Source: Methylobacterium sp. FF17
Lineage (GTDB): Bacteria > Pseudomonadota > Alphaproteobacteria > Rhizobiales > Beijerinckiaceae
Assembly (NCBI RefSeq): GCF_025813715.1
Contig: NZ_CP107534.1
Location: 1 to 64,000 of the forward strand
Length of the DNA stretch: 64,000 nucleotides
Direction: 5' to 3'
Shown here: in pieces, positions 1-64,000 of the stretch
How the letters are laid out: each line of letters starts with the position of its first letter
Numbering within the stretch: position 1 is the stretch's first letter
Translations under genes and position numbers: made by a program
Notes under the pieces: generated by a model
The model's input: only the letters and a program-made list of their open reading frames with translations
Told to the model about the DNA's origin: nothing
Databases searched by the model: none

Positions 1-428
1 AAGGAACGGCGAGCTTGATGGTCTCGAACGCCATTGGCATGGCTGACTTAGTGGTGATCCCTATCCAGGGGTCCAGCATGGATGCGAAGGGGGGCGCAAA
101 AACCATCCGCCTCATTCGCAACCAGGAAAAGATGTCTCGCCGAAAGATCGCTCATGCCGTCGTGCTGACTCGTACCAGCGCAGCCATCACATCCCGTGCC
201 CTCCGCAATGTCTCGGAGCAGCTTCAGGCCGGCGGGATTGAGATTTTTGCAACGGCTATCGTCGAGCGCGCGGCCTACCGAGATCTCTTCGACTATGGCG
301 GCACCCTTATGACCCTGAACCCGTCGCAGACAAGCAACTTGGACAAGGCTGTTCAGAATGCTCGGGAGTTCGCCGGGGAGGTGGTCTCCAAGCTTAAGGC
401 AGCGGCCACCGCAAGGGCTGTGGCATGA
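1..428 (+). CDS. parA: ParA-family partition ATPase, C-terminal part (5' end outside window)
   Basis: This is the C-terminal part of a ParA/MinD-like ATPase; the frame is open to the first base, so the real start and the Walker A motif lie outside. The visible stretch has the family pattern of a hydrophobic strand ending in VVIPIQGSSMD, followed by a strand carrying VLTRTS and a helical tail. ParA ATPases move plasmid copies along the nucleoid with a centromere-binding partner. The next gene overlaps the stop codon by four bases (ATGA), the usual coupling of a partition operon. A second complete parA lies at 29.8-30.4 kb, so the window holds two partition loci. Confidence 0.85.
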   Translation, partial: GTASLMVSNAIGMADLVVIPIQGSSMDAKGGAKTIRLIRNQEKMSRRKIAHAVVLTRTSAAITSRALRNVSEQLQAGGIEIFATAIVERAAYRDLFDYGGTLMTLNPSQTSNLDKAVQNAREFAGEVVSKLKAAATARAVA

Positions 429-763
429 CGACCGGCAAGAGCCGCCAGTCGCTGGGCTTCGGTGATGAGTTGGACAACCTCGATCCCGCTGCCTGGGCAA
501 TGCCAGTTACTGAACGAGTCAAGCCTGACGAGGCGAAGAAGGCCGCTGAGGCTGCAGGCTTCCGCAGCCGTGAGCCCGCAGCCCCTACCTCGGCGCCGAA
601 GCAGCGCCGTCGACGGACTGGACGGAACGCGCAATTTAATTTGAAGACTACTCCGGAGACGATCGAGGCGTTTACCCGGATCGCGGACGCGCAGGGATGG
701 GGGCTCGGCGAGGCTTTCGAAAAAGCGACAGCATTGTTGGAACGCGAGACTTCGAAAAATTAG
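425..763 (+). CDS. Putative ParB-like / ribbon-helix-helix partner of ParA
   Basis: A 112-residue protein translationally coupled to the upstream parA (ATGA overlap). The N-terminal 65 residues are polar and probably disordered, ending in a basic patch (RRRRTGR). The last 45 residues (FNLKTTPETIEAF to the end) look like a ribbon-helix-helix fold: one strand, then two helices. RHH proteins of this size commonly act as the centromere-binding partner and autorepressor of ParA operons. That role is inferred from position and predicted fold. The stop codon lies inside the first of two direct repeats that could be its binding sites. Confidence 0.6.
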   Translation: MTTGKSRQSLGFGDELDNLDPAAWAMPVTERVKPDEAKKAAEAAGFRSREPAAPTSAPKQRRRRTGRNAQFNLKTTPETIEAFTRIADAQGWGLGEAFEKATALLERETSKN

Positions 764-791
764 CTACTTGGTATCTGTTAGCTACCAGGTA
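760..791 (+). repeat. Two direct repeats after the parA operon (candidate centromere or operator)
   Basis: TTAGCTACTTGGTA (760-773) and TTAGCTACCAGGTA (778-791) repeat with an 18-bp period. The second holds the palindrome TACC-A-GGTA. They overlap the end of the putative RHH gene. Binding by that protein is an inference. Confidence 0.45.
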
Positions 792-899
792 ATTCGTGAA
801 AGCCAGAGTCCTGGTGGATGGGTACGCCATCGATCACTGGGACCGGATGCTATTCATCGAGCGCTTCGAGCCTGCCGTCTAGCTTCAGCTTGCGAGCTG

Positions 900-1097
900 T
901 CACTTGGCGTCAATTCGCCCGATCTCGATCATGCTCAGCCTGTGCCGATGCCAGAGGCGCTTGCCGCCGATCACCATGGGCTGCGGAAACATTCCCTCGT
1001 CCACACGGCGATTGAACGTGTCCACGGACATGGTGACCATGTACGAGGCCGTGTCGGTATCAAGCCAGTCAGGGGGATACAGGCGTTCACGGCTCAT
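900..1097 (-). CDS. Small helix-turn-helix protein, AlpA/excisionase-like
   Basis: About 65 residues. The sequence LDTDTASYMVTMSVDTFNRRVDEGMFPQP has the MerR/AlpA-type helix-turn-helix layout, where a first-position choice of sheltering helix is followed by a recognition helix (TFNRRVDEG) and a short wing with GGKRLWHR. Such proteins regulate excision or act as small repressors on mobile elements. The start was set at the methionine before SRERLYPP; a longer form upstream is possible. No integrase sits beside it, so any excisionase role is unsupported. Confidence 0.6.
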   Translation of the reverse strand: MSRERLYPPDWLDTDTASYMVTMSVDTFNRRVDEGMFPQPMVIGGKRLWHRHRLSMIEIGRIDAK

Positions 1098-1169
1098 CGC
1101 TGGGCTCCTGGGGGGTAGAACCATAAGCCTGTAATCGAGGTTGGCGGGAGGACCCTAAGGAGGATCTCC

Positions 1170-1667
1170 ATGTCAGTACCCAGCAGCCTGCAAGACGTCT
1201 ATCTCGATGAGTTAAAAGATAATTGGTCGGCCAACGATCAGATGGCCCGCATCGTCCAGCAGATGAGCCAGAAGGCGAGCGATGCGAAGCTCAAGCAGAT
1301 GCTGGAACGCTCCGTCGAGGGCATCAACAAGCACACCGGTTTCCTCAAGAGCCTGATCGAACAGGCTGGCGGAGAGGTCGAGCCTGAGCACTGCAAGGGT
1401 ATGGAAGGTCTCGTCAGTGAAGCTCGCAAGCACACCTCTGAGGAAGCTCCGCAAGATGGTAAGCTGCGCGACGTGGTGATCATCGCTCAGTACCAGCGCA
1501 TGTCACATTATGGACTTGCCGGGTTCGGCACGGCGGCAGCCTACGCCAAGGCGCTGGGCAAGTCCGAGGACGAACAGAAGCTTAAGCAGGCTGTTTCTGA
1601 GATCTACAAGGGCGATGAGTTCGCCAGCCAGTTAGCTGAGAACCTGCAACAGGTGGCCACCAAGTAG
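1170..1667 (+). CDS. DUF892 (YciE/YciF-like) ferritin-fold stress protein
   Basis: A 165-residue protein matching the DUF892 family. It begins with the family signature LQDVYLDELKD, and the four-helix bundle continues through Glu/His-rich stretches such as KHTGFLKSLIEQAG and AQYQRMSHYGL. Family members are ferritin-like, bind metal at carboxylates and histidines, and are induced by osmotic, heat or oxidative stress; their biochemical activity is not settled. A strong ribosome site (AAGGAGGA) sits just before the ATG. It stands apart from its neighbours and is probably monocistronic. Confidence 0.88.
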   Translation: MSVPSSLQDVYLDELKDNWSANDQMARIVQQMSQKASDAKLKQMLERSVEGINKHTGFLKSLIEQAGGEVEPEHCKGMEGLVSEARKHTSEEAPQDGKLRDVVIIAQYQRMSHYGLAGFGTAAAYAKALGKSEDEQKLKQAVSEIYKGDEFASQLAENLQQVATK

Positions 1668-1814
1668 TTGGCGGCGCTGTCGCGAAAGCGGCCGCGCTCT
1701 CACTGCAAGGAACCTCCCTGCATCGTCGTTCAGCAGGTTGATACGGCAGCGGTGAACTATGTTGCTGCAGTCCAGGTTGAGCAGGAGCTAAAAACAATTC
1801 TGGAGGAAGTTCCC

Positions 1815-2435
1815 ATGTCACGTCTCAGCATGCTCTGCGGGGCTGCAGCCCTTTCCACCCTCAGCCTCATTCCGGCTGCCGCCTTCGCTCAGGAAGGTGG
1901 GCCCTGCACGGATGACATCGCCAAGCTGAGGCGGGAACTCAGCACTCAGGTTGGCATGGGGGCGCCCGTCTCCGAACCCGATTATGGTCAGCGCAAGGGG
2001 CCGAACGAGGCTTCAGACCAGAAGTCAGCTGGAAACACAGGTAGCAACGTCAAACCAGTTGGCACTCCCGAGACAGACCGCGCTCAACAAGGTGGAGCCT
2101 CCCGAGAAAGCGGCGGTACGCCGGGCACGGTCGGCGGCGTCTCGGGGCCTACAGCTGCGGCTACCGGAACGGGGCAGGCAGATGCAGTGGCAAGCGGGCG
2201 CATCGCGACCTCTCCGGAAGACGTGAGGCGCCAATCGGAGAATAGGCCCACTGCGGCTGCAGCCGCAGCGAAGGGTGGCGATGCGAAGGCGTCCGCTGAC
2301 TTATCCGCTGAGGACAAGGTTTCCCAGGCGAAGATGGCTCTGCAGCGTGCAACGGACCTCAATGCCAAGGGCGATCAGTCCTGCCGTGAGGCGCTCCAAC
2401 AGGCGCAGAAACTCATGCCGCAGCAGGGTCGCTGA
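1815..2435 (+). CDS. Secreted low-complexity hypothetical protein
   Basis: A 206-residue protein with a clear Sec signal peptide (residues 1-24, hydrophobic core then AAAFA before the mature end). The middle (about residues 50-140) is rich in Gly, Ala, Thr and Ser and probably disordered. The C-terminal part (DKVSQAKMALQRATDLNAKGDQSCREALQQAQKLM) is helical with one Cys, and another Cys sits near the mature N-terminus, so a disulfide is possible. The start with GGAGGAAG upstream was chosen over an earlier in-frame start 147 bases before. Function unknown; a periplasmic location is likely. Confidence 0.75.
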   Translation: MSRLSMLCGAAALSTLSLIPAAAFAQEGGPCTDDIAKLRRELSTQVGMGAPVSEPDYGQRKGPNEASDQKSAGNTGSNVKPVGTPETDRAQQGGASRESGGTPGTVGGVSGPTAAATGTGQADAVASGRIATSPEDVRRQSENRPTAAAAAAKGGDAKASADLSAEDKVSQAKMALQRATDLNAKGDQSCREALQQAQKLMPQQGR

Positions 2436-3011
2436 GCACGATCCAGGGTTGGCTGCATAAGTCTGTCTCCTAAGCCCCTTTGCGCGGTCTGCCCGCTTCT
2501 GCCTTGAGGCCGTTTTTATGTGAGCCGTAACGTGGGTGAATTCGCTGGGTCTCCGCTGAGGGCAGTCTGAGTTGGCTGGTCACTCTCCTCGCGGAAGGCC
2601 AGTGGTGGCCTCGCTCTTGTTTCCTCCTGATTACGAAGAGCGGGGCCACGCCTCTAGACTTGAGTATTCCGTTAATTCTGAAGGTCTCTCTAATGCGTCT
2701 GCTTAAGTCTGAGAGAGATAATATAATTAGTATTTTTTATTTTGTAGAAGCAGTATGCCAGCAACGCTCAAATCTACTGCATAGATATTACTATCGACAC
2801 CACAGTTCTGTCCGAAGTGGAGTGGGTGCAGATAAAGCAGGAAGGGGACAATGAGGAGACTGCCTGATCGGCCGCGCAGGCTCGCCAAGCTGGTCGAACC
2901 GAGTTTCTCCTAATCATGAAAGGGCGCCTTTGACAGGCTCGATCCTGGTTTCGTCGCAGAGAACGGGGGAGGGGCCGTCATCCGGTTTCGCGAGAAGAAG
3001 GCGCCGGTCGA
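2436..3011. other. Gene-free interval with AT-rich patch
   Basis: No convincing gene seen. Bases about 2660-2800 are clearly richer in A+T than the surroundings (TATAATTAGTATTTTTTATTTT-like stretch), which could be a promoter region or a recently acquired segment. Short open frames here lack a ribosome site and protein-like composition. Confidence 0.4.
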
Positions 3012-3173
3012 GTGAGCGCTGTCCGGAACGAGTGGACGAAGCTGATAGTCGCCTATTTCAACACCATCGCAGGCAGCCTATTCACGGCCGGTGTCGTAAC
3101 TCCTTTGGCCGCCGCTACGTTTGGCGTTGTCGGGGCGGGCGACGTCGCCTTTTACGGGCGTTGCACAGCGTAG
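3012..3173 (+). CDS. Small membrane protein, hypothetical
   Basis: A 53-residue frame starting at GTG. The product begins MSAVRNEWTKLIVAYFNTIA and continues with a hydrophobic helix rich in Ala, Gly and Val, then a short charged end. It resembles the one-helix inner-membrane proteins common in this window. The GTG start is the only one that gives the amphipathic N-terminus; no clear ribosome site. It converges on the Crp-type gene downstream. Function unknown. Confidence 0.4.
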   Translation: MSAVRNEWTKLIVAYFNTIAGSLFTAGVVTPLAAATFGVVGAGDVAFYGRCTA

Positions 3174-3199
3174 CGTTCGCTGTCCCAGGTCCAGGGCTA

Positions 3200-4054
3200 T
3201 CAAAGCCGCTCGGATCGCCGGATCTTCACCGTCCCGAGGCTGACACCTTCGATGGCGAGACGATGGTTTGGCGCCGAGTACTCGGTTCGGATCTCCGTCA
3301 ATGGTTCGTCTATCGCGATGAGGTTTGCGTCCTCCTCCACAAGTAGGTAGCTCGCCTCGAACTCGGCCAAGGCTTGCAGCCCAAACCAGTCTGAGATGAC
3401 CAACCGGCGATTTCTGAGTTCGATCAGCCGCTTGTGTCTGAGTTCCTGAAGCGAACGATTTACGTGCACGCATGATAGACCAGTGATTTCGGCAAGATCC
3501 GTCTGCCTCAAGGGCAGTTCATAGCTCCGCCCTTGTGTCCGACCGGCAATGCGGTAGCGGACATACAATTCGCAAAGGAGATGCGCCAATCGTTCAACGG
3601 CGGTACGCGCTCCAACGTTTATTAGCCACTCTTGAAGGGTCGCCTCATTCGCCAGGGTGCTTGTGTGCAGGGCGCGTACGAGGTTTGGGTGCTGTTGCAG
3701 TCTGCCGATCGTCTCAGGTGTAATCCACGCGATCCGGCAGGGGGAAAGCGTCTCGATGGAATGGCGCATCTTATTCTGGCGGAAACGCTCCAAATCGCAG
3801 ATATCGCCAGGGATGAGCAGCGCGAGGATTTGACGCCGCCCGCTCTTGCGCTGTTTGAAGTGACAGGCCAGCCCATCCAAGAGCACGAAAGCACCGGAGG
3901 GGTCATCACCTTCGGCAACGAGGGTGGTTCGTATCTCGATCGGCTTGGCTGATCCGCTGACCTCTTGCAGAAATGTTCGCTCGATATCCGATAGGCGGGT
4001 GAAGCCTTCGAGTTTGCGGATCGCAGGGTTCTGCGATTGCAGTGAGTTGGGCAT
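3200..4054 (-). CDS. Crp/Fnr-family transcription regulator with C-terminal extension
   Basis: An N-terminal cyclic-nucleotide-binding-type domain (about residues 20-140, with GAFVLLDGLACHFKQ and the LIPGDICDLE turn) is followed by a winged helix (about 175-235) carrying the recognition segment ITGLSCVHVNRSLQELR. No Fnr-type Cys cluster is visible. At about 284 residues it is some 50 longer than usual because of a tail after the wing. The ATG at 4054 was preferred; an in-frame GTG lies two codons upstream. It is one of three Crp-type regulators in the window; targets and ligand are unknown. Confidence 0.85.
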   Translation of the reverse strand: MPNSLQSQNPAIRKLEGFTRLSDIERTFLQEVSGSAKPIEIRTTLVAEGDDPSGAFVLLDGLACHFKQRKSGRRQILALLIPGDICDLERFRQNKMRHSIETLSPCRIAWITPETIGRLQQHPNLVRALHTSTLANEATLQEWLINVGARTAVERLAHLLCELYVRYRIAGRTQGRSYELPLRQTDLAEITGLSCVHVNRSLQELRHKRLIELRNRRLVISDWFGLQALAEFEASYLLVEEDANLIAIDEPLTEIRTEYSAPNHRLAIEGVSLGTVKIRRSERL

Positions 4055-4456
4055 TGGCACTTTGTGCAGCCGTGCACACCCCTATGACGCATCGGATCGA
4101 CGCCTCAACAGAGAACACAATTTCGTGAGAGTCAAATTCAGTATTCAGGATTTTCGTCCTTCGTTCAATCGGCAAACTTCAGTTCGTGCAAGATAAAACC
4201 TCCGGTTGAAATTGGATATATATTCAATGATTTATGTTGAAATTTGCGAAATTGGTTACGGCAAATCCTCAAGTCAGAATGAGAGTCGCGCTCCAACATC
4301 CGATCACTGCTAGCGAGTGGTGGCAGCTATGTCGGGATGTTGCGGTTGGAAACGCCCAACCCCGCTCATTCGGAAGCTGCTTGATGTAACATGACTTGAT
4401 AACCATTCCGAGATGTACGATGAGACCTTGTGGTGGCACAACAGCAGTACAGCAGC
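4055..4456. promoter_or_regulatory. Divergent intergenic region, AT-rich
   Basis: About 400 bases between the divergent crp-type and mucR-type genes. Bases 4195-4265 are AT-rich (several TATA/ATTT stretches) and probably hold promoters for both. MucR-type proteins favour AT-rich DNA, so autoregulation is plausible. No gene seen. Confidence 0.4.
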
Positions 4457-4930
4457 ATGTCAGAGAACACAGAAGCTCAAACCCTCGATTTCGTTGAACT
4501 CGCAGGCGATATCGTCTCCGCGTATGTCTCGAACAATCCTGTCTGGCCTGCTGGCCTGCCGGACCTGATCCGGGATGTTCACGCCGCGCTTCAAGCGCTT
4601 GCCTCCGGGCTTCCCATGGTTGAACCCGAGACCGAAACTGAGAAGCCGAGCGCCGCTCAGATCCGCAAGTCGGTGATGCCGGACGGCATCGTCAGCTTCC
4701 TGGATGGGAAGACATACAAGACCCTGAAGCGTCACCTCGGGGTGCATGGCCTTGACCCACATAGCTACCGTCAGCGCTACGGCCTGCCGGCCGATTACCC
4801 GATGGTCGCTCCATCCTATGCAGCGCAGCGCTCCGCCCTGGCCAAGTCCTTCGGCCTCGGTCGGGTTGCCGATCGCACCGAGGACTATGAGATCCAGCCG
4901 AAGGCCAAGGGCCGAAAGAAGGTTGCCTGA
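4457..4930 (+). CDS. MucR/Ros-family transcription regulator lacking zinc cysteines
   Basis: A 157-residue protein with the MucR/Ros layout: N-terminal helical region beginning VELAGDIVSAYVSNN, then a DNA-binding domain (about residues 75-140) with KTYKTLKRHLGVHGLDP and the family hallmark YGLPADYPMVAPSYAAQRS. Where zinc-binding members carry Cys before the KxxKxLKRHL helix, this protein reads IVSFLDGK, so the Cys pair is absent. Some Ros/MucR homologs, such as those of Mesorhizobium, are known to fold without zinc. MucR proteins silence AT-rich horizontally acquired genes. An upstream GTG nine codons earlier was rejected. Confidence 0.88.
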   Translation: MSENTEAQTLDFVELAGDIVSAYVSNNPVWPAGLPDLIRDVHAALQALASGLPMVEPETETEKPSAAQIRKSVMPDGIVSFLDGKTYKTLKRHLGVHGLDPHSYRQRYGLPADYPMVAPSYAAQRSALAKSFGLGRVADRTEDYEIQPKAKGRKKVA

Positions 4931-5075
4931 AGCCGTGTTGTGGCGGCGGATTGGCATCCCCGCCTACACCAACTGAGCAACATGCTGTTGCTGGAAATTG
5001 GAAGGTCCCTCGCGAAACGATCGGATGACTAGCTACGCGGCGAGATGAACTAGGCTCTGTTCTCTGCTGCCAGCT

Positions 5076-5360
5076 TCACTGACAGGCGTTCCGGCGGGCA
5101 TGCATCGTCTTCCCTGTCTTGAAGGCTATCACCAGCTTGTCGGCCACCAGAACCGCTTCTCCGGTCCTGGGATCTCGGATCGTGCGAACCCCATGAGACC
5201 TCACAGCAAAGGCTCCGAAGCCACGAAGCTCCAGCCGATCGCCGGCCATGAGGGCGTCCGAGATCCGGTTCAGAATGGCGTTCACCACCAGCTCGACGTC
5301 TCGCTCGTAGAGGTGCGGGTTCTGCGCTGCGATGCGGAGGATCAGTTCGGACTTGATCAT
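5076..5360 (-). CDS. IHF/HU-family DNA-bending protein (IhfB-like)
   Basis: A 94-residue protein. It opens with MIKSELI, has two N-terminal helices (residues 3-40) and then the beta-arm region with the signature [15 protein letters not shown] and [12 protein letters not shown]. The Pro in the arm tip (RDPRTG) is the residue that intercalates to bend DNA. This fits the beta subunit of integration host factor or a plasmid HU. IHF helps replication initiation, recombination and sigma-54 promoters. The frame stays open far upstream but only this start gives a normal family length. Confidence 0.9.
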
Positions 5361-5510
5361 AGGCCGGGGCGAGACCCGATCCCTACGGTCGAGGCAAGGG
5401 CTGCCAGTGCGAGCAACTGACTCATCGCCCTGACTTCGGTAAGTCCGAACATATTGCCGCACACGGTGCACACGACGAAACTTGGCCGCTTGCCCGAACG
5501 ATCTCGGTTC

Positions 5511-5954
5511 ATGTGGTATCTCTATGGTCTGACAATCCTCGCTGGTCTCGCGAACGCGATCCAGCCCGGACAAAACGCGACGCTTTCGAAGTCGCTGAGC
5601 ATGCCGATTACGGCCGCCCTCATCATTTTGTTCGTCAGCACGGGAACGATGCTCGTCGGCGGTCTGGCGGTTGGCAAGCTTGAAATTCCCTCCGGACAGC
5701 AGCTTGCGCAGGTCCCGTGGTGGGGGTGGCTGGGCGGATGCTTGAGCGTCCTCCTGATCCTCGCTCAGCTTTATGCCTCGCCGGCCATTGGAGCCGCATC
5801 TTTCCTCGGGATCATCGTCACCGTGGGGGTCTTGGCTTCGCTGATGCTCGATAACTATGGCTGGGTCGGCTTCGAAGTCCATCCGGCCAGCTTATGGCGC
5901 ATCCTCGGCGCGGCACTCATGGTCATCGGGGTCGGCATCGTCGCCCTGTTCTAG
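5511..5954 (+). CDS. DUF606/DMT-superfamily membrane protein, copy 1
   Basis: A 147-residue protein with five predicted transmembrane helices and the DUF606 (YdcZ-type) pattern: [29 protein letters not shown] at the start, VPWWGWLGG in the middle and [21 protein letters not shown] at the end. The family belongs to the drug/metabolite transporter superfamily; substrates are mostly unknown. Two much more similar copies lie at 13.3 and 18.9 kb on the other strand; this copy is the diverged one. The start at the MWYLYG methionine matches the start of both other copies. Confidence 0.85.
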
Positions 5955-6090
5955 CTCCTCTCACAGACGTTCTGGCCAAAACCAGATGGGCAGAAATCCA
6001 CCGGAACGGACCTAGCGGGTGGGTACTGCGCGTCAGATCTCACCTCTGGGTGACGCATTCCCGATTTGGTGCCGCACCGCGATGGCACGC

Positions 6091-6207
6091 TTGAGGACCG
6101 GCTAACCAGCCTCGGCTATCCTGCCGGCGAGCCAAGTTGCGTATCAGCTCAGCGTCGTGTGGACACGACATACCCCGCCAGCCCGTGATCAGATCGGGCG
6201 GCGGGGC
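6091..6207 (+). ncRNA. Structured repeat copy A (candidate RNA element or 5' leader)
   Basis: About 116 bases that recur at 9531-9645 with high identity. A strong terminal hairpin (6173-6206) has arms CCCCGCC-A-GCCCG and CGGGC-GGCGGGG around the invariant loop TGATCAGAT. Upstream smaller stems pair GAGC/GCTC and CGGC/GCCG, and changes between the copies keep pairing. There is no T-run, so it is not a normal terminator. Strand is assumed from the small gene 74 bases downstream. Check Rfam, including motifs described from Methylobacterium. Confidence 0.5.
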
Positions 6208-6280
6208 TTCGTATAATGCATGCATCTCTCTCTCGACGCGCCGCGTTTCCATCTGCCGCGCTTGGCGGTCGGAGTCCGGC

Positions 6281-6529
6281 ATGTTCAACCCCTTCCTCTC
6301 GATCATGATGCTCGCCTTCGAGGCTCAGAAGGTAATCGAACTGCGGCTCGTCAGGATCGCATGGGGTGGCGTTGAGGCTCAGGCCGAGATGCAATCGATG
6401 GTGTCGGAAAAAATCAACGCCGCTATGGAAGCGACTGGGACCCTGATGATGGGCGGCTCCCATGAGACCGTCATCAACCGCTACCGCGAGCATGTGGCAG
6501 CCAACACCAAACGCCTGACGGCTGCCTAA
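6281..6529 (+). CDS. Hypothetical small protein, helical (phasin-like size and composition)
   Basis: An 82-residue protein, mostly helical: FNPFLSIMMLAFEAQKVIELRL, then EAQAEMQSMVSEKINAAMEA and a polar tail. The pattern of an amphipathic start and an Ala/Glu-rich second half resembles small phasin-type proteins, but I do not recognise a specific family. The ATG at 6281 was chosen because it begins the protein-like part; earlier in-frame codons run through the structured repeat. The gene starts 74 bases after that repeat, the same spacing as at 9718. Confidence 0.6.
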   Translation: MFNPFLSIMMLAFEAQKVIELRLVRIAWGGVEAQAEMQSMVSEKINAAMEATGTLMMGGSHETVINRYREHVAANTKRLTAA

Positions 6530-6548
6530 GACATGCTCTTCATCCCCC

Positions 6549-6722
6549 ATGAAACAGCAGCGATTTGACCCAACAAGCCCTCTCCGGGTTAGAGCCGAAG
6601 CGGTTGGCGAAGAGCCCTTTCCTTGGGCTTGGGCGATCTATAGAGGCGCGATCCCCTTCCTCATCGTGCGCTCCCGGCCCGAGTACCGTAAGCGTACCGA
6701 TGCACTGGAGGCAGGCTCTTAA
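6549..6722 (+). CDS. Small hypothetical protein
   Basis: A 57-residue frame beginning MKQQRFDPTSPLRV. It holds EPFPWAWAIYRGAIPFLIVRSRPEY, an aromatic-rich stretch typical of small cytosolic proteins, then a charged tail. The start lies 19 bases after the stop of the previous gene, so the two may be co-transcribed. No family recognised. Confidence 0.5.
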   Translation: MKQQRFDPTSPLRVRAEAVGEEPFPWAWAIYRGAIPFLIVRSRPEYRKRTDALEAGS

Positions 6723-6877
6723 GCTGCTACAGATGTAGGGCGCCGGTTACGTGCCGGGATCATAGAGGAGGAAACGATCTGACTAGAGGGCGCATAGATA
6801 CGAAAAATTGACTCGGTGTTTTTACATGGCTGCAAGCCGCGGGGTGCATCGTCGTGTTCGAGTGAGGACAGACAACG

Positions 6878-8602
6878 ATGCTCGGGCAGTTGGCAGACAG
6901 GATTTCTCTACAGCGCCAGATTACCCTGTTTGCTGGAGCCATCGGCCTTTTCATCGTCGGGGCTACCACAGCTGGATCTGCCTTGTTGGCGAGCGGTCAG
7001 GCAACCGACATGGCTCGTAACGCCCTTCTCCAAGTTGCTCGATCCGTTGCTGATCGCCTGGATCAAGATATGGCCGAACGCCTGCGCGAGATCCGTAACG
7101 TCGCCGCGCTTCAGCCTTTGCAGCCCCACTGGCTGGAGAATACAGGCAGCCTCCGCCAGGTCATGGAGACGATGCAGAAGTCCCTTCCAGATTATGCCTG
7201 GATTGGGTTCGCCGATACGAGCGGCCAGGTGCGAGCCGCAACAGGGGGCATTCTCGAAGGCGTGAGCGTTGCTCAGCGACCCTGGTTCAACAGCGGCATG
7301 AAGGGCGTCGCTATTGAGGACGTGCACCTGGCGAAACTGCTGCAATCCCTTCTTAAGCCCAGCGTCGACGGGACGCCCTTCCGGTTTGTTGATGTCGCGG
7401 CTCCTGTAACCGACGCCTCGGGGCAGGTCATTGGTGTGCTTGGAAGCCATCTCAGTTGGAGCTGGGCCGATGTTGTACGACGGGAGGTTCTCTCTTCGCG
7501 AAGTCCCGAGCTGAAGGAGGAGATTATCGTTCTTGATCGCGCTGGTCGCGTTCTACTCGGACCAAGTCTCGGATCTTCCCCGTTCGCGCCTGAAGATCTC
7601 GCTGCAGGGCATTTCATTGCTCGCAGCGCGGACGGAGACAGGCTAGCGACCGCTTCTCCTACTCACGGCCGTGGCGACTACCCAGGGCTCGGATGGATCG
7701 TGGTTGCCCTTCAGCCGGTCAATACCGCGCTTGCGACGGCCAATCGCCTGACCAGCCTCATCCTGCTTCTAGGTCTAGGCGCGGGCACTCTTGGCGTTGT
7801 GGGCATCTTCCTGGTTGCGACCCGCCTAAGTCGACCGCTGGCGCAGCTCACGGCCGCTGTCGATCGGATTGGGCGCGAGCCGAATTCAACGATGACAAAG
7901 CGGGTTCATGGGTCTCCCGAGGTGCTGCAGCTTTCCGCAGCCGTGCGATCTCTGCTGAGGCGCATCGGTACGGCCGAGGCCGAAGCCCGCGACGTGGGCG
8001 CCGAAGCGTCGAAAGCTGTTCACGCTGCGCAAGACCGTGTCAGGCGGCTAGGCGCCGACCTGCATGCGATGCAGCTTCTTGCGGATACAGATGGGCTCAC
8101 GGGCCTCCTCAACCGACGCGCCTTCCTGCCCCTTGCGAAGGATGCCATGAGCTACTTCAAGAGGTATCGGCGCTCGATTTCCGTATTGATGATCGACATC
8201 GATCATTTCAAGCGCGTCAATGATCTCTACGGGCATGCGGCCGGCGACGTGGTGATACGTCAGATCGGCGGCATCATCAGTGATGCCATCCGGACCACGG
8301 ACAAGGTGGCCCGTTTCGGGGGTGAGGAATTTGTTGTGCTGCTCCGTGAAACGGATGCAGTTGGTGCGGCCGTTATCGCAGAGAGAATACGCAGAACGGT
8401 GGCGACTACTGTTTTTGAGCCGGACAGCAGCCGCCTTCTTGCAACCATCAGCGTTGGCATAGCTGAGGCTGAGCACACCGATGAAGATATTGACCGTACG
8501 ATAGAGCGAGCGGATCGAGCCCTTTACGATGCCAAATCACGGGGACGTAATTGTGTGCGCTCGTTTGAGGTGGAAGCAACTGATCTGCGAGCGGCCGCCT
8601 AA
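6878..8602 (+). CDS. Membrane diguanylate cyclase: Cache - HAMP - GGDEF
   Basis: A 574-residue sensor cyclase that would make c-di-GMP from two GTP. Residues about 16-40 and 288-311 are transmembrane helices bracketing a periplasmic dCache-type domain (PDYAWIGFADTSGQV, RPWFNSG). A HAMP segment follows (RLSRPLAQLTAAVDRI), then a helical linker and the GGDEF domain (about 400-565). The active-site signature is GGEEF near residue 481, with DIDHFK for metal binding. RTTD five residues before GGEEF is a complete inhibitory I-site, so product feedback is expected. It stands alone and is the most complete membrane cyclase here. Confidence 0.95.
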   Translation: MLGQLADRISLQRQITLFAGAIGLFIVGATTAGSALLASGQATDMARNALLQVARSVADRLDQDMAERLREIRNVAALQPLQPHWLENTGSLRQVMETMQKSLPDYAWIGFADTSGQVRAATGGILEGVSVAQRPWFNSGMKGVAIEDVHLAKLLQSLLKPSVDGTPFRFVDVAAPVTDASGQVIGVLGSHLSWSWADVVRREVLSSRSPELKEEIIVLDRAGRVLLGPSLGSSPFAPEDLAAGHFIARSADGDRLATASPTHGRGDYPGLGWIVVALQPVNTALATANRLTSLILLLGLGAGTLGVVGIFLVATRLSRPLAQLTAAVDRIGREPNSTMTKRVHGSPEVLQLSAAVRSLLRRIGTAEAEARDVGAEASKAVHAAQDRVRRLGADLHAMQLLADTDGLTGLLNRRAFLPLAKDAMSYFKRYRRSISVLMIDIDHFKRVNDLYGHAAGDVVIRQIGGIISDAIRTTDKVARFGGEEFVVLLRETDAVGAAVIAERIRRTVATTVFEPDSSRLLATISVGIAEAEHTDEDIDRTIERADRALYDAKSRGRNCVRSFEVEATDLRAAA

Positions 8603-8723
8603 CTGCAGATTCCTCGCTCAGAAGTGTGTTTGATCGACCATTAACCGGTCTGCGCCGTCTCAATACTAAGTCGTACCTCTGCCTAGCATGCAATGTAAAG
8701 AGAATGGTTCCGCTTACTTTTCG

Positions 8724-8731
8724 TTAACCAT
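8724..8731 (+). promoter_or_regulatory. CtrA-type half site TTAACCAT
   Basis: TTAACCAT, the half site known for CtrA in Caulobacter, ends 40 bases before the GTG of the next gene. The paralogous gene at 46123-46488 has the same octamer 41 bases before its GTG. Binding is inferred. Confidence 0.5.
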
Positions 8732-8771
8732 AGCCTGACCACTCTGCCGGCATCAGTAGGCAGGATTGACC

Positions 8772-9143
8772 GTGAACCAGGCTCATTTGATAACCCTCCG
8801 CGACTTCGAGGATGGCTGCCCAGTTCCTACTGAAGCGCTCGGCCGGCTCTATCGCGCCGATGCCGAAACACTTCCCCACCTCGTGGCCGATATTCCTCAG
8901 CGCACCCGCGCTCAGTTAGCCGTCTTCCTCTATGGCAGAACGCACACCCGTGAACTCGGAGTTCGCGTGGCGGCGACCTGCGAAGCGGCCCTGTTGATGC
9001 AGACTGCCGGCACTCTGGGCGAAGTCATCTACGCGCAGTCACGTGACGGGTATATGCAGCCAACCTACGGAGAGGATCGTCGTCCATCCAAGGGTGCGAT
9101 CAGCCTCGCGGGATCGCGGAAAGCCAGAGACCAGCACGCGTGA
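8772..9143 (+). CDS. Conserved hypothetical protein, paralog of the 46.1-kb gene
   Basis: About 123 residues, no recognised family. It shares a clear core with the protein encoded at 46123-46488: GCPV...LGRLYRADA, PHLVADIPQRTRAQLAVFLYGRTHTRELG, ATC and GEVIYAQSRDGY (matching GEAIYAQSRQAY). The conserved His/Tyr/Arg-rich core suggests a folded cytosolic domain. The GTG at 8772 was chosen over TTG at 8766 because it reproduces the spacing to the TTAACCAT site seen for the paralog. Control by CtrA is a reasonable hypothesis for both. Confidence 0.7.
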   Translation: MNQAHLITLRDFEDGCPVPTEALGRLYRADAETLPHLVADIPQRTRAQLAVFLYGRTHTRELGVRVAATCEAALLMQTAGTLGEVIYAQSRDGYMQPTYGEDRRPSKGAISLAGSRKARDQHA

Positions 9144-9164
9144 GCAGCCCCGCAATCAGCGCTT

Positions 9165-9179
9165 TAAGGTTCTGCTAAC
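9165..9179 (+). promoter_or_regulatory. CtrA-like box TTAA-N7-CTAA
   Basis: TTAA-GGTTCTG-CTAA has the 7-base spacer of the CtrA consensus (TTAA-N7-TTAA) with one mismatch. It ends 24 bases before the ATG at 9204. Confidence 0.45.
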
Positions 9180-9203
9180 CGTGGACATCGCACCTTTGCG
9201 GGC

Positions 9204-9410
9204 ATGTCCAAGCGTATGAAGAAAACTGGCCGCCTGTTCCTATGGCTCTCCGTCCTAGGCATTGGAGGTGTGACCGGTTCTTTGTTGGTACACGCTAACA
9301 AGACCGGGCAACGGATCGTTACGAACTCAGACCAGAGCGATCCTACTACGACCGGCTCAATCGATCAGAGAGCCATGAGGTGGTGTGGCGCAGCGGCTTG
9401 GTGCCGTTGA
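9204..9410 (+). CDS. Small single-pass membrane protein, hypothetical
   Basis: A 68-residue protein with a basic start (MSKRMKKTGR) followed by one hydrophobic helix (LFLWLSVLGIGGVTGSLLV) and a polar tail. This is a signal-anchor topology with the tail outside. The tail contains the DPTTTGSI type of stretch seen in other small exported proteins of this lineage. A CtrA-like box sits just upstream. Function unknown. Confidence 0.55.
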   Translation: MSKRMKKTGRLFLWLSVLGIGGVTGSLLVHANKTGQRIVTNSDQSDPTTTGSIDQRAMRWCGAAAWCR

Positions 9411-9530
9411 ACTAATCTGCCGCTGCAACCAAGACGGTCGCTCATAGCCTCCGGGCATCTTATCCTTACTTCAAATGTGCACTGAGTTTCAGCGAGGCTT
9501 GGCTTGAGCTCCGGCCGTCCACTTGTGTCC

Positions 9531-9645
9531 TTGAGAGCCAGCTAACCAATCCGGGCATCTTGCCGGCGAGCCAAGCTGTGTACCGGCTCAGACGTAAGAT
9601 GGACGCCCCTCCTCGCCAGCCCGTGATCAGATCGGGCGGCGGGGC
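9531..9645 (+). ncRNA. Structured repeat copy B
   Basis: Second copy of the element at 6091-6207. The terminal hairpin (9611-9644) has CCTCGCC in place of CCCCGCC, which keeps pairing through a G-U pair, and the loop TGATCAGAT is unchanged. The middle stem is GAGCC/GGCTC, extended relative to copy A. It ends 73 bases before the ATG of the next small gene. Confidence 0.5.
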
Positions 9646-9717
9646 AGCTAGCTTTTCCAGAACGACGGGCTTTTTCCGGAGCCCTATGCGTTGTCGGCCA
9701 CCAACAAGGAGGCCTTC

Positions 9718-9909
9718 ATGGCAACGAACGACAAAGTCACGACCTACAAGCTGAAGCAGGCACTGGCCGCCAAGGTGAGCGACCATGTCGAAATCGCGAT
9801 CGAAGCCGAGGACGGCACCAAGTTCAAGATTACTGCGACAGCCGAGCAACTCGATGCCCTGACGGGCGATTTAGAGACGATCCTTTCCGAGGAAGACGTC
9901 GGGGCGTAG
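9718..9909 (+). CDS. Small hypothetical protein
   Basis: A 63-residue acidic protein beginning MATNDKVTTYKLKQALAAKV. Two beta-strand-like segments (HVEIAIEAEDGTKFKITATAE) and two short helices suggest a compact alpha/beta fold. A strong ribosome site (AAGGAGG) fixes the ATG at 9718. It follows the structured repeat at the same distance as the gene at 6281. No family recognised. Confidence 0.65.
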   Translation: MATNDKVTTYKLKQALAAKVSDHVEIAIEAEDGTKFKITATAEQLDALTGDLETILSEEDVGA

Positions 9910-9932
9910 CGGTCACGCGCGCTCATTGTTCA

Positions 9933-9960
9933 TTAACCATACGATCCCCATATAAGGATC
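9933..9960 (+). promoter_or_regulatory. TTAACCAT half site plus GATCC...GGATC dyad, severed by IS1182
   Basis: TTAACCAT (9933-9940) is followed by GATCC-N8-GGATC (9943-9960). The same arrangement occurs intact at 23168-23195 upstream of the second CtrA copy. Here the IS element inserted 25 bases further on has cut it from whatever it controlled. Confidence 0.45.
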
Positions 9961-9985
9961 ATACCGATCGCTGCTCCACAGCTAG

Positions 9986-11452
9986 GAGCCCGTCCGAGTA
10001 ACGAGTTTATGGGATGGTTTGAGCGTCGAGATCTGGTCAGAGGTGTGTGTCGGCTTTGAGCTCATCGCCCTGCCTTTGCCAGCTTGAGAAGGTTGTGGGC
10101 GGTGCAGACCATCGCCCATTCGCCCCGGACCTGATCGAGGCCCCGGAGTAAGAACTGGCGGAAGCCTCGGGCCTGCTTGATCTGCCCGAACACCGGCTCG
10201 ACGACCTGCTTCCTGAGGCGATAGCGGCTGCGGCGGCCAGCCCGTTTCAGGCGCGCGGCCATCGCCTGCATCAGGGGCGTCTTCGTCAGCGTCCGACGAC
10301 CGGCCGCATCCGCTTGGCTATGGCGGGCCCGACCGGGAGCAAGATAAGCGGCGATCCGGCGCTGCTTCAGGGCGGTCAGGTTCGCCTCGTTGGCAAAACC
10401 GGAATCCCCCGAGACCTCGTACGGCTTGCGCCCGAGATGAGCGCGGGCGTCGTCGATGAGGGGCACGAGGGCGCGGGCATCGGAGGCGTTCGTCACGAGG
10501 CGATGGGCCACAATGATCTGATGCGCGGCATCGACGGCGATCTGACCGTTGTAGCCCTGCACGAACCCGTCGCGGGTCGGCAGGATGCGGCTGTCTGGGT
10601 CGGTGAAGTTGCGCTGCGCCCGGTCGGGCGGACCGCCGTCCTCCCCGCGCAAGGGCCGCCCCTGCCAGCGCATGCCCGAGGATGCACCCGGCCCGCTCTC
10701 GTCCTCGGGGTCGGGCGGGTCGATCGCTTCCACTTCCAGGGCGGCTTTAGCGGCGCGGATCGTCTCCAGGCGTCGCTGCTTGTCGGCCATCCAGTCCGGC
10801 GTCTCGTCCCCGCGCCGGTCCGGGCCCTGAGCCTCATCCTCGGCCGCATCGGCCTCACGCGCCCGCTCCAACCACGCGTCGACCTCGGCAGCCAGCGCGG
10901 GCTCGGCCGTCTTCATGCGTCCGTAGCTCATCGCCTTATGACGGGAGGCGTTGGCCTTCACCTTGGTGCCGTCCACCGCCACATGGGCGAACTGCACCAG
11001 ACCGGCGGCCCGACACAGGCGCAGAACCTGCACGAACAGGTCGGACAAGGCCACGAGGTGGCGCTTGCGGAAGTCGGCGATGGTGCGGAAGTCCGGCCGG
11101 TTCAGGCCCGTCACCGCCATGACGTCGACCCGCTCCTCGCAGGCCCTGGCGAGTTGACGCGACGAGTACAGGCCGCGGCTGTAGCCGTAGAGAAGGAGCG
11201 CCACCATCATACCCGGATGGTAGGGCGGGTAGCCGCGCTCCTCACTATAGGTGCCGAGGATGGCCGAGAGGTCGAGCGCTTCCCGCACTGTGTCGCGTAC
11301 GAAGTGTGCCATGTGCCCGGGCGGCACGAACTCGTGCAGCGAGGGCGGCAAAAGCCAACCCTGATCAACATCCCACGCGCGAAACACCTTGGCCATGAGC
11401 CAAGTGAATCACCCTCCCGCCTCGCCGTCGAGAGAATTACTCGGACGGGCTC
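9986..11452 (-). mobile_element. Complete IS1182-family insertion sequence
   Basis: A 1467-bp element with 16-bp terminal inverted repeats (GAGCCCGTCCGAGTAA at the left, its complement at the right). It is flanked by the direct duplication CTAG (9982-9985 and 11453-11456). The ends, duplication and transposase are all intact, which points to a recent insertion. It split a segment whose uninterrupted homolog is at about 23155-23306. Confidence 0.93.
10062..11396 (-). CDS. IS1182-family transposase
   Basis: A 444-residue DDE transposase. The N-terminal region has the family features VFRAWDVDQGWLLPPSL and PYHPGMMVALLLYGYS. The catalytic core includes HVAVDGTKVKANAS (first Asp), VSGDSGFANEANL (second Asp) and RYRLRKQVVEPVFGQIKQARG (the final Glu). 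An Arg/Glu-rich insertion lies between the first and second blocks. The coding frame fills almost the whole element between intact inverted repeats, so it is probably active. Confidence 0.93.
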   Translation of the reverse strand: MAKVFRAWDVDQGWLLPPSLHEFVPPGHMAHFVRDTVREALDLSAILGTYSEERGYPPYHPGMMVALLLYGYSRGLYSSRQLARACEERVDVMAVTGLNRPDFRTIADFRKRHLVALSDLFVQVLRLCRAAGLVQFAHVAVDGTKVKANASRHKAMSYGRMKTAEPALAAEVDAWLERAREADAAEDEAQGPDRRGDETPDWMADKQRRLETIRAAKAALEVEAIDPPDPEDESGPGASSGMRWQGRPLRGEDGGPPDRAQRNFTDPDSRILPTRDGFVQGYNGQIAVDAAHQIIVAHRLVTNASDARALVPLIDDARAHLGRKPYEVSGDSGFANEANLTALKQRRIAAYLAPGRARHSQADAAGRRTLTKTPLMQAMAARLKRAGRRSRYRLRKQVVEPVFGQIKQARGFRQFLLRGLDQVRGEWAMVCTAHNLLKLAKAGR

Positions 11453-11714
11453 CTAGGTCGGATGCGGTCACGAAGCTGGGATGAGGTGACGCCGGATGTA
11501 CGCGCACCTCATTCCAACGCTCGTGGCCGTTATTGTTTTTAGTGCCTTCCTGACTGCCTGATAGCTGTCCAGAGGCTACTCATCCGAGCCAATCCGCAGG
11601 TCGCGACAAAGTTCTGCGTCAGACCAAAACACTTGGCACTGTGTGACCCACCTACGTCATTGCAACCACGTGCGTTTCATGCACGCTGCAGTGTGTCTTT
11701 GGGGCAAGACTTCC

Positions 11715-11969
11715 ATGCCGCGTTATCAGTTGCGGATTTTGCGTCGCCTGAAGGACAGCACACAGCCTGTCGAGACCACTCACGCTTGGATTGAAGCCGT
11801 GAATGGAACGCGGGCAATCGCGCAAGCCGTTCGTCAAACGGACGCCGCGCTTAAAGGGTGGTCGGGGGTCGCCATGCTGATGAACGAAGGCGGCGCTATG
11901 CTCTGGTCCAAGCGCAAGGACCTGCCGAGGCCAACGGGGTTGGGCGGTTTGCCTTCTACGATAATCTGA
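11715..11969 (+). CDS. Hypothetical small protein
   Basis: An 84-residue protein beginning MPRYQLRILRRLKDSTQP, with a strand-rich start and ETTHAWIEAVNGTRAIAQAVRQTD in the middle. This length and composition are common among lineage-restricted Methylobacterium proteins. It lies in the segment that separates the severed upstream region from ctrA copy 1. Its 3' end overlaps the converging gene by 136 bases, so one of the two is probably shorter than drawn. Confidence 0.5.
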   Translation: MPRYQLRILRRLKDSTQPVETTHAWIEAVNGTRAIAQAVRQTDAALKGWSGVAMLMNEGGAMLWSKRKDLPRPTGLGGLPSTII

Positions 11970-12400
11970 AGTGACTCTGTTTCCTGTTCATACGCCGGAG
12001 CGCTGAGGCTCGACGCATCGTGTTCGATTGGCATCGTCCAGAGCCGCCAGGGTGTGCCCAAAGGCAGGAAGTTTGCTTCGTCTAGGGTCCAATCTGGACG
12101 GCCATCCTGGGTCACGGTCATCCGGAACGGTGTCTCACCGGGCTCTCCAATCAGCACAACGGTCAGCGTGTTGCACCCGTCGTGCAGCCAGGACGTCACG
12201 TCGTATGTGAACCCGTCCTCTGCCGGGTCTACGCCCTCGAAAGCAGGTTGCGTGACCCCATAGGCGTTGAGACTGACCATAGCGCGGCCCCCTGCGCCCC
12301 ACAACGTGAGACGCAGCCGCTCCCCGGCTTGAATTTGCATGATATGCCCCGCTTCAAGGGCCAAACTGACTGCTTCGCAGGTTTTCCACAACGGGAACAA
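11834..12400 (-). CDS. Hypothetical protein, beta-rich
   Basis: About 188 residues. Many short strands (AGERLRLTLWGAGGRAMVSL, TLTVVLIGEPGETPFRM) suggest a beta-sandwich, compatible with a carbohydrate-binding-like fold, but I recognise no family. There is no signal peptide. A later methionine (MQIQAGERL) is an alternative start. TTAACCAT lies just upstream (12422-12429). The overlap with the converging gene leaves the C-terminus uncertain. Confidence 0.5.
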   Translation of the reverse strand: MFPLWKTCEAVSLALEAGHIMQIQAGERLRLTLWGAGGRAMVSLNAYGVTQPAFEGVDPAEDGFTYDVTSWLHDGCNTLTVVLIGEPGETPFRMTVTQDGRPDWTLDEANFLPLGTPWRLWTMPIEHDASSLSAPAYEQETESLQIIVEGKPPNPVGLGRSLRLDQSIAPPSFISMATPDHPLSAASV

Positions 12401-12421
12401 TATGCGAACGGCAACGCTCTG

Positions 12422-12429
12422 TTAACCAT
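12422..12429 (+). promoter_or_regulatory. CtrA-type half site TTAACCAT
   Basis: TTAACCAT lies 22 bases upstream of the minus-strand gene start at 12400 and about 190 bases before ctrA copy 1. Confidence 0.35.
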
Positions 12430-12559
12430 GTGACAGACCGGTCGCAGCCGCTCCGGTGCTCCGCCCAAAGTGCTCGACGCGAATGTCTCAAGCGTGGCCG
12501 TGAGTTAGCACGTTGCCATCGGCGATGGTTGTTACCGGCTGAGAGGCGGCCGCCGAACC

Positions 12560-12574
12560 TTAACGGTTTGTTAC
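12560..12574 (+). promoter_or_regulatory. CtrA-like box before ctrA copy 1
   Basis: TTAA-CGGTTTG-TTAC matches TTAA-N7-TTAA in seven of eight fixed bases and ends 43 bases before the ctrA start. The same region in copy 2 reads TTAA-CGGTTTA-TTGC (23320-23334). This suggests autoregulation, as known for CtrA in Caulobacter. Confidence 0.5.
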
Positions 12575-12617
12575 CGATGTCCCTTCAGGATGCCTCAACC
12601 TCTGAAGGATCGTTTCC

Positions 12618-13319
12618 ATGCGCGTGCTGCTGATCGAGGACGACGTTTCGATCGCCGCGAGCATCGAATTGATGCTCAAGTCCGAGAGCTTCAACACCTA
12701 CACCACCGACCTGGGTGAGGAGGGGATCGATCTCGGCAAGCTCTATGATTACGACATCATCCTGCTCGATCTGACGCTGCCCGACATCTCAGGCTACGAG
12801 GTGCTGCGGTCCTTGCGTGCCGCGAAGATCAAGACGCCGATCCTGATCCTGTCGGGCATGGCGGGGATCGAGGACAAGGTGAAGGGCCTCGGCTTTGGCG
12901 CCGACGACTACCTTACCAAGCCCTTCCACAAGGACGAGCTCGTCGCCCGCATCCAGGCGATCGTGCGTCGCTCGAAGGGCCACGCCCAGTCACTGATCAC
13001 CACCGGCGACCTCGTCGTGAACCTCGACCAGAAGACCACCCTCATTGCCGGGAGCCGCGTCCATCTCACGGGCAAGGAGTACCAGATCCTGGAGCTGCTT
13101 TCGCTGCGCAAAGGCACGACGCTGACCAAGGAGATGTTCCTCAACCACCTCTACGGCGGCATGGACGAACCTGAGCTCAAGATCATCGACGTGTTCATCT
13201 GCAAGCTGCGCCGGAAACTCGCTAATGCTTCAGGCGGCAAGAACTACATCGAGACCGTGTGGGGACGCGGATACGTGCTCCACGACGGGGTCAGCGAAAT
13301 GCGCGCCATGGCCGGCTAA
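12618..13319 (+). CDS. ctrA: CtrA-type response regulator, copy 1
   Basis: A 233-residue OmpR/CtrA-type regulator. The receiver domain (1-120) has the acidic pair EDD (8-10), phospho-acceptor Asp51 in [10 protein letters not shown] and the conserved Lys in [12 protein letters not shown]. The winged helix (about 130-225) has the CtrA-specific sequence [29 protein letters not shown] and [11 protein letters not shown]. CtrA is the master cell-cycle regulator of alphaproteobacteria and normally a single chromosomal gene. A copy here, with a near-identical second copy at 23.4 kb, is unusual. The two differ at about 13 positions, mainly in the linker and first wing strand (residues 138-150). Confidence 0.95.
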
Positions 13320-13325
13320 GCCGCC

Positions 13326-13769
13326 TCAGAAGAGACCAACGAGCGCGACTCCACCGATCATCAAGATAGCGCCAAGAATGCGCCACAGACCTGCACGGTG
13401 CTGGTCAAACCCAACCCATCCGAAATGATCCAGTAGGATCGAGGTGATGACGCCCGCGGTAACGAACAGCCCAAGAAACGTAGCAGCACCGATCTGCCGG
13501 GCAATGAAGAACTGGGCGAGAATGATGCCGCCGCCCATAAGGCCACCAAACCAAGCCCACCAGGGCACTTGGATAGCCTGATCGAGGGAAAGCCATGTCA
13601 GGCGCCCTGTGAGCAGGCCGACGGCCAGGATGCAGGAAGCTGTCCCTGCGACCACCACGAGTCCCGCTGTCAGCGATTGTGAGAGCCCCTTCGACAGGGT
13701 CCCGTTCTGACCAGCCTGGACGGCATTGGCGACGCCTGCGAGCAGGACGAAGCCGTAGAGGTACCACAT
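13326..13769 (-). CDS. DUF606/DMT-superfamily membrane protein, copy 2
   Basis: A 147-residue five-helix membrane protein, nearly identical to the one at 18935-19378 and about half identical to the one at 5511. Signature segments are MWYLYGFVLLAGVANAVQAGQ, VPWWAWFGGLMGGG and GWVGFDQHRAGLWRILGAILM. The family belongs to the drug/metabolite transporter superfamily with unknown substrates; these short proteins usually act as dimers. Its stop lies six bases from the stop of ctrA copy 1. Confidence 0.85.
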   Translation of the reverse strand: MWYLYGFVLLAGVANAVQAGQNGTLSKGLSQSLTAGLVVVAGTASCILAVGLLTGRLTWLSLDQAIQVPWWAWFGGLMGGGIILAQFFIARQIGAATFLGLFVTAGVITSILLDHFGWVGFDQHRAGLWRILGAILMIGGVALVGLF

Positions 13770-13837
13770 CGTGAACGTCCGCCCGCTGAGATCTCCTCAG
13801 ATAAGGTCGCTGAGCCAAAAAGGTGCAGTGCTTCGGA

Positions 13838-14020
13838 CTAAGCCTTATCTGCCTTCTCCTTTGCGAGCCGCAGAGCCTTGAGGCGCACGGTCTTGTCCTC
13901 GGTGGCCTGCTGGGTCGCGTCGTAGTCAGCTCGTGCCTCTCCTCCTGCACGAGCCCTTTCCAGGTGCTTGGCAGCCTTCGTTTCGCGGCGATCCTGCGTA
14001 CCACTGTCATCGGTCGTCAT
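13838..14020 (-). CDS. Small charged protein, paralog of the 45.6-kb gene
   Basis: A 60-residue, highly charged helical protein (MTTDDSGTQDRRETKAAKHL...; ends TEDKTVRLKALRLAKEKADKA). Its paralog at 45579 shares the start (DDSGAQDRRDTRAA) and nearly the whole C-terminal half (QQATEDKTVRLKALRLAKE). The bases before both start codons are also alike. Ten bases separate it from the TetR stop, so the two are probably one operon. Such short charged proteins recur in Rhizobiales but have no assigned function. Confidence 0.65.
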   Translation of the reverse strand: MTTDDSGTQDRRETKAAKHLERARAGGEARADYDATQQATEDKTVRLKALRLAKEKADKA

Positions 14021-14029
14021 GGGGCTCTC

Positions 14030-14803
14030 CTACAAGGTGCCGGTCCGCAGGACCCTCTGGATCATCAGGATCACGGCCCCAAGGCGCGCATCCGTGAGGT
14101 CACGCGGCAGGTCGGCATCGTGCTTGATCGGCAACGGATGGGTGAAGCGGTAGCTGGCGTCGAAGATATAGGCGATGGCCCGCTCCCGATCCCGAGCGAC
14201 AAATGCATTGGCGCCGATCCCCTCCTCCACCACGTGCTCGATGAAGCTGCGTAGACGAACCCGGTGGCGCCGAGCGAGTGGCCGCGCCTTCACCGTAGCA
14301 TCAAGGTGGACAGCGAACAGGTTAGGTTCGTGCACCAGGGTCTCGCGCTGCATGCTTGCCAGAGCCGAGAGTAGGTGCTCGATCTTGTCGTCGGCTGGGT
14401 CGGGTCCATCAGCGATCCGAGCGAGTTCCGCTTCGACGTCTCGCAGCCAGCGTCCCGCGACCGCATCGAGGAGCGCGTCCTTTGAAGTGAAGTACCGGTA
14501 AACGTTGGCGTGGGTCATGCACGCCTCAGCAGCGACCCTACTGACGGTAACACCTTTGGGGCCGAGGCGGCGCAGATGCCCGCTGGCTACTTCGAGCAGG
14601 CGCGCACTCACCTCTAAAGGAGCCCCAGCGCGAGACACGGGCTCGTTGATGCGAGGAACTACGACGCGGATGCTGCTCCCAAAACCAGAAGCGGCAGGTT
14701 GGCCAGAAAAACCATTGGGAGGCTCTGACCCCGTGCTCGTAGTGAAATCCACATCGTGATCAACGACGAAAGGCGGGCCGGGCAGCTGCATCAGATGGAA
14801 CAC
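14030..14803 (-). CDS. TetR/AcrR-family transcription regulator
   Basis: The C-terminal 200 residues form a TetR regulator: helix-turn-helix (VTVSRVAAEACMTHANVYRYFTSKDALLDAVAG) followed by a helical ligand-binding domain. The first 55 residues of the longest frame are low in structure and unusual for the family. A GTG at 14638 (giving MSRAGAPLEVSARLLEV, about 202 residues) is a better start by family length. TetR proteins repress neighbouring efflux or metabolic genes until a ligand binds; the downstream charged protein and DUF606 gene are possible targets. Confidence 0.85.
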   Translation of the reverse strand: MFHLMQLPGPPFVVDHDVDFTTSTGSEPPNGFSGQPAASGFGSSIRVVVPRINEPVSRAGAPLEVSARLLEVASGHLRRLGPKGVTVSRVAAEACMTHANVYRYFTSKDALLDAVAGRWLRDVEAELARIADGPDPADDKIEHLLSALASMQRETLVHEPNLFAVHLDATVKARPLARRHRVRLRSFIEHVVEEGIGANAFVARDRERAIAYIFDASYRFTHPLPIKHDADLPRDLTDARLGAVILMIQRVLRTGTL

Positions 14804-15305
14804 CGGGGCTCGTGGACAGGGTGATGGGATACCACGACCTCTGAGCCTGCAAGCTCGCTATGACCGATCCTCACCGTTGACTTAACCATGTCCGCCACGC
14901 GACATGGCATGTCTGGCCGCGCTCACCCTCGGGTGAGTCGTGAGCCGGCATCAGGAGAGATCACCGCCGCGAGATAGCCCCTGAAACGACTACGGCCCCC
15001 CAGTCGCCAAACTGGAGGGCCGCGAAACATCGAGTGGCTGTGAAGCCGTTTGCTCTCCTCACAAGCCATAGAGCACCTTCGGGTATCAAGTGAGAACGAG
15101 GATTTTAGTGACGACTAGGGTCAATTGCGAGGCCTACTGCAGCGGCAACATGCAGAAGTTGGCTCAACCTAAAACTTCCCAGAACACCAATCCTCGGAGC
15201 CCTCACGTCTGAAAACGGCTCGATCAACGGCATGAGCGCGGGCACCTTGCGCGGTCGATCCCCCGCATCGTTTCCTGACGGGGTAACGCCAAGTGCAGGA
15301 GCCCA
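14804..15305. other. Intergenic stretch with CtrA half site and GC-rich hairpin
   Basis: No gene supported. TTAACCAT occurs at 14882-14889. A stem-loop at about 14993-15022 pairs GGCCC-CCAG with CTGG-GGGCC around CGCCAAA but has no following T-run, so its role is unclear. Short frames on the minus strand at 15105-15233 lack a ribosome site. Confidence 0.4.
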
Positions 15306-15308
15306 GTG

Positions 15309-15578
15309 ATGGACCAGGGAACAGACGAATGCATCACGAAGCTCGAAAGTCTCGTGATGCAGCTCGCACAACAGCTTGTCAGCGTGAGCACGACAGCGGT
15401 AGCGAAAGGGGTCATTTGTCGTGCCGTGGTGGAAACGATGGCGCGGTCTGGAGGCAGCTCCGTCAGCGACGTACGCGACTTCGCGTTGCGCATGGCCAAG
15501 AACATGGAGCCGGAGATTGGTGATGGAGTTCGGACCATCCTCGGGGAAGCGCCCGCTGGCATGGGGACGGTCCAATGA
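15309..15578 (+). CDS. Hypothetical helical protein
   Basis: An 89-residue protein, MDQGTDECITKLESLVMQL, with continuous helices. The pattern ITKLESLVMQLAQQL and VSDVRDFALRMAKNM is amphipathic, so a helical bundle or partner-binding surface is likely. An in-frame GTG lies one codon before the ATG. The next short gene overlaps its stop by four bases, pointing to translational coupling. Confidence 0.55.
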   Translation: MDQGTDECITKLESLVMQLAQQLVSVSTTAVAKGVICRAVVETMARSGGSSVSDVRDFALRMAKNMEPEIGDGVRTILGEAPAGMGTVQ

Positions 15579-15709
15579 CACCGCTCCAGCCGGTCTTCAT
15601 CTATCGCACAGACGGCAATGGTCGGCTCGACTACCCCACGATGCGGAACTGTGACCCGGGGCACGAAGTCGTCTCGGCAACTCCGAGTCGAGGCCGAGTG
15701 CGCCGCTAG
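15575..15709 (+). CDS. Very small protein coupled to the preceding gene
   Basis: A 44-residue frame starting at the ATG of an ATGA overlap with the previous stop. It begins MTPLQPVFIYRTDGNGRLDY and ends in a basic run (SRGRVRR). The exact overlap supports translation. No family recognised. Confidence 0.4.
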   Translation: MTPLQPVFIYRTDGNGRLDYPTMRNCDPGHEVVSATPSRGRVRR

Positions 15710-15797
15710 GAGGGTGGCGAAGGAGGCCAAAGCTTCGTAGTGCGTCCCTGTTGCCTAGGGACCTGGCGAGCGAAACCCAAGGACCCACCTAGCGCCG

Positions 15798-15992
15798 TCA
15801 GTTGGCGCCCTTAGCTTCAGTCCCCGAGCCTCGTGGCGCGTAGAGGGGCCGCCCCTCCGCTCGGTTTGCCATCATGCGATTTCGTAGCTCGACGGCGCGT
15901 TGAGCGATCGCTTCGGCATCGCAAGGGCGACAGGGTCCGCCGCGATTAGCGGCACGACAGTTTGCGGGATTCTTACATGAGGGGCGAGGCAT
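15798..15992 (-). CDS. Small Cys-rich protein, possible zinc ribbon
   Basis: A 64-residue basic protein beginning MPRPSCKNPANCRAANRGG. Four Cys in the spacing C-x5-C-x8-C-x2-C near the N-terminus could bind one zinc. This is followed by a helix (AEAIAQRAVELRNRMMANR). The start after MLWA was preferred because the family-like part begins at MPRPSC. It may be a small nucleic-acid-binding protein; this is a guess from composition. Confidence 0.55.
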   Translation of the reverse strand: MPRPSCKNPANCRAANRGGPCRPCDAEAIAQRAVELRNRMMANRAEGRPLYAPRGSGTEAKGAN

Positions 15993-16320
15993 GGCCCAAA
16001 GCATAGTAGATCCTCTTCAGGACGGCCAAGCTCCGGTGGTTGAACCCGCTAACAGTTTGTCTCGCGGAACCAAATGGGATCAATCGTCGTCTCTCCCAAC
16101 TCCACACGGGCGGGCGGCGTCGAGGCGTTCAGGCGGGCTAGCACCGTTGGTCTCTTACACAAAATCGGCCGACGGGTTCGGCGCCTCGCCGCACCCGAGC
16201 TCAAGGCAGTTGGATACGGTTTCGTCATTATCCCTGCCTGTCTGCCACCGGTTACAGGATGGATGAGGTTCTCGCACTTCCAGCTGGACCAGCCCCCTTC
16301 CACAGGTAAGAACCAACTCA
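15993..16320. other. Intergenic region before the HWE kinase
   Basis: No convincing gene on either strand; the overlapping open frames here have mixed composition and no ribosome site. It probably contains the kinase promoter. Confidence 0.35.
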
Positions 16321-17466
16321 ATGAACCAGCTTCCGCCGCAGACCCGTGAGGCCGAGCTGGAGATCGAGAACGCCCACCTACGCCAGCGAGTCTATGACGC
16401 CGAGCTAATTGCCGAGCGTGCCATGGCTCTTCTCAATCGAGCCGATGAACAGCACAGGACCATAGAGAAGCAGCTTCGCCGGAGCCGGAATGACCTGCAG
16501 TCTGTCACCGACACCATCAACCAGCTGGTCTGGCGCTCGGGGGATGACGGAGATTGGACCAGCGCGAGCCCGCAATGGACGGCCTACACCGGTCAGTCCG
16601 AGGGGCAGTCGCTAGGCTTGGGCTGGCTTGACACCGTGCATCCCGATGATCGTGAACGATCTCTGGAGGCCTGGCATGGCGCCCTGGCGCAGGGGGCTCT
16701 TGAGATTGATCATCGGCTCAGACGTGCATCGGATGGCACCTATCGCTGGTTCCAAACACGAGCTACGCCCCTGCGCGATCCTTCTTCTGGCCGAACCGTC
16801 GAGTGGTTCGGCACGTCGACGGACGTCCACGAGTTAAGGGCAGTGCAGGAGCGCCAGCGTCTTCTTCTTGGTGAGCTACAGCATCAAGCTCGCAACACAC
16901 TCGCGGTGGTTCGCGGAATGGCTCGGCGTCTGGCCGAGACAAGTCGGAGCGTCGATGGTTATGCCGGAGAATTAGACGATCGGCTCAACGCATTTTCGCG
17001 TGTGCTGGGGACCGTTACACGTGATCCAGGGATCGGTGTTGATCTAGAAGGCTTGGTTGCTCAGGAAGTGCTGGCGCAGCTGGCAAACGAGGGCGAGCAG
17101 GTTGAGATCTTCGGACCGGTGATCCTCCTACCGTCGCAGGCCGCAGAGACATTGGGGTTGGCGATCTACGAGTTGGCCAGCAACGCTGCTGAGCATGGTG
17201 CTCTCACCAAGCCTCACGGCCGGGTCAAGATTACCTGGACGCGTGAACCGAGCGGGTCTGGCACACACCTCGTGTTCGTGTGGCAGGAAACGAGCTTAGT
17301 CAGCCACATCGGACAGCCGGAAAAGCGCGGCTCCGGCTTCCACTTCCTGGAGCAAACCCTCGTCGATCGATTGAAGGCAGATGTGACTTTGACCTTCGCA
17401 CCACTTGGCGTGCGTTGCACTATCTGTATGCCTCTAACTAAGCCAATAACACCTATAGGGCGGTGA
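16321..17466 (+). CDS. PAS-domain HWE-family sensor histidine kinase
   Basis: A 381-residue soluble kinase. Residues 1-65 form a coiled coil (REAELEIENAHLRQRVYDAELI). A PAS domain follows (about 66-175; WTAYTGQS, HPDDRERSLEAWHGAL). The catalytic half has the HWE hallmarks: phospho-acceptor His188 in GELQHQARNTLAVVRGMARR, the N-box YELASNAAEHGAL, and the W-x-E motif as WQE near 321. No transmembrane helix, so it senses a cytosolic signal through PAS. HWE kinases are abundant in Rhizobiales and often act in light or general stress signalling. No partner regulator is adjacent; the small receiver at 34.1 kb is a possible partner. Confidence 0.93.
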   Translation: MNQLPPQTREAELEIENAHLRQRVYDAELIAERAMALLNRADEQHRTIEKQLRRSRNDLQSVTDTINQLVWRSGDDGDWTSASPQWTAYTGQSEGQSLGLGWLDTVHPDDRERSLEAWHGALAQGALEIDHRLRRASDGTYRWFQTRATPLRDPSSGRTVEWFGTSTDVHELRAVQERQRLLLGELQHQARNTLAVVRGMARRLAETSRSVDGYAGELDDRLNAFSRVLGTVTRDPGIGVDLEGLVAQEVLAQLANEGEQVEIFGPVILLPSQAAETLGLAIYELASNAAEHGALTKPHGRVKITWTREPSGSGTHLVFVWQETSLVSHIGQPEKRGSGFHFLEQTLVDRLKADVTLTFAPLGVRCTICMPLTKPITPIGR

Positions 17467-17693
17467 GACCTTTTGCTGCCTTGGCCTGCTCAGCAAGTGG
17501 GTTCGATTTGGCGGCGTCCCTGCGATCGAGCCCAACGTCTCGTTTGTGCATTGCCGTGTGCGCCCATTTGAGTCCGACGTCGGATCAGAAGAGGCTGACG
17601 TCGGGCCATGAAAGATAGGTGAGGCGCGGCATCATTTGAACTTTCGAGTAGGCGGTCTGTTGGGAACCTGCGTTGCAGCAGTTTGGAGCCATC

Positions 17694-17993
17694 ATGCCTA
17701 AAACAATTTCAGCTGAGTTCAAATCGCGTCGAGATGCGGAGATGGCTGTAGAGCACATTGTGCAGGACCATGGCATAGATCGCAGCACAGTCGAGGTTGG
17801 TCCTGCTTCAGATCAGAACACAGCCGGTACGGAAGCAGCGAGGGCTGATGTCGAGGACGGCTATCTGAAGTCTGGCACCGAAGGCGAGCCGGCATTGGCC
17901 GGTAAGGTTAAGGTTTCGGTGCAGGTAGATGATGCTACCGCTGAGATGGTAATTTCTTCGTTTAAGACCTTCGATGGCGATATAAAATCCTGA
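17694..17993 (+). CDS. Hypothetical stress-type small protein
   Basis: A 99-residue acidic protein: MPKTISAEFKSRRDAEMAVEHIVQDHGI, then KVKVSVQVDDATAEMVISSFKTFDG. The beta-alpha-beta ferredoxin-like order with the SRRDAEMAVE helix is typical of small proteins related to general-stress or DUF-type families in Rhizobiales. The start was chosen at the methionine of MPKT; the seven earlier codons are not protein-like. Function unknown. Confidence 0.6.
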   Translation: MPKTISAEFKSRRDAEMAVEHIVQDHGIDRSTVEVGPASDQNTAGTEAARADVEDGYLKSGTEGEPALAGKVKVSVQVDDATAEMVISSFKTFDGDIKS

Positions 17994-18044
17994 TCAGATC
18001 GACATCGCGAGGCCCTACGAGCGGCTTGAAAATTTGGTGTGACA

Positions 18045-18578
18045 ATGGCCAAATGGCTTGATACTCCTCAGCGCTATGGTCGCATCAGCCGTAGCTTCCA
18101 CTGGCTGATGGCTGCGCTGTTTGGCTGGCAGTTTGCAGGAGCTCTGCTTTTTGTCAGCATGGGCGACAATGCCCTAACACGCTTCGTTGGTGGATCACAT
18201 CTCACCCTAGGCTTCACCCTCTTCATTTTTGTGCTTCTGCGTGGTGCATGGGCACTAGCTAATCTGCGACGACGTCCGCCGCATCCAGGCAATCATGGGC
18301 TTGCAGCGATAGCTGGTCATGCATTGATCTACGCCGTGATGATCCTTCAACCGAGTATTGCACTTCTACGCCAGTATGGATCTGGAAAACCCTTCAAGCC
18401 CTATGGCATCTCGGTTATGCAAGCTCGAGACTACAAGATTGAGTGGATGATGGTTCCGGCGGATCTAGCGCACTATTGGCTAGGCTTTGCCTTCCTAGCG
18501 ATCATAGTTGGGCACATGACTATGGCTGTGCTCCATCGAAAGCTATGGAAGGAAGACGTATTAGCACGAATGACCTAG
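18045..18578 (+). CDS. Cytochrome b561
   Basis: A 177-residue integral membrane protein with four transmembrane helices. It matches bacterial cytochrome b561: YGRISRSFHWLMAALFGWQF carries the first heme His, GGSHLTLGF the second, GHALIYAVMILQP the third and AHYWLGFAFLAIIVGHM the fourth. Two b-type hemes transfer electrons across the inner membrane, often from quinol to periplasmic acceptors or superoxide. ATG at 18045 was preferred over GTG six bases earlier. It follows the small gene at 17694 by about 50 bases. Confidence 0.93.
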   Translation: MAKWLDTPQRYGRISRSFHWLMAALFGWQFAGALLFVSMGDNALTRFVGGSHLTLGFTLFIFVLLRGAWALANLRRRPPHPGNHGLAAIAGHALIYAVMILQPSIALLRQYGSGKPFKPYGISVMQARDYKIEWMMVPADLAHYWLGFAFLAIIVGHMTMAVLHRKLWKEDVLARMT

Positions 18579-18934
18579 CTTGTGGCTGCGTTTTGGCTGG
18601 TGGCGAACGCTCTAGGCTGGCTCTAAATGCTGTGATCTCGGTAGGAGCGACCGCTAAGCTCAATTTTACTCCTCTAGGATTGCATTAGGAAGCCCATGAC
18701 AGCCTTCCGGTCGCCTCCCCTACTCCCCGGATAGGAATTCGTGGCACTGAAATGTCCAAGTTGGCTTGCATAGACTTCCCAGGCTTGAACGCGATAGCTC
18801 GCCGATCCCCTTTAAGGTATTGCCTCCTGTTACAAAATTTCGGCATATACGCGACGCATGATCCCTCACTTTGAAAGCGCTTCAGCCGCGAAGCATTATT
18901 CGCTCGCCGGCTATCAGGGCATCCGCAAACCGTC
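18579..18934. other. Intergenic region, no gene seen
   Basis: About 355 bases between cytochrome b561 and the third DUF606 gene, both ending here. No frame has a ribosome site with protein-like composition and no strong hairpin with a T-run was seen. Confidence 0.35.
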
Positions 18935-19378
18935 TCAGAAGAGGCCAACGAGCGCGACGCCACCGATCATCAGGATAGCGCCAAGAATGCGCCACAGACC
19001 TGCACGGTGCTGGTCAAACCCAACCCATCCGAAATGATCTAGTAGGATCGAGGTGATGACGCCTGCGGTAACGAACAGCCCAAGAAACGTAGCAGCACCG
19101 ATCTGCCGGGCAATGAAGAACTGGGCGAGAATGATGCCGCCGCCCATAACGCCACCAAACCAGGCCCACCAGGGCACTTGGATAGCCTGATCGAGGGAGG
19201 GCCATGTCAGGCGCCCTGTGAGCAGGCCGACGACCAGGATACAGGAAGCTGTCCCTGCGACCACCACGAGGCCCGCTGTCAGCGATTGTGAGAGCCCCTT
19301 CGACAGGGTCCCGTTCTGACCAGCCTGGACGGCATTGGCGATGCCTGCGAGCAGGACGAAGCCGTAGAGATACCACAT
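18935..19378 (-). CDS. DUF606/DMT-superfamily membrane protein, copy 3
   Basis: A 147-residue five-helix membrane protein nearly identical to copy 2 at 13326, differing at only a handful of residues. The DNA identity stops just outside the gene on both sides, so the duplicated unit is essentially the coding sequence with about 15 bases upstream. An 8-bp inverted repeat (GCCCTACC...GGTAGGGC, 19386-19416) lies in the leader. Transport substrate unknown. Confidence 0.85.
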   Translation of the reverse strand: MWYLYGFVLLAGIANAVQAGQNGTLSKGLSQSLTAGLVVVAGTASCILVVGLLTGRLTWPSLDQAIQVPWWAWFGGVMGGGIILAQFFIARQIGAATFLGLFVTAGVITSILLDHFGWVGFDQHRAGLWRILGAILMIGGVALVGLF

Positions 19379-19385
19379 CGTGAAC

Positions 19386-19416
19386 GCCCTACCTGGGTGA
19401 TCCCTTAAGGTAGGGC
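19386..19416 (-). promoter_or_regulatory. Inverted repeat in the leader of DUF606 copy 3
   Basis: GCCCTACC and GGTAGGGC pair perfectly across 15 bases, 8 bases before the start of the minus-strand gene. This could block the ribosome site or be an operator; copy 2 has a different dyad here (around CTGAGATCTCCTCAG). Confidence 0.4.
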
Positions 19417-19637
19417 AGCGAACCCTGAGGAAGCGGATCACGGCGTAGTTTGTGTATCCTGCCTGGTCCGCATCAACCTCCGGACTCGATGTCAGCCACC
19501 GCCGCGCTCATTCCCGTCGACTCGAAGTTCTGGCGCTAGGGCTTCCTTGACTTGTGCCCCGGCGTTTCACTCTGCCCGAGCCCAACCGGCGGAAACTGGA
19601 TCACCACACCAGATGCGATGGATGTTCCAATGACCTC

Positions 19638-20258
19638 TTATTTCGGTGTGATCCCGAGGATCTTCATGGCGTCTGGCCTGAACTCGCCTTTGGGATCGAC
19701 GTGGCGGTAGAGGGTCTGCCGAGTGACGCCGAGCTCAGCGCAGAGTTCGGCGACCTTCGTCTCAGGCTTTCCCATCGCGGCTTGCGCCAATCTCAGCTTG
19801 GCCGCCGTCATCTTCGGCTTGCGGCCGCCGTTTCGGCCCCTGGCCCGGGCAGACGCAAGCCCGGCTTTGGTCCGCTCGATGATGAGTTCGCGTTCGAACT
19901 CCGCCAATGCCGCGAATATACCGAACACGAGACGGCCATTGGCGGTGGTGGTGTCGATGTTGGCCCCCTGCCCCGTCAGGACCTTGAGACCGACACCGCG
20001 CTTGGTGAGGTCATGAACGGTGTTGACGAGGTGGCGCAGGTCGCGACCGATGCGGTCGATCTTCCAGGCTGCAAGCGTATCACCTTCGCGCAGCGCCTTG
20101 AGGCACGCCTCCAGCCCAGGACGGCTGTCACGTTTGCCGGACGCGTGATCCTCGTAGATCCGGTCCGGCTCGACCCCGGCGGCAAGAAGCGCATCGCGTT
20201 GCAGGTCGGTGGTCTGCGAGCCATCGGCCTTCGACACGCGCATATAGCCGAGCAGCAT
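19638..20258 (-). CDS. Serine recombinase, Tn3 resolvase/invertase type
   Basis: A 206-residue small serine recombinase. The catalytic domain has YMRVSKADGSQTTDLQRDAL with the active Ser in RVS, IYEDHASGKRDSRPGL, LAAWKIDRIGRDLRHL and the long E-helix FAALAEFERELIIERTKAGL. The C-terminal helix-turn-helix (VAELCAELGVTRQTLYRHV) binds the site. Such enzymes resolve cointegrates or plasmid dimers. No transposon ends or res site were seen beside it, so it may serve plasmid multimer resolution. Confidence 0.93.
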   Translation of the reverse strand: MLLGYMRVSKADGSQTTDLQRDALLAAGVEPDRIYEDHASGKRDSRPGLEACLKALREGDTLAAWKIDRIGRDLRHLVNTVHDLTKRGVGLKVLTGQGANIDTTTANGRLVFGIFAALAEFERELIIERTKAGLASARARGRNGGRKPKMTAAKLRLAQAAMGKPETKVAELCAELGVTRQTLYRHVDPKGEFRPDAMKILGITPK

Positions 20259-20592
20259 AGGTCGCGATCCTCACTTGCCGTTCTGAAAGCATCCGAACGC
20301 TCACCGCTCATCCGCATCTCGCTCGGGCGTCGCTGTCACGCAAACGAGCGATTGTGTGACAAACTCGATGGATCAGGCCTAACGGCACAGCTGTCGTATC
20401 GCAAGCCGTCATTCTTTCTATGATCCGTGAACCTTCCTTGTGAATGATTTCGTGATCCGCGTCTTGGTCCGATTGATCGAACTGGTAGAGTCAGGCTGTG
20501 GTGGATCTCAATGCGCTCAGCGCTTTTGTCTGAAGCGGTGTACCGAGCACGCCCTTACGACGCGGTCGCCATTCCGACTGGTCTGTTGGTTG
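20259..20592. other. Intergenic region between recombinase and vapBC
   Basis: About 330 bases, no gene supported. It may hold the recombination site of the neighbouring resolvase; no obvious long dyad other than the vapBC operator was found. Confidence 0.35.
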
Positions 20593-20615
20593 ATACCTAC
20601 AAGCCTAGTAGGTAT
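20593..20615 (+). promoter_or_regulatory. Palindromic operator before vapBC
   Basis: ATACCTAC and GTAGGTAT form a perfect 8-bp inverted repeat around AAGCCTA, 27 bases before the antitoxin start. Type II antitoxins of the AbrB class typically bind such a dyad to repress their own operon. Confidence 0.6.
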
Positions 20616-20650
20616 GATCGGCTGTCTCAGTATGATCCAGGATGGCTCCC

Positions 20651-20899
20651 ATGGCATCGCAGGCGGTCAAAATTATCGATGGGGGTAAGCTCATCATTCC
20701 AGCCGCCTTCCGACGTAAACTCGGGATCGACACCGGTGATACCGTTGTGCTCGAGTTGGAAGAGGATGGCTTGCACGTGCGCTCGCTGTCATCAGCCGTG
20801 CGCCGGGCTCAGGAGATCGTCCGCGAGTTCGTACCGGACGATGTCAGCCTGGCCGACGATCTGATTGCCGAGCGTCGGGTCGAGGCTGAGCATGACTGA
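20651..20899 (+). CDS. vapB: VapB antitoxin, AbrB/MazE-type
   Basis: An 82-residue protein. Residues 1-45 form the swapped-hairpin AbrB fold: VKIIDGGKLIIPAAFRRKLGID, then GDTVVLELEEDGLHVRS. The helical C-terminal half would wrap and inhibit the toxin. An in-frame ATG three codons upstream is an alternative start. The toxin gene overlaps its stop by eight bases. Antitoxin and toxin together repress transcription; a matching palindrome lies upstream. Confidence 0.88.
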   Translation: MASQAVKIIDGGKLIIPAAFRRKLGIDTGDTVVLELEEDGLHVRSLSSAVRRAQEIVREFVPDDVSLADDLIAERRVEAEHD

Positions 20900-21284
20900 G
20901 GCCTTCGTCCTCGATGCCTCGGCACTGCTTTGTCTGCTGCAAGGAGAAGATGGCGCCGAGCGGGTCGTACTCGCACTGCCGCGAGCCTCGATCAGCGCCG
21001 TGAACCTGTCTGAAGTCTACGCCAAGCTCGCCGAGGTCGGCGGATCGGAAGCGCGGATCGCGCAAGCCATCGACGGCCTCCACCTCCGGGTCGTTCCCTT
21101 CGATGACGTTCAGGCCCGTGCGGTGGGAATGCTACGGCCTCTGACCAAAAGCTTGGGCCTTTCACTGGGCGATCGCGCGTGCCTCGCCCTGGCGCAACAG
21201 CGCGGGGCGACGGCTCTGACCGCGGATCGGGCTTGGAGCGATCTGGCCAGTCCGCTCAGAGTGGCCATCGAACTCGTACGCTGA
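20892..21284 (+). CDS. vapC: VapC toxin, PIN-domain RNase
   Basis: A 130-residue PIN-domain protein. Conserved acidic residues are seen in FVLDASALLCLL (first Asp), ISAVNLSEVYAKL (Glu), LSLGDRACLALA (Asp) and TALTADRAW (Asp), the four-acid metal site of VapC RNases. These cut tRNA or rRNA when the antitoxin is degraded. The ATG overlaps the antitoxin end (ATGACTGA). The pair would stabilise the plasmid by killing or arresting cells that lose it. Confidence 0.9.
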   Translation: MTEAFVLDASALLCLLQGEDGAERVVLALPRASISAVNLSEVYAKLAEVGGSEARIAQAIDGLHLRVVPFDDVQARAVGMLRPLTKSLGLSLGDRACLALAQQRGATALTADRAWSDLASPLRVAIELVR

Positions 21285-21537
21285 TGCCGAGCGTGTGGGC
21301 CGTGTGACGGTTGTGGCCCACACGATCAACCATCCTGGCGACGACGGTTGGCGGGTGCCTGCCCCGGCGCATGGACTGACGAGCGAGGTCGAAGGCTCCC
21401 GCGACTTCCTCACGATCGAGGAGCCGCGTCCGGTCTCGTACAGGACGCGGTCGTCATCGTCTTCTTGGCTGACGCACCGACGTCAGGCGTGGAGTTCATG
21501 CACACCCTGAGCTGATGCAGGCAGTTCCCCATCCGTA

Positions 21538-22077
21538 TCAGACGTCCGCCGGTGCCTCATCCGCGGCTTCGTCGGCCTCAACGGTCTTGGGCGGGCGACC
21601 GCGACGCTTCGGGGCAGCCCCCTCATCCTGCGTCTGCTCATCGTTCGCAGTGATCGGGGACGATTTGCGACGCTGCTGACCCAGGCCGAGGCTGCGAGCG
21701 AGTTCCGAGCGTTGCGCCGAGTAGGAAGCCGACGTCATTGGGTAGTCGGCCGGTAGCCCCCACTTCTCACGGTAGGCCTCGGGAGAGAGACCACGCAGGG
21801 TGAGATGGCGCCGCAGCGTCTTGTAGGACTTGCCATCCTCAAAGCTGATGAGCGCGTCCGGGGTGATCGACTTTTTGATCTGTGACGGCGTCAGAGGCTC
21901 GGGCTTGCCAGGTTCGGCCGAGGCGGCACTCGTCAGGCCACTCAGAGATGCATGGACCTTCGCCATCAAGCCCGGCAGTTCGCTCGCTGGGATAGAGTTA
22001 TTTGTGACATAAGCAGCAACGAGATCAGCCGTGAGGCCAAGGATGTCGGGCTGCGACGCGGCGGTCTGATCGTCCAT
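21538..22077 (-). CDS. MucR/Ros-type regulator without zinc site, with AT-hook tail
   Basis: A 179-residue protein. It has the MucR N-terminal motif ADLVAAYVTNNSI and the DNA-binding core KSYKTLRRHLTLRGLSPEAYREKWGLPADYPM. As in the protein at 4457, the Cys positions are replaced (LISFEDGK). The C-terminal 50 residues carry an AT-hook-like KRRGRPPK followed by an acidic tail, an addition not usual for MucR. This combination suggests a silencer of AT-rich DNA with two DNA contacts. It is convergent with vapC and divergent from the AT-hook gene at 22491. Confidence 0.85.
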   Translation of the reverse strand: MDDQTAASQPDILGLTADLVAAYVTNNSIPASELPGLMAKVHASLSGLTSAASAEPGKPEPLTPSQIKKSITPDALISFEDGKSYKTLRRHLTLRGLSPEAYREKWGLPADYPMTSASYSAQRSELARSLGLGQQRRKSSPITANDEQTQDEGAAPKRRGRPPKTVEADEAADEAPADV

Positions 22078-22490
22078 GAGTGTTGCGAGTTCCTAAAATG
22101 AGCCTTGCGCGGACCTGCAGCCTCATCAACTTACCCCATGAGGGCGGATGACTTGTTCGGGCTCTTTGGATAGCAACAGATCAGCGCTCAGCACTCCTTT
22201 AAGGACTTGCGAGCACAATTTCTATAACCGTGTCTGACTTTTTAGGAAATTTGAATGCAGTGCGCCCGATCATGAGGGCTGATGCAGACACAGCGGCCAA
22301 AGGTTTGAGCGACGAAGGCCGTTCGTACTAAGCCTCTACGGAAGAGTGCGCATCATTCTGCACACGTCATCCTTGCATAGAGACACGATAGGTCCCTATA
22401 GATGATCCGTACTTGGCATCATAGAATGCGGCGGGTCGTTCCGCCTGATTGGCCAACCTAGCCCTAGACCCATTTTATTGAGAGAGCACG
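22078..22490. other. Divergent intergenic region
   Basis: About 410 bases between the MucR-type gene and the AT-hook protein. Contains TTTAGGAAATTTGAATG and other AT-rich stretches likely to hold promoters. No gene seen. Confidence 0.35.
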
Positions 22491-23039
22491 TTGCGCAAAC
22501 AGGCACGGCGGTCATTTACCGTTGAGATCAAACACAGCACCACATCCGGCCGAAGCTTCATCCCGACCAAGTCCCCTCAGGGGCGGGAGAGTGGCAAGCA
22601 TCTCGCCAGCCCGCCCCCCTCCTGGGCCTCGGTCTTCGAAGAGAAGGCCGTGTCAGCCTCGGTCACCGGTGAAGCTGCGGAGCCACGCCGTATTCTGCCA
22701 AGCCTCATCGCTTGGGAGCCCTCAGCGCCTGAGCCCGAGTTTGACAGACCGCCGGAGCCCCCCATGCCTCGAGTTCGTCGCACCGTGTCCCTCCAGGAGG
22801 CTACCGAAGGCCCGCGTCGCCGGGGCAGGCCACCAAAGCTCAAGCTTGAGCCAAAACTCGCAGCTGAGACGGCGATCCTCATACCGTCTGGGCCGATCCT
22901 GCCAGTGCCCGAAAGCCCTGTGTCTTCTCAGGTGGCTCCGGTGAAGCTTGTCCGTCATCCCCGCAGTGCACGGATCGAGGGTGCGGGGCTGCCGCGTGCC
23001 GAGCGATGGAAGCGGCGTCTCCCGCGAGCCTGTTGGTAG
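22491..23039 (+). CDS. Proline-rich protein with AT-hook
   Basis: A 182-residue basic, Pro/Ser-rich protein starting at TTG. An AT-hook-type sequence RRRGRPPKLKLEPKL (about residues 107-121) matches that of the neighbouring MucR-type protein. Most of the rest is predicted disordered. It may bind AT-rich minor grooves; without another domain the role is open. An earlier or later start is possible because no clear ribosome site was found. Confidence 0.45.
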   Translation: MRKQARRSFTVEIKHSTTSGRSFIPTKSPQGRESGKHLASPPPSWASVFEEKAVSASVTGEAAEPRRILPSLIAWEPSAPEPEFDRPPEPPMPRVRRTVSLQEATEGPRRRGRPPKLKLEPKLAAETAILIPSGPILPVPESPVSSQVAPVKLVRHPRSARIEGAGLPRAERWKRRLPRACW

Positions 23040-23154
23040 ATCAGCACAACGGCCGGACTACCCATCGGGCGGTGAGACTTCTTCCTCTTGGAACGCGCTG
23101 GTCTTATCCGCTCTCATCGAGAGAAAGCTCCAGCGGCTGAGTCGCTGCTCGTCG

Positions 23155-23306
23155 CCCTCATTGATCGTTAACCACACGATCCCCATATGAGGATCATACC
23201 GCTCATGGCTCTATGGCCAGGTCGGATACGGCCACGATGCCGGGATAGGGTGACGCCGGATGTACGCGCACCATGTCCCAGCATCTGTGGCCGTTGTTGT
23301 TTTTAG
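23155..23306 (+). repeat. Intact copy of the segment split by IS1182 near ctrA copy 1
   Basis: This stretch matches 9920-9985 plus 11453-11542 along its length, with many point differences. It includes TTAACCAC (23168-23175), GATCC-N8-GGATC (23178-23195) and GTGACGCCGGATGTACGCGC. It lies directly upstream of ctrA copy 2, so it is probably the long promoter region of these genes. Confidence 0.75.
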
Positions 23307-23378
23307 CCGCGGGTGAACCTTAACGGTTTATTGCCGATGTCCCTTCAGGATGCCTCAACCTTTGGAGGATCCTGGCCC

Positions 23379-24080
23379 ATGCGCGTGCTGCTGATCGAGG
23401 ACGATGTCTCCGTCGCGCAGAGCATCGAATTGATGCTCAGGTCCGAGAGCTTCAACACCTACACCACCGACCTGGGTGAGGAGGGGATCGATCTCGGCAA
23501 GCTCTACGATTACGACATCATCCTGCTCGATCTGACGCTGCCCGACATCTCAGGCTACGAGGTGCTGAGGTCCTTGCGTGCCGCGAAGATCAAGACGCCC
23601 ATCCTGATCTTGTCGGGCATGGCGGGGATCGAGGACAAGGTGAAGGGTCTCGGCTTTGGCGCCGACGACTACCTTACCAAGCCCTTCCACAAGGACGAGC
23701 TCGTCGCCCGCATCCAGGCGATCGTGCGCCGTTCGAAGGGCCACGCCCAGTCGCTGATTACCACCGGCGACCTCATCGTGAACCTCGACCAGAAGACGGT
23801 CGCGATCAATGGCAGCTATGTGAAGCTCACGGGCAAGGAGTACCAGATCCTGGAGCTTCTGGCCCTGCGCAAGGGCACGACGTTGACCAAGGAGATGTTC
23901 CTCAACCACCTCTACGGCGGCATGGACGAGCCCGAACTCAAGATCATCGACGTGTTCATCTGCAAGTTGCGCAAGAAGCTCGCGGATGCTTCAGGGGGCA
24001 AGAACTATATCGAGACCGTCTGGGGACGCGGATACGTGCTTCACGACGGGGTGAGCGAGATGCGGGCCATGGCAGGCTGA
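23379..24080 (+). CDS. ctrA: CtrA-type response regulator, copy 2
   Basis: A 233-residue CtrA paralog of the gene at 12618. Receiver acids and Asp51 ([10 protein letters not shown]), the Lys in FHKDEL and the winged helix with [17 protein letters not shown] are unchanged, so phosphorylation and DNA recognition are expected. Differences cluster at residues 12-21 and 138-150 ([17 protein letters not shown]). The ATG with GGAGGAT upstream was chosen; the frame opens further upstream into the promoter. Its intact 220-base leader contrasts with copy 1, whose leader is interrupted. Confidence 0.95.
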
Positions 24081-24145
24081 CGCTCTCCAGAAACGCCTCT
24101 CACAGTGCTACCGGTGGGACAGGACTACCGACTGACCTGGATGCC

Positions 24146-24685
24146 TTATCCGCGTCCGGCAAATGCGAAGAGATCCAGCTGAAGCGCTTGAACGAGGCTC
24201 GTTTGCCGCGCTCTTCGTCGTGCTGGCAAGCGCTTGATGTCGGGCAACGCCATCCGGGTCCGGCCGTGTAGGACGGCTCCAGCGATCCGGCAGCCATCGC
24301 CATGATGGTAGATGTAGGCCTTGTAGGGGCCGGAGCCGAAGAGCTCCTGCACCAGCGCCGTGTCGCCGGGCAATGCACTGAGCACGCGTAGCAGACAGCC
24401 AAGACCGAGCGCCTCGGTTCGGCTGGCGTGAAACTCGAAGCTCTGTCCGGTCCAGGTGGTGAGCTGGGCTCCCGCACTGGTCTGACGGAAGGGATTGACG
24501 CTGGGCTGCGTGGCCTCATCAGCCAGGAAGCCGGCAATGGTCTCGCGATCGGCGACATGCGAGCACACGCGCAGCGAAGCGGCGAGCTGACGTTTGGCGA
24601 TTGTCACCTCCTCCAAGCCTCCCTGTGGTTCTCGTTGCAGCGTGAGACTCGCACAGGATCCGCCGCTTGGCCAAGCTCGGCTCAT
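24146..24685 (-). CDS. Hypothetical protein
   Basis: About 179 residues, no family recognised. LGCLLRVLSALPGDTALVQELFGSGPYKAYIYHHGDG is protein-like and the end (LVQALQLDLFAFAGRG) is hydrophobic. An AGGAGGTG sequence within the first part suggests an internal start around 24607, which would remove about 26 residues. Low certainty; the opposite strand is also open. Confidence 0.4.
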   Translation of the reverse strand: MSRAWPSGGSCASLTLQREPQGGLEEVTIAKRQLAASLRVCSHVADRETIAGFLADEATQPSVNPFRQTSAGAQLTTWTGQSFEFHASRTEALGLGCLLRVLSALPGDTALVQELFGSGPYKAYIYHHGDGCRIAGAVLHGRTRMALPDIKRLPARRRARQTSLVQALQLDLFAFAGRG

Positions 24686-25130
24686 CGGGGTGATAGGCTC
24701 TTGTGAGACGGCAACGGGGCCGTGTGCTCATGCAAGCTTCGCGCAGAACGCGCCAGCGCTGGTAGACGAACGGACTCGGCCGTTGGCGGTATGTGCCTGC
24801 GACCCCTCTCGGCTCGCCTGATGTTAAAATCGCCCTGGAGGCACCGCCAGCGCCCGTGAATAGTTTTGGCGCGGGAGAAGCCCGGAAAACGAAACATCGC
24901 CGCTGACGGGCCGTATAGAAAGATTTTGCGCCGCCGCCCGGCACAATTCCGATACGGGTTACGATCGACGCAAAAGCGAGTGCTGCTGAATGCGACCTGG
25001 TTTGATGGAACCTCTAGAGCACCGACCGGAGAGATCTTGGCTCGCCTCTCCCCCCTTTAACGGCCCCCCGCCCCCCCTTTGCTGGGGGCGCTGAGGCGCG
25101 CTAACCTTCGCGAGCGACCAAATTCGCGGG
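24686..25130. other. Gene-free lead-in to the repeat tract
   Basis: No supported gene. Bases 25050-25090 are C- and G-rich homopolymer-like runs. It leads into the repeat modules that follow. Confidence 0.35.
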
Positions 25131-25139
25131 CGAACCTGC

Positions 25140-25445
25140 CAAGAGTGCGAGGGTTGCGAGGGTTGCGCGAGGGTTATTTCCAAACCCTCGCAGACAAAAA
25201 CCAACGGCATGGCAATCGGTTACACGCAAGCTGCGAGGGTTGCGAGGGTTTAGCCCTCGCGCGCGCGCATGAGACGTTGGGGGTCCGGGGGCCAGATTTT
25301 CGAAAAAGTTCTATATGTATCTAGGGGGCTCTAAACCCTCGCAACCCTCGCAGGGGGGTAGGTAAGAGCAGGAGAATAAACAACAAAGCGGCCTGCGAGG
25401 GTTTGAAAAAACCCTCGCGCAACCCTCGCAACCCTCGCGCAGCAA
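25140..25445. repeat. Repeat module 1: GCGAGGGTT array with inverted arm
   Basis: The left part has GCGAGGGTT in direct repeats (25146-25175) with further copies to about 25250. The centre is CGAAAAAGTTCTATATGTAT (near 25300). The right part carries the same unit inverted (AACCCTCGCAACCCTCGC, 25334-25352 and 25410-25440). The whole is a mirror-like array with an AT-rich core and no gene. Module 2 has the same plan with another unit. Confidence 0.7.
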
Positions 25446-25679
25446 AAAACGCCTGGGAGAGGCCAAGCTCTCGAAACTGTGGATAGCGGAACGCTTTTCG
25501 CACTTGGTAGGTCGACAAAAGCAGGATTATTGCGCCAGCGCTGGTGTCACCTTCGTGCCGCGAAGACGGTACGGGCCACAGCTTGGATGGCCGCACGAAT
25601 CCGCGTCTGCAGCTGGTTCGATTAGGCAAGGTGGCAGCCTGAGCATCCTTGCTGTGCCTGCGCCCCCGGGTGCCCCGGC

Positions 25680-26030
25680 CTCAGCGTGGGAGGCTAGGGA
25701 GGGTAGCGCGCCGGTTTCCGGCTAGCCTCCCAGAACCAGCGGGGTCCGGGGCTGAACAACATCAAGAGCTTAGCCTGCCTCTGGGAGGCTAGGAAGGCTA
25801 GGGAGGCAAACCCAGCATGCTTACGTAGAAGCGTCTTGAGTTTCAAAAATCCAGCCTCCTCGAAAAGTTTTCCATGTGTACCCGAGTTTTATTCTCCCTA
25901 GCCTCCCTACCCTCCCATACTTGAAAAATAGACTAGCTAAGTCAGAGACTTAGGGAAGAGTTCGAGCGGTCAATTTATGGGAGGGTAGCACTGAATGGCG
26001 CCGCTACCCTGCCTAGCCTCCCATAAACCC
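25680..26030. repeat. Repeat module 2: GGGAGGCTAG array with inverted arm
   Basis: Direct copies of GGGAGGCTAGG (25688-25710, 25781-25806) precede the core CTCGAAAAGTTTTCCATGTG (about 25859-25878). Inverted copies (CTCCCTAGCCTCCCTACC, 25897-25917; CCTAGCCTCCCATA, about 26012-26025) follow. The core resembles that of module 1, although the flanking unit is different. No gene found. Confidence 0.7.
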
Positions 26031-26856
26031 GGTTGGAACAGCCTGGGAACGGAGCGCGGCGAAGGAAACCAGCAGGGCTGCGAGAGCGGGGGCTTACCGG
26101 TTACGGTGGCCAAATCTCGTTGTGCCTGGCCCTTCAAGGAGGCTCACCACGCGGAGACATGCGCCCGCTTCGGGGCCATCCTAGTGTGTCACAAGATACT
26201 GAAGTAGCACGGTAAAACGCTGCTTTTTGCCTGCATCGGCCAGCTGTTTGACCGAACGGGGATACCTTGACCATAGTCGGGAGGGCTTTGAAGCCTCAGA
26301 TCACCCCTGGCGCTGCTGCGCCGGCGTTTCTCCGTGGCCCAGAACCTTCCCCACCCCCTGGTCTTACGAGGTCTCGGCATGCGCCATGGTCGAGCCAGAG
26401 CAGCCCTGCCGGTCATGCCTGCAAGCGCGACCGCGCCAGAACCCTCCTCTCGCCTTGCCGCGAGTATGCCTGGGGTCGACGGCAGCGGCAGAGTCCCTGT
26501 CCGATGCGGGTCCCTGGGCCGCCTTCGCGGCTCACGGACGAATAGCACCCGCGATCCGGCCAGTGAGGCTGCTCGAAACTCAGGGCTAACGCAGCTAACG
26601 CACGGGCCAGACAGGCTAACGGCCTCTCTGGTCCGACCCGTGATCCTGTCCGAGTCAACGGCTCGTCACAGCGAGGGCATAGTGGAAGAGCCCTCAGCGT
26701 ACCGGGGTTTCAGCCCCTCTGCCCCGACTCGGCAGCCTCTCGCGATCGCGGCCCCTGTCCTGCCCGGGTCCCTCCCCTTTGGCTGAGACCTGCGGGCGAA
26801 AAGCACCCGGGATCGCGCTAGCGCCACCCTCCAACTTCTGACCGAACACACCGAAC
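26031..26856. other. Gene-free stretch between repeats and the winged-helix gene
   Basis: Open frames on both strands have the codon patterns of shadow frames and no ribosome sites. A short GCTAACG repeat occurs at about 26586-26622 (GCTAACGCAGCTAACGC, then GGCTAACGG). Otherwise nothing recognised. Confidence 0.35.
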
Positions 26857-27513
26857 ATGATCGATGATGAACCGAACACGTCCGGCCCTGAGGGACTGTG
26901 GCTCAGCATCTCCGACCTGGCTGCCGAGAAGGGCCTCGGCAAGGCGGCCGTCTCCGAGCGGGTTTCCCGCCTTGAGGCACAGGGTTTGCTCCGTACGCGG
27001 GCGGGCAAGGGCCGGGTCAAGCTCGTGAACGTGGCTGCGTACGAGGATGCGGTGGGACAAACCAACGACCTGGCACGGCAACAGGGGCACGCCACCCGCA
27101 GAAGCGGTGGTCCGCTGACCAGCGCGTCGGGTGACCCGGTCTACACAGCCGAGCAGGCGCGCCGCATGGCCTACCAGGCTGATCGCGAGAAGATCGCTCT
27201 GGGGCGTGACCTGGACCTGCTGGTGCCTGTCGACCAGCTCGCGAGCGATGCGACGCGGATCTTTTCGGCGATGATCCTGCGCCTCGATCGGCTCGAAGGC
27301 CGGGCGGAGGCGCTGGCGCTCGCGGTTGGCCAGGGTGGCACAGCAGGTGCGCGCAGCTTCCTCAAGGTGCTTAAGGTTGAGATCCGCAACCAGATTGCAG
27401 ACGGTTTGCAGGACCTCGTCACCGAAGTCACAGGTGAGGCACTGCGCGCCCTCGACGAGTTCGAGCCGGAGCTACGGGGTGATGCGAGCAACGAACAGCC
27501 TGACGCTTTGTGA
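26857..27513 (+). CDS. Winged-helix protein with C-terminal helical domain
   Basis: A 218-residue protein. Residues 10-65 form a MarR/GntR-type winged helix (LSISDLAAEKGLGKAAVSERVSRLEAQGLLRTRAGKGRVKLV). Residues 95-150 (YTAEQARRMAYQADREKIALGRDLDLLVPVDQLASDATRIFSAMILRLDRLEGRAE) resemble the helical region of phage terminase small subunits of the Nu1/DUF1441 type, where YxxEx residues precede LVPxxxV. It lies between the repeat tract and the iterons, so it may bind one of these. Function unproven. Confidence 0.65.
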   Translation: MIDDEPNTSGPEGLWLSISDLAAEKGLGKAAVSERVSRLEAQGLLRTRAGKGRVKLVNVAAYEDAVGQTNDLARQQGHATRRSGGPLTSASGDPVYTAEQARRMAYQADREKIALGRDLDLLVPVDQLASDATRIFSAMILRLDRLEGRAEALALAVGQGGTAGARSFLKVLKVEIRNQIADGLQDLVTEVTGEALRALDEFEPELRGDASNEQPDAL

Positions 27514-28082
27514 ACTTATCAAGTAACCCACGAGGTCTGGACACGCTCCAGGCTGGCCGCGACCTCGTCGCCGACGATGCGCAGGACGGCCCTCTGGCTT
27601 TCTGTGAAGCGTGCGGCGAGCTGGGAGGCAGAGAGCTGGAGCAGGCCAGCAGCCAACGGCCTCTCCAAGGATGCGGCTCGATCAGGGTTCCTGAAGCTCC
27701 TGCGCTGCGGGAATAGATCCGCTCGGCTTTCCTCGGCGAACAAAGGGGAAAAGCGGGACAGAATAGGTCGTTCTGTGTCTTAGATCCAAGTTCACGACAC
27801 GCCTCGAGGCACTGTGGGCTTTCCCGCCAAGCCAACGGGGAGGTGTCGATTGATTCTGGGTCGACGGGAACATCGTAAGGGCAGAATTCTGTGAAGGTGG
27901 CGAGTTGCGGGCCTAACTCCGCGTTTGGCTCAAGGTCTTCGAGCCAACCCGCTGCCGAGATTTTCCCCGCTTTCCTGTGCCTCTGTCCACGACGTTAAGA
28001 AATATGTTAATCAGTTAAAGACGCGCGCGCGTTGTTAGGGCTTTGCAAACTCCTGATTTTGCTGGCGAAAATGGGGGTAATC
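27514..28082. other. Gene-free stretch before the iterons, AT-rich at its end
   Basis: No gene supported. Bases 27990-28020 hold TTAA three times (27995, 28007, 28015) in an AT-rich patch that could be a DNA-unwinding element next to the iterons. Confidence 0.4.
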
Positions 28083-28335
28083 ATCCGCAGAGTGACGAAT
28101 TGTGTTATCCGCAGAGTGACGAACCTCTATCTTTAGAGTGACGAAGCGAACATCCGCAGAGTGACGAATCGTAGGGTTCGGAGCCCGCAACTATCCGTAG
28201 AGTGCCGAATCCGCATCCGAAGGGGCTGCAAAACCCAGCTTTTCGTGTCAAGAACGAACTTGGCAGTCTCCTTTAGATTCCGTGAAGTCTCATAAATAAC
28301 AATGCCTTGTGGTGATTTATCCGTAGAGTGACGAA
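28083..28335. repeat. Iterons of the replication origin
   Basis: Six copies of ATCCGCAGAGTGACGAA or close variants start at 28083, 28107, 28129, 28152, 28193 and 28319. The first four are spaced 22-24 bases, about two helical turns; the last ends at the repA stop codon. Iterons bind the Rep initiator to open the origin and to limit copy number. Their TTATCCGCA part also resembles a DnaA box (TTATCCACA). Confidence 0.88.
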
Positions 28336-29481
28336 TTAGATGCCCTTTGTGGTCGGTCTGCGAACCGACTTTCGCCGAGAGCCTTCCGCCTTAGGCTTGG
28401 GGAGCGTGACTAGGTCGCTTTCCATCGCCGCCAAGCCCGCCGCGCTCCGGCCGTAGAACACTACGGAATCGTCGGTGTGCAGGAAAACCAAGTGGTAGCC
28501 AGGCAGCGACCCCTCTTCCCCAATGCTGCGTACGGCTGCCCGGAACTTGAACAGGGGCTGGCGGCTGCCGACCTTCTTCTGCAGCAATTCGAGCCCAACC
28601 TTCCATCGCCCCTGGTCGCCGCAGTGCTTGCGGGCCAGCTCGTACAGCCGCTTCTCAGTGGCTTTCCGAAGCTTGAAGTAGTCCTGGTCGATGCTCAGCA
28701 CCTCCAGCGCCATGGCGGCGTCGAAGGTGAACTCGCTTAAGGTGATACGCAGCTCCTCAAGACGATTGTTCGGTCCTCGGGTGATGGTCTCCCAGGCATC
28801 GATCAGGCCGAAGCCCTTGGTGCGGCGCCTGGCCGGTTTCCCAGTGGCGATCGAGGTCTTGATGCGGGTGCCGGCAAGCCGCTCCAGGGCCTGCTCCAGC
28901 AGCTCGTAGCCGCGACCTGATGTGCTGCGGTTCGTGAAGGTCAAGACGTCGTGCGCCTTGATGCTAACGGTGCGGGAGACCGGCTCACCGCGGTTCACGG
29001 CATCGACGACCTTGGACACGCACGTCAGTACGATGTCCTTGTCGTGGATGGTCGCCCTACCCTTCACTGACGGCGTCACCTCCAAGGTCACGCCGTTGTG
29101 CTCGTAGGTCATGATCCGCTGGTCACCATCCTCAATCGCGTAGACCGGATGCTCCATGGTCGCCAACTCGTCCTTGGGCGCTGCGGCTCGGCCGGTGGCG
29201 ATGAATAGGTCGATCTGCTGAGTGAGCGCCGGAGCTGGGCTCCCTAGCTCGACAGCTTGGCCGCTGGAGCCGTTCAGCGCCTTGCCTTGGTTGCGAGCCT
29301 GGGTCTGTGCTGCGCGCTCTGCTGGGCCTTCCTGGCGCTTCGGCGCGCGCCCCCCGTTTTGCTCAAGTGTAGCCTGCCTCACGGCAGCGTCCTGAGCCAC
29401 TGCCTTGCCCAGCGCCTCAAGCTTAGCCTCAAGCCCGGGTTCCCCCAGCAGGTCACTAAGCTGCTTCGGCTCGCTACTCAT
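28336..29481 (-). CDS. repA: Replication initiator protein A (RepA, RPA-type)
   Basis: A 381-residue plasmid initiator. After a low-complexity first 100 residues, the RPA-type core begins at LATMEHPVYAIEDGDQRI and runs through IHDKDIVLTCVSKVVDAVNRG, ITRGPNNRLEELRITLSEF and YFKLRKATEKRLYELARKHC, a winged-helix pattern that binds iterons. The protein should bind the repeats just beyond its own stop codon and recruit the helicase. Its start overlaps the end of the RHH gene by eight bases, so parA, the RHH gene and repA are probably one operon. Confidence 0.9.
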   Translation of the reverse strand: MSSEPKQLSDLLGEPGLEAKLEALGKAVAQDAAVRQATLEQNGGRAPKRQEGPAERAAQTQARNQGKALNGSSGQAVELGSPAPALTQQIDLFIATGRAAAPKDELATMEHPVYAIEDGDQRIMTYEHNGVTLEVTPSVKGRATIHDKDIVLTCVSKVVDAVNRGEPVSRTVSIKAHDVLTFTNRSTSGRGYELLEQALERLAGTRIKTSIATGKPARRRTKGFGLIDAWETITRGPNNRLEELRITLSEFTFDAAMALEVLSIDQDYFKLRKATEKRLYELARKHCGDQGRWKVGLELLQKKVGSRQPLFKFRAAVRSIGEEGSLPGYHLVFLHTDDSVVFYGRSAAGLAAMESDLVTLPKPKAEGSRRKSVRRPTTKGI

Positions 29482-29761
29482 CCCGCGATCCCCGAATGCC
29501 GGTGAAGCCGCTCTCCAGGCCCTGGAAGATGCAGGTGTTGATCCACGCAGCCCGGCTCAGGCCCATCTTGTGCCGAGCCTCGTCCACGCGATCCAGGATT
29601 TCCGGCGCTACGGTGATGGTGATCTGCTCCTTCTTCCCCTTGCGGATTCCTCGGCCAGTGGCCTGAGATTGAGCGTCAGGGGCACCGGAGATGAAACGTT
29701 CCTCGCGGGCAGCGGGAGCAGGTTCTAAGGTCGGCTTGGCCGGCGCACGTGTGATTGCCAT
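29474..29761 (-). CDS. Ribbon-helix-helix protein of the parA-repA operon
   Basis: A 95-residue protein with a disordered first half (Ala/Pro-rich) and a CopG/ParG-like ribbon-helix-helix at residues 43-85: KKEQITITVAPEILDRVDEARHKMGLSRAAWINTCI. Proteins of this size placed after parA usually bind the centromere and repress the operon. It is the likely second partition component. Copies of TTCATATTAAAA around the operon are candidate binding sites. Confidence 0.75.
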   Translation of the reverse strand: MAITRAPAKPTLEPAPAAREERFISGAPDAQSQATGRGIRKGKKEQITITVAPEILDRVDEARHKMGLSRAAWINTCIFQGLESGFTGIRGSRDE

Positions 29762-29781
29762 GATATGGTTCCTAGAGGAAA

Positions 29782-29793
29782 TTCATATTAAAA
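29782..29793. repeat. TTCATATTAAAA motif, copy 1
   Basis: The same 12-mer occurs at 30443-30454 and 32158-32169. This copy overlaps the parA stop. The related core AATATTAAAA makes up the long dyad at 31621. Together these could be sites for the RHH protein. Confidence 0.45.
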
Positions 29794-30429
29794 CAAGTGT
29801 GCGATCAGATTATCTAACTCGGCGCAGGCTTTCGGGTCTTTAGGGTTCAGCTCGTGGACGCAGACACCCTGGCCGGCGGCATTGGCAAAGGCCTTCCGGC
29901 GAACAATCGGCGTGTCCAGGTACTCTAAGGCAGGCCAATCTCCGATGGCCGCGGCTGCGTCGACGTTGTCAGTCGAGGTAAACCCGGGGTCCGCCAAGTT
30001 GAGCACTGCGTAGGCCTTCAGCCCGTCACGCACGCTGCGAGCCTCATCAATCAGGTCAGAGATCTGCTGCAGCGCCCAGACGTCTAGGCTACGCGGCTGG
30101 AACGGGACGAGCAGCACGTCGCTCAGTACCAAGGCAGCACGCAGCGCAGTGGAGTCCCGGCCGCCGGCGTCGATGATGATTACGTCGTGTTTGGACCGCT
30201 GGTGCTGGATCTGGCCGCGCAGGGTCTGCCCGTCGGCGTACTGAGCAACCGCGATGCCAGGCTGTTGTCCACTATCGGTACGGATGGTGATGGCGGTCTG
30301 GCTGGTTCCCTGGCGGTCACCATCGACTAACCACACATCGCGGCCAGACGCGGCCAGAGCGCAGCTGAGATTGATGGATAGGGTGCTCTTGCCGACGCCT
30401 CCCTTTGTTGCCCCTATCGTGACGATCAT
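29788..30429 (-). CDS. parA: ParA-family partition ATPase
   Basis: A 213-residue ParA/MinD ATPase. The deviant Walker A reads TKGGVGKST at residues 8-16, Walker A-prime DGDRQGTS follows near 40, and the Walker B strand is DVIIIDAGG. It lacks the N-terminal helix-turn-helix of type Ia ParA, so it belongs to the short type Ib group, whose partner is typically an RHH protein. That fits the downstream gene. The start has GGGGGTGAC upstream; six codons further on there is an alternative ATG. Confidence 0.92.
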   Translation of the reverse strand: MIVTIGATKGGVGKSTLSINLSCALAASGRDVWLVDGDRQGTSQTAITIRTDSGQQPGIAVAQYADGQTLRGQIQHQRSKHDVIIIDAGGRDSTALRAALVLSDVLLVPFQPRSLDVWALQQISDLIDEARSVRDGLKAYAVLNLADPGFTSTDNVDAAAAIGDWPALEYLDTPIVRRKAFANAAGQGVCVHELNPKDPKACAELDNLIAHLF

Positions 30430-30442
30430 TGTCACCCCCTTT

Positions 30443-30454
30443 TTCATATTAAAA
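30443..30454. promoter_or_regulatory. TTCATATTAAAA motif, copy 2, upstream of parA
   Basis: This 12-mer lies 14 bases upstream of the parA start, a good position for an operator or centromere. It is followed by CCCGTGATCG. Confidence 0.45.
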
Positions 30455-30717
30455 TCCCGTGATCGTTATCGGCTAATGATGGCGGATTAACAAGGGATTG
30501 AGCGCGGCCGCCAAAGGGCGCCGACGGCCTGCTGGCTGTCGCTTAGCCGGATGTCACCGCGTTACAGCCTGGATGGCTTCGGCCTCCTAAGAGGCGCTGG
30601 CGGCCTTCTCGCTGGCTCTAGGCTGCTGCCCGGTAGCTAGCTCAGCCTCTAAGGCCTGTCGTCGCCTGAACAGATTGGCTGGGCTTGCGTTTTCGTCTCT
30701 CTGATGGAGGAGGGACG

Positions 30718-31484
30718 ATGCTGAGCGACGCGCAATGGGCTGATCTGGAGCCTCTGATTGAAGCCTGCCGGCCCAAGGCCAAAACGCCTCCGCAGGATCT
30801 GCAGCGCACGCTCTCGGCCATTCTCTGGCGGCATCAGAACGGGGCCAAATGGCGGGCCATTCCCGAGGAATTGGGACCCTGGTGGCGGGCCGCCCAGATC
30901 TTCATCCGCTGGTCGCGTGCCGGCGTCTGGGAGCGGCTTCTTCACCTCGTGCAGGAACGCGGCGTCCAACTCGGCATGGTGTTCCTCGACGGCACGAACG
31001 TGCGGGCGCACCAAAAGGCGGGAGCCGCCAAAAGGGGGGATCTGCGGCCGAGCGAGACGCTCGTGAAGCTCTTGGCCGCTCGCGTGGTGGCTATGGCACC
31101 AAGGCTTGCGTGATCGCCGACGGGCAGGGCCGCGCCATCGCCTTCCGGCTGGCGCCCGGTCAGGCCTATGAACTCCCTCACGCTGTTCCCCTGCTCGATC
31201 AACTGCCGGGGGTGCCCAAATGGGTCGTGGGAGACCGCGGCTATACCAGCCACGTCTTTCGCGAACACATCTGGGACATGGGCGCTCGGCCTGCAATCCC
31301 GCCTTAGCGCCACGAAGCGCCCGTGGCCTGCCCGGATTGGATCTACAACAACCGCAACCAGGTCGAGCGCCTCTGGGCCAGGCTCAAGGAGTGGCGCGCC
31401 ATCGCCACCCGCTACGAGAAGACCGCCGTCAGCTTCATGGGCGTCCTCTACCTCGCCGCCGCCCTCGATTGGCTCAAGCGATGA
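30718..31484 (+). pseudogene. IS5-family transposase in two frames with a nonsense codon
   Basis: A transposase of the IS5 family read in two frames. The first (30718-31113) has MLSDAQWADLEPLIEACRP, WRHQNGAKWRAIPEELGPWW and VFLDGTNVRAHQK. The second continues with GGYGTKACVIADGQGRAIAF, VVGDRGYTSHVF and YNNRNQVERLWARLKEWRA to 31484. The switch lies at CCAAAAGGGGGGAT (about 31029), a slippery run consistent with programmed -1 frameshifting in this group. Independently, a TAG at 31305 interrupts the second frame before RHEAPVACPDW, so the gene is probably dead. Terminal repeats were not found. Confidence 0.85.
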
Positions 31485-31620
31485 CACGCCCTGGACGAGC
31501 AACTCCGTTACGATAGGAGCGGCTGGGCTCGCCGGCCTGAGGGGCAGCATCTAGAGCGGCCTCGGTGACGCGGAATTGTTCGTTGATTTGCTCAATAGGC
31601 GACAGCGTCAAAAATTGAAT

Positions 31621-31649
31621 TAATATTAAAAACATTGTTTTTAATATTA
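31621..31649. promoter_or_regulatory. Perfect 13-bp inverted repeat, AT-rich
   Basis: TAATATTAAAAAC and GTTTTTAATATTA flank ATT. The core matches the TTCATATTAAAA motifs of the par region. There is no GC stem, so it is more likely an operator than a terminator. It lies 73 bases before the gene at 31722. Confidence 0.5.
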
Positions 31650-31721
31650 TATCACCCGTAAAACAAACTAACACTACATTAGGCGGATAATTACGTTTCG
31701 ACTGACGGAGGGGCTAAGGGA

Positions 31722-32117
31722 ATGGGAGAAAATGAGCTGAGGGAACCGCCTGATCGTGGCGCCCTGGAGCGCTACGCCAATGTCGTCCGGCGCCTCGAAG
31801 CGGTAACCAGCGAGCGCGGGCGATCGTTCGACATGGATGGGTTATTCGCGCTGGCGGAGTACGACGAGGCACGAGAGATGGCTTACGCGCTCGGCTTGGT
31901 CGGGGGAGGGCTGTCGGCCGACGGCCTCGACGCCATAGATCGACGCCCGCTGAGTGCCTGGGCGCTATGCCCTGCGGCGAGGTACGCCCGCCTACACGCG
32001 CTCTGGCGCTGCGAGCGGCACACGCACCCACCTGGCAGCCTGGTGCAGGCGGTTATCGCTTCAGGAGCCCTGTCTAAGGCAGGCCGGCCCCCGCAATTCA
32101 GAGTGCAGTTGGAATAA
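31722..32117 (+). CDS. Hypothetical protein
   Basis: A 131-residue protein, mostly helical: ALERYANVVRRLEAVTSERG, LFALAEYDEAREMAYALGLVGGGL, and RYARLHALWRCERHTHPP. GAGGGGCTAAGGGA upstream supports this start. It sits after a long AT-rich dyad. The sequence is not one I recognise; it may belong to the plasmid backbone. Confidence 0.5.
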   Translation: MGENELREPPDRGALERYANVVRRLEAVTSERGRSFDMDGLFALAEYDEAREMAYALGLVGGGLSADGLDAIDRRPLSAWALCPAARYARLHALWRCERHTHPPGSLVQAVIASGALSKAGRPPQFRVQLE

Positions 32118-32157
32118 CGGTATTATATCGCTTTACCGCTTTAAAACAATACAATCT

Positions 32158-32169
32158 TCATATTAAAAA
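32158..32169. repeat. TTCATATTAAAA motif, copy 3
   Basis: Third copy, 41 bases after the stop of the gene at 31722. Confidence 0.4.
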
Positions 32170-32289
32170 AACTTGGCAGCTGCTACCCTGCTCGCCGAGA
32201 CGATGACCGCCCAGGCCGATGGGGCCTAGCTGCTGACAGGGCGCCTGTACGCTGCCGACGCATTGCTAGAGCGCACGACCGGCCGGATT

Positions 32290-32562
32290 GAGGAGGTGTT
32301 CCTGGTCAAGTTCCGCAGGCTGTCGATGGTGTGCATCATCTCGACAAGCGAGCGACCAAGCCGATCGAGTTTCCACACGACGAGCACGTCGGTGGGCCGA
32401 AGGTAGGCGGGGGCTGCCTCGAACTCGGGGCGCTTGGTCCCGGCCTTGCCAGACTTCTTCTCCTCGAACAGGCGTTCGCACCCGGCCTTGGTGAGCGCAT
32501 CGCGCTGTAGGGCGAGGTTCTGGTCGAGGGTGGAGACGCGGGTATATCCGACGAGTATGTCG
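32290..32562 (-). pseudogene. Truncated serine recombinase
   Basis: About 90 residues of a resolvase N-terminal domain without start or C-terminal half: GYTRVSTLDQNLALQRDAL with the active Ser, ERLFEEKKSGK, RPTDVLVVWKLDRLGRSLVEMMHTIDSL. An ATA stands where the start Met is expected and the frame decays after LRN. It differs from the intact resolvase at 19638, so it is a separate remnant. Confidence 0.75.
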
Positions 32563-32671
32563 GGATAGTGATTCAGGCGCGTTTAATCAGAAATAGAAAA
32601 CCGGTCATGTTTTTCCGACATAAAGCGGCTGTTTTGAGGAGGCTTGAACTGAGCTCCGAGAGGATGACGGG

Positions 32672-32755
32672 AAAACGATCGGATATCCGACACATCGTTC
32701 AGGTTGCTATCGACCCTTCACAGACCCTCGGAAGGTCCATTTCGGGGCAGCTTGG
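32672..32755 (+). repeat. 84-base repeat, copy 1
   Basis: Matches 52513-52595 with about ten differences. Contains CGGATATCCG (palindromic) and GTCGACCC-like sequence. It overlaps a short open frame (32568-32807) that is not conserved in copy 2, so the repeat is probably non-coding. Confidence 0.6.
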
Positions 32756-32836
32756 CGAACGAAGATTTATTGCCGTCACGGGTAGTTTCCAGCCCGTCCG
32801 CATCTAGGTGCCTCTGGCTGAAAGCGGACCTATCGC

Positions 32837-33106
32837 TCAGCCCGCTTGCTCTTCGTCGTCCTCCTCAGGAACGACAGCGCTGAACGGCACCGTCAGAACG
32901 CTGTTGCCATTCTCATCCTGGATCTCAAAGGAGCAGACGAACCAATCGCGGATGACGTCTGTCCGTGTTCTGGCAATATGATCACGTGCTGTATCCAACG
33001 CGCGCTCACGCGCTGCGTTCAAGTCGTGAAACTCCTCGCCTTCCAGGTCAACCTCTAATCCAGCAGGTCCTTGGCGATGCCGTAGATTAAAAAAGTAGTG
33101 CGGCAT
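32837..33106 (-). CDS. DUF6894-family protein
   Basis: An 89-residue protein with the DUF6894 pattern: MPHYFFNLRHRQGPAGLEVDLEGEEFHDLNAARERALDTAR, then DWFVCSFEIQDENGNSVLTVPFSAVV. It is a small alpha/beta protein of unknown function, very frequent in Methylobacterium. Its ATG lies just before the stop of the upstream Crp gene, so the two form an operon. Two further members lie at 47473 and 50342. Confidence 0.85.
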   Translation of the reverse strand: MPHYFFNLRHRQGPAGLEVDLEGEEFHDLNAARERALDTARDHIARTRTDVIRDWFVCSFEIQDENGNSVLTVPFSAVVPEEDDEEQAG

Positions 33107-33107
33107 C

Positions 33108-33821
33108 TCATGAGCCCTCAATCAAGCGAGCGTACTCAGCTTCGGGTACTCCATAACAACCATCGGCAAGTGCGACCAAGCCTTCGCGGTTCAACACTGT
33201 GATGCACCCGCGCCGTGCCTTGATGAGAAGATTACTTTCTAGTGTTTGCACCGCCAACGTTGCGCCGGAGCGCCGAACCCCGAGCATGATCGAAAGAAAT
33301 TCGTGGGTGACTGGGATGTCGTCACCATCCAAGCGGTCGTGACAGATCAGGAGCCAGCGAGCCAAGCGAACGTCTATGGTGTAGGCGGCGTTCGCATACG
33401 CGGTGTGTCGCGCCTGGATTAGCGTGGTTTGCAAATAGCGCAGCATCAGGGTGCGCAAGGTCGAGCTACGATCGACGGCCGCGCGGAAATGGGCTGTACT
33501 GACGACGAGCACCTCGCCAGGACATTGTACGAACTCGTGGTACGGCGCGCTGACGCTGTCGAGCAGTACGGGCGAAAGGCCAACCAGCCCCTCGCGCCCG
33601 ATGACGCCAACCTCAATGCGACTGCCGGCGACATCTGCCACGACAGAGGTGTAACCCACTTCAGGAAAGAAGAGCTGCGTCACCGGCTCATAGGGCCTGA
33701 TCAGCGTCTGACGCATCCTGGTCGGCAGCAGCTTAAGGCACGGCTGCAACAGCGCGTAGTCGTCAACGGACATACGCTGCAGCAAGCGATTTCGCACGCC
33801 AGATTGTTGAGACTGAACCAT
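33108..33821 (-). CDS. Crp/Fnr-family transcription regulator
   Basis: A 237-residue regulator: a cyclic-nucleotide-type sensor domain (about 30-145; FFPEVGYTSVVADVAGSRIEVGVIGREGLVG) and a winged helix (about 160-225; VTHEFLSIMLGVRRSGATLAVQTLESNLLI). The recognition helix has LGVRRSGAT, common to a Crp subgroup in Rhizobiales. No Cys cluster. The DUF6894 gene overlaps its end, so it may control or be controlled with that protein. A long AT-rich region precedes it. Confidence 0.88.
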   Translation of the reverse strand: MVQSQQSGVRNRLLQRMSVDDYALLQPCLKLLPTRMRQTLIRPYEPVTQLFFPEVGYTSVVADVAGSRIEVGVIGREGLVGLSPVLLDSVSAPYHEFVQCPGEVLVVSTAHFRAAVDRSSTLRTLMLRYLQTTLIQARHTAYANAAYTIDVRLARWLLICHDRLDGDDIPVTHEFLSIMLGVRRSGATLAVQTLESNLLIKARRGCITVLNREGLVALADGCYGVPEAEYARLIEGS

Positions 33822-34103
33822 AGGCTCTTACTCTCCTCATAGGAGCAAGAGCGCACCGTCTCCTAGCCGCCGGCGCTCGAATTCTCGTGCAGACGATGGC
33901 AACGACGTAGGGTATTGATAAATATTTGCAATGTGATCCGCGAAAATTATTGTGAATAAATTTGTGCGGTATCGTACTTTCTATGAGTTCGGTTTCTGAC
34001 CAAGTTTTCTAAATTATTTACCCGCAATGTAATCCATGATCATATCATAATATTAGCGGCGTTCGCCTCTGGGGCGACAGGTAGCCCTTTCCTGGAACAT
34101 TGC

Positions 34104-34511
34104 ATGGACCTTCTTGTACACCGTCCCGTCGTGCTTCTCGCCGAAGCTGATACCATCGTTGCCGAAGATCTGGGTGATGCCCTGGAGCAGGCGGGCTACC
34201 GCGTGCTGGGACCGTTTGCGACCACCGCTGAGGCATTGGCTGCCATCGAGTGGGAAAACCCTTCTTTTGCGGTTCTGGACGTCAGGCTCAGAGAGGGGTT
34301 CTGTACTGCCCTTGGACACAAGCTGCGCCAACGGAGCATCCCGATCCTAGTCCACTCGGGCCTGCAGCAGGATGATCCCCGCGCTTTGGCTTTTCGGGAG
34401 ATGCCTTGGTTCTGCAAACCAGCATTGCCTAAGGACATCATTTCAGCCCTGAATGAATTAGCCTCTCAGGGTTCACCAATGAGTGCTGAGAAGGGTGAGC
34501 GATGCGCCTGA
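34104..34511 (+). CDS. Single-domain response regulator
   Basis: A 135-residue receiver without output domain: VVLLAEADTIVAEDLGDAL (acidic pocket as E-x-D), phospho-acceptor Asp in FAVLDVRLREG, Thr/Ser position in ILVHSGLQQD and Lys in WFCKPALPKD. Such stand-alone receivers pass phosphate or bind partners; in Rhizobiales they often pair with HWE kinases, and one lies at 16.3 kb. The next gene overlaps the stop by 10 bases, so it is translationally coupled. Confidence 0.88.
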   Translation: MDLLVHRPVVLLAEADTIVAEDLGDALEQAGYRVLGPFATTAEALAAIEWENPSFAVLDVRLREGFCTALGHKLRQRSIPILVHSGLQQDDPRALAFREMPWFCKPALPKDIISALNELASQGSPMSAEKGERCA

Positions 34512-34867
34512 TGGTTCTAGTGAAGGCGACCGCTGAGAGCGAGGCAGGCATCATGCCGTCGCGCGAGCTTCTGGAGGCAATGGGTAAGTTCAACCAGGAC
34601 CTCCTCGCAGCTGCAATCCTCCTGGCTGGCGATGGTCTTCACCCTTCCTCGAGGGGAAAGCGGATCGCCTTTGATGGTCAGGAACGCACGGTCATGGATG
34701 GCCCCTTCTCCAGGACGAAGGAGTTGGTCGCCGGCTACTGGATCTGGCAGGTCAAGGACATGGTCGAAGCGGTCGAGTGGGTGAAGCGCTGTCCCAACCC
34801 GATGCCCGGTCCCAGCGAGATCGAGATCCGCCCGTTGTACGAGCTATCCGATTTTGCATTGACCTGA
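34502..34867 (+). CDS. YCII/DGPF-domain protein
   Basis: A 121-residue protein of the YciI/DGPF family: MRLMVLVKATAESEAGIMPS, GKFNQDLLAAAILLAGDGL, then the motif MDGPFSRTKELVAGYWIWQVKDM and EIEIRPLYE. The fold is a ferredoxin-like dimer. Members are often paired with extracytoplasmic sigma factors; here the partner is a response regulator. Enzymatic activity is uncertain. Confidence 0.85.
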   Translation: MRLMVLVKATAESEAGIMPSRELLEAMGKFNQDLLAAAILLAGDGLHPSSRGKRIAFDGQERTVMDGPFSRTKELVAGYWIWQVKDMVEAVEWVKRCPNPMPGPSEIEIRPLYELSDFALT

Positions 34868-35185
34868 ATGATTGGCTCGCACTTCAGGTCATATCCGACA
34901 GAGCAAAGCGTCCAGACCAAGCGAACGTTCGACATCGCGTATGTAGGCAGCCCCTGTCTTCATCGAGGCAGTTCGATTTCTGATCCTTAGAGGCGAAGTA
35001 GGTGCCTTCGGTTGTATATTCACGTATTCGTGAGAAAAGAGCATTGAGAACTTGCGTGTGGTTCACATTATTTTAGGCGCGGTTTGCTAGCACCTCGGCA
35101 ACTGATGTGCTGAGAATGATCGCAAATGCTAGCAGGCACTACACATCCTCGGGTTATTTCGCCGCAGCCTGATCACACGCCAACA
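34868..35185. other. Intergenic region before the MCP-like gene
   Basis: About 320 bases without a supported gene. The part 35010-35080 is AT-rich and likely contains the promoter for the signalling genes downstream. Confidence 0.35.
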
Positions 35186-36214
35186 ATGACGCATGTCGCT
35201 TCGGAAACGGCCGCGTTGATCAAGATCGCGGCCGACAAGACGCGCAGCATCCAGGCCGTCACCGGACAGGTGAAGATGCTGGCGCTCAACGCCCTCATCG
35301 AGGCCGCCCGCGCGGGCGAGAACGGGCGTGGCTTCTCTGTGGTCGCACAGGAGGTCCGTGCGGTCGGGGTCCAAGTCGAGGACATCGCAAAGGCACTGGA
35401 TGCCGAGCTTGCTGGGCGCATCACGGGTTTGCAGCACATGGTGCAGCACATCACCAGCGCAGCGCAGGATGAGCGCCTGGTCGACCTCGCGCTGAACGCG
35501 GTCGAGCTGATTGATCGCAACCTCTATGAGCGGACGTGTGACGTGCGCTGGTGGGCCACCGACAGTGCCGTTGTCGATTGTGCGGCCGCGCCGGATGCAG
35601 AGCGAGTCGCCTACGCGACCCAGCGCCTTGGCATCATCCTCTCGGCCTACACCGTCTACCTCGATCTCTGGCTCTGTGCGCTCGATGGCACCGTCATTGC
35701 CAGCGGCCGACCGGAACGCTACCCAAGCGTTGTCGGCCGGAACTTCGTCAATGAGAGCTGGTTCCAGCAAGCCCGAGGGCTGAAGGATGGAGACGGCTAC
35801 GTTGCTGCGGACGTGACTCGTCAGGATCTTCTCGGAGGCCAGCAGGTTGCGACCTACTGTGCAAGTGTCAGGGAAGGCGGTCGCGTACAGGGACGAGAGC
35901 TAGGCGTGCTCGCCATTCACTTCGATTGGGAGCCGCAGGCGCGCGCCATCGTAGAAGGTGTGCGAGTAGCGCCGGCTGATCGAGCTCGCACACGGGTCCT
36001 GCTTGTGGATGCCAACAAGCGCGTCCTCGCGGCCTCCGATCGGCAAGGCGTGCTGAGCGAGCGCTTATCCTTTGATTCGGGTCATACGTCCAATGGCAGC
36101 GTACGCGATGCTCGAACTGGCACGGTCACCGCGTTCCATCGGACGCCGGGCTACGAGACCTACGCTGGCCTTGGTTGGTGGGGCGTGATCGTTCAGCACA
36201 AGGAACACACATAG
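35186..36214 (+). CDS. Soluble MCP-type protein with C-terminal Cache domain
   Basis: A 342-residue protein without transmembrane helices. Residues 1-75 contain the conserved tip of a methyl-accepting chemotaxis signalling domain: VTGQVKMLALNALIEAARAGENGRGFSVVAQEVRAVG. The remainder is a Cache-like sensor (about 125-340; LDLWLCALDGTVIASGRPERY, VGRNFVNESWFQQA, LLVDANKRVLAASD). The order is the reverse of normal receptors, where the sensor is N-terminal, and only half of the MCP hairpin is present. It may connect ligand sensing to a signalling array or to the c-di-GMP genes next door. Start taken at MTHVASET; a longer frame is less likely. Confidence 0.82.
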   Translation: MTHVASETAALIKIAADKTRSIQAVTGQVKMLALNALIEAARAGENGRGFSVVAQEVRAVGVQVEDIAKALDAELAGRITGLQHMVQHITSAAQDERLVDLALNAVELIDRNLYERTCDVRWWATDSAVVDCAAAPDAERVAYATQRLGIILSAYTVYLDLWLCALDGTVIASGRPERYPSVVGRNFVNESWFQQARGLKDGDGYVAADVTRQDLLGGQQVATYCASVREGGRVQGRELGVLAIHFDWEPQARAIVEGVRVAPADRARTRVLLVDANKRVLAASDRQGVLSERLSFDSGHTSNGSVRDARTGTVTAFHRTPGYETYAGLGWWGVIVQHKEHT

Positions 36215-36501
36215 TCGACAGGACGCCGACATGGATGACGCGACGACAGGCGTGGCGGTTCGAACACGCGATATGACAGCTGTCCAGGTAGATCTCAGCG
36301 ACTAACGCTTCTGCGCGATCAGCATGGTCCAGACACAGCATCTAGGTTTCCGCGGACGTGCTGTGGCCGCTTATGCGAATCGCTCAGCGCGAGTAGAACA
36401 CCACGCAACTCTCGCGCATGGGTTTTGTGGGCCCGTTTATTCATAAAGCGCAAAGTAGTGCCGTGTGATCGTCCTGAGGGCTACGGCTTGAGGAAGCTGT
36501 G

Positions 36502-37314
36502 ATGAGTAAAATTGGGTGTGCTGGATGCCAGGGCGGCGAGGCGCTGCCCTTTGCGTTCACTATGGCATTCCACCCCATCGTCAACGTTTCCCTCGGAAGG
36601 GTCTGGGGCTACGAGGCCTTGGTGAGAGGGACCGAGGGCCAAGGGGCCGGTCAAATCTTGGGGATGGTCGACGACACCAACCGATACAAGTTCGATCAAG
36701 CCTGCCGCGTCAAGGCGATCGAGCTTGCCGGCGCCCTGTTTCCAGACGCCGAGACCCGGCTCTCGATCAACTTTATGCCTAACGCTGTGTATGAGCCGGC
36801 CGCCTGCATCCGCGCGACGCTGGAAGCGGCCCGACGCGTCGGTTTTGCGCACCGGCAAATCATGTTCGAGTTCACCGAGAACGAGCGCATGACCGATGTG
36901 GCTCACGTTCAGCGCATCATCACCGAGTATCGCAAACACGGCTTTGCTACCGCGCTCGACGACTTCGGGGCAGGCTACGCCGGCCTCAATCTGCTGGCGA
37001 ACTTCCAGCCGGATTTTATCAAGCTGGACATGGAGCTGATCCGCGGTATCGCCACCTCGGCGGCTCGTCAGACCATCGTTGCTTCTGTGGTTACGATGGC
37101 CCGTACGTTGGGGGTGGCAGTGATCGCTGAAGGCATCGAGACGGAAGCGGAGTTGGCGACGCTCCGGGCAACCGGGATCGAGCTGTTCCAGGGTTATCTC
37201 TTCGCCAAACCAGCCGTGGCCTGTCTGCCGGCGGCGTGGTTCCCTCAGCGTGACGGCGTGGGTTCAAGCCCTACATCGGCTGCCACCGCCGCGATTTCTG
37301 CACACGCAGCTTGA
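36502..37314 (+). CDS. EAL-domain c-di-GMP phosphodiesterase
   Basis: A 270-residue protein that is nearly all EAL domain. Motifs: EAL at about residue 39 (GYEALVRG), the metal-binding Asn in SINFMPNA, EFTENE, DDFG at about 153 in LDDFGAGYAGL, and AEGIETEAEL. Residues needed for hydrolysis of c-di-GMP to pGpG appear present. An N-terminal CxxC (CAGCQG) precedes the domain. It begins a four-gene operon with 27 bases to the PYP gene. GTG one codon before the ATG is an alternative. Confidence 0.92.
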   Translation: MSKIGCAGCQGGEALPFAFTMAFHPIVNVSLGRVWGYEALVRGTEGQGAGQILGMVDDTNRYKFDQACRVKAIELAGALFPDAETRLSINFMPNAVYEPAACIRATLEAARRVGFAHRQIMFEFTENERMTDVAHVQRIITEYRKHGFATALDDFGAGYAGLNLLANFQPDFIKLDMELIRGIATSAARQTIVASVVTMARTLGVAVIAEGIETEAELATLRATGIELFQGYLFAKPAVACLPAAWFPQRDGVGSSPTSAATAAISAHAA

Positions 37315-37341
37315 GCAGCACGGAACGGATAAGGCGCTGCC

Positions 37342-37698
37342 ATGCTCTCCTTCGAAGCCATCACCCCTGACACTCTCGACACTATGGGAACCGAACAGCT
37401 CGATAGGCTGCCTTTCGGGGTTGTTGGCCTATCGTCCGAGGGGTTGGTCGAGATCTACAATGCGACGGAGGAGCGCCTAGCCGGCCTGCCTCGCGAGACC
37501 GTGATCGGCACGCACTACTTCTCCGTGACGGCCCAGTGCATGAACAACTTCATGGTGGCGCAGCGCTTCGAGGATGAAGCGGAGATCGATGCAATCATCG
37601 ACTACGTACTGACCCTGCGCATGCGCCCGACCCCCGTACGTCTTCGTCTCCTGAAGGCGTCTGGAATGGAACGGCACTTCATCCTTATCCAACGCTGA
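37342..37698 (+). CDS. pyp: Photoactive yellow protein (PYP)
   Basis: A 118-residue PAS photoreceptor that aligns with Halorhodospira PYP with an offset of three and no gap through the chromophore pocket. The residues that bind the p-coumaroyl chromophore are present: Tyr39 (Tyr42 in PYP, in EIYNATE), Glu43 (Glu46) and Cys66 (Cys69, in YFSVTAQC). Met94 in RMRPTP aligns with Met100. Thr50 is Ala47 and Arg52 is Leu49, changes that often shift absorption and cycle speed. The Cys forms the thioester; blue light isomerises the chromophore. The EAL and GGDEF genes either side give a c-di-GMP context. Confidence 0.9.
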   Translation: MLSFEAITPDTLDTMGTEQLDRLPFGVVGLSSEGLVEIYNATEERLAGLPRETVIGTHYFSVTAQCMNNFMVAQRFEDEAEIDAIIDYVLTLRMRPTPVRLRLLKASGMERHFILIQR

Positions 37699-37709
37699 GT
37701 GAGGCTGCC

Positions 37710-38996
37710 ATGACCTCCGAGCTCGAAGCCGAGAACGCAGCCCTGCTGCAGTTCCTCTATGCCTGTCCGGCTGGTCTGATCGAATTCTCAGCCACAGGCG
37801 GCATCGGCATGGTCAATCCGGCCGCCATGAACCTTCTGCTGCCAATTGCAGGGCGTCCCTTCGTCACCAACCTCTTCGAGGTGATGGAGGGCTGCGCCCC
37901 CGAATTGCGCAACATGATCCAGCGGTTCGAGTCCGTTCACGGTGCGATCTGTGACGGTCACCGCATCGTAACCGGCCGCGGAGACCGAGCGCTGGTCCTG
38001 GCCTGCAGCGTCGTGAAGCTGACCCAGGAGCGCTACATCGCGACTTTGTCAGACGTCACCGAGCAGGTCGTCCGAGAGCGGCGCTTGAAGCAAGCGGAAG
38101 CGTGGTTTGCTTCGCTCCTCGATGGTGTCGACGACGTCGCCGTGCTTTCGCTCGATGCGAACGGCTGCATCGACGCCGTCACGGAGTCGATTTTGCGTCA
38201 GACAGGCTTTGCCGAGGCCGAGTTGCTGGGTCGTCGGTTCGAGGCCTTCGACCGCCCGGACCGAGCTACGGCGATGCCACTCCCCGGCGAGGCCATCACG
38301 ATTGCGCGTCGCGACGGTTGGCACTTACACGAGGGCTGGCATGCCCGCGCCGATGGCGGGCGCTACTGGTGCCAGCGCCTGGTTGCCGTACGTGATCACG
38401 CAGAGGAGCCTACGGCTGGCTTCACCCTGGTGATGCGGGCGGTGACGCGGCAGGGAAAGGACGCCGCTGATCTGCGAAGGATGCTGACCCGTGATCACCT
38501 TACGGGTGCCAGCAATCGAGCGCACTTTTTCGAGGCGGCGGAACGTCAACGTGTGCGATCGCTCCAAGGCGGGGAGTCGATGGCCGTCATCGTCCTCGAT
38601 GTCGATCACTTCAAGCGTGTGAACGACGGATATGGGCATGCGGCCGGGGATACGGTGCTTCGTGAGGTAGCACAGCGTTGCGAGGCCGAGCTGCGCCCAG
38701 AGGACATCTTCGCACGCCTGGGCGGCGAGGAGTTCGTAGCGCTTCTGCCAAGTACCACCTTGGCGGTGGCGGCTGTGACAGCCAATCGCCTGCGTATGGC
38801 ACTTGCCTGCGAAGCGGTGGATTGCGGCGAGACCCAGCTGAGTATCACAGCGAGCTTCGGCTGCAGCGCCCTTGATGTGGCGCCTGCTGCATCCCTCGCT
38901 GAGCTCCTCGCGGCGGCCGACGCAGCCCTGTATCAAGCCAAGCGTACTGGGCGTAATCGGGTCGTCTCCTTCGAAGCCGATCAGGCCGCTGCCTGA
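37710..38996 (+). CDS. PAS-PAS-GGDEF diguanylate cyclase
   Basis: A 428-residue soluble cyclase. PAS 1 (about 8-125) has FLYACPAGLIEFSATGGIGMVN; PAS 2 (about 135-250) has LLDGVDDVAVLSLDANGCIDAV. GGDEF (about 265-425) has VIVLDVDHFKRVNDGYGHAAGD and the active motif GGEEF near residue 337. RPED five residues before it is an intact I-site. The gene follows PYP after 11 bases, suggesting co-expression; a contact of PYP with the PAS domains is an inference. With the EAL gene, the operon can make and break c-di-GMP. Confidence 0.93.
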   Translation: MTSELEAENAALLQFLYACPAGLIEFSATGGIGMVNPAAMNLLLPIAGRPFVTNLFEVMEGCAPELRNMIQRFESVHGAICDGHRIVTGRGDRALVLACSVVKLTQERYIATLSDVTEQVVRERRLKQAEAWFASLLDGVDDVAVLSLDANGCIDAVTESILRQTGFAEAELLGRRFEAFDRPDRATAMPLPGEAITIARRDGWHLHEGWHARADGGRYWCQRLVAVRDHAEEPTAGFTLVMRAVTRQGKDAADLRRMLTRDHLTGASNRAHFFEAAERQRVRSLQGGESMAVIVLDVDHFKRVNDGYGHAAGDTVLREVAQRCEAELRPEDIFARLGGEEFVALLPSTTLAVAAVTANRLRMALACEAVDCGETQLSITASFGCSALDVAPAASLAELLAAADAALYQAKRTGRNRVVSFEADQAAA

Positions 38997-39013
38997 TCGA
39001 ACTGGCCCCATTG

Positions 39014-40222
39014 ATGCTCTCCCGCCGTTCGCTCAAGACCGTTCTGCAGAGCCTGCTCAGCGCAGAACTTTTGGCTGCGCGTGGTCGCGGCAATTCAGGT
39101 GCACGATTACCGACCCATCTATCGTCGGAGTGGCTGGAGGTCACACGCATCGGGAGCGACACAACATCTGGCTTCGGATGCGACTCGCTCGAGACGTTGT
39201 GGCTCGCATCAGCCGTCAACGAGATGTTCCACCTGCACGAGGCGAATGGCGAGGAGAAGCTGCTTTCCGATGCGACGTTCGGCGATTGGATCGATCGCAT
39301 CGAGGCGGCTTGGCGATCTGGCGTCGCTAGGGTCACTTTCACCACCTCGGGAACGACGGGACAGCCGAAGCGATGCCCACACACGGCCGAGGCCTTGCAC
39401 GTGGAAGCCTCGTTCCTCGCAGACCTGTTTCGAGATAGACGCCGCATCGTTTCTCTGGTGCCGAGCCATCATGCCTATGGCTTCCTGTTCACCGCGCTCC
39501 TACCCGACGTGCTCCGAGTTCCCCATCTCGATGCAGTGCGCCTCGATGCAGCGGAACTGAGCCGTCGGCTTGAACCAGGCGACCTCCTCGTCACTTTTCC
39601 CGATCGCTGGCGATGGCTGGAGCGCTCCCTCAGGGCCTGGCCTCCAGGCGTCGAGGGTGTCGTTTCAACAGCCCCATGCCCTCCAGATTTGATTGAATCG
39701 CTCTGTCAGAGCGGCCTCGCGGCGATGACGGAAGTGTACGGGTCCTCCGAGACGGCAGGGGTGGCCGTGCGGCGCTGGCCAACGGCGACGTACCAGCTTA
39801 TGCCGCATTGGCGCTTCATCGAGCCCGTCCACGAGGATCTTCCCGAGATCATTCATCAGAGCGGACCACGCTTTCCCCTCCCGGACCGCATCAGCCATCA
39901 GGGCCGGGATCATTTCCACCTAGCAGGGCGCCTCGACGGCGCTGTCCAGGTTGGGGGCATCAACGTCTTTCCCGCTCGCATTGCAGCTCGTCTCTCCGGG
40001 CAACCGGGCGTTCATGAAGCCGCCGTCCGACTCATGCGTTCCGATGAAGGCGCTCGCTTGAAGGCGTTCATCGTACCCGAGCCTGACGCCGATCTGACGG
40101 CGCTACGATCAGACCTTGAGATATGGATCGGCGCTACATTGCCCGTGGCCGAGAGACCGATGATGATCAGTTTTGGCCCTCGCCTTCCAATCGGCATGAT
40201 GAGCAAAGCGGCCGACTGGTAA
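39014..40222 (+). CDS. AMP-forming acyl-CoA ligase, likely p-coumarate-CoA ligase for PYP
   Basis: A 402-residue ANL-superfamily enzyme. Motifs: FTTSGTTGQPK (about 108-118), YGSSETAG (about 242), GRLDGAVQVGGINVFPARI (A8) and the catalytic Lys near 398 in MMSKAADW. At about 400 residues it is shorter than ordinary ligases of about 500. PYP needs p-coumaroyl-CoA to acylate its Cys, and in Rhodobacter a short p-coumarate ligase is encoded beside PYP. The position 14 bases after the cyclase and the operon support this assignment. Substrate is inferred, not shown by sequence. TTG one codon before the ATG is possible. Confidence 0.8.
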   Translation: MLSRRSLKTVLQSLLSAELLAARGRGNSGARLPTHLSSEWLEVTRIGSDTTSGFGCDSLETLWLASAVNEMFHLHEANGEEKLLSDATFGDWIDRIEAAWRSGVARVTFTTSGTTGQPKRCPHTAEALHVEASFLADLFRDRRRIVSLVPSHHAYGFLFTALLPDVLRVPHLDAVRLDAAELSRRLEPGDLLVTFPDRWRWLERSLRAWPPGVEGVVSTAPCPPDLIESLCQSGLAAMTEVYGSSETAGVAVRRWPTATYQLMPHWRFIEPVHEDLPEIIHQSGPRFPLPDRISHQGRDHFHLAGRLDGAVQVGGINVFPARIAARLSGQPGVHEAAVRLMRSDEGARLKAFIVPEPDADLTALRSDLEIWIGATLPVAERPMMISFGPRLPIGMMSKAADW

Positions 40223-40448
40223 CTATTTACCCTTGGACTGATCCTTTTAACTCGTTGTATGCAAGACGTTCCTCCTATTGGGTTATGTGTCAGCTGTACG
40301 ATCTTTTGTTGATACATAACCGCCCAGAACTTTGACTGATGCGACCCAAGTGCGCGGTGTATCTAAAACGATAGAAGCCATGGAAGGGATTAGCTCTACG
40401 TTCGTAATTCTCCCCCATCATCGCTAGAAGAAGAACGTGGGTTACGAA

Positions 40449-42218
40449 ATGGCAAGCACCCAATCAGAGAACGCGAGGCTTCAAGCACTCAAGCAACTGA
40501 GGCTTCTCGATACGCCTCCTGCCGAAAGCTTTGATCGCATCACCCGGATGGCAAGCCAGCTATTCGATCTACCTGTCGCTGCCATATCACTGACAGACAG
40601 CGATCGGCAGTGGTTCAAATCACGGGTTGGCGTCGAGCACTGGGAGATCCCGCGGGATCGAGCGCCCTGCGGTGAGGTGACGGATACAACCAGTTCCCTG
40701 ATGATCCCCGACCTACTGGAACATCCCTGCTACCGGAACAGCCCGCTGGCTCAATCCGGAATACGGTTCTACGCAGGTGCACCGCTTACCACGCGCGAAG
40801 GGTTCTGCCTGGGTGCCATGTGTGTCCTGGGCACGGAACCGCGCCAGATCTCTGGGCAGGAACAGGGAGCACTCACCGATCTTGCCGCCATGGTCATGGC
40901 TCAAGTCGAACTTCAGCACGCGTTCGGACGGGTCGACGCTGTCACGGGGCTACCCAACCGTCACCAGCTTCTTGAGGATCTCCACGATCAAGCGTCCGAG
41001 GCAGATGGACAGCCGCGTCACCTCGCGCTGGCTGAGGTCATCGATGCTCTCAAGATGTCCGATACTGTACGTGTCCTTGGTATCGGGATCATCGAGGATC
41101 TGATGCGAGAGGCGACCCGTGTCATTTCCATCAACCTCGGGATCTCAACGCAACTCTACCATGTCGGCTCGGCCCAATTTGCTTGGATTGTTCAAGCTCC
41201 ACGCGGCGAGAGCAAGCTGGAGGATGGCTTTCAGCACCTGAGCGAACAGTTGCTCAGACATCTAAGCTCAGCGCCGGTACGGGTATCGTTGAACCCCGTC
41301 ATTGGGGTTGCACCCCTTGGGGTTGGTCAGAGCCTCGGTGAGGACGCGATCCGCATGGCACATAATGCGGCTCAGGAGGCACGTCTGACAGGCCATCCGG
41401 TAAGCATCTACTCAGTGGCCGCTGACGACCATCATCGGAGGCGTTTCAGGCTCCTGAGCGACATGCGTGCCGCGCTGATCACCGGGCAGGAGCTTTCGCT
41501 CGTCTATCAGCCGCGCATTGATCTGAGCACGGGAGCATGCATCGGCGTAGAGGCACTCATCCGCTGGAAACACCCCGAACTCGGCGCAGTTTCACCGGGA
41601 GAATTTATTCCGCTCGTTGAACAGACCGATCTGGCTGGCCCGCTCACAGCGTGGGTGATTGCCGCAGCCATTCGGCAGATCGTTGCTTGGCGAGCGATGG
41701 CAATAGATCTGGCCGTCTCGGTCAATGTCTCAGTGGCGAACTTGGACCAGCCGCACTTTGCTACCGACCTTATCGACCAACTGCGAAAGGCCGGTGTTAA
41801 TCCTTCTGTCTTTGAGGTCGAAGTTACAGAGAGCGCTCTCATTAAGAACCGTTCGCATGTTGAGGAGCAGCTTCGGACGCTCCAGAACGCAGGTATCCGC
41901 GTGGCGATCGACGATTTTGGAACCGGTTACAGCAGCCTCTCATACCTAAGGCACCTCCCGGCAAACATTGTGAAGATCGACCAGTCCTTTATCCGAAATC
42001 TTGCGGAGGATCTGAAGGGCCAAACCCTCGTTCAGCATCTCATCGAATTGTCGCAAAGGCTTGGCTTCCGAGTTGTGGCGGAAGGTGTTGAGAGCAAAGA
42101 GGCTTACGAGATCCTTAGGTGCTGGCGGTGTGAAGAAGCACAAGGCTACTGGATGTCGCGGCCGCTCGTACCAGCCGATTTGCAGTCCTGGCTAGAGACG
42201 AAAATTTTTGGTATTTAA
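40449..42218 (+). CDS. GAF - degenerate GGDEF - EAL phosphodiesterase
   Basis: About 589 residues. The GAF domain (about 15-160) has FDRITRMASQLFDLPVAAISLTDSDRQWFKS. The GGDEF-like domain (about 165-310) lacks the signature: HVGSAQFAWIV stands in place of GGDEF, so it should not make c-di-GMP but may bind GTP. The EAL domain (about 330-585) has EALIRWKHPE (about 368), NVSVANL, EVTESALI, DDFGTGYSSLSYL and AEGVESKEAY, so hydrolysis is expected. It lies after the PYP operon but has its own 220-base leader. Confidence 0.93.
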   Translation: MASTQSENARLQALKQLRLLDTPPAESFDRITRMASQLFDLPVAAISLTDSDRQWFKSRVGVEHWEIPRDRAPCGEVTDTTSSLMIPDLLEHPCYRNSPLAQSGIRFYAGAPLTTREGFCLGAMCVLGTEPRQISGQEQGALTDLAAMVMAQVELQHAFGRVDAVTGLPNRHQLLEDLHDQASEADGQPRHLALAEVIDALKMSDTVRVLGIGIIEDLMREATRVISINLGISTQLYHVGSAQFAWIVQAPRGESKLEDGFQHLSEQLLRHLSSAPVRVSLNPVIGVAPLGVGQSLGEDAIRMAHNAAQEARLTGHPVSIYSVAADDHHRRRFRLLSDMRAALITGQELSLVYQPRIDLSTGACIGVEALIRWKHPELGAVSPGEFIPLVEQTDLAGPLTAWVIAAAIRQIVAWRAMAIDLAVSVNVSVANLDQPHFATDLIDQLRKAGVNPSVFEVEVTESALIKNRSHVEEQLRTLQNAGIRVAIDDFGTGYSSLSYLRHLPANIVKIDQSFIRNLAEDLKGQTLVQHLIELSQRLGFRVVAEGVESKEAYEILRCWRCEEAQGYWMSRPLVPADLQSWLETKIFGI

Positions 42219-42519
42219 AATGCCGCATAGATAGCACTTTATCATCCTCCTCTTTTTATGAAAACGAATACATCAGAAATTGCTATTGGTTCAATGTATG
42301 CTTTTCGCGCGGCATCAAAATAATTAGGGTTCGCAGGCTGTCCGTTTTAAAGGTTGCGCGTAGTGAAGCGCCCTTCCATCTTATCAGTCGACACGCCAAT
42401 GGAGGTACGGATCTCGGCCTGGGGTGTGATCAAGCTGAGGAGGTTGCACATGGCTCAGGTCCTCAACGGCAGGCCCGCTGTGGTAGGACAACCCATTGCA
42501 CCGAGCTTTGCCCGGGACG
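42219..42519. other. Intergenic region, no gene seen
   Basis: Two converging genes end here. The first 100 bases are AT-rich with TTTTTATGAAAACG; no hairpin with a T-run was found. Confidence 0.35.
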
Positions 42520-43698
42520 TCATGGATTAGAGGCCTCAGCGGGCACGCGCCAGAGGAGGTCGGCGGGGCCTGCATCGGCGAGGATATGGGCAGCCGCGCT
42601 GGTGAGCGCCCGGTCGGGGCCGGGCTGGCGCAGGTAGGTCGCGAGATCCCGGGTCAGCCGCTCCAAGGGATGCGGTGCCAGGAACCCGGAGAGCCCCACC
42701 GAGCGCTGGGTGCGTTCCAGGACGTCGAGCCCGGCCCGCTCGACCGCCAGCCGGGTCAGGTTGACGTAGGCGATGACCCGGGCCGGATCGGCCTCGGGGT
42801 CGCTGGCGAGCCGCGCCGCCTGTGTGACGAACAGGCGAGCCGTCTCCACAGCGATCGCGGCCTCGCCGAGACGGGCCGCCTGGTGCGGGTCGCCGCCCCG
42901 TCCGGTTTGCCCGAGATGGTCCCGCAGGGCATCGAACACCGCCTCGACGCCCCCGAGCTGCACGGCGGCGAAGCGCCAAGCCCCGCCGGAGAAGTGCGGT
43001 TCGGCAAAGTAGGCGTCGGGACCGCCAACGAATCCGCCGGGGTCGGCGGGCAGCCCCGTGAAGTCGAGGATGCCCGAGTGCGAGGCGCGCATGCCCTGCG
43101 CCCGCCAGCCCGAGAGGTCGGCCCGGGTTCCGGCCTCCAGGTCCACCACCATCATCTGCTGGCGCCCGTCGGGCCGGCGCGCGGTGACGAGGGGGCGGGT
43201 GACGGAGCCGGCACCGGAGGCGAAGGACTTGACCCCGCGCAGCGTCGCTGCGCCGTCCGCCTCCTCGAGGGTGAGGCCGCCCGCCTGAGGCTGCGTGTTC
43301 CAGACCCCGAACAGGTGGCCGTCGCAGGCGTCGCCCGCCAGGCGTTCGGCCACCGCCGGCTCGGCGTAGCGGACGACGAGGGCCAGCGCGTTGACATGCC
43401 CCTCGTAGAGCCGCCCGAGGGCGAGGCTGCCGCGCCCGATCTGCGCCAGGAGATCGGCGAGAGCCGGCGCCATCTCCGGCGCATCGAGGCCGCCTCCCCC
43501 CAGGGCCACCGGCAGCGGCGCAGCGAGCAGGCCCGTCGCGTGGGCGTGGGCGATATCCTCTGCGGGAAACCCGCCCTCCCGGTCGAGGGCATCGGCACGC
43601 TCGGCCGCGCGGCGCGACACCGCGCGCGCGGCGGCCCTGATCCGGGCCGGGCCGGTCTCGATACGGTCGTGGGGGACGAAGTTCATGCGAAGGGACAT
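42520..43698 (-). CDS. Acyl-CoA dehydrogenase family protein, high-GC insert
   Basis: A 392-residue flavin enzyme of the acyl-CoA dehydrogenase superfamily. The N-terminal helices include FPAEDIAHAHATGLLAAPLPVALGGGG (family-like), the middle barrel DACDGHLFGVWNTQPQAGG, and the C-terminal helices ETARLFVTQAARLASD and ERTQRSVGLSGFLAPHPLERLTRDLATYL. The catalytic base is not obvious, so the reaction (dehydrogenase or DszC/SfnB-type monooxygenase) is open. The gene is much richer in G+C than its neighbours and all six frames are open, which suggests a different origin. An alternative ATG lies four codons in. Confidence 0.85.
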   Translation of the reverse strand: MSLRMNFVPHDRIETGPARIRAAARAVSRRAAERADALDREGGFPAEDIAHAHATGLLAAPLPVALGGGGLDAPEMAPALADLLAQIGRGSLALGRLYEGHVNALALVVRYAEPAVAERLAGDACDGHLFGVWNTQPQAGGLTLEEADGAATLRGVKSFASGAGSVTRPLVTARRPDGRQQMMVVDLEAGTRADLSGWRAQGMRASHSGILDFTGLPADPGGFVGGPDAYFAEPHFSGGAWRFAAVQLGGVEAVFDALRDHLGQTGRGGDPHQAARLGEAAIAVETARLFVTQAARLASDPEADPARVIAYVNLTRLAVERAGLDVLERTQRSVGLSGFLAPHPLERLTRDLATYLRQPGPDRALTSAAAHILADAGPADLLWRVPAEASNP

Positions 43699-44078
43699 GG
43701 ATCACGCCCGCGCGACCGCCAGATGGTCTTCGTCCACGAAATCTGATTTTCCGTTCGCAGCGAAGAGCAAAAGCCAGCGCTGGGGCTCAGCCTGCATCGG
43801 TGCATCCATAAAACTGACTGCAACAGGGTCTCGTAGCCCGGCGTCCAACGGAATGCGGTCTCCATGCCCGTTCGGGCATCGCGCACGCAGCCATTGGACG
43901 TAGGACCCAGCTCAAGGGACAATTCTGGTCGGCCATTAGGGCCGGAGGATCATGGATACGTTGTGGTCGCCGAAGAGGTATCTACGCCAAGATGCTCACC
44001 ATCTGTTGAACATCTACGAAGCTGGAATGAACCAAAAACGAGCGTTGTTCTCGTCGAGATTGCATCGAGGCGGAGCCC
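43699..44078. other. Remnant-rich stretch next to the high-GC insert
   Basis: Holds the MCP/Cache fragment on the minus strand (43818-43925) and otherwise no supported gene. The bases around 43930-44040 have no recognised function. Confidence 0.4.
43818..43925 (-). pseudogene. MCP/Cache gene fragment
   Basis: On the minus strand, PTSNGCVRDARTGMETAFRWTPGYET matches HTSNGSVRDARTGTVTAFHRTPGYET near the end of the MCP-type protein at 35186. Only this part (about 35 residues) remains; it ends next to the high-GC insert. A paralog of that gene was therefore once present here. Confidence 0.7.
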
Positions 44079-44606
44079 ATGACCTTGCAAGCGCCAGTCC
44101 GCTACAACCCAAACGTCGAACAGGTGAAGGCCGACGAAGGAGAAACGATCGACCAGCTGAACGAGACCTTCGACAAGATCCTGAAGATCGTGGCCGATGA
44201 CTCAGGACATGCGGTCCGGTCCGTGCACGCCAAGTCGCACGGCATCCTGGAAGGGGTTCTGACGGTCGACGCGAACCTGCCCCCCGAGCTGGCGCAGGGC
44301 CTGTTCGCCAAGCCCGGCGAGCACCAGGTCTACATGCGCCTGTCCTCCAATGCCGGCGACATCCTGCCCGACGCGGTCTCCCTGCCGCGTGGTCTCGCGC
44401 TCAAGGTTCTCGATGTCGAGGGCGAGCGCTTGGCCGGCGCCGAGGGTACGACGCAAAACTTCATCATGGTCAACGGCAAGGTCTTCCATGCGCCGAGCGC
44501 CAAGAAATTTCTCGGCAGTCTGAAGCTGTTGGCCGGCACCACCAACCGTGTGGAGGGCCTGAAGCTCGCGGTCTCAACAGCCTCGTTCCACGCTTTCAGA
44601 AACTAG
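44079..44606 (+). pseudogene. Truncated catalase-family protein
   Basis: The first 170 residues match the N-terminal half of catalase-related proteins (HSP/AKS-type heme-binding start: VRSVHAKSHGILEGVLTV, then GEHQVYMRLSSNAGD and GLALKVLDVEGERL, FIMVNGKVFHAP). The distal heme His is in the AKSHG segment. Family members are about 350 residues, and this one stops after LKLAVSTASFHAFRN, where PilZ begins on the other strand. It lacks the proximal Tyr, so a functional enzyme is unlikely. Confidence 0.75.
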
Positions 44607-44971
44607 AATGCCGAAACCCGGCTACGGCGAGCCCCAATCGCCTTGTACGATGCATCGGTAGTCCGGATATTCGCATCTTCGGCTTGTTCGACCTTTGATG
44701 CGATTTTGCCGAACTGCTCGATGTGAACGCCTACGAAGTTGTCTTTGCGCCACGCGACGGAGACACGGCAGACGAAACTCTTGCCTATCACCTTCAGCAT
44801 AAAGCTGTTTGGCAACTGGCAGGACGATGGCAGCCCGATCTTTGCGCCAGTTTTCGAAATGTCCTTGATGGTACAGGGGATCTCGATACCCTCGAATGTT
44901 CGGATGATCGCAATCCAATTAGTTTCGTTGCGCGCCGCTCGCTCAATTGAATCTGGAACATCGAATGACAT
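44603..44971 (-). CDS. PilZ-domain protein
   Basis: A 122-residue PilZ protein. The c-di-GMP-binding features are an RxxxR-type start (RAARNE) and DISKTGAKIG in the D-x-S-x-x-G position; RVSVAWRKDNFVGVHIEQFG forms the later strands. The first Arg pair is weaker than the consensus, so binding should be tested. As a c-di-GMP effector it fits the many cyclases and phosphodiesterases nearby. A TTAACC site lies 45 bases upstream (45016-45021). Confidence 0.8.
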   Translation of the reverse strand: MSFDVPDSIERAARNETNWIAIIRTFEGIEIPCTIKDISKTGAKIGLPSSCQLPNSFMLKVIGKSFVCRVSVAWRKDNFVGVHIEQFGKIASKVEQAEDANIRTTDASYKAIGARRSRVSAF

Positions 44972-45578
44972 ATGAGGCCGCCGAAAAACTTTTGCGCGGG
45001 ACTATTGCGCTTAAAGGTTAAGGGTTTATCTGGATAGCTCCTTCGAAGTACAATCTACTGATCACGGTTCCGTGAAAGACCGTTGTGGTTCAATAGCCGA
45101 TTTTCATGCTTCAGATTTTTCTGGGTGAAGAGTAGCTCTGCGCCTGTCATCTGGCACCAGCAAGACGGACCAGGAGGTGGTCGGTTTCCCTCCTGGTCCG
45201 CCCGACCGCGCTGTGCGCCGAGTAGTACACAGTCCGCTGCGATCGAGGCAGACGACCCTGCCCGGCTCCGACCGTCAACTCCTTTCGCGAGGTCGCCATC
45301 TCCTGCACCGCGGACCTCCGGACGTAATTCACCAACCATCGCATCGCTGCGCTGGCCTTGCCGGTCGCCAGGAGGATGGAATGATCGCTACCCTTGGGCT
45401 GGGCTCCTCCGCTTCGGCAGCATCTTGACCGGCTCCGCTGGCGAAACCGTCCTCAGAATTAACAGGCTATCCGTGGGGCGCATCGCTTTGCACCCTGTCG
45501 GCTTGACGTGCGCCACGGTGGCGCGCTCGCCCGATCTGGCGTGCTTCTCTGCGAACTGGCACCTTATAGGAAAGCATC
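44972..45578. other. Intergenic region with perfect hairpin and possible gene remnant
   Basis: CGGACCAGGAGG (45166-45177) pairs perfectly with CCTCCTGGTCCG (45189-45200). No T-run follows. A plus-strand stretch reading LLRFGSILTGSAGETVL (around 45397-45450) is protein-like but lacks start and continuity, so it may be a decayed membrane-protein gene. No complete gene. Confidence 0.4.
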
Positions 45579-45800
45579 ATGACGGACGATGACAGCGGCG
45601 CACAGGATCGTCGCGACACCAGGGCTGCCGGGCTTCTGCAGAGGGCACACATGGGAGCCGAGGCACGAGCAAATTACGAGGCTGCTCAGCAGGCCACCGA
45701 GGACAAGACGGTGCGCCTCAAGGCTCTGCGTCTGGCCAAGGAGATGGCGGACAAGAAGGCCGACGAGAAACCGGTTAAGAAGGCAGGCAAGAAGAAATAG
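45579..45800 (+). CDS. Small charged protein, paralog of the 13.8-kb gene
   Basis: A 73-residue highly charged helical protein. It shares QQATEDKTVRLKALRLAKE and the DDSGAQDRRDTRAA start with the gene at 13838 and has a longer Lys-rich end (EKPVKKAGKKK). The sequence before the ATG (CACCTTATAGGAAAGC) is like that of its paralog (CACCTTGTAGGAGAGC). Probably a nucleic-acid or partner-binding protein, but this is a guess. Confidence 0.65.
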   Translation: MTDDDSGAQDRRDTRAAGLLQRAHMGAEARANYEAAQQATEDKTVRLKALRLAKEMADKKADEKPVKKAGKKK

Positions 45801-45871
45801 CTCAATCTCTCGAGTGCAGGCCTGTCGCCGCATGGCTGAGAAACACCTGCGCGCGTTCCCATATGATCCCC

Positions 45872-46072
45872 ATGATCATCTTCACCCCCAATCCCCATTC
45901 CCTGCGGGTCACACCGTCCGCAACGGAGCCCGGTCGGTTCGACTGGACGATCTGGAAGGACAAAGAGGTGGTGCAGCGGTCAGTCCGGTCCTTCGGATCT
46001 GAGGGGGCCTCAGAGGCGGCCGGCGACACCGCCCTTCGAGCTGTCACCGCGGTCTGGCAGAACGCCAAATAG
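45872..46072 (+). CDS. Small hypothetical protein
   Basis: A 66-residue protein with two strands and a helix: MIIFTPNPHSLRVTPSATEPGRFDWTIWKDKEVVQRSVRSF, then SEAAGDTALRAVTAVWQ. The compact alpha/beta pattern is protein-like. An ATG three codons earlier is also possible. No family recognised; it is about 70 bases downstream of the charged-protein gene. Confidence 0.5.
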   Translation: MIIFTPNPHSLRVTPSATEPGRFDWTIWKDKEVVQRSVRSFGSEGASEAAGDTALRAVTAVWQNAK

Positions 46073-46122
46073 GAGGGTGCAACCCTCTCGTGGTGCACCC
46101 GAGTTTCTCAGGCCCCGCCATC

Positions 46123-46488
46123 TCAAGCGTAGAGGTCACCCACCATCTGCGCGCCAGCAAGACTGACCTTCCTCACGAAGGCCGGGCGGATTTCACCGTG
46201 GGTGGGTCGAGTGTAGGCTTGGCGCGATTGCGCATAGATGGCCTCACCGAGAGGACCTTCCGCTCCCGACAGCGCAGCCTTCGTACAGGTAGCCCCGACC
46301 TTCAGTCCCAGCTCATGCGTGTGACTGCGGCCATAGAGATAGACCGCAAGGCGAGCCCGTACTTTCTCGGGAATGTCAGCGATGAGAAGCGGAAGCTTGC
46401 CAGCGTCGGCGCGGTAGACGCGCCCGAGTAGATCAAGCGAGACAGGGCAGCCTTCGGCCTCATGGTAGATCGGACGATCTGAGATCAC
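46123..46488 (-). CDS. Conserved hypothetical protein, paralog of the 8.8-kb gene
   Basis: A 121-residue protein that shares its core with the gene at 8772: GCPVSLDLLGRVYRADAGKLPLLIADIPEKVRARLAVYLYGRSHTHELG and GEAIYAQSRQAY. A GTG start is used, as in the paralog. TTAACCAT on the minus strand (46530-46537) ends 41 bases before the start, the same spacing as for the paralog (40). This makes joint regulation by CtrA a concrete hypothesis. Confidence 0.75.
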   Translation of the reverse strand: MISDRPIYHEAEGCPVSLDLLGRVYRADAGKLPLLIADIPEKVRARLAVYLYGRSHTHELGLKVGATCTKAALSGAEGPLGEAIYAQSRQAYTRPTHGEIRPAFVRKVSLAGAQMVGDLYA

Positions 46489-46529
46489 GGTTGCACCTGC
46501 TTCTCGGTAAAAAGCAGGCTGGGCAGGAT

Positions 46530-46537
46530 ATGGTTAA
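46530..46537 (-). promoter_or_regulatory. CtrA-type half site TTAACCAT
   Basis: Octamer on the minus strand, 41 bases upstream of the GTG at 46488; mirrors the site at 8724. Confidence 0.5.
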
Positions 46538-46676
46538 TCAAACGTGACTAAGATCATGCGCGGACGATTGCCCGAGGGGTGCGACACAGGACTGGGGCAA
46601 CTACGAGCGCACGGGTGACTTATCACAACCTGCATGGCCGGAAGCAATTGACGTCGGCCTAAACGAAAGTGCCTCT

Positions 46677-46940
46677 GTGAAATACCTTGTTCTCGCCAGC
46701 GTCGCCTTGTTCGCCGTGGCTCCGGCCTTTGCTCAGAGTGGTTCGCTACGTCAGCCCGGTGCAGCTATCGTCACCCAGGAGCCGAATACCACCGGCAATG
46801 ATCGGGACGTCGTCGTTTCGCGCGGCGCAACAGGCGCTGATACCGCGACCTCAGACTCGGCCGCCGGAGGCAATGCCAACAAGCCTGAGCAGGCTGTTCC
46901 AAACGGCAGCGCTGGCGGTGGTAGCGGCGGCAGCAACTGA
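46677..46940 (+). CDS. Small secreted protein
   Basis: An 87-residue protein starting at GTG with a signal peptide (VLASVALFAVAPAFA, cleaved before QSGSL). The mature part is Gly/Ser/Asn-rich with no Cys and ends in a Gly run. A factor-independent terminator follows at 47016. Function unknown; likely periplasmic or surface-exposed. Confidence 0.65.
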   Translation: MKYLVLASVALFAVAPAFAQSGSLRQPGAAIVTQEPNTTGNDRDVVVSRGATGADTATSDSAAGGNANKPEQAVPNGSAGGGSGGSN

Positions 46941-47015
46941 GCGACTTGGCTGACCGACCGGTATAACCGCAGCGCCACGCGGTTCAGACACTACCCAGTG
47001 AAACTAGAACCTTCA

Positions 47016-47045
47016 CCCGCCCGGCTCCAGCCGCGGCGGGTTTTT
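47016..47045 (+). terminator. Factor-independent terminator
   Basis: CCCGCC pairs with GGCGGG around CGGCTCCAGCCGC, followed by TTTTT. It ends the secreted-protein gene. Confidence 0.8.
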
Positions 47046-47101
47046 GGTTTCAGAACTGACGGCGCTAGACTTCGTATGAGGCTATGCGGTCGACTGGCTC
47101 G

Positions 47102-47218
47102 TCACGCCCAACCCAACCACTGAAGCAGGCGGTGACCGGCGGCGAACAGGAGAGCTAAAGCTATGAACACAAAGGGGATTAGGGCGGATCGATCATAGCG
47201 CCCGAAGCGTCGTCTCAT
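47102..47218 (-). CDS. Very small membrane protein
   Basis: A 38-residue minus-strand frame: MRRRFGRYDRSALIPFVFIALALLF, then a short polar end. It has a basic start and one transmembrane helix, the positive-inside topology of small inner-membrane proteins. AAAGGA lies upstream of the ATG. The next small gene (47249) reads in the same direction 31 bases upstream, so the two may be one operon. Confidence 0.5.
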   Translation of the reverse strand: MRRRFGRYDRSALIPFVFIALALLFAAGHRLLQWLGWA

Positions 47219-47248
47219 TTGTATCCTTTGGACGGCCAGGCATCAGCA

Positions 47249-47401
47249 TTAGCGCATGCGATGCCAAGGAGCGAAGGCGATGAGCACGACGCAGGCGAGC
47301 GCGGCCAAAAGCCAAGAATGATCGTTGTACAGCGCGAACAGCACGACCCCGAAGAAACTAAGAGCGATGCTGATCATAAGCGTCAGTACATAAGGGTTCA
47401 T
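47249..47401 (-). CDS. Small membrane protein
   Basis: A 50-residue minus-strand frame: MNPYVLTLMISIALSFFGVVLF, then a polar turn (ALYNDHSW) and a second helix LLAALACVVLIAFAPW. Two transmembrane helices are predicted. A good ribosome site (GGAGAAGG) precedes the ATG. It was preferred over the plus-strand frame at 47219, which has no such site. Function unknown. Confidence 0.6.
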   Translation of the reverse strand: MNPYVLTLMISIALSFFGVVLFALYNDHSWLLAALACVVLIAFAPWHRMR

Positions 47402-47472
47402 GCCTTCTCCGGCCGGCCAGCAGAATGGCGATGCGGATCATGCCTTGCGGCTGACACGGACCTTGCGCCCCG

Positions 47473-47733
47473 CTAAACTTGGTCGTCCTCTTCCGGTACC
47501 AGTTCGCTGAATGGTACCGTGAGGACGCGTCGGGCATCCTCGTCCTCGATCTCGAACGAGCACACGAACCAGTCTCGCACGACGAGGGAAGGCGGCCCAG
47601 CGATCAAGCCACGCGCTTCTCGCAATGCGTACTGATGCGCGGCCTCATCGTCGGCGAGTTCATCCCCTTCGGGGTCGACCGCCAGCTTGTCGGCCCCGGC
47701 GCCGTAGCGAAGGTTGAAGAAGTAGCGTGGCAT
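47473..47733 (-). CDS. DUF6894-family protein
   Basis: An 86-residue member of the same family as the gene at 32837: MPRYFFNLRYGAGADKLAVDPEG, then RDWFVCSFEIEDEDARRVLTVPFSELV. About half identical to that protein, including the WFVCSFEI segment. Function unknown. It lies downstream of a Crp-type operon, as does its relative at 32837. Confidence 0.85.
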   Translation of the reverse strand: MPRYFFNLRYGAGADKLAVDPEGDELADDEAAHQYALREARGLIAGPPSLVVRDWFVCSFEIEDEDARRVLTVPFSELVPEEDDQV

Positions 47734-47765
47734 GTCGACCTACCTCGATCCTCGGGCTACCGATG

Positions 47766-48056
47766 TCAGAAGGGCTCAATGGGCTTGGGTATGGCCAGTC
47801 TGGATGTGAACCCTGACGGGCTGGAGAGCTGAAGCTCAATCCAGCTCTGCGCCTCTTCGAGGGTCGCGAACGTCGGCAGGTTCGGGTGATCAGCCCGCCC
47901 GAAGCCAGCTTCCATGAACCACCGACCGGCCTCGTCCTCGTGCTCCTCACAGAGTTGTACGAGGACCGCAACGAGGAAGCCGTCAGCGAAGACGAGGTTG
48001 CTCGCGGTGTCGTTGCTGCCCGTCGCAACCTGCACAGGCTGGAGTTGGAAGCTCAT
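47766..48056 (-). CDS. Hypothetical protein of the crp operon
   Basis: A 96-residue acidic protein (LVFADGFLVAVLVQLCEEHEDEAGRWFMEAGFGRADHPNLPTFATLEEAQSWIELQL). Its ATG is four bases after the stop of the Crp gene, so it is translationally coupled. The middle has mixed strands and helices. No family recognised; it may be a partner or target of the regulator. Confidence 0.65.
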   Translation of the reverse strand: MSFQLQPVQVATGSNDTASNLVFADGFLVAVLVQLCEEHEDEAGRWFMEAGFGRADHPNLPTFATLEEAQSWIELQLSSPSGFTSRLAIPKPIEPF

Positions 48057-48059
48057 CTT

Positions 48060-48800
48060 TCAACCCGCTTTTTGCAGATGCAGGTAGGTGGGATCGAACT
48101 CGGCAGAGCGGCAAAGTTCAGCCCAGGCATGGACGACGAGCGTGTTGTTGCGCAGGGTGATCAGGCCCTTGCCTCGCATCTCCTGCAGCACACGGTTGAT
48201 GTGGACGTTCGAGAGACCGAGGGCATCGCCAAGTTCGCCCTGCGTGATCGGCAAGGGACAGCGATAATCGCCCGCAAGGCCCACCGCTTCGAGCTTGGCG
48301 TACATCTCGCAGAACAGGTGTCCGATCCGGCCGTAAGCTGACTTCCGGCCCATGCCCGCCATCCACTCGCGGAAGATGGCCGCATCAATCAGGGTGTCCC
48401 GCCACAGCACGGCTCCGATCCGGGGGAAGCGCAGGGTCAGATCCCGGACACTTTCGTGCGGAATAAAGGCCACGCTAGCCTGGGTCAGCGTACCAAGGCT
48501 GTGGTCCATCACCGGCAGGTGCAGGCTTTGCAGATCGGGTGTGTCACCGGGGATGTGGAAGGAGAAGATCTGCCGACGTCCTTCGCCGAGGATCTTGTAG
48601 CGGAAGAGCCATCCATCGATGACCACGCAGCAATGAGAGGGCTGATCGCCATCGCGAACGATGTCCTGCCCAGCTCCAAACGTGCGGTTCCTGACAGGTA
48701 GGCTCTGAACGGCCTCACGCTCCCCGTCGGACAGAGTGGCGATGCTCTCCAGCTTCCGCAGGAGCATCGTCATGGGCGGGTTGTCGGAAGCTGGGTACAT
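48060..48800 (-). CDS. Crp/Fnr-family transcription regulator
   Basis: A 246-residue regulator: cyclic-nucleotide-type domain (about 35-150; CCVVIDGWLFRYKILGEGRRQIFSFHIPGDTPDL) and a winged helix (about 170-235; ITQGELGDALGLSNVHINRVLQEMRGKGLITLRNNTLVV). It resembles the regulator at 3200 more than the one at 33108 (GRRQI, IPGD, NVHINR/CVHVNR). No Cys cluster of the Fnr kind. An alternative ATG nine codons in (MTMLLRKL) is plausible. It heads a small operon. Confidence 0.9.
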   Translation of the reverse strand: MYPASDNPPMTMLLRKLESIATLSDGEREAVQSLPVRNRTFGAGQDIVRDGDQPSHCCVVIDGWLFRYKILGEGRRQIFSFHIPGDTPDLQSLHLPVMDHSLGTLTQASVAFIPHESVRDLTLRFPRIGAVLWRDTLIDAAIFREWMAGMGRKSAYGRIGHLFCEMYAKLEAVGLAGDYRCPLPITQGELGDALGLSNVHINRVLQEMRGKGLITLRNNTLVVHAWAELCRSAEFDPTYLHLQKAG

Positions 48801-48872
48801 AGAGCCGCATCCGTTGCAGGCGGAAGCGCTCGTCTCTCCCAGCTACCAGCCCCTGTCTCGGAACCGCTGGCA

Positions 48873-49370
48873 GTGCGAAGAAGCTTAAATCTAAGTGATT
48901 ACATCGCCTTAACCCAAGATATATCGCACGGATATCGGACTGCCCGGTACGAGTGTGTACCTTTCTGTTCGCCTTGGTCAGATGGGATACGGCGGCCAAC
49001 CTCCAACGTTTGCCTTCTTGATGAGGCTCTGAACCTCGTCACGCGCACGCCGCTCGACAAGGCAAAGTACGTCAACGAGCTAATGCCGACGCCCAAGGCC
49101 GAGCGGGCCGCTCGCGTCGGACACGACCCCGCCAACCCGCCAGAGTGCCCCCGTCCCGAGGCCGATCCTGATGCGCTCTCCAAGGCGTTGATTGAAGAAG
49201 GTCGTCGCTGGCTTAACCGTAAGGCCTATCTGTGTAGCTCTTCCCTGTTAGAGACACCGAGCTTCTATGGATTTGTGGAGGACTCACCGTTTACAACGGC
49301 AGGCTTGGACGCCTACAAGGCAATGCGGACGTTGTATCTCTCGGTACCCGAGGTATCCACGACAGCTTGA
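48873..49370 (+). CDS. Hypothetical protein (start uncertain)
   Basis: A 165-residue frame starting at GTG. The C-terminal part (LSKALIEEGRRWLNRKAYLCSSSLLETPSFYGFVEDSPFTTAGLDAYKAMRTLYLSV) is protein-like with conserved-looking aromatics. The first 70 residues are weaker, and a start at 49083 is an alternative. Its end overlaps the converging gene at 49313 by 58 bases. No family recognised. Confidence 0.4.
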   Translation: MRRSLNLSDYIALTQDISHGYRTARYECVPFCSPWSDGIRRPTSNVCLLDEALNLVTRTPLDKAKYVNELMPTPKAERAARVGHDPANPPECPRPEADPDALSKALIEEGRRWLNRKAYLCSSSLLETPSFYGFVEDSPFTTAGLDAYKAMRTLYLSVPEVSTTA

Positions 49371-49657
49371 GTGACGTAAGGGGTTTGAAGGCCGCCGGAA
49401 TGCGTAAACTCTGCGACGTATTCATCGTCTTTCCACGGCAAGTTCGCCCTGAAGACACTTGGCATATTCATCACCAATCGCATGTCTTCGTCAGATAATA
49501 ACACCGTGGCTTCGTGAGTACTCGTTGTAGGCATTGTTCGAAGATGGGGAGGTCCTTCCTCCTGCTGTGGGACTGCCTTGTTCGGTACCTGGTTCGCTTT
49601 CAGCTCCTGCAGCACCCAGTCAAGCGCCTGAGGCCAAGGTTCAAAGGTTTCAGCCAT
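49313..49657 (-). CDS. Hypothetical protein
   Basis: A 114-residue protein: MAETFEPWPQALDWVLQELKANQ, then THEATVLLSDEDMRLVMNMPSVFRANLPWKDDEYVAEFTHSGGLQTPYVTQ. A ribosome site GGAGAA lies seven bases before the ATG at 49657. A shorter form beginning at 49534 (MPTTSTHEATV) is possible. The frame extends upstream without a site. Function unknown. Confidence 0.5.
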   Translation of the reverse strand: MAETFEPWPQALDWVLQELKANQVPNKAVPQQEEGPPHLRTMPTTSTHEATVLLSDEDMRLVMNMPSVFRANLPWKDDEYVAEFTHSGGLQTPYVTQAVVDTSGTERYNVRIAL

Positions 49658-49842
49658 CCACATTCTCCATGGGCTCGATCCGCATTGATGGTGGATGGCC
49701 CTGGAGAAACGTACAAGGCTCAGGGCTTGCCGCCTATGGAACGGATCTGCGGCTTTCATGCCACAGAGCTGCATCAGCCGTAGCGAGGCGGCGTAGGCTG
49801 GGCTAGACCCGCCGCCCGGCATCTGCCGGGCCAGGGGACGGA

Positions 49843-50064
49843 ATGAGCGACACAGGCCAGCGCACTGCCGAGTTCCTGGCCGTGGTGATCGAGAACACCG
49901 AACTCCGCCAGCAACTCGCCGAGTCGCAGGATCAGTGCGTCGAGCTTGCCGTGGACGCTGGAGAACTCCACGCCGAGATCGAGGCGATACGGGCGCGCCT
50001 TGCTGAAGCCGAACAGGATCGAGACCGGTGGCGGACTGAAGCCGAGCAGCGGATGACCGGCTAA
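49843..50064 (+). CDS. Small coiled-coil protein
   Basis: A 73-residue helical protein with a heptad pattern throughout: AVVIENTELRQQLAESQDQCVEL and EIEAIRARLAEAEQDRDRWRTEAEQ. It would form a coiled-coil dimer. The ATG has GGGGACGG upstream. A gene for an Rmf/CrpP-like small protein follows 55 bases downstream. Function unknown. Confidence 0.55.
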   Translation: MSDTGQRTAEFLAVVIENTELRQQLAESQDQCVELAVDAGELHAEIEAIRARLAEAEQDRDRWRTEAEQRMTG

Positions 50065-50119
50065 GGAGCCGTGGGCACGGACGTTGCCCGTCCCTGCGCC
50101 TGTCATCGGTAGGTAGACT

Positions 50120-50287
50120 ATGGAAACGCACCTCAACCCATTCTGGCAGGGGCTGTACGCCTTCAATAGCGGGTCAAGCCTGGAAGACTGTCCCTTCCTT
50201 CAGGCCTCGGACGCGGCCCGCTTCTGGTACGAGGGCTTCGCGCTCGCCCACGCCCTGGTGAACGGCAGGCCGCGCAGGGGTCTGTAA
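50120..50287 (+). CDS. Small Rmf/CrpP-like protein
   Basis: A 55-residue protein: METHLNPFWQGLYAFNSGSSLEDCPF, then ASDAARFWYEGFALAHALVNGRP. The order NPFxxGxxAF...CPF...R-x-W-x-x-G-F is that of the ribosome-modulation-factor/CrpP fold, small proteins that bind ribosomes in stationary phase or other partners. The match is by pattern; a family search would confirm it. Confidence 0.55.
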   Translation: METHLNPFWQGLYAFNSGSSLEDCPFLQASDAARFWYEGFALAHALVNGRPRRGL

Positions 50288-50341
50288 CACGCCGGGGCTA
50301 GCGACGATGAAGCGGATCGCTTAGCCGAAGGCGACGAAAGA

Positions 50342-50608
50342 TTAAGTTTCGCTACTTGGCTTTTCTGATGAGCTAACAGCCGCTGATGGCGTCACAAAGA
50401 AGTCGAGCCTGAACAATATGAGTTCAGTGCCGTCGGTGACCTCCATCCGCCATTCTCTGCCGAGACTTTCTAGCCTTGCGCCTTCCTCAAGAAGTACGCC
50501 AGCATACCTGATAGCCTCTCGTCGCGCGAACATGTCGTCCGGCAACTCGACACCCTTTTTGTCGAGAAGGATCACGCCGTCATAGACGTTGAAGTGATAG
50601 CGAGGCAC
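50342..50608 (-). CDS. DUF6894-like protein, diverged
   Basis: An 88-residue protein with the family start (MPRYHFNVYDGVILLDKKGVELPDDMFARREAIRYAGVLL) and RLESLGREWRMEVTDGTELILFRLDF in the later strands. More diverged than the members at 32837 and 47473 (it lacks the WFVCSFEI segment). Function unknown. Confidence 0.7.
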   Translation of the reverse strand: MPRYHFNVYDGVILLDKKGVELPDDMFARREAIRYAGVLLEEGARLESLGREWRMEVTDGTELILFRLDFFVTPSAAVSSSEKPSSET

Positions 50609-50752
50609 GCGCCTCTCCCAGCTGTCGCAAGGCGGGAGCGCGAACCTCTCTCAGTCGCCGACGCCCCGATACCGTGGCCGGCAATTCCTAATCCTACTGA
50701 GAATGGCGCCTCCACGCAAATACACTTTGGGGTGGTATGCATAAGCGATATA

Positions 50753-51003
50753 ACCGCGATCCGAATGGCGCCGTGAGAAGCGCGCCGGCGGCGAGTACGC
50801 GCGGCCTGAGGTCGTCACGGCTCCGAGCAAGGCGAGCGGCTGCAACATCAAGGGCAACATCTCGGCCGGCGGCCAACGGATCTACCACCTGCCAGGCTCG
50901 CGGGACTACGAGCGCACCCGCGTCAACGACCGCGCCGGCGAGCGCATGTTCTGCTCCGAGGACGAGGCTAAGGCGGCCGGCTGGCGGGCAGCGCGGGGCT
51001 GAG
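50753..51003 (+). pseudogene. C-terminal fragment of a thermonuclease-family protein
   Basis: In a frame without a start codon, the C-terminal tail typical of bacterial thermonuclease-family proteins can be read: [20 protein letters not shown], then [33 protein letters not shown] to a TGA at 51003. An in-frame stop lies just upstream (TAA), and the nuclease domain itself is missing. The plus-strand frame covering the same bases is a shadow of this. Confidence 0.7.
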
Positions 51004-51092
51004 GGCACCGCACCCCATGAATGTTCGGCCAAAGAGCCCCTTCAGAGCTGACGTTTGGCACGCTTGCTCCCAGAACGGACAAACAGCATGAC

Positions 51093-51127
51093 GAAACCCG
51101 CCTCGGCCGAAGCCGGGCGGGTTTCTT
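51093..51127 (+). terminator. Factor-independent terminator
   Basis: GAAACCCGCC pairs with GGGCGGGTTTC around TCGGCCGAAGCC; TTTC follows. It could serve transcripts from either side. Confidence 0.6.
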
Positions 51128-51151
51128 AGGGGCCGGTCTCGGGACAGATCC

Positions 51152-51250
51152 TTACAGGCTTAGGAAGGCGTTCGCTGAGCCGACAACCGTGAAAGCGAGG
51201 CCGCCCGCGAAGGCCGCAGCCATCGCGTAGGAGAAGCCCTTCAACAGCAT
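51152..51250 (-). CDS. Very small hydrophobic protein
   Basis: A 32-residue minus-strand frame: MLLKGFSYAMAAAFAGGLAF, then TVVGSANAF and a stop. It has one hydrophobic helix and ANAF, which resembles a signal-peptidase site. A GGAGAGGGG ribosome site lies upstream. It is about 20 bases beyond the stop of the next gene upstream, so the two may be one transcript. Confidence 0.45.
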   Translation of the reverse strand: MLLKGFSYAMAAAFAGGLAFTVVGSANAFLSL

Positions 51251-51272
51251 CTGGTTATCCCCTCTCCGCCGC

Positions 51273-51539
51273 TTAGCAGCGGTTTCCGCCAGAGGTCTGG
51301 CCATACTGCTGGGTAGGGAAGCTCGGCTGGTTAGCGTTGCCTTCGGCGGCCGAACTCATCGGACATGAGCCGGGATTGCGGCCATAGGAGCGAGCGCTTC
51401 CGTTGAACGAGCCCGTAGTCTCGACATCATAGGGCGAAAAGGCGGTGTAGCGGGAGGGGCTGTCGTAAGCCATCGCGGACGAGATCGGGGCAACGCCAAG
51501 GACAAGGGCGGTGGCGAGAGCGGCGATACGGGTCTTCAT
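51273..51539 (-). CDS. Small secreted protein
   Basis: An 88-residue protein with a signal peptide (IAALATALVLGVAPISSAMA, cleaved before YDSPS). The mature part is Ser/Gly/Asn/Gln-rich with two Cys (SCPMS and the last residue). AAGGAGCTAG precedes the ATG. Such proteins are numerous in this window. Function unknown. Confidence 0.65.
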   Translation of the reverse strand: MKTRIAALATALVLGVAPISSAMAYDSPSRYTAFSPYDVETTGSFNGSARSYGRNPGSCPMSSAAEGNANQPSFPTQQYGQTSGGNRC

Positions 51540-51815
51540 AAAAGCTTACTAGCTCCTTTACAGTACGAACCGGGTAGTTGGCTCGTTTCTCTCTGTATGA
51601 AGCTAAGATAGGGTGCCGATATCATTCTTGACGTGCCGCTGGACACGTGGAGAGCCGGATTAAAGAATGGGTCTCGACGGCAGTTCGTTAGAAAGCTGAC
51701 TAGGAGCTTAGGTGCAGATTATTCAAGCCTTTGGCCTGATGAGAGATATACCAGAGACAGTACCTGTGTTGCGAGCGATCGTGGTTCCGGTATGCGACCG
51801 GCAGTCCAACGCAAC

Positions 51816-52043
51816 AGTTGCCTACCAGAACCCGCTCCCCGCGTGATCCTTGAAGACGTTGGCGCGACGGATGTACCCGACCACCGTCCTCGGATCGCGA
51901 TGGCCTGACTGGTCCATGATCCGCGCCAGATCCGCGCCGCGCTCGGCCGCCGTCGTGATGTAGCCAGCCCGCAGCGAGTGTGCCCCGAAGGTTGAGGCGT
52001 CGAGGCCGGCGGCCTTCGCATACCCCTTGATGATGTCGCCCAC
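51816..52043 (-). pseudogene. Tyrosine recombinase C-terminal fragment
   Basis: The C-terminal 73 residues of a phage-type integrase: [45 protein letters not shown] and [19 protein letters not shown]. These include the H-x-L-R and H/W-region boxes and the Tyr of VVGYIRR. The N-terminal two thirds are missing. A fragment with the middle part of a similar integrase lies at 60829. Confidence 0.75.
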
Positions 52044-52233
52044 CGCCTGGGGTGTGAGGCAAGGCGTGTGCTGCAGCCTTAATAGCTGGGAGCTGGTGGT
52101 GCGTCCTCCTTCGAGCGGGAAAGGCCGGTTTGAGCCGCAGCTGCTGGTGACGCCGTGTGAGGTGCGCGGATCTTGCGAATGGTTGAGGCGGTTCGCGACC
52201 CTAGATGCAACGACCTACAAGCGAGGAAAAACG

Positions 52234-52470
52234 ATGGCTCAAACCGACACGGATGCCTCGGCAAAGATTACCGCCGCTATGTTCGCGCAGCTGCTGAACA
52301 AGCTGACTGAGAAGGGCGTTCTCGACAAAACCGATGTCGAGCAGATGATGGCGGAAGCCACCAAGACGCTTCATAGCCCTTCTGGTTCGGACGCCTTCGC
52401 GGGGCTCGCTGAGCGGCACGAAGGCGAAATAGGTGATCAGCAACAGCAGACCATCACGCCTGGTAGGTAG
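52234..52470 (+). CDS. Small hypothetical protein
   Basis: A 78-residue protein: MAQTDTDASAKITAAMFAQL, LNKLTEKGVLDKTDVEQMM, then a polar end. GCGAGGAAAA precedes the ATG. The helical LxxLLxxLTEKG segment suggests a small helical protein. Function unknown. The frame upstream of this ATG is not protein-like. Confidence 0.55.
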   Translation: MAQTDTDASAKITAAMFAQLLNKLTEKGVLDKTDVEQMMAEATKTLHSPSGSDAFAGLAERHEGEIGDQQQQTITPGR

Positions 52471-52512
52471 CGCTCTTTCCATACGCCGGGGACACGGACC
52501 AATAACGTCAGC

Positions 52513-52595
52513 AAAACGATCGGATATCCCACACATCGATCAGGTTGCTGTCGACCCTTCACAGATCCTCGGAAAGTCCGCTCGGAGCAGCTTGG
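52513..52595 (+). repeat. 84-base repeat, copy 2
   Basis: Matches 32672-32755. CGGATATCCC replaces the palindrome CGGATATCCG. No conserved frame covers both copies. Confidence 0.6.
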
Positions 52596-52733
52596 GAAAA
52601 GGATGACCTGCGTCAGGGTTGGGCCGGGACTTGCCCGTCCACTTTACGACCGAGCTGGGCGGCCCCCTGCCGGTCCGCTTCCGGGATGGATCGCCAGAAA
52701 GCCGGCCGTTCCCGGAAGGGTCTGCTCGCTGAG

Positions 52734-54119
52734 CTATTGCGTCAACTGCGTGTCCGCGGAACTCGGGCCGACGCCATTCGGTACGGGTACGTCGGTCGAA
52801 CCATAGCGAGCGTTCAGGACTAGGTCCGGTCCATCGTAGAGGTTGATCATCCGAGCGATGATGACCGTGTAAGCCGATTGATCCGCGACCGGCTTCTTCG
52901 AGTCGATGATCAGACGCCCGACCGGCAGGTAGATCGTCCCGAGCAGGGTACGTGCATTGTCGCTGATGATGCGGTACTCGCGCAGCGCTGTGATGGCCCC
53001 TGGTGCAGGTTTGGCTTTGCCCTTTCCGCTGGGAGGAAGCAGCGAAACAGGGGCCGGCGGTGCAAGGCGGTCCTCGAAGAACAGGAGGCCTGCCATGATG
53101 CCGTCCTTGGGAGCCGTGAGGCTGACTACACTCTTTTCATCGAACAGCAGCCCACCGCGAGCCCCGGTGAAGTAGAAGCCCGTGTAGCTCCCTGTGAGGC
53201 TGGCGTTCTTATCCACGACCAGGGGGCCGTCCTGCATGATGTAGATGCCGGGTCGCAGGCTCACCTGGGCGCCCTTCGTAATGTGCAAACCTCCGCAATA
53301 GGTGCCGGGTGAGAGGGTTGCGAAGCCGCTGACGATGTTCACGCCATATGCCGGATCATCGATGCCATCGACGTACTTCTTGGGATTGGTGAAGAACCCC
53401 AGATCGACGCAGGACTCGGGGGTCGGACCCTGCCGGTCGATAAGCGGATCGCGCAACGGGGGGCAGTTGAGGGCCGGCGGCGGGATGAAGATGGTGCTTG
53501 AGCCGGAGTAGCCGCCCGCTGTGCAGGTCGAGAGGGCTTTGGCAACAGCCGCGTTCTCGCCCTCGATACCGGCGGGGCTGACCGAGTTCGAGTAGAGCGA
53601 GCAATCGGTAGCGGTGACCCGAGCAGCAGTCTCAAGGTGGAAAGCGCCCTGAGCCAACGGATCGAGCGCCAGCAGGCAGAGCCGCGTCGTCCCGGCGAGC
53701 TTGGCTGTCGAGTGCACCGAGATGTCGATGTTGGGTATATTGAGGAGCTTACCGAAGGAGAGCGGTACGGTCTCCGACACCGTCACCTCCACACCGGTAT
53801 GGCTGCCGATGACCGCAGCCATCACCCGAGGGGTGGTTCCACTGCTGTCGCGCGCCTGCGCCTGTGCCGTTGCCTGGGCCGTGCGGATCGCGGCTGCATC
53901 GTCGGCATTTGCGAGCTTGAACTGGTTGACGCCCGCGATGCTGGCACTGTCGGCTGCGCGTTGAAGCTCGGTGCGCCGCTTGACGAGACTGGCGAACTCC
54001 ATAGCGGCGGCGCTCAGCCCCATGAGAACGGGCATCATCAGTGCGAAGAGCACGAGCACACCGCCATTCTCGTGGCGACGTAATCGCGTGACTAACTTGA
54101 TGGCCCGGGACACTTCCAT
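52734..54119 (-). CDS. TadG-family pilus assembly protein
   Basis: A 461-residue protein of the TadE/TadG group. A short cytoplasmic start (RLRRHENGGVLVLFALMMPVLMGLSAAAMEFASLV) carries one transmembrane helix and the prepilin-like stretch. ELQRAADSASIAGVNQF is the typical TadG segment after the helix. The long periplasmic part (about 130-461) is beta-rich (GTYCGGLHITKGAQVSLRPGIYIMQDGPLVVDKN). TadG helps build Flp/Tad pili used for attachment. No other tad gene is in the window, so this is an orphan or serves a chromosomal system. Confidence 0.85.
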   Translation of the reverse strand: MEVSRAIKLVTRLRRHENGGVLVLFALMMPVLMGLSAAAMEFASLVKRRTELQRAADSASIAGVNQFKLANADDAAAIRTAQATAQAQARDSSGTTPRVMAAVIGSHTGVEVTVSETVPLSFGKLLNIPNIDISVHSTAKLAGTTRLCLLALDPLAQGAFHLETAARVTATDCSLYSNSVSPAGIEGENAAVAKALSTCTAGGYSGSSTIFIPPPALNCPPLRDPLIDRQGPTPESCVDLGFFTNPKKYVDGIDDPAYGVNIVSGFATLSPGTYCGGLHITKGAQVSLRPGIYIMQDGPLVVDKNASLTGSYTGFYFTGARGGLLFDEKSVVSLTAPKDGIMAGLLFFEDRLAPPAPVSLLPPSGKGKAKPAPGAITALREYRIISDNARTLLGTIYLPVGRLIIDSKKPVADQSAYTVIIARMINLYDGPDLVLNARYGSTDVPVPNGVGPSSADTQLTQ

Positions 54120-54162
54120 ACAGCAGAGCTAGCCGGCAAACGTACCCGACTGCTGAACTTGT

Positions 54163-54582
54163 TTGCCGAAATCTCGCGTTTGTGCGCGAACGGTTAAGGC
54201 GAAGCTCGATTGGTTGTGCGCGAAATTGCTTGCGGAGGCGTTGGGGGCACATCGCGCCTATGACCTGGGCGTGCATGCAGCAATCGACGCCGCGCGGATT
54301 GGCGCCATCACCATTGAGTGTGCCGATGACGCCGGCAGCTTCCGCAAGCGCATCAGGGCCGAAGCGCTCGTTGCCTTCGCAGAGGCCGCCGAAGGGCTAA
54401 AGCTCGCCCAGGTGGAGCATCCGGTGCATATCATCATGCGGGAGATCAGCGCCGATCCGGCCCCGTCAGGAGAGGCCGAGTGCCCATTCTGCGCCAGTTG
54501 CCTCAAATGGGTCCAGGACAGCAGCAATGGGCATGTTCACGCACAGTGTGTGACCTCTGGTTGTCTCTGCATCATGCCGTGA
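54163..54582 (+). CDS. Hypothetical protein
   Basis: A 139-residue frame starting at TTG: PKSRVCARTVKAKLDWLCAKLLAEAL. The middle is a helix-rich stretch (DDAGSFRKRIRAEALVAFAEAAEGLKLAQVEHP), followed by a Cys-rich end (ECPFCASCLKWVQDSSNGHVHAQC) resembling a zinc ribbon with C-x2-C. The end is close to the integrase remnant and may be altered. Function unknown. Confidence 0.45.
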   Translation: MPKSRVCARTVKAKLDWLCAKLLAEALGAHRAYDLGVHAAIDAARIGAITIECADDAGSFRKRIRAEALVAFAEAAEGLKLAQVEHPVHIIMREISADPAPSGEAECPFCASCLKWVQDSSNGHVHAQCVTSGCLCIMP

Positions 54583-54586
54583 TCCG

Positions 54587-54655
54587 CATTGTTTCGGCGC
54601 TGGGCCAAGGGACGGTACGCCCTGGCCCTGGTGCGCAACGGCACAATGCCTATTC
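54587..54655 (-). pseudogene. Integrase remnant at the left edge of cassette copy 1
   Basis: Minus-strand reading GIVPLRTRARAYRPLAQ matches GIVPLRTKAKAYHRLARP in the integrase piece at 60829. The cassette with the secreted protein follows at the same distance in both places. Confidence 0.65.
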
Positions 54656-54736
54656 GACAGGCATATGGTTATGGACTGAGCAATGACACTCAATCGTCTG
54701 CCTTGATGTGTAGCATAAAAGGTATCAAGGATAATC

Positions 54737-55039
54737 ATGCTGGCTGGGAAACTTGCAATTTGTACCCTAATTGTAGGCACCCTCATGGCTGGCCCGGCGA
54801 TGGCTCAAAAAGCAGGTGCTAAGAAAAACAAACGTCATGTGACGCGGATAGAGACGGTTCAGCCCAAGTCCATGCGCAGCGAAGCCGATCGTCAACGCGA
54901 TCCCCTTGGCATCATACAGCGGCAGGGGGTGAGCAGCCTGTATGGCGGAATGGGCAATATGGGTGGGGGTTCCGGCCGGAGTGCGAACACCGGGGTCGGC
55001 CTGGGAGCCCATGGCAACAGCCAGGGACCTCGGTTCTAG
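54737..55039 (+). CDS. Small secreted protein, duplicated cassette (copy 1, gene 1)
   Basis: A 100-residue protein with a signal peptide (ICTLIVGTLMAGPAMA, cleaved before QKAG). The mature part is basic then Gly-rich: KKNKRHVTRIETVQPKSM, IIQRQGVSSLYGGMGNMGGGSGRSANTG. The end (GVSSLYGG...NSQGPRF) is identical to copy 2 at 61185. The function is unknown; the Gly-rich tail could be surface-exposed. Confidence 0.65.
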   Translation: MLAGKLAICTLIVGTLMAGPAMAQKAGAKKNKRHVTRIETVQPKSMRSEADRQRDPLGIIQRQGVSSLYGGMGNMGGGSGRSANTGVGLGAHGNSQGPRF

Positions 55040-55088
55040 CACACCTGTAATGGCATCCTCGCTGCGCGCGAGAAGAGGGGCGACTCTC

Positions 55089-55364
55089 ATGATTTGGGCA
55101 ACGAGAATTATAGACGCCGGCGAGGATGCTTACCTGCGGGAACTATTCTGCATGCAGCGAGCTGTAATGGGTAACCCTCAGTACATGATGCTAGTTCGGG
55201 TTCATCTAGCGGATGCTAGGCAGCAGTTGTATGTCCGAATGTACGATTATGACCTCATGCCTTCGTACTATGGGTTTGCGAGGATCAGCCACAAGGAGTT
55301 ACCTCCAGCTCCCGAACTTCTCGAAGGCGACACTAATGCGTTTCAAGAAGTATTCCAGTCGTAG
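55089..55364 (+). CDS. Hypothetical protein, duplicated cassette (copy 1, gene 2)
   Basis: A 91-residue protein: MIWATRIIDAGEDAYLRELFCMQRAVMGNPQYMMLVRVHLADARQQLYVRMYDYDLMPSYYGFARISHKELPPAPELLEGD. It is about 80% identical to the one at 61537. ATG follows CTCTC; the frame before it overlaps the previous gene. An alpha/beta pattern without Cys pairs. Function unknown. Confidence 0.65.
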   Translation: MIWATRIIDAGEDAYLRELFCMQRAVMGNPQYMMLVRVHLADARQQLYVRMYDYDLMPSYYGFARISHKELPPAPELLEGDTNAFQEVFQS

Positions 55365-55374
55365 GGTGATTAAA

Positions 55375-55470
55375 TTCAACGTGGTATTGCTTGAGCTAAT
55401 CAATATGGTCAGTAAGTCTGAGTTTATTCATGAAGCTGACCGCGGTCTTCTCGTATCGATCGGAAGCTCC
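55375..55470 (-). pseudogene. IS5 transposase remnant after cassette copy 1
   Basis: Minus-strand TACGAGAAGACCGCGGTCAG and the following bases match the 3' part of the IS5 transposase at 30718 (RYEKTAVSFM region). Only about 45 bases are well conserved. Cassette copy 2 has a better-preserved remnant at the same place. Confidence 0.55.
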
Positions 55471-55576
55471 AGCTTAGATCATTGTGTGTAACTCAGCATC
55501 ACTCCCCTGCCTCAGAGAGCGGAAAACGCCAGCCCAGCTGATCCGTTCAAGTGACAACGGGTCCTAACTGGGACCG

Positions 55577-55903
55577 ATGACGAAAGCAGGAAAGATCATC
55601 CTCGGTGTTATCGCTTTGGTTAGTGTCGCATCCGCAATTTTCGCGGGTATCAAAGTCGTCACAAAGGAACTTTCGCCGCGGAAAACGTACGCCTGTGATT
55701 TCCGGCTGATCAGTTGGGCGATATGCGACCTACCTATGGCCGCGCATACGATCCGTGGTTCGATGTCATTTGCTGAAGCTGATCAGACCGCGCGCGCAGC
55801 ACGCCGTGATCGCATCATTGCGTGTGAGCATGAACGGACGAAGCGAAGACTCAGCGGTGAACCAGAGCGCAAATCGAAATGTTGGGATAAGAGTAACTAT
55901 TGA
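55577..55903 (+). CDS. Hypothetical membrane protein
   Basis: A 108-residue protein with an N-terminal membrane helix (IILGVIALVSVASAIFAGIKVV). The exterior part has two Cys (YACDFRLISWAICDLP) and a charged helical end (ADQTARAARRDRIIACEHERTKRRL). A signal anchor with the rest in the periplasm is likely. No family recognised. Confidence 0.5.
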   Translation: MTKAGKIILGVIALVSVASAIFAGIKVVTKELSPRKTYACDFRLISWAICDLPMAAHTIRGSMSFAEADQTARAARRDRIIACEHERTKRRLSGEPERKSKCWDKSNY

Positions 55904-56027
55904 TTCTGCTCGGCGCATCCTACCGATGGTTCATGGCTGTTCTTTTTGTGATAAGAACAGTCATGATTATGAAAGCGCTAGACCATGCTTGGTCAAGTAA
56001 ACGCTTTCGAGAATGGTTAGAGCAGCA

Positions 56028-56099
56028 ACCCGGTCGGGCGCTTCAACGGCTCCCGCAGCAAGGCTACGCTGGCCCTGGAAGCCATCTTCGACGGTGAAG
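56028..56099 (+). pseudogene. DUF5681 gene fragment
   Basis: The frame reads NPVGRFNGSRSKATLALEAIFDGEDVDV, the signature start of DUF5681 proteins (GNPxGRxxGSRxKATLALEALLDGE). The rest of the gene is missing. Confidence 0.55.
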
Positions 56100-56120
56100 A
56101 TGTCGACGTGGGGGTGGCCC

Positions 56121-57404
56121 CTATGCGGTATTCACACGTGTCGCCAGCACCTTATCGATACGGCGGCCATCCATATCCACCACCTCAAACCGCCAATTCA
56201 GGATCATGACGATGTCGCCGGTGACCGGCAGCCGTTCTAACCCCGCGATCACCAAGCCTCCTACCGTCTCGTAGTGTCGGCGCTCCGGTAGGGTCAGGCC
56301 AATTAGGTCAGCCATCTCGTCGGCTGGCATCGCGCCTGCAAGCAGCCATGAGCCGTCCTCGCGTTGCACGGCGTCTGGATCTGCTCCGTCCTCATCGGAC
56401 CGGAATGCACCCGCGATGACGTCGAGGATATCGGCGGGCGTGACCACTCCCTCGAAGTGGCCGTACTCGTCATGGACCAGTGCCATAGGCATCTCGGCCT
56501 CGCGCAAAAGGCTTAACGCGTCGAGTGCGCCGATCCCGTCAGGGATTATGCTGACCTGATGGACATGTTCGCGAAGCCTGATCGGATCGCCCCTGAAGAG
56601 GACTGGAACCAGATCACGCACCTGAACAACGCCGATCATGTTGTCCGGACTGCCTTGGCCGACAGGCAGGCGCGCATGTCCGGCTGACATCAGGGCCGCG
56701 CGGATCTTGGTGTCGTCCTGATCAAGATCAATCCATTCGATATCCGTGCGGGGGGTCATCACACCCCGCACCACGCGGTCGCCAAGCCGTAACACCCCGG
56801 CGATCATCCGGCGCTCGTCCGTCTCGATGACACCGGCCGTCTCGGCCTCGGCCATAACAGTGCGGATCTCCTCCTCGGTGATCGCGCTAGTGGTTTCGGT
56901 ACTCTGCCCGAAGAGGCGAAAGATCAGTTTCGTCGAGCTATCGAGCAATCCGACCACCGGTCCGGCCACCCGTGAGACCACCGTCATCGTCGGCGCGACC
57001 AAACAGGCTATCCCCTCCGCATTCCGAAGGGCGAGGTTCTTGGGCACGAGTTCGCCGATGACGACCGACAGGTAGGTGATCACAGCGATTACCAAGCCGT
57101 AGCCGAGAGGTTCGGCAACGGCCTCAGAAAGCCCCTGGGCGAGCAGGATGTTGGTCAGCCGCTGGCCGAGTGCGGCACCCGAGAAGGCGCCTGCAAGCAC
57201 GCCGATCAGGGTGATGCCGATTTGGACCGTGGAGAGAAAGCGTCCCGGGTCCTCCGCCAGTTTGAGAGCGGCTTGCGCGCCTGTCCGGCGCTGATCGGCC
57301 ATGACCTGCAGCCGTGCCTTGCGGGCTGAGACCAGGGCAAGTTCGGACAAGGAAAACACGCCGTTCAGGGCGATCAGAAAAAGTGCAACGCTGAGTTCGA
57401 ACAC
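56121..57404 (-). CDS. CNNM/CorC-type protein with CBS domains (hemolysin family)
   Basis: A 427-residue membrane protein starting at GTG. The N-terminal CNNM transmembrane domain (about 1-185) has NGVFSLSELALVSARKARLQ and LLAGAFSG-type helices with GELVPKNLALRNAEG. Two CBS domains (about 205-325) contain VRGVMTPRTDIEWI and ALVHDEYGHFEGVVTPADILDVI. A CorC/HlyC domain (about 345-425) closes with GLVIAGLERLPVTGD. The family handles Mg2+ or Co2+ efflux and stress; hemolysin is a legacy name. The two stacked genes downstream (57555) and this one converge on a short gap. Confidence 0.93.
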   Translation of the reverse strand: MFELSVALFLIALNGVFSLSELALVSARKARLQVMADQRRTGAQAALKLAEDPGRFLSTVQIGITLIGVLAGAFSGAALGQRLTNILLAQGLSEAVAEPLGYGLVIAVITYLSVVIGELVPKNLALRNAEGIACLVAPTMTVVSRVAGPVVGLLDSSTKLIFRLFGQSTETTSAITEEEIRTVMAEAETAGVIETDERRMIAGVLRLGDRVVRGVMTPRTDIEWIDLDQDDTKIRAALMSAGHARLPVGQGSPDNMIGVVQVRDLVPVLFRGDPIRLREHVHQVSIIPDGIGALDALSLLREAEMPMALVHDEYGHFEGVVTPADILDVIAGAFRSDEDGADPDAVQREDGSWLLAGAMPADEMADLIGLTLPERRHYETVGGLVIAGLERLPVTGDIVMILNWRFEVVDMDGRRIDKVLATRVNTA

Positions 57405-57554
57405 GGCCTACCGGGGGTGAGATTGGTGATGGACAAGCTGGTGAGGTACGTTCCAGCCGGCAGTTTGCCCGACAAGAATCTGTGCGACTTGGGAATAGGG
57501 AGGACGAGGCTTCGCGAACGGCGTTCCGGGTTTTGCGCTTTCGATGATCACCGC

Positions 57555-58430
57555 TCAGAAACGGTGCGTTATGCCGATGTAAGGATTGATCGCCGGCGTT
57601 TCTCGATCGAGACCAAAGTATACCGCTCCATCGATCTGAGTGTTTTCAAACACCCTCCAGCTTAAGCTGAGGTCAACGCTGGAGCTGCTGTAATATGCTA
57701 TCTCCCTCCACATGTAGGTAGAGAACTCGAAGCCTGCGGTCACGGTGTCCGAGATGGCGTAGCTCAGCTGTGCGGCAACGCCATAGTGGCCACGATACCC
57801 GGTGCCAAGATCGTTCCGCAGAAGGCTGAAGTGCGGTTGCACCGTCAGGTGCCAGTCCGGCAAGCCGATCGTCGTCGTGAACGGCATGTCGAGACTGGCT
57901 TCGATATGCTCCGGCCCGATGCCCCTCGACGCGGTTGGAAGCCGGGCCGCGGCAACCAGCGCCAACGACTGCTCGCCGCCATCATTGCCGAAGATATTAA
58001 TCTTCGACGCGATGAACGACGTTCCAAGGCCACGAAACGTCTCGCCGGTCACCTCCTCCGTCACCCCCTGCTTTAGCCGGGTGAAGACGTTCGCGCCGAT
58101 CTGGATCTCGGCATTGTCCGTGATGCCGAACCTTAGGACAGGCGAGCCCAGGCTGAAGGTCCTGGTACGCTCGGACTTGTCGAAAATCAGGTTCGCGAAG
58201 TCAGACTCGATCTGGAAGCGTCCGACGTCGATTGTCGTGGTCGAGTACGTTTTGTTGGGCCGGTCCGCCGAGAAGGGCCTGAGCAGATCGTCCGGCACGG
58301 GGTTGAGGATCGAGTACGGAGCGGTGAACCTACCTTCGGCTGCAGCCTCGGCAATGAGGCCGCCCAGCGCGACGGCGCCGATACCAACCCAACCGAAGGG
58401 GCCGCTCGGCTTGAACGAACCGGGTGTCAT
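57555..58430 (-). CDS. Outer-membrane protein of the phenol-degradation MetA-like family
   Basis: A 291-residue protein with a signal peptide (IGAVALGGLIAEAAA) and a beta-barrel pattern of short alternating strands ending in Phe (NPYIGITHRF). Segments include ADRPNKTYSTTTIDVGRFQIESDFAN and FGITDNAEIQIGANVFTRLK, and the C-terminal strand GAVYFGLDRETPAINPYIGITHRF has the barrel ending. It matches the pfam family called MetA-pathway of phenol degradation, whose substrates are unknown. Start codon ATG. Confidence 0.75.
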   Translation of the reverse strand: MTPGSFKPSGPFGWVGIGAVALGGLIAEAAAEGRFTAPYSILNPVPDDLLRPFSADRPNKTYSTTTIDVGRFQIESDFANLIFDKSERTRTFSLGSPVLRFGITDNAEIQIGANVFTRLKQGVTEEVTGETFRGLGTSFIASKINIFGNDGGEQSLALVAAARLPTASRGIGPEHIEASLDMPFTTTIGLPDWHLTVQPHFSLLRNDLGTGYRGHYGVAAQLSYAISDTVTAGFEFSTYMWREIAYYSSSSVDLSLSWRVFENTQIDGAVYFGLDRETPAINPYIGITHRF

Positions 58431-58621
58431 TGGGTCCTTGGCTTGCTCGATGGATCAGTAAATACATTATCCTAACATGGACCTGGGGGTACCTTCGTGA
58501 CAAAAAATTGCGCTCGCTGCTGTCTGCGAGGCTGTCGCGGAGACCCGTTCATCGTCTCGCATTGGGTACTGGCCAACCCATGCGGGCGCAGATGATAGCT
58601 TTCAGGCTCTCGATGGGTCCG

Positions 58622-58942
58622 ATGCGAACTCCAGGAGGCGCCAGCCTGGCTGCCGCATTCCTGCTTCTAGGTAGCTGCAGCGACGCCTTCGCGAACGTGA
58701 TGTGTGAGCCCTATCTGCGCATGCACGGGATGCTGCGGCGTGCGCAGGCACAGTGTGCGTTCACGCAATTCAATCCTGAAATCGTGGATACGGCGCGGCA
58801 ATGCTACGAACGCATCGGTTCAGAGCTTGGTGCAGAAGCGATCCGTGCAGGTGCCGGGGAATTTGATCAGCTCGCATCAGTGCGGGGTCAGGCAGCGACC
58901 TGCTCCCTGATCGAACGCCAGTTCCCGATGGTAATTCGCTAA
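58622..58942 (+). CDS. Small secreted protein with conserved Cys
   Basis: A 106-residue protein starting MRTPGGASLAAAFLLLGSC, with a signal peptide or lipoprotein-like start (LLLGSC-SDAFA). The mature part has five Cys (MCEPYL, QCAFT, QCYERI, TCSLI) and helical pattern. The Cys in LLGSC could be a lipobox, though the signal peptidase I site (AFA) is also good. The frame upstream to 58424 is not supported. Confidence 0.5.
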   Translation: MRTPGGASLAAAFLLLGSCSDAFANVMCEPYLRMHGMLRRAQAQCAFTQFNPEIVDTARQCYERIGSELGAEAIRAGAGEFDQLASVRGQAATCSLIERQFPMVIR

Positions 58943-59362
58943 ATATCATCAAAAGGATCTGACCGAGAACGAGAACTCATCAGCCTAGGCTGACAAGCTC
59001 GCTGCCTGATCGACTCCTTCCTCTTCACGGATGCTGTCGGCCAACGAGTCCTGCCAAACCTCGGCAGAGCTTTCTTGGGTCCTTCTACAGAAGCGTTGGG
59101 GTTAAATCTCACGACCATAAGGCTCGCATAACATCCCCACGAGCGAAGCTAGCTGGAGAGTAGATCCTGCCTGTGACATCTTGTCATCAGAGTAGAGCCT
59201 GCTCCCGAAGTATCACCCAACTGCCTAGGGGATGATTTAATCCGGATCTTGGCGTGCCTCCAGGCACGTCACGGCAGAACATCACGACCTATATCAATCG
59301 TATGCAGGAAAATGAAAGCGATCAGACGCTTACATTCTGCCTAATTAGAGAAGGCACATGAA
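58943..59362. other. Intergenic region, no gene seen
   Basis: About 420 bases. No frame has ribosome-site support or family-like sequence. Contains no strong dyad. Confidence 0.35.
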
Positions 59363-59641
59363 ATGAAAACAGTTATCTTCGCAGCAGGTGCGGCAATCCT
59401 GCTTGTCTCTGCCCCTGTGGCCGCTCTCGCAAGGCCCTACACTCCCCATCCGACGAATGCTGGCATTGCGCACAAACATAACGGCGCTTCGGCTTACAAG
59501 CATTCGCGTCGCATATCGAAGGGTGAGCGAGTATACCGCCGAGAAAACACTCACAACTTCGGCAACCCAAACGCGCGAAATCCGTCGCGGGCGGGCTATC
59601 AACAGCAGCTAGGTTCTACGACTAACGGACCGCGATACTGA
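59363..59641 (+). CDS. Small secreted basic protein
   Basis: A 92-residue protein with a signal peptide (IFAAGAAILLVSAPVAALA, cleaved before RPYTP). The mature part is rich in His, Arg, Asn and Gly (HKHNGASAYKHSRRISKG, HNFGNPNARNP). It may bind metals or the surface but has no recognised domain. The ATG is preceded by GAAGGCAC. Confidence 0.6.
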   Translation: MKTVIFAAGAAILLVSAPVAALARPYTPHPTNAGIAHKHNGASAYKHSRRISKGERVYRRENTHNFGNPNARNPSRAGYQQQLGSTTNGPRY

Positions 59642-59649
59642 GCGTATAG

Positions 59650-59805
59650 ATGCAAGATCGGACAGATCACGATACTGAAACGCCTAAGCGTCGACAGGCC
59701 CAAGACAAATGGATGATCAGTTTGGTCACAGGCCTTTTGTCCATGCTCGTTGTCGTATGGGCTCTTGTGATCCTTTGGCGCTACGCTGATCCGGCTGCTA
59801 TGTAA
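59650..59805 (+). CDS. Small membrane protein
   Basis: A 51-residue protein: MQDRTDHDTETPKRRQAQDK, then one helix WMISLVTGLLSMLVVVWALVILW and a short end. The start is nine bases after the stop of the previous gene, so the two are probably co-transcribed. Cytoplasmic start and membrane helix; function unknown. Confidence 0.55.
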   Translation: MQDRTDHDTETPKRRQAQDKWMISLVTGLLSMLVVVWALVILWRYADPAAM

Positions 59806-60083
59806 CCCATGAATAGGTGCGCTGTCCCGCAAGATGGCGCACCTCTCCAGACTTCCTGAGCTGCCCCAACACTGGGCGACCTCTCGACGCGCTTGAGCGG
59901 CGTTATGGTAATCCGGACAGCGGTTTTAGCCCCGATCTGTTCTCAGTGCCTGCTGAAACCCTGAGCTATCCCGTGGAGTAGAGCATTGGCTTAGATCGCG
60001 CTCGGAAGGCCGCCGCAGGTCGTAGATAAGCGACGCTCAGGGGCGTGCACTTCGCGACGTCATCGACACGCAGAGGCTTCGAC

Positions 60084-60299
60084 ATGACACGCAAGAAGGG
60101 ATTTGCCATCATTCTTGCCCTGACGTTCAGTCTCATCCTTGGATCGTTTAGCCTTGCCGCACGGCCGACCCTTACCGGGGCTGGGGGAGGGCCTGAGACG
60201 ACAGTCACAGCTCCCCATACGGCGTCGACAGGGCAGACTGTTCGGCCTGGTGGCGCTGGAGCGCCTGCGCTTGATCCTTCCGAACGCACCCAGCGATAG
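60084..60299 (+). CDS. Small secreted protein
   Basis: A 71-residue protein with a signal peptide (MTRKKGFAIILALTFSLILG, then SFSLAA) and a Gly/Thr/Pro-rich mature end. The ATG is the start after a run of unrelated codons. No domain recognised. Confidence 0.5.
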   Translation: MTRKKGFAIILALTFSLILGSFSLAARPTLTGAGGGPETTVTAPHTASTGQTVRPGGAGAPALDPSERTQR

Positions 60300-60468
60300 A
60301 AAGACCTCAACCGGGTCATGGATGGCATCTGCGTTAGCTGCCGCTAGGTGGGAAACCCGCCCTCCCAACCGGCGAGCTGCCGGGCCGCGCCGCGCAGGAT
60401 AGCCCAGAGAGCTATGGATGCACGCCAGCCCTTCGTGGCGAACGGACTGCCAATGGGACCAGACCAAG

Positions 60469-60705
60469 ATGTCAGCCTATTCAAAATTTTTCTTACTTGT
60501 TATGTTCTCGACAGTCCTAGTCGGAAGCACAAGGGATACTACTCAGGCCCTGGAAGCAGCGCGCTCCGACTTACAATCAACCAAGTCGTTCCGTTACTCC
60601 TGCCGCCCGCCGCTCAAATTCGCGGCCGGGGCCTGTGTCCGAGAGTGCCCAGCGGGATACCGAGATGCAGGACGGTACTGCCGCTTCCGAAGCATGAGCC
60701 GTTAG
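60469..60705 (+). CDS. Small secreted protein with Cys pairs
   Basis: A 78-residue protein: signal peptide (YSKFFLLVMFSTVLVGST) and a mature part with SCRPPLKFAAGACVRECPAGY and YCRF, giving five Cys. This may be a small disulfide-stabilised protein. The ATG at 60469 was chosen over one at 60418. Confidence 0.5.
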   Translation: MSAYSKFFLLVMFSTVLVGSTRDTTQALEAARSDLQSTKSFRYSCRPPLKFAAGACVRECPAGYRDAGRYCRFRSMSR

Positions 60706-60773
60706 ACCGAGGCTGTATTCGGCGGCGTCTTTCATGGGCGACTTGGAAGCGGTGCTCTCACAAAAGGACGAAC

Positions 60774-60842
60774 ATGGAAGCCGTCACGATCCTCGACGCG
60801 CCGCGCTGCTACCTTGGCGAGGGGCCTGCTACGATCTACGCA
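60774..60842 (+). pseudogene. 5' end of an SMP-30/gluconolactonase-family gene
   Basis: MEAVTILDAPRCYLGEGP matches the conserved start of SMP-30-family proteins (LGEGP is the first metal-binding segment). The frame is then lost at the integrase fragment. Only about 20 residues remain. Confidence 0.55.
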
Positions 60843-61176
60843 GGCCGTCCTTGTATTCGCGGAGATCGGACACATCGAGGGCGATAAGCTCGGAGCGCCG
60901 GAAGGCTCCCGAGAACCCGAGCGCCAGCAAGGCCCGGTCTCGCTTGCCGGTCAGGGTATCGGGTTTTCGCATCAGCACAGCCGACGCGACTTCGGCCGTC
61001 GCGGCGGTCTTCCGATTTGGAGCCGTGCCGATCCTTGAACGGATTGGACGGGCCAGGCGATGGTATGCCTTAGCCTTCGTGCGCAACGGCACGATGCCTA
61101 CAACATAGGCAAATGATATTGGATTGAGCAGAGTCTCTCGGTCGACTGCCTTGATGTACAGCGAAAACTGCATCAA
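60829..61176 (-). pseudogene. Integrase middle fragment
   Basis: On the minus strand: GIVPLRTKAKAYHRLARPIRSRIG, RKTAATAEVASAVLMRKPDTLTGKRDRALLALGFSGAFRRSELIALDVSDL. This is the core just before and around the catalytic Arg (FRRSEL) of a tyrosine recombinase. The N-terminal start and the HxxR/Tyr end are missing. Confidence 0.7.
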
Positions 61177-61184
61177 GGATAATC

Positions 61185-61487
61185 ATGTTGGCTGGTAAAC
61201 TTACAATTTGTTCGGTGATCGTAGGGGGCCTGATAGCTGGTCCAGCAGTGGCTCAAAAAACAGGTGTTAAGAAGAACAAAGTGCATACGCCACGGATAGA
61301 GGCGGTTCAGCCCAAGGACATGCGCAGCCAAGCCGATCGTCAGCGCGACCCCCTTGGCATCATACAGCGACAGGGGGTGAGCAGCCTGTATGGCGGGATG
61401 GGCAATATGGGTGGGGGTTCCGGCCGAAGCGCGAACACCGGAGTCGGAATAGGAGCCCATGGGAACAGCCAGGGACCTCGATTTTAG
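61185..61487 (+). CDS. Small secreted protein, duplicated cassette (copy 2, gene 1)
   Basis: A 100-residue protein very similar to the one at 54737, with a signal peptide (ICSVIVGGLIAGPAVA). Residues 55-100 are nearly identical (GIIQRQGVSSLYGGMGNMGG). The upstream sequence (CTGCCTTGATG...ATCAAGGATAATCATG) is also shared, so promoter and ribosome site were duplicated with the gene. Function unknown. Confidence 0.65.
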   Translation: MLAGKLTICSVIVGGLIAGPAVAQKTGVKKNKVHTPRIEAVQPKDMRSQADRQRDPLGIIQRQGVSSLYGGMGNMGGGSGRSANTGVGIGAHGNSQGPRF

Positions 61488-61536
61488 CACACCTTCAAAG
61501 GCGCCCCCGCCGCATGCGAGAGGATCGGCAACCCTC

Positions 61537-61818
61537 ATGATTTGGGCAACCAGAATTATAGATGTTGGTGGGGAAGCTTACCTGCGAGAATTGTTCTCCA
61601 TGCAACGGGCTGTAATGGGTAACCCTAAGTACATGATGCTAATTCGCATTCATTTGAAAGACGCCAAGCAGCAGTTGTACGTCCAAATGTACGACTATGA
61701 TTTGATGCCTTCGTATTTTGGGTTCACAAGGATTAGCCACACTCAGTTGCCGCCAGCCCCCGAACTTCTGGAAGGGGACCCAAATGCGTTTGAAGAAGTA
61801 TTCCAGTCGTGGGGTTAA
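61537..61818 (+). CDS. Hypothetical protein, duplicated cassette (copy 2, gene 2)
   Basis: A 93-residue protein about 80% identical to the one at 55089 (MIWATRIIDVGGEAYLRELFSMQRAVMGNP; MYDYDLMPSYFGFTRISHTQLPPAPELLEGD). The conserved core argues that both copies are still under selection for protein sequence. Function unknown. Confidence 0.65.
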   Translation: MIWATRIIDVGGEAYLRELFSMQRAVMGNPKYMMLIRIHLKDAKQQLYVQMYDYDLMPSYFGFTRISHTQLPPAPELLEGDPNAFEEVFQSWG

Positions 61819-61837
61819 TAAAATTGCGCGCGTTCTC

Positions 61838-61912
61838 GCTTGAGCCGATCGACAGCGGCAACGAGGCAGAGGGCGCTCATGAAGCTGACGGCGGTCTTCT
61901 CGTATCGGGTGG
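61838..61912 (-). pseudogene. IS5 transposase remnant after cassette copy 2
   Basis: On the minus strand the sequence reads RYEKTAVSFM-like (ACGAGAAGACCGCCGTCAGC, then TTCATGAGCGCC) as in the 3' end of the IS5 gene at 30718. About 75 bases remain. The same scar, more decayed, follows cassette copy 1. Confidence 0.65.
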
Positions 61913-62011
61913 GGCCACGGCACGCTCATGACCAAGCAATAATCTCAGCTATTGGCCATGGTAGCGCAAGCTGCCTGCCGGGTGCGTCCGGCGCCGTGGA
62001 GGAGACGAGCA

Positions 62012-63097
62012 ATGGATATGTCGCAGAGGGGAATGCCATGGTGGGCCTGGGTCTGGCCTCTCCTGGCTTGGGCGCTTCTTGGTTCAGCGATTGTAACGGA
62101 ACCATCCGCCCTTCTGCTCGGGGCAGCGACCATCGTGCTGATCGCGACGGTGTTTGCGTCAGTCTTCCACGCGGAGGTTGTCGCCCACCGGGTCGGCGAG
62201 CCGTTCGGCACCCTCGTGCTGGCACTCGCGGTCACCGTGATCGAGGTGGCGCTTATCGTCTCGGTGATGATCAGCGGTGGTGCTGCTAAGACGGAACTTG
62301 CGCGCGACACTGTCTTCGCTGCCGTGATGATCATCTGCAACGGTCTCGTTGGCTTGTGCTTACTCTCTGGCGGAGTGCGGCACCACGTGCAGGGCTTTCA
62401 ACTCCAAGGGGCACTCGCTGCGCTCGCGGTGCTTGCAGCGCTCGTTACGCTGACCCTTGTCCTTCCTAATTTCGTGGGCACTCCCGGGCCAATCTTCACG
62501 ACGCCTCAGCTTCTGTTCTCAGCGGCGGCCTCCCTGACCCTCTACGGGGCCTTCGTCTTCGTGCAGACCGTCCGACACCGTGACTATTTCTTGCCGGAAG
62601 TCCGTTCAGGTGACGAGAACGTGCATGCTGCGCCCCCATCCGGCAAAGTTGCCATCGCGAGCTTCGGTTTGCTCCTAGCCTGCCTCGTGGTGGTCGTAGG
62701 GCTAGCCAAGGTGCTCACGCCCACGCTGGAACGCGGGATCAACGATCTGGGCATCCCAAAGACTGTGGCGGGCATTGTTATCGCGGCACTCGTGCTGATG
62801 CCTGAGGGGCTTGCAGCGTTGCGCGCGGCACGCGTTGATCGGCTTCAGACTAGCATGAACCTCGCACTCGGCTCAGCCCTGGCGTCAATTGGTCTGACCA
62901 TCCCGGCGGTAGCCTTGGTGTCGGTGCTCACCGACCAGCCACTTAGCCTCGGGCTCGGCTCTAAGGACCAATTGCTCCTAGCCCTCACCCTACTCGTTTC
63001 TGTGATCACCCTGGGTACTGGACGCACGACTGTCCTCCAAGGCATCGTACACCTCGTGATCTTTGCCTCATTCCTGTTCTTTGCCCTTGTACCTTGA
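62012..63097 (+). CDS. Ca2+/H+ antiporter (ChaA-type, CaCA family)
   Basis: A 361-residue membrane protein with about eleven transmembrane helices. The two signature alpha-repeats are GEPFGTLVLALAVTVIEVALIVSVM and ALVLMPEGLAALRAARVDR...NLALGSALASIGLTIPAVA, in which the acidic residues (Glu in VIEV and MPEG) bind the cation. It exchanges Ca2+ or Na+ for protons across the inner membrane. The ATG with GGAGACGAG upstream was chosen. It is followed by a Na+/H+ antiporter gene, so the two form an ion-homeostasis pair. Confidence 0.9.
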   Translation: MDMSQRGMPWWAWVWPLLAWALLGSAIVTEPSALLLGAATIVLIATVFASVFHAEVVAHRVGEPFGTLVLALAVTVIEVALIVSVMISGGAAKTELARDTVFAAVMIICNGLVGLCLLSGGVRHHVQGFQLQGALAALAVLAALVTLTLVLPNFVGTPGPIFTTPQLLFSAAASLTLYGAFVFVQTVRHRDYFLPEVRSGDENVHAAPPSGKVAIASFGLLLACLVVVVGLAKVLTPTLERGINDLGIPKTVAGIVIAALVLMPEGLAALRAARVDRLQTSMNLALGSALASIGLTIPAVALVSVLTDQPLSLGLGSKDQLLLALTLLVSVITLGTGRTTVLQGIVHLVIFASFLFFALVP

Positions 63098-63406
63098 GCA
63101 CTCTGCACGGAAGTGAGTGCTGGTTCTCTATGCGACAAGCGCGAGCGTCCCTCCTAGTGAGGAGGCAAACTGTCAAGCGGACTTGAACAGTATCACTGTC
63201 AGCACATGCTGACGTAAGACAGAAAGCCACTCTCAGAGGCTGCACGACCACGGATTGTATCCTGCGAATGGCTTCAAACACCGGAGCAGGCGCGTCCCTG
63301 GGCTTGGTGATCCACTTGGCGAACGCTAAACCGCTTAGCCAAGTGGGTATGTCCCAACGTGGTCGGGTCGCCTACAGGGCCGCAGGCCCATGCACGAAAG
63401 AGGCGA
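63098..63406. promoter_or_regulatory. Leader of the Na+/H+ antiporter with perfect dyad
   Basis: About 310 bases without a gene. CCACTTGGC (63312-63320) pairs with GCCAAGTGG (63338-63346) and inner GCTAA/TTAGC can extend the stem. No T-run follows, so it may be a regulatory hairpin of the antiporter mRNA or an operator. Confidence 0.4.
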
Positions 63407-64000
63407 ATGGAAAGCGTTACCGTCGTACTGGCCTTGTTGCTGTCTGTCCTGGTTAGCGGTGCTATTGGCCGTTTGCTTCCCCTGCCGTTACCGCTGATCC
63501 AGATCGCGATCGGCGTGGCTCTGGCCCTGGGCCCGCTTCCGAGTACCTCCCTCGATCCCGAGATTTTCTTCCTTGTCTTCCTGCCGCCGCTCCTGTTCCT
63601 TGATGGATGGCGCATTCCGAAGCGCGATCTTTTCCGGGACGGCAAGACGGTCCTGGCCCTCGCGCTTGGCCTCGTCATCCTGACGGTGCTTGGCATCGGC
63701 ACGCTGATCCACGCCATGATCCCGGGCATCCCACTGCCAGTCGCATTCGCCCTCGCAGCCGTCCTCTCCCCGACCGATCCGATCGCGGTCTCGTCCGTGG
63801 CGGCACAAGCTCCCGTTCCCCGACGCCTCATGCACATCCTGGAGGGCGAGGCTCTCTTGAACGACGCGACAGGGCTCGTGTGCCTGCGTTTTGCGATCGC
63901 AGCTGCTCTTACGGGGACCTTTTCGCTGTCTGAGGCCGCAACCACATTCGTGTGGCTCGCCCTCGGTGGCATCGGCATTGGCGCTGCGACGACGTTTGTC
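63407..64000 (+). CDS. CPA1-family Na+/H+ antiporter, N-terminal part (runs off window)
   Basis: The first 198 residues of a cation/proton antiporter. Helices include VVLALLLSVLVSGAIGRLL and LVFLPPLLFLDGW. The family motifs SPTDPIAVSSVA and GEALLNDATGLV, with the ND pair that binds the ion, are present. NhaP/YjcE-type proteins exchange Na+ or K+ for H+ for pH and salt tolerance. The start has AGAGGCGA upstream. The C-terminus lies outside the window. Confidence 0.9.
   Translation, partial: MESVTVVLALLLSVLVSGAIGRLLPLPLPLIQIAIGVALALGPLPSTSLDPEIFFLVFLPPLLFLDGWRIPKRDLFRDGKTVLALALGLVILTVLGIGTLIHAMIPGIPLPVAFALAAVLSPTDPIAVSSVAAQAPVPRRLMHILEGEALLNDATGLVCLRFAIAAALTGTFSLSEAATTFVWLALGGIGIGAATTFV

Follow-up and report, generated by a model that had tools for sequence, protein, structure and literature searches.

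The window, the whole 64,000-nucleotide stretch of DNA that was analysed, comprises bases 1–64000 of a 66,721-base contig in a genome of 5.99 Mb. Four genes at 36499–40222, all on the plus strand, encode an EAL protein, a photoactive yellow protein (PYP), a GGDEF protein, and a ligase, and are separated by 27, 11, and 14 bases (Table 1). The tightly spaced set (11–27 bases) described in a sequence-only reading of the window is thereby confirmed, and its family assignments for the four proteins are supported by profile matches. The four genes are probably co-transcribed. A scan for sigma-70-like promoters finds 0 (0.8 expected from shuffles), terminator-like sites occur at chance level (3 versus 2.9 expected), and no Rfam family matches at gathering level within window positions 30000–46000. 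A gene for replication initiator A (PF10134, 256 bits) at 28339–29481 marks the contig as a likely plasmid. Upstream of the operon, at a distance of 284 bases, lies a gene (35126–36214, plus strand) whose product carries a short signalling stretch of the chemotaxis-receptor type close to its start, and a GAF-GGDEF-EAL protein, an additional c-di-GMP enzyme, is encoded 214 bases after the operon (40437–42218, plus strand). The same contig encodes a PF13557 protein (family name: phenol degradation; 57558–58430, minus strand).

Table 1 Genes of the operon, in window coordinates.
Feature	Position	Strand	Remark
EAL phosphodiesterase, standalone	36499..37314	+	start GTG 36499 or ATG 36502
Photoactive yellow protein (PYP), single-domain, 118 aa	37342..37698	+	group fitting published clade C
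PAS-PAS-GGDEF diguanylate cyclase (DGC)	37710..38996	+	constant partner of PYP of this group
AMP-forming 4-coumarate-CoA ligase (pCL), short	39011..40222	+	start TTG 39011 or ATG 39014

A scan of named genomes with a PYP alignment gives 267 relatives, of which the best-scoring 80 are analysed. The DGC directly follows PYP in 79 of these best 80 of 267 (78 loci by filter, including L069 with its cyclase frame in pieces, plus L073 with a longer cyclase, itself fused to an EAL domain), and the gap has a median of 10 bases in the 78 loci measured. In the 80th locus, L112, a pair reading as IS21-like istA/istB (8594–10494) lies between PYP and the cyclase. The adjacency rejects a chance neighbourhood of PYP and DGC, and such near-invariant pairing with one particular DGC supports the earlier proposal that this PYP is linked to c-di-GMP. 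When matches above 150 bits are counted in the flanks of the best 80 of 267 loci, pCL is near PYP in 57, EAL in 44, and both in 38; 23 have no ligase match and 36 no EAL match, with some flanks ended by contig ends. PYP and one DGC form the core, to which the EAL protein is an optional addition. Therefore, the description of PYP as bracketed by making and breaking of c-di-GMP holds for the window's branch and not for the core. The gene order of the window, for which a search in other genomes had been suggested, recurs in 11 of the best 80 of 267 relatives, and it is shared by two genomes of the same genus (G034 and G021), which have all four genes.

The nearest named relatives are from Methylobacterium. 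According to record titles, the best 80 of 267 include 31 Sphingomonas, 9 Methylobacterium, 17 Burkholderiales, 3 Salinisphaera, and 2 Acidobacteriaceae. A close stand-alone PYP is present in 3 of 37 same-genus genomes, the window's included, and among 385 genomes drawn from the class (up to 11 candidates scored per genome) a PYP of the window's group is found only in the window's own genome. A PYP relative occurs in 12 plasmid records; among the eight examined, the cyclase adjoins PYP in L044, L045, L046, L047, L048, L049, and L051 and does not in L050. At the DNA level, at least 80% of the operon is present in 0 of 71 plasmid records with a match. A scan of viral contigs gives one relative, at a contig end. 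As a contrast, six loci (five genomes, up to 1.5 kb on each side) with PYPs above the TIGR02373 cut-off have the ligase in 6/6 (one partial, 64 bits) and this DGC in 0/6; they are the six of ten loci that pass this cut-off, and the other four (L032, L033, L034, and L037) have neither ligase nor cyclase.

PYP distances correlate with those of the DGC (r 0.895, n 78), the ligase (r 0.915, n 56), and the EAL protein (r 0.890, n 43), indicating that the set is inherited together. The test does not single out the cyclase from the other partners; since its correlation is not stronger than that of the ligase, the result speaks for joint inheritance and not for contact. In the PYP tree, the Salinisphaera and Acidobacteriaceae rows are placed among alphaproteobacterial rows. 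This placement, together with the distance correlations, fits transfer of the entire set.

The DGC matches PF00990 with 137 bits and TIGR00229 above cut-off at residues 128–247. Its predicted structure has two PAS-like parts ahead of the GGDEF domain (pLDDT 82.9), and the low pTM of 0.51 leaves the domain arrangement not fixed. The GGEEF motif is present in 53/53 rows of alignment A3 (52 of 77 cyclases, in length range, plus the window; the frame of L069 is kept in pieces) and agrees with the GG(D/E)EF pattern, predicting an active diguanylate cyclase. The I-site noted in the sequence-only reading is there: R and D are both present in the window protein and are kept in 33/53 and 35/53 rows, respectively. 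Kinship of the first PAS with PYP is not supported, as its profile gives no match to the PYP profile (probability 5.2). Compared with the PDB, the same profile retrieves three kinase chains (E 0.025–0.091).

We propose, with a probability of about 0.7, that the operon lets blue light switch c-di-GMP, with PYP acting in trans on a dedicated cyclase. The ligase would activate p-coumaric acid as the CoA ester, which would load onto Cys66 of PYP. Blue light would then drive the PYP photocycle and alter the PYP surface, and the altered surface would affect, in trans, the PAS region of the PAS-PAS-GGDEF cyclase. The cyclase output would shift, changing the amount of c-di-GMP made, up or down, and the operon's own EAL enzyme would remove c-di-GMP and keep the signal short. 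The PYP-to-cyclase step, for which the evidence is the gene pairing, presumably involves physical contact of the two proteins. The output may be attachment or motility, possibly with a role on a plant surface.

The best family of the ligase is TIGR02372, a PYP-linked family (294 bits, versus 47.6 bits for the runner-up), in accordance with its earlier designation as the likely chromophore ligase. The score is below the TIGR02372 cut-off of 334.7 bits, which is passed in 0/3 genomes. Residues S112/G113, Y242/G243, and G315/V318 are present in 32/32 rows of alignment A5 (31 of 55 ligases plus the window; L057 is kept in two pieces), and the C-terminal K398 in 30/32 (numbering from ATG 39014).

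The source of the acid is less evident. In H. halophila, a lyase makes the p-coumarate needed by PYP, as described in a section of PMC12826048, where uptake of p-coumarate has also been raised for cases in which the lyase is missing. Aromatic ammonia lyase (PF00221) has no match in the window's genome (G000), G021, or G034, all three with ligase and PYP. Of 39 carrier genomes, 25 likewise have no match, and these include 20 of the 28 whose locus has a ligase match; the 39 were hand-picked for spread from the best 80 relatives, carry no completeness figures, and apparently include G034 and G021 again. In the flanks of the best 80 of 267 loci, at most 8 kb on each side, one lyase query finds no match. 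With no aromatic ammonia lyase, the dye acid may be scavenged from outside, uptake being the simplest reading for carriers without PF00221, and the switch would need both light and a phenolic from outside. A stricter version, in which a carrier must import p-coumarate and the switch detects the coincidence of light with a hydroxycinnamate from outside, a sign of plant material, is tentative and in our estimate falls somewhat short of even odds. It draws on the absences just described, but 14 of the 39 carriers, including the Methylobacterium carriers L058 and L065, have a PF00221 match, as do G705 (L042) and an Indioceanicola plasmid (L049), both with a PYP of the window's group. In a set of nine genomes or records, PF00221 matches in 8/9, among them 4/5 genomes with PYPs above the TIGR02373 cut-off. 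In the genus background, it matches in 16/59 genomes, carriers included, indicating that absence of the lyase is usual in the genus and not special to carriers. Moreover, Salinisphaera, a marine genus and thus not pointing to plants, has the set without the lyase, and p-coumarate could also come from a lyase that does not resemble PF00221 or by a different route. Because PF00221 also covers histidine lyases, a match does not prove that p-coumarate is made, and the absence of one is more telling. On the Indioceanicola profundi plasmid (L049), canonical PYP, ligase, lyase, PYP of the window's group, and its GGDEF protein lie in one run (1492–6637).

The dye residues of the window PYP are Y39, E43, and C66 (corresponding to Tyr42, Glu46, and Cys69), as the sequence-only reading had placed them, and each is kept in 61/61 rows of alignment A4 (60 of 75 PYPs plus the window), which rejects a PYP with a lost dye site. 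CMNN and LTLRMRP are invariant partly by construction, because relatives are fetched with patterns from those stretches; in alignment A2 (n = 12), gathered without these patterns, they are present in 11/12 and 12/12 rows, respectively, Glu and Cys in 12/12, and Tyr in 11/12, with Phe in place of Tyr42 in L048. Checked by profile and structure, the PYP assignment stands in its fold and dye residues and falls short in the TIGR02373 equivalog score (67 bits, cut-off 143 bits). The model covers about 20% of PYPs according to a passage of Xing 2022 (PMC9664959), and its cut-off therefore does not define the family.

In the alignment, Phe92, Phe96, and Trp119 are replaced by I86, L90, and F113, and Met100 is kept as M94; L90 and M94 are present in 61/61 rows of A4. 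This is the residue pattern given for clade C in Xing 2022 (Phe92, Phe96, and Trp119 not conserved, Met100 conserved). A PYP tree of 121 columns splits 91 rows (one locus twice) from 21 others with branch support 100/99, published clade C sequences not being entered as such. The three replacements, the Phe of L048, the score below TIGR02373, and the distance from solved PYPs (25–36% identity) could mean that light sensing has been lost from PYP in this branch, leaving a protein that simply partners the cyclase or senses a ligand for it. In the same direction, the window's genome has a second PYP-like domain (L038, G000:C1:2630353-2630661; 911-residue frame) that, by reading, seems to be without all three dye residues. 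However, the unbroken Tyr, Glu, and Cys of A4 and the retention of the ligase in 57 of the best 80 of 267 loci make this loss of light sensing improbable. Methylobacterial Ppr proteins that lost Cys69 are described in part of PMC9664959.

The EAL protein matches PF00563 with 174 bits. Residues E38, N90, E123, D153, D154, K174, E210, and Q230, which we take to be catalytic, are each present in 19/19 rows of alignment A6 (18 of 42 EAL proteins plus the window). Its nearest curated family is RimA (NF052265), but an output through a RimA-like regulator of ribosomal S6 modification instead of bulk c-di-GMP deserves very little credence, with 316 bits against a cut-off of 430 and with EAL unmatched in the 36 loci mentioned above.

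The blue-light switch for c-di-GMP is consistent with the genes and their order, the intact motifs of DGC, EAL protein, and ligase conserved in the alignments, the dye residues, the PYP fold, and the near-invariant PYP–DGC pairing, as well as with the EAL-fused cyclase of L073 and the run of canonical PYP, ligase, and lyase on L049. Against it stand the loci with no ligase or EAL match, the cyclase of plasmid L050 not adjoining PYP, the missing profile match between the first PAS and PYP, the low pTM, and, in a genome with no aromatic ammonia lyase, a chromophore source that is not evident. A more far-reaching reading is that PYP is the obligate detached light subunit of one DGC, in a cassette spread in bacteria of sunlit surfaces, with the dye borrowed from the surroundings in many carriers so that blue light is reported only where plant phenolics are present; taken as a whole, we regard this as unlikely.

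PYP–GGDEF/EAL/pCL operons and a c-di-GMP role are already in print in parts of PMC9664959 and PMC12826048, both of which propose a c-di-GMP output for PYP, citing a biofilm effect in Idiomarina; the output is thus less new than the earlier reading held. In the survey of Dohmen 2025 (PMC12826048, in part), 29 of 113 pyp operons have GGDEF, 22 EAL, and 42 pCL; the kinds of gene and the proposed output (c-di-GMP or biofilm) are those of the window. The sections of PMC12826048 at hand make no mention of the window's gene order or of plasmids, and mention Methylobacteriaceae only for fusion proteins. Clade C PYPs likewise lie beside GGDEF genes, with the same three residues not kept and Met100 kept; excerpts of Xing 2022 (PMC9664959) describe the clade as often beside cyclases and as mostly from Proteobacteria, especially Burkholderiales, whereas here the pairing holds in 79 of the best 80, with 31 Sphingomonas and 9 Methylobacterium next to 17 Burkholderiales. 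The pyp-pcl-TAL operon of Halorhodospira halophila, as told in part of PMC12826048, similarly gives PYP its own short ligase, but the window is without the tyrosine ammonia lyase (no PF00221 in G000) and has c-di-GMP enzymes added. In the Thermochromatium tepidum PYP–phytochrome–GGDEF/EAL fusion (passages of PMC12826048 and PMC9664959), PYP is also tied to c-di-GMP enzymes, in one chain with phytochrome, whereas the window has separate genes and an operon without phytochrome. In the proposed sense, SiaD–SiaC (PDB 7e6g) is alike in that a separate protein controls a diguanylate cyclase; no SiaC–PYP kinship is claimed.

Added here are the near-invariant PYP–DGC pairing, the joint inheritance, and the lyase missing from the window's genome and 25/39 carriers. 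PYP signal transmission is called an important gap in a section of PMC12826048, and no clade C PYP had been characterised according to a passage of PMC9664959; at abstract level, with few subscription papers, we noticed no experiment on a PYP–cyclase pair of the window's group. The near-strictly paired cyclase is a direct candidate partner for the PYP signal. If PYP is coloured only when p-coumarate is supplied, a bacterial light sensor would be using an outside compound, perhaps from plants, as its dye. A small light subunit that is separate from its cyclase might also be useful in the laboratory as a tool. In the public plasmid records L045, L047, L048, and L050, PYPs of the window's group are annotated as 'phosphonate transporter', an apparent misnaming.
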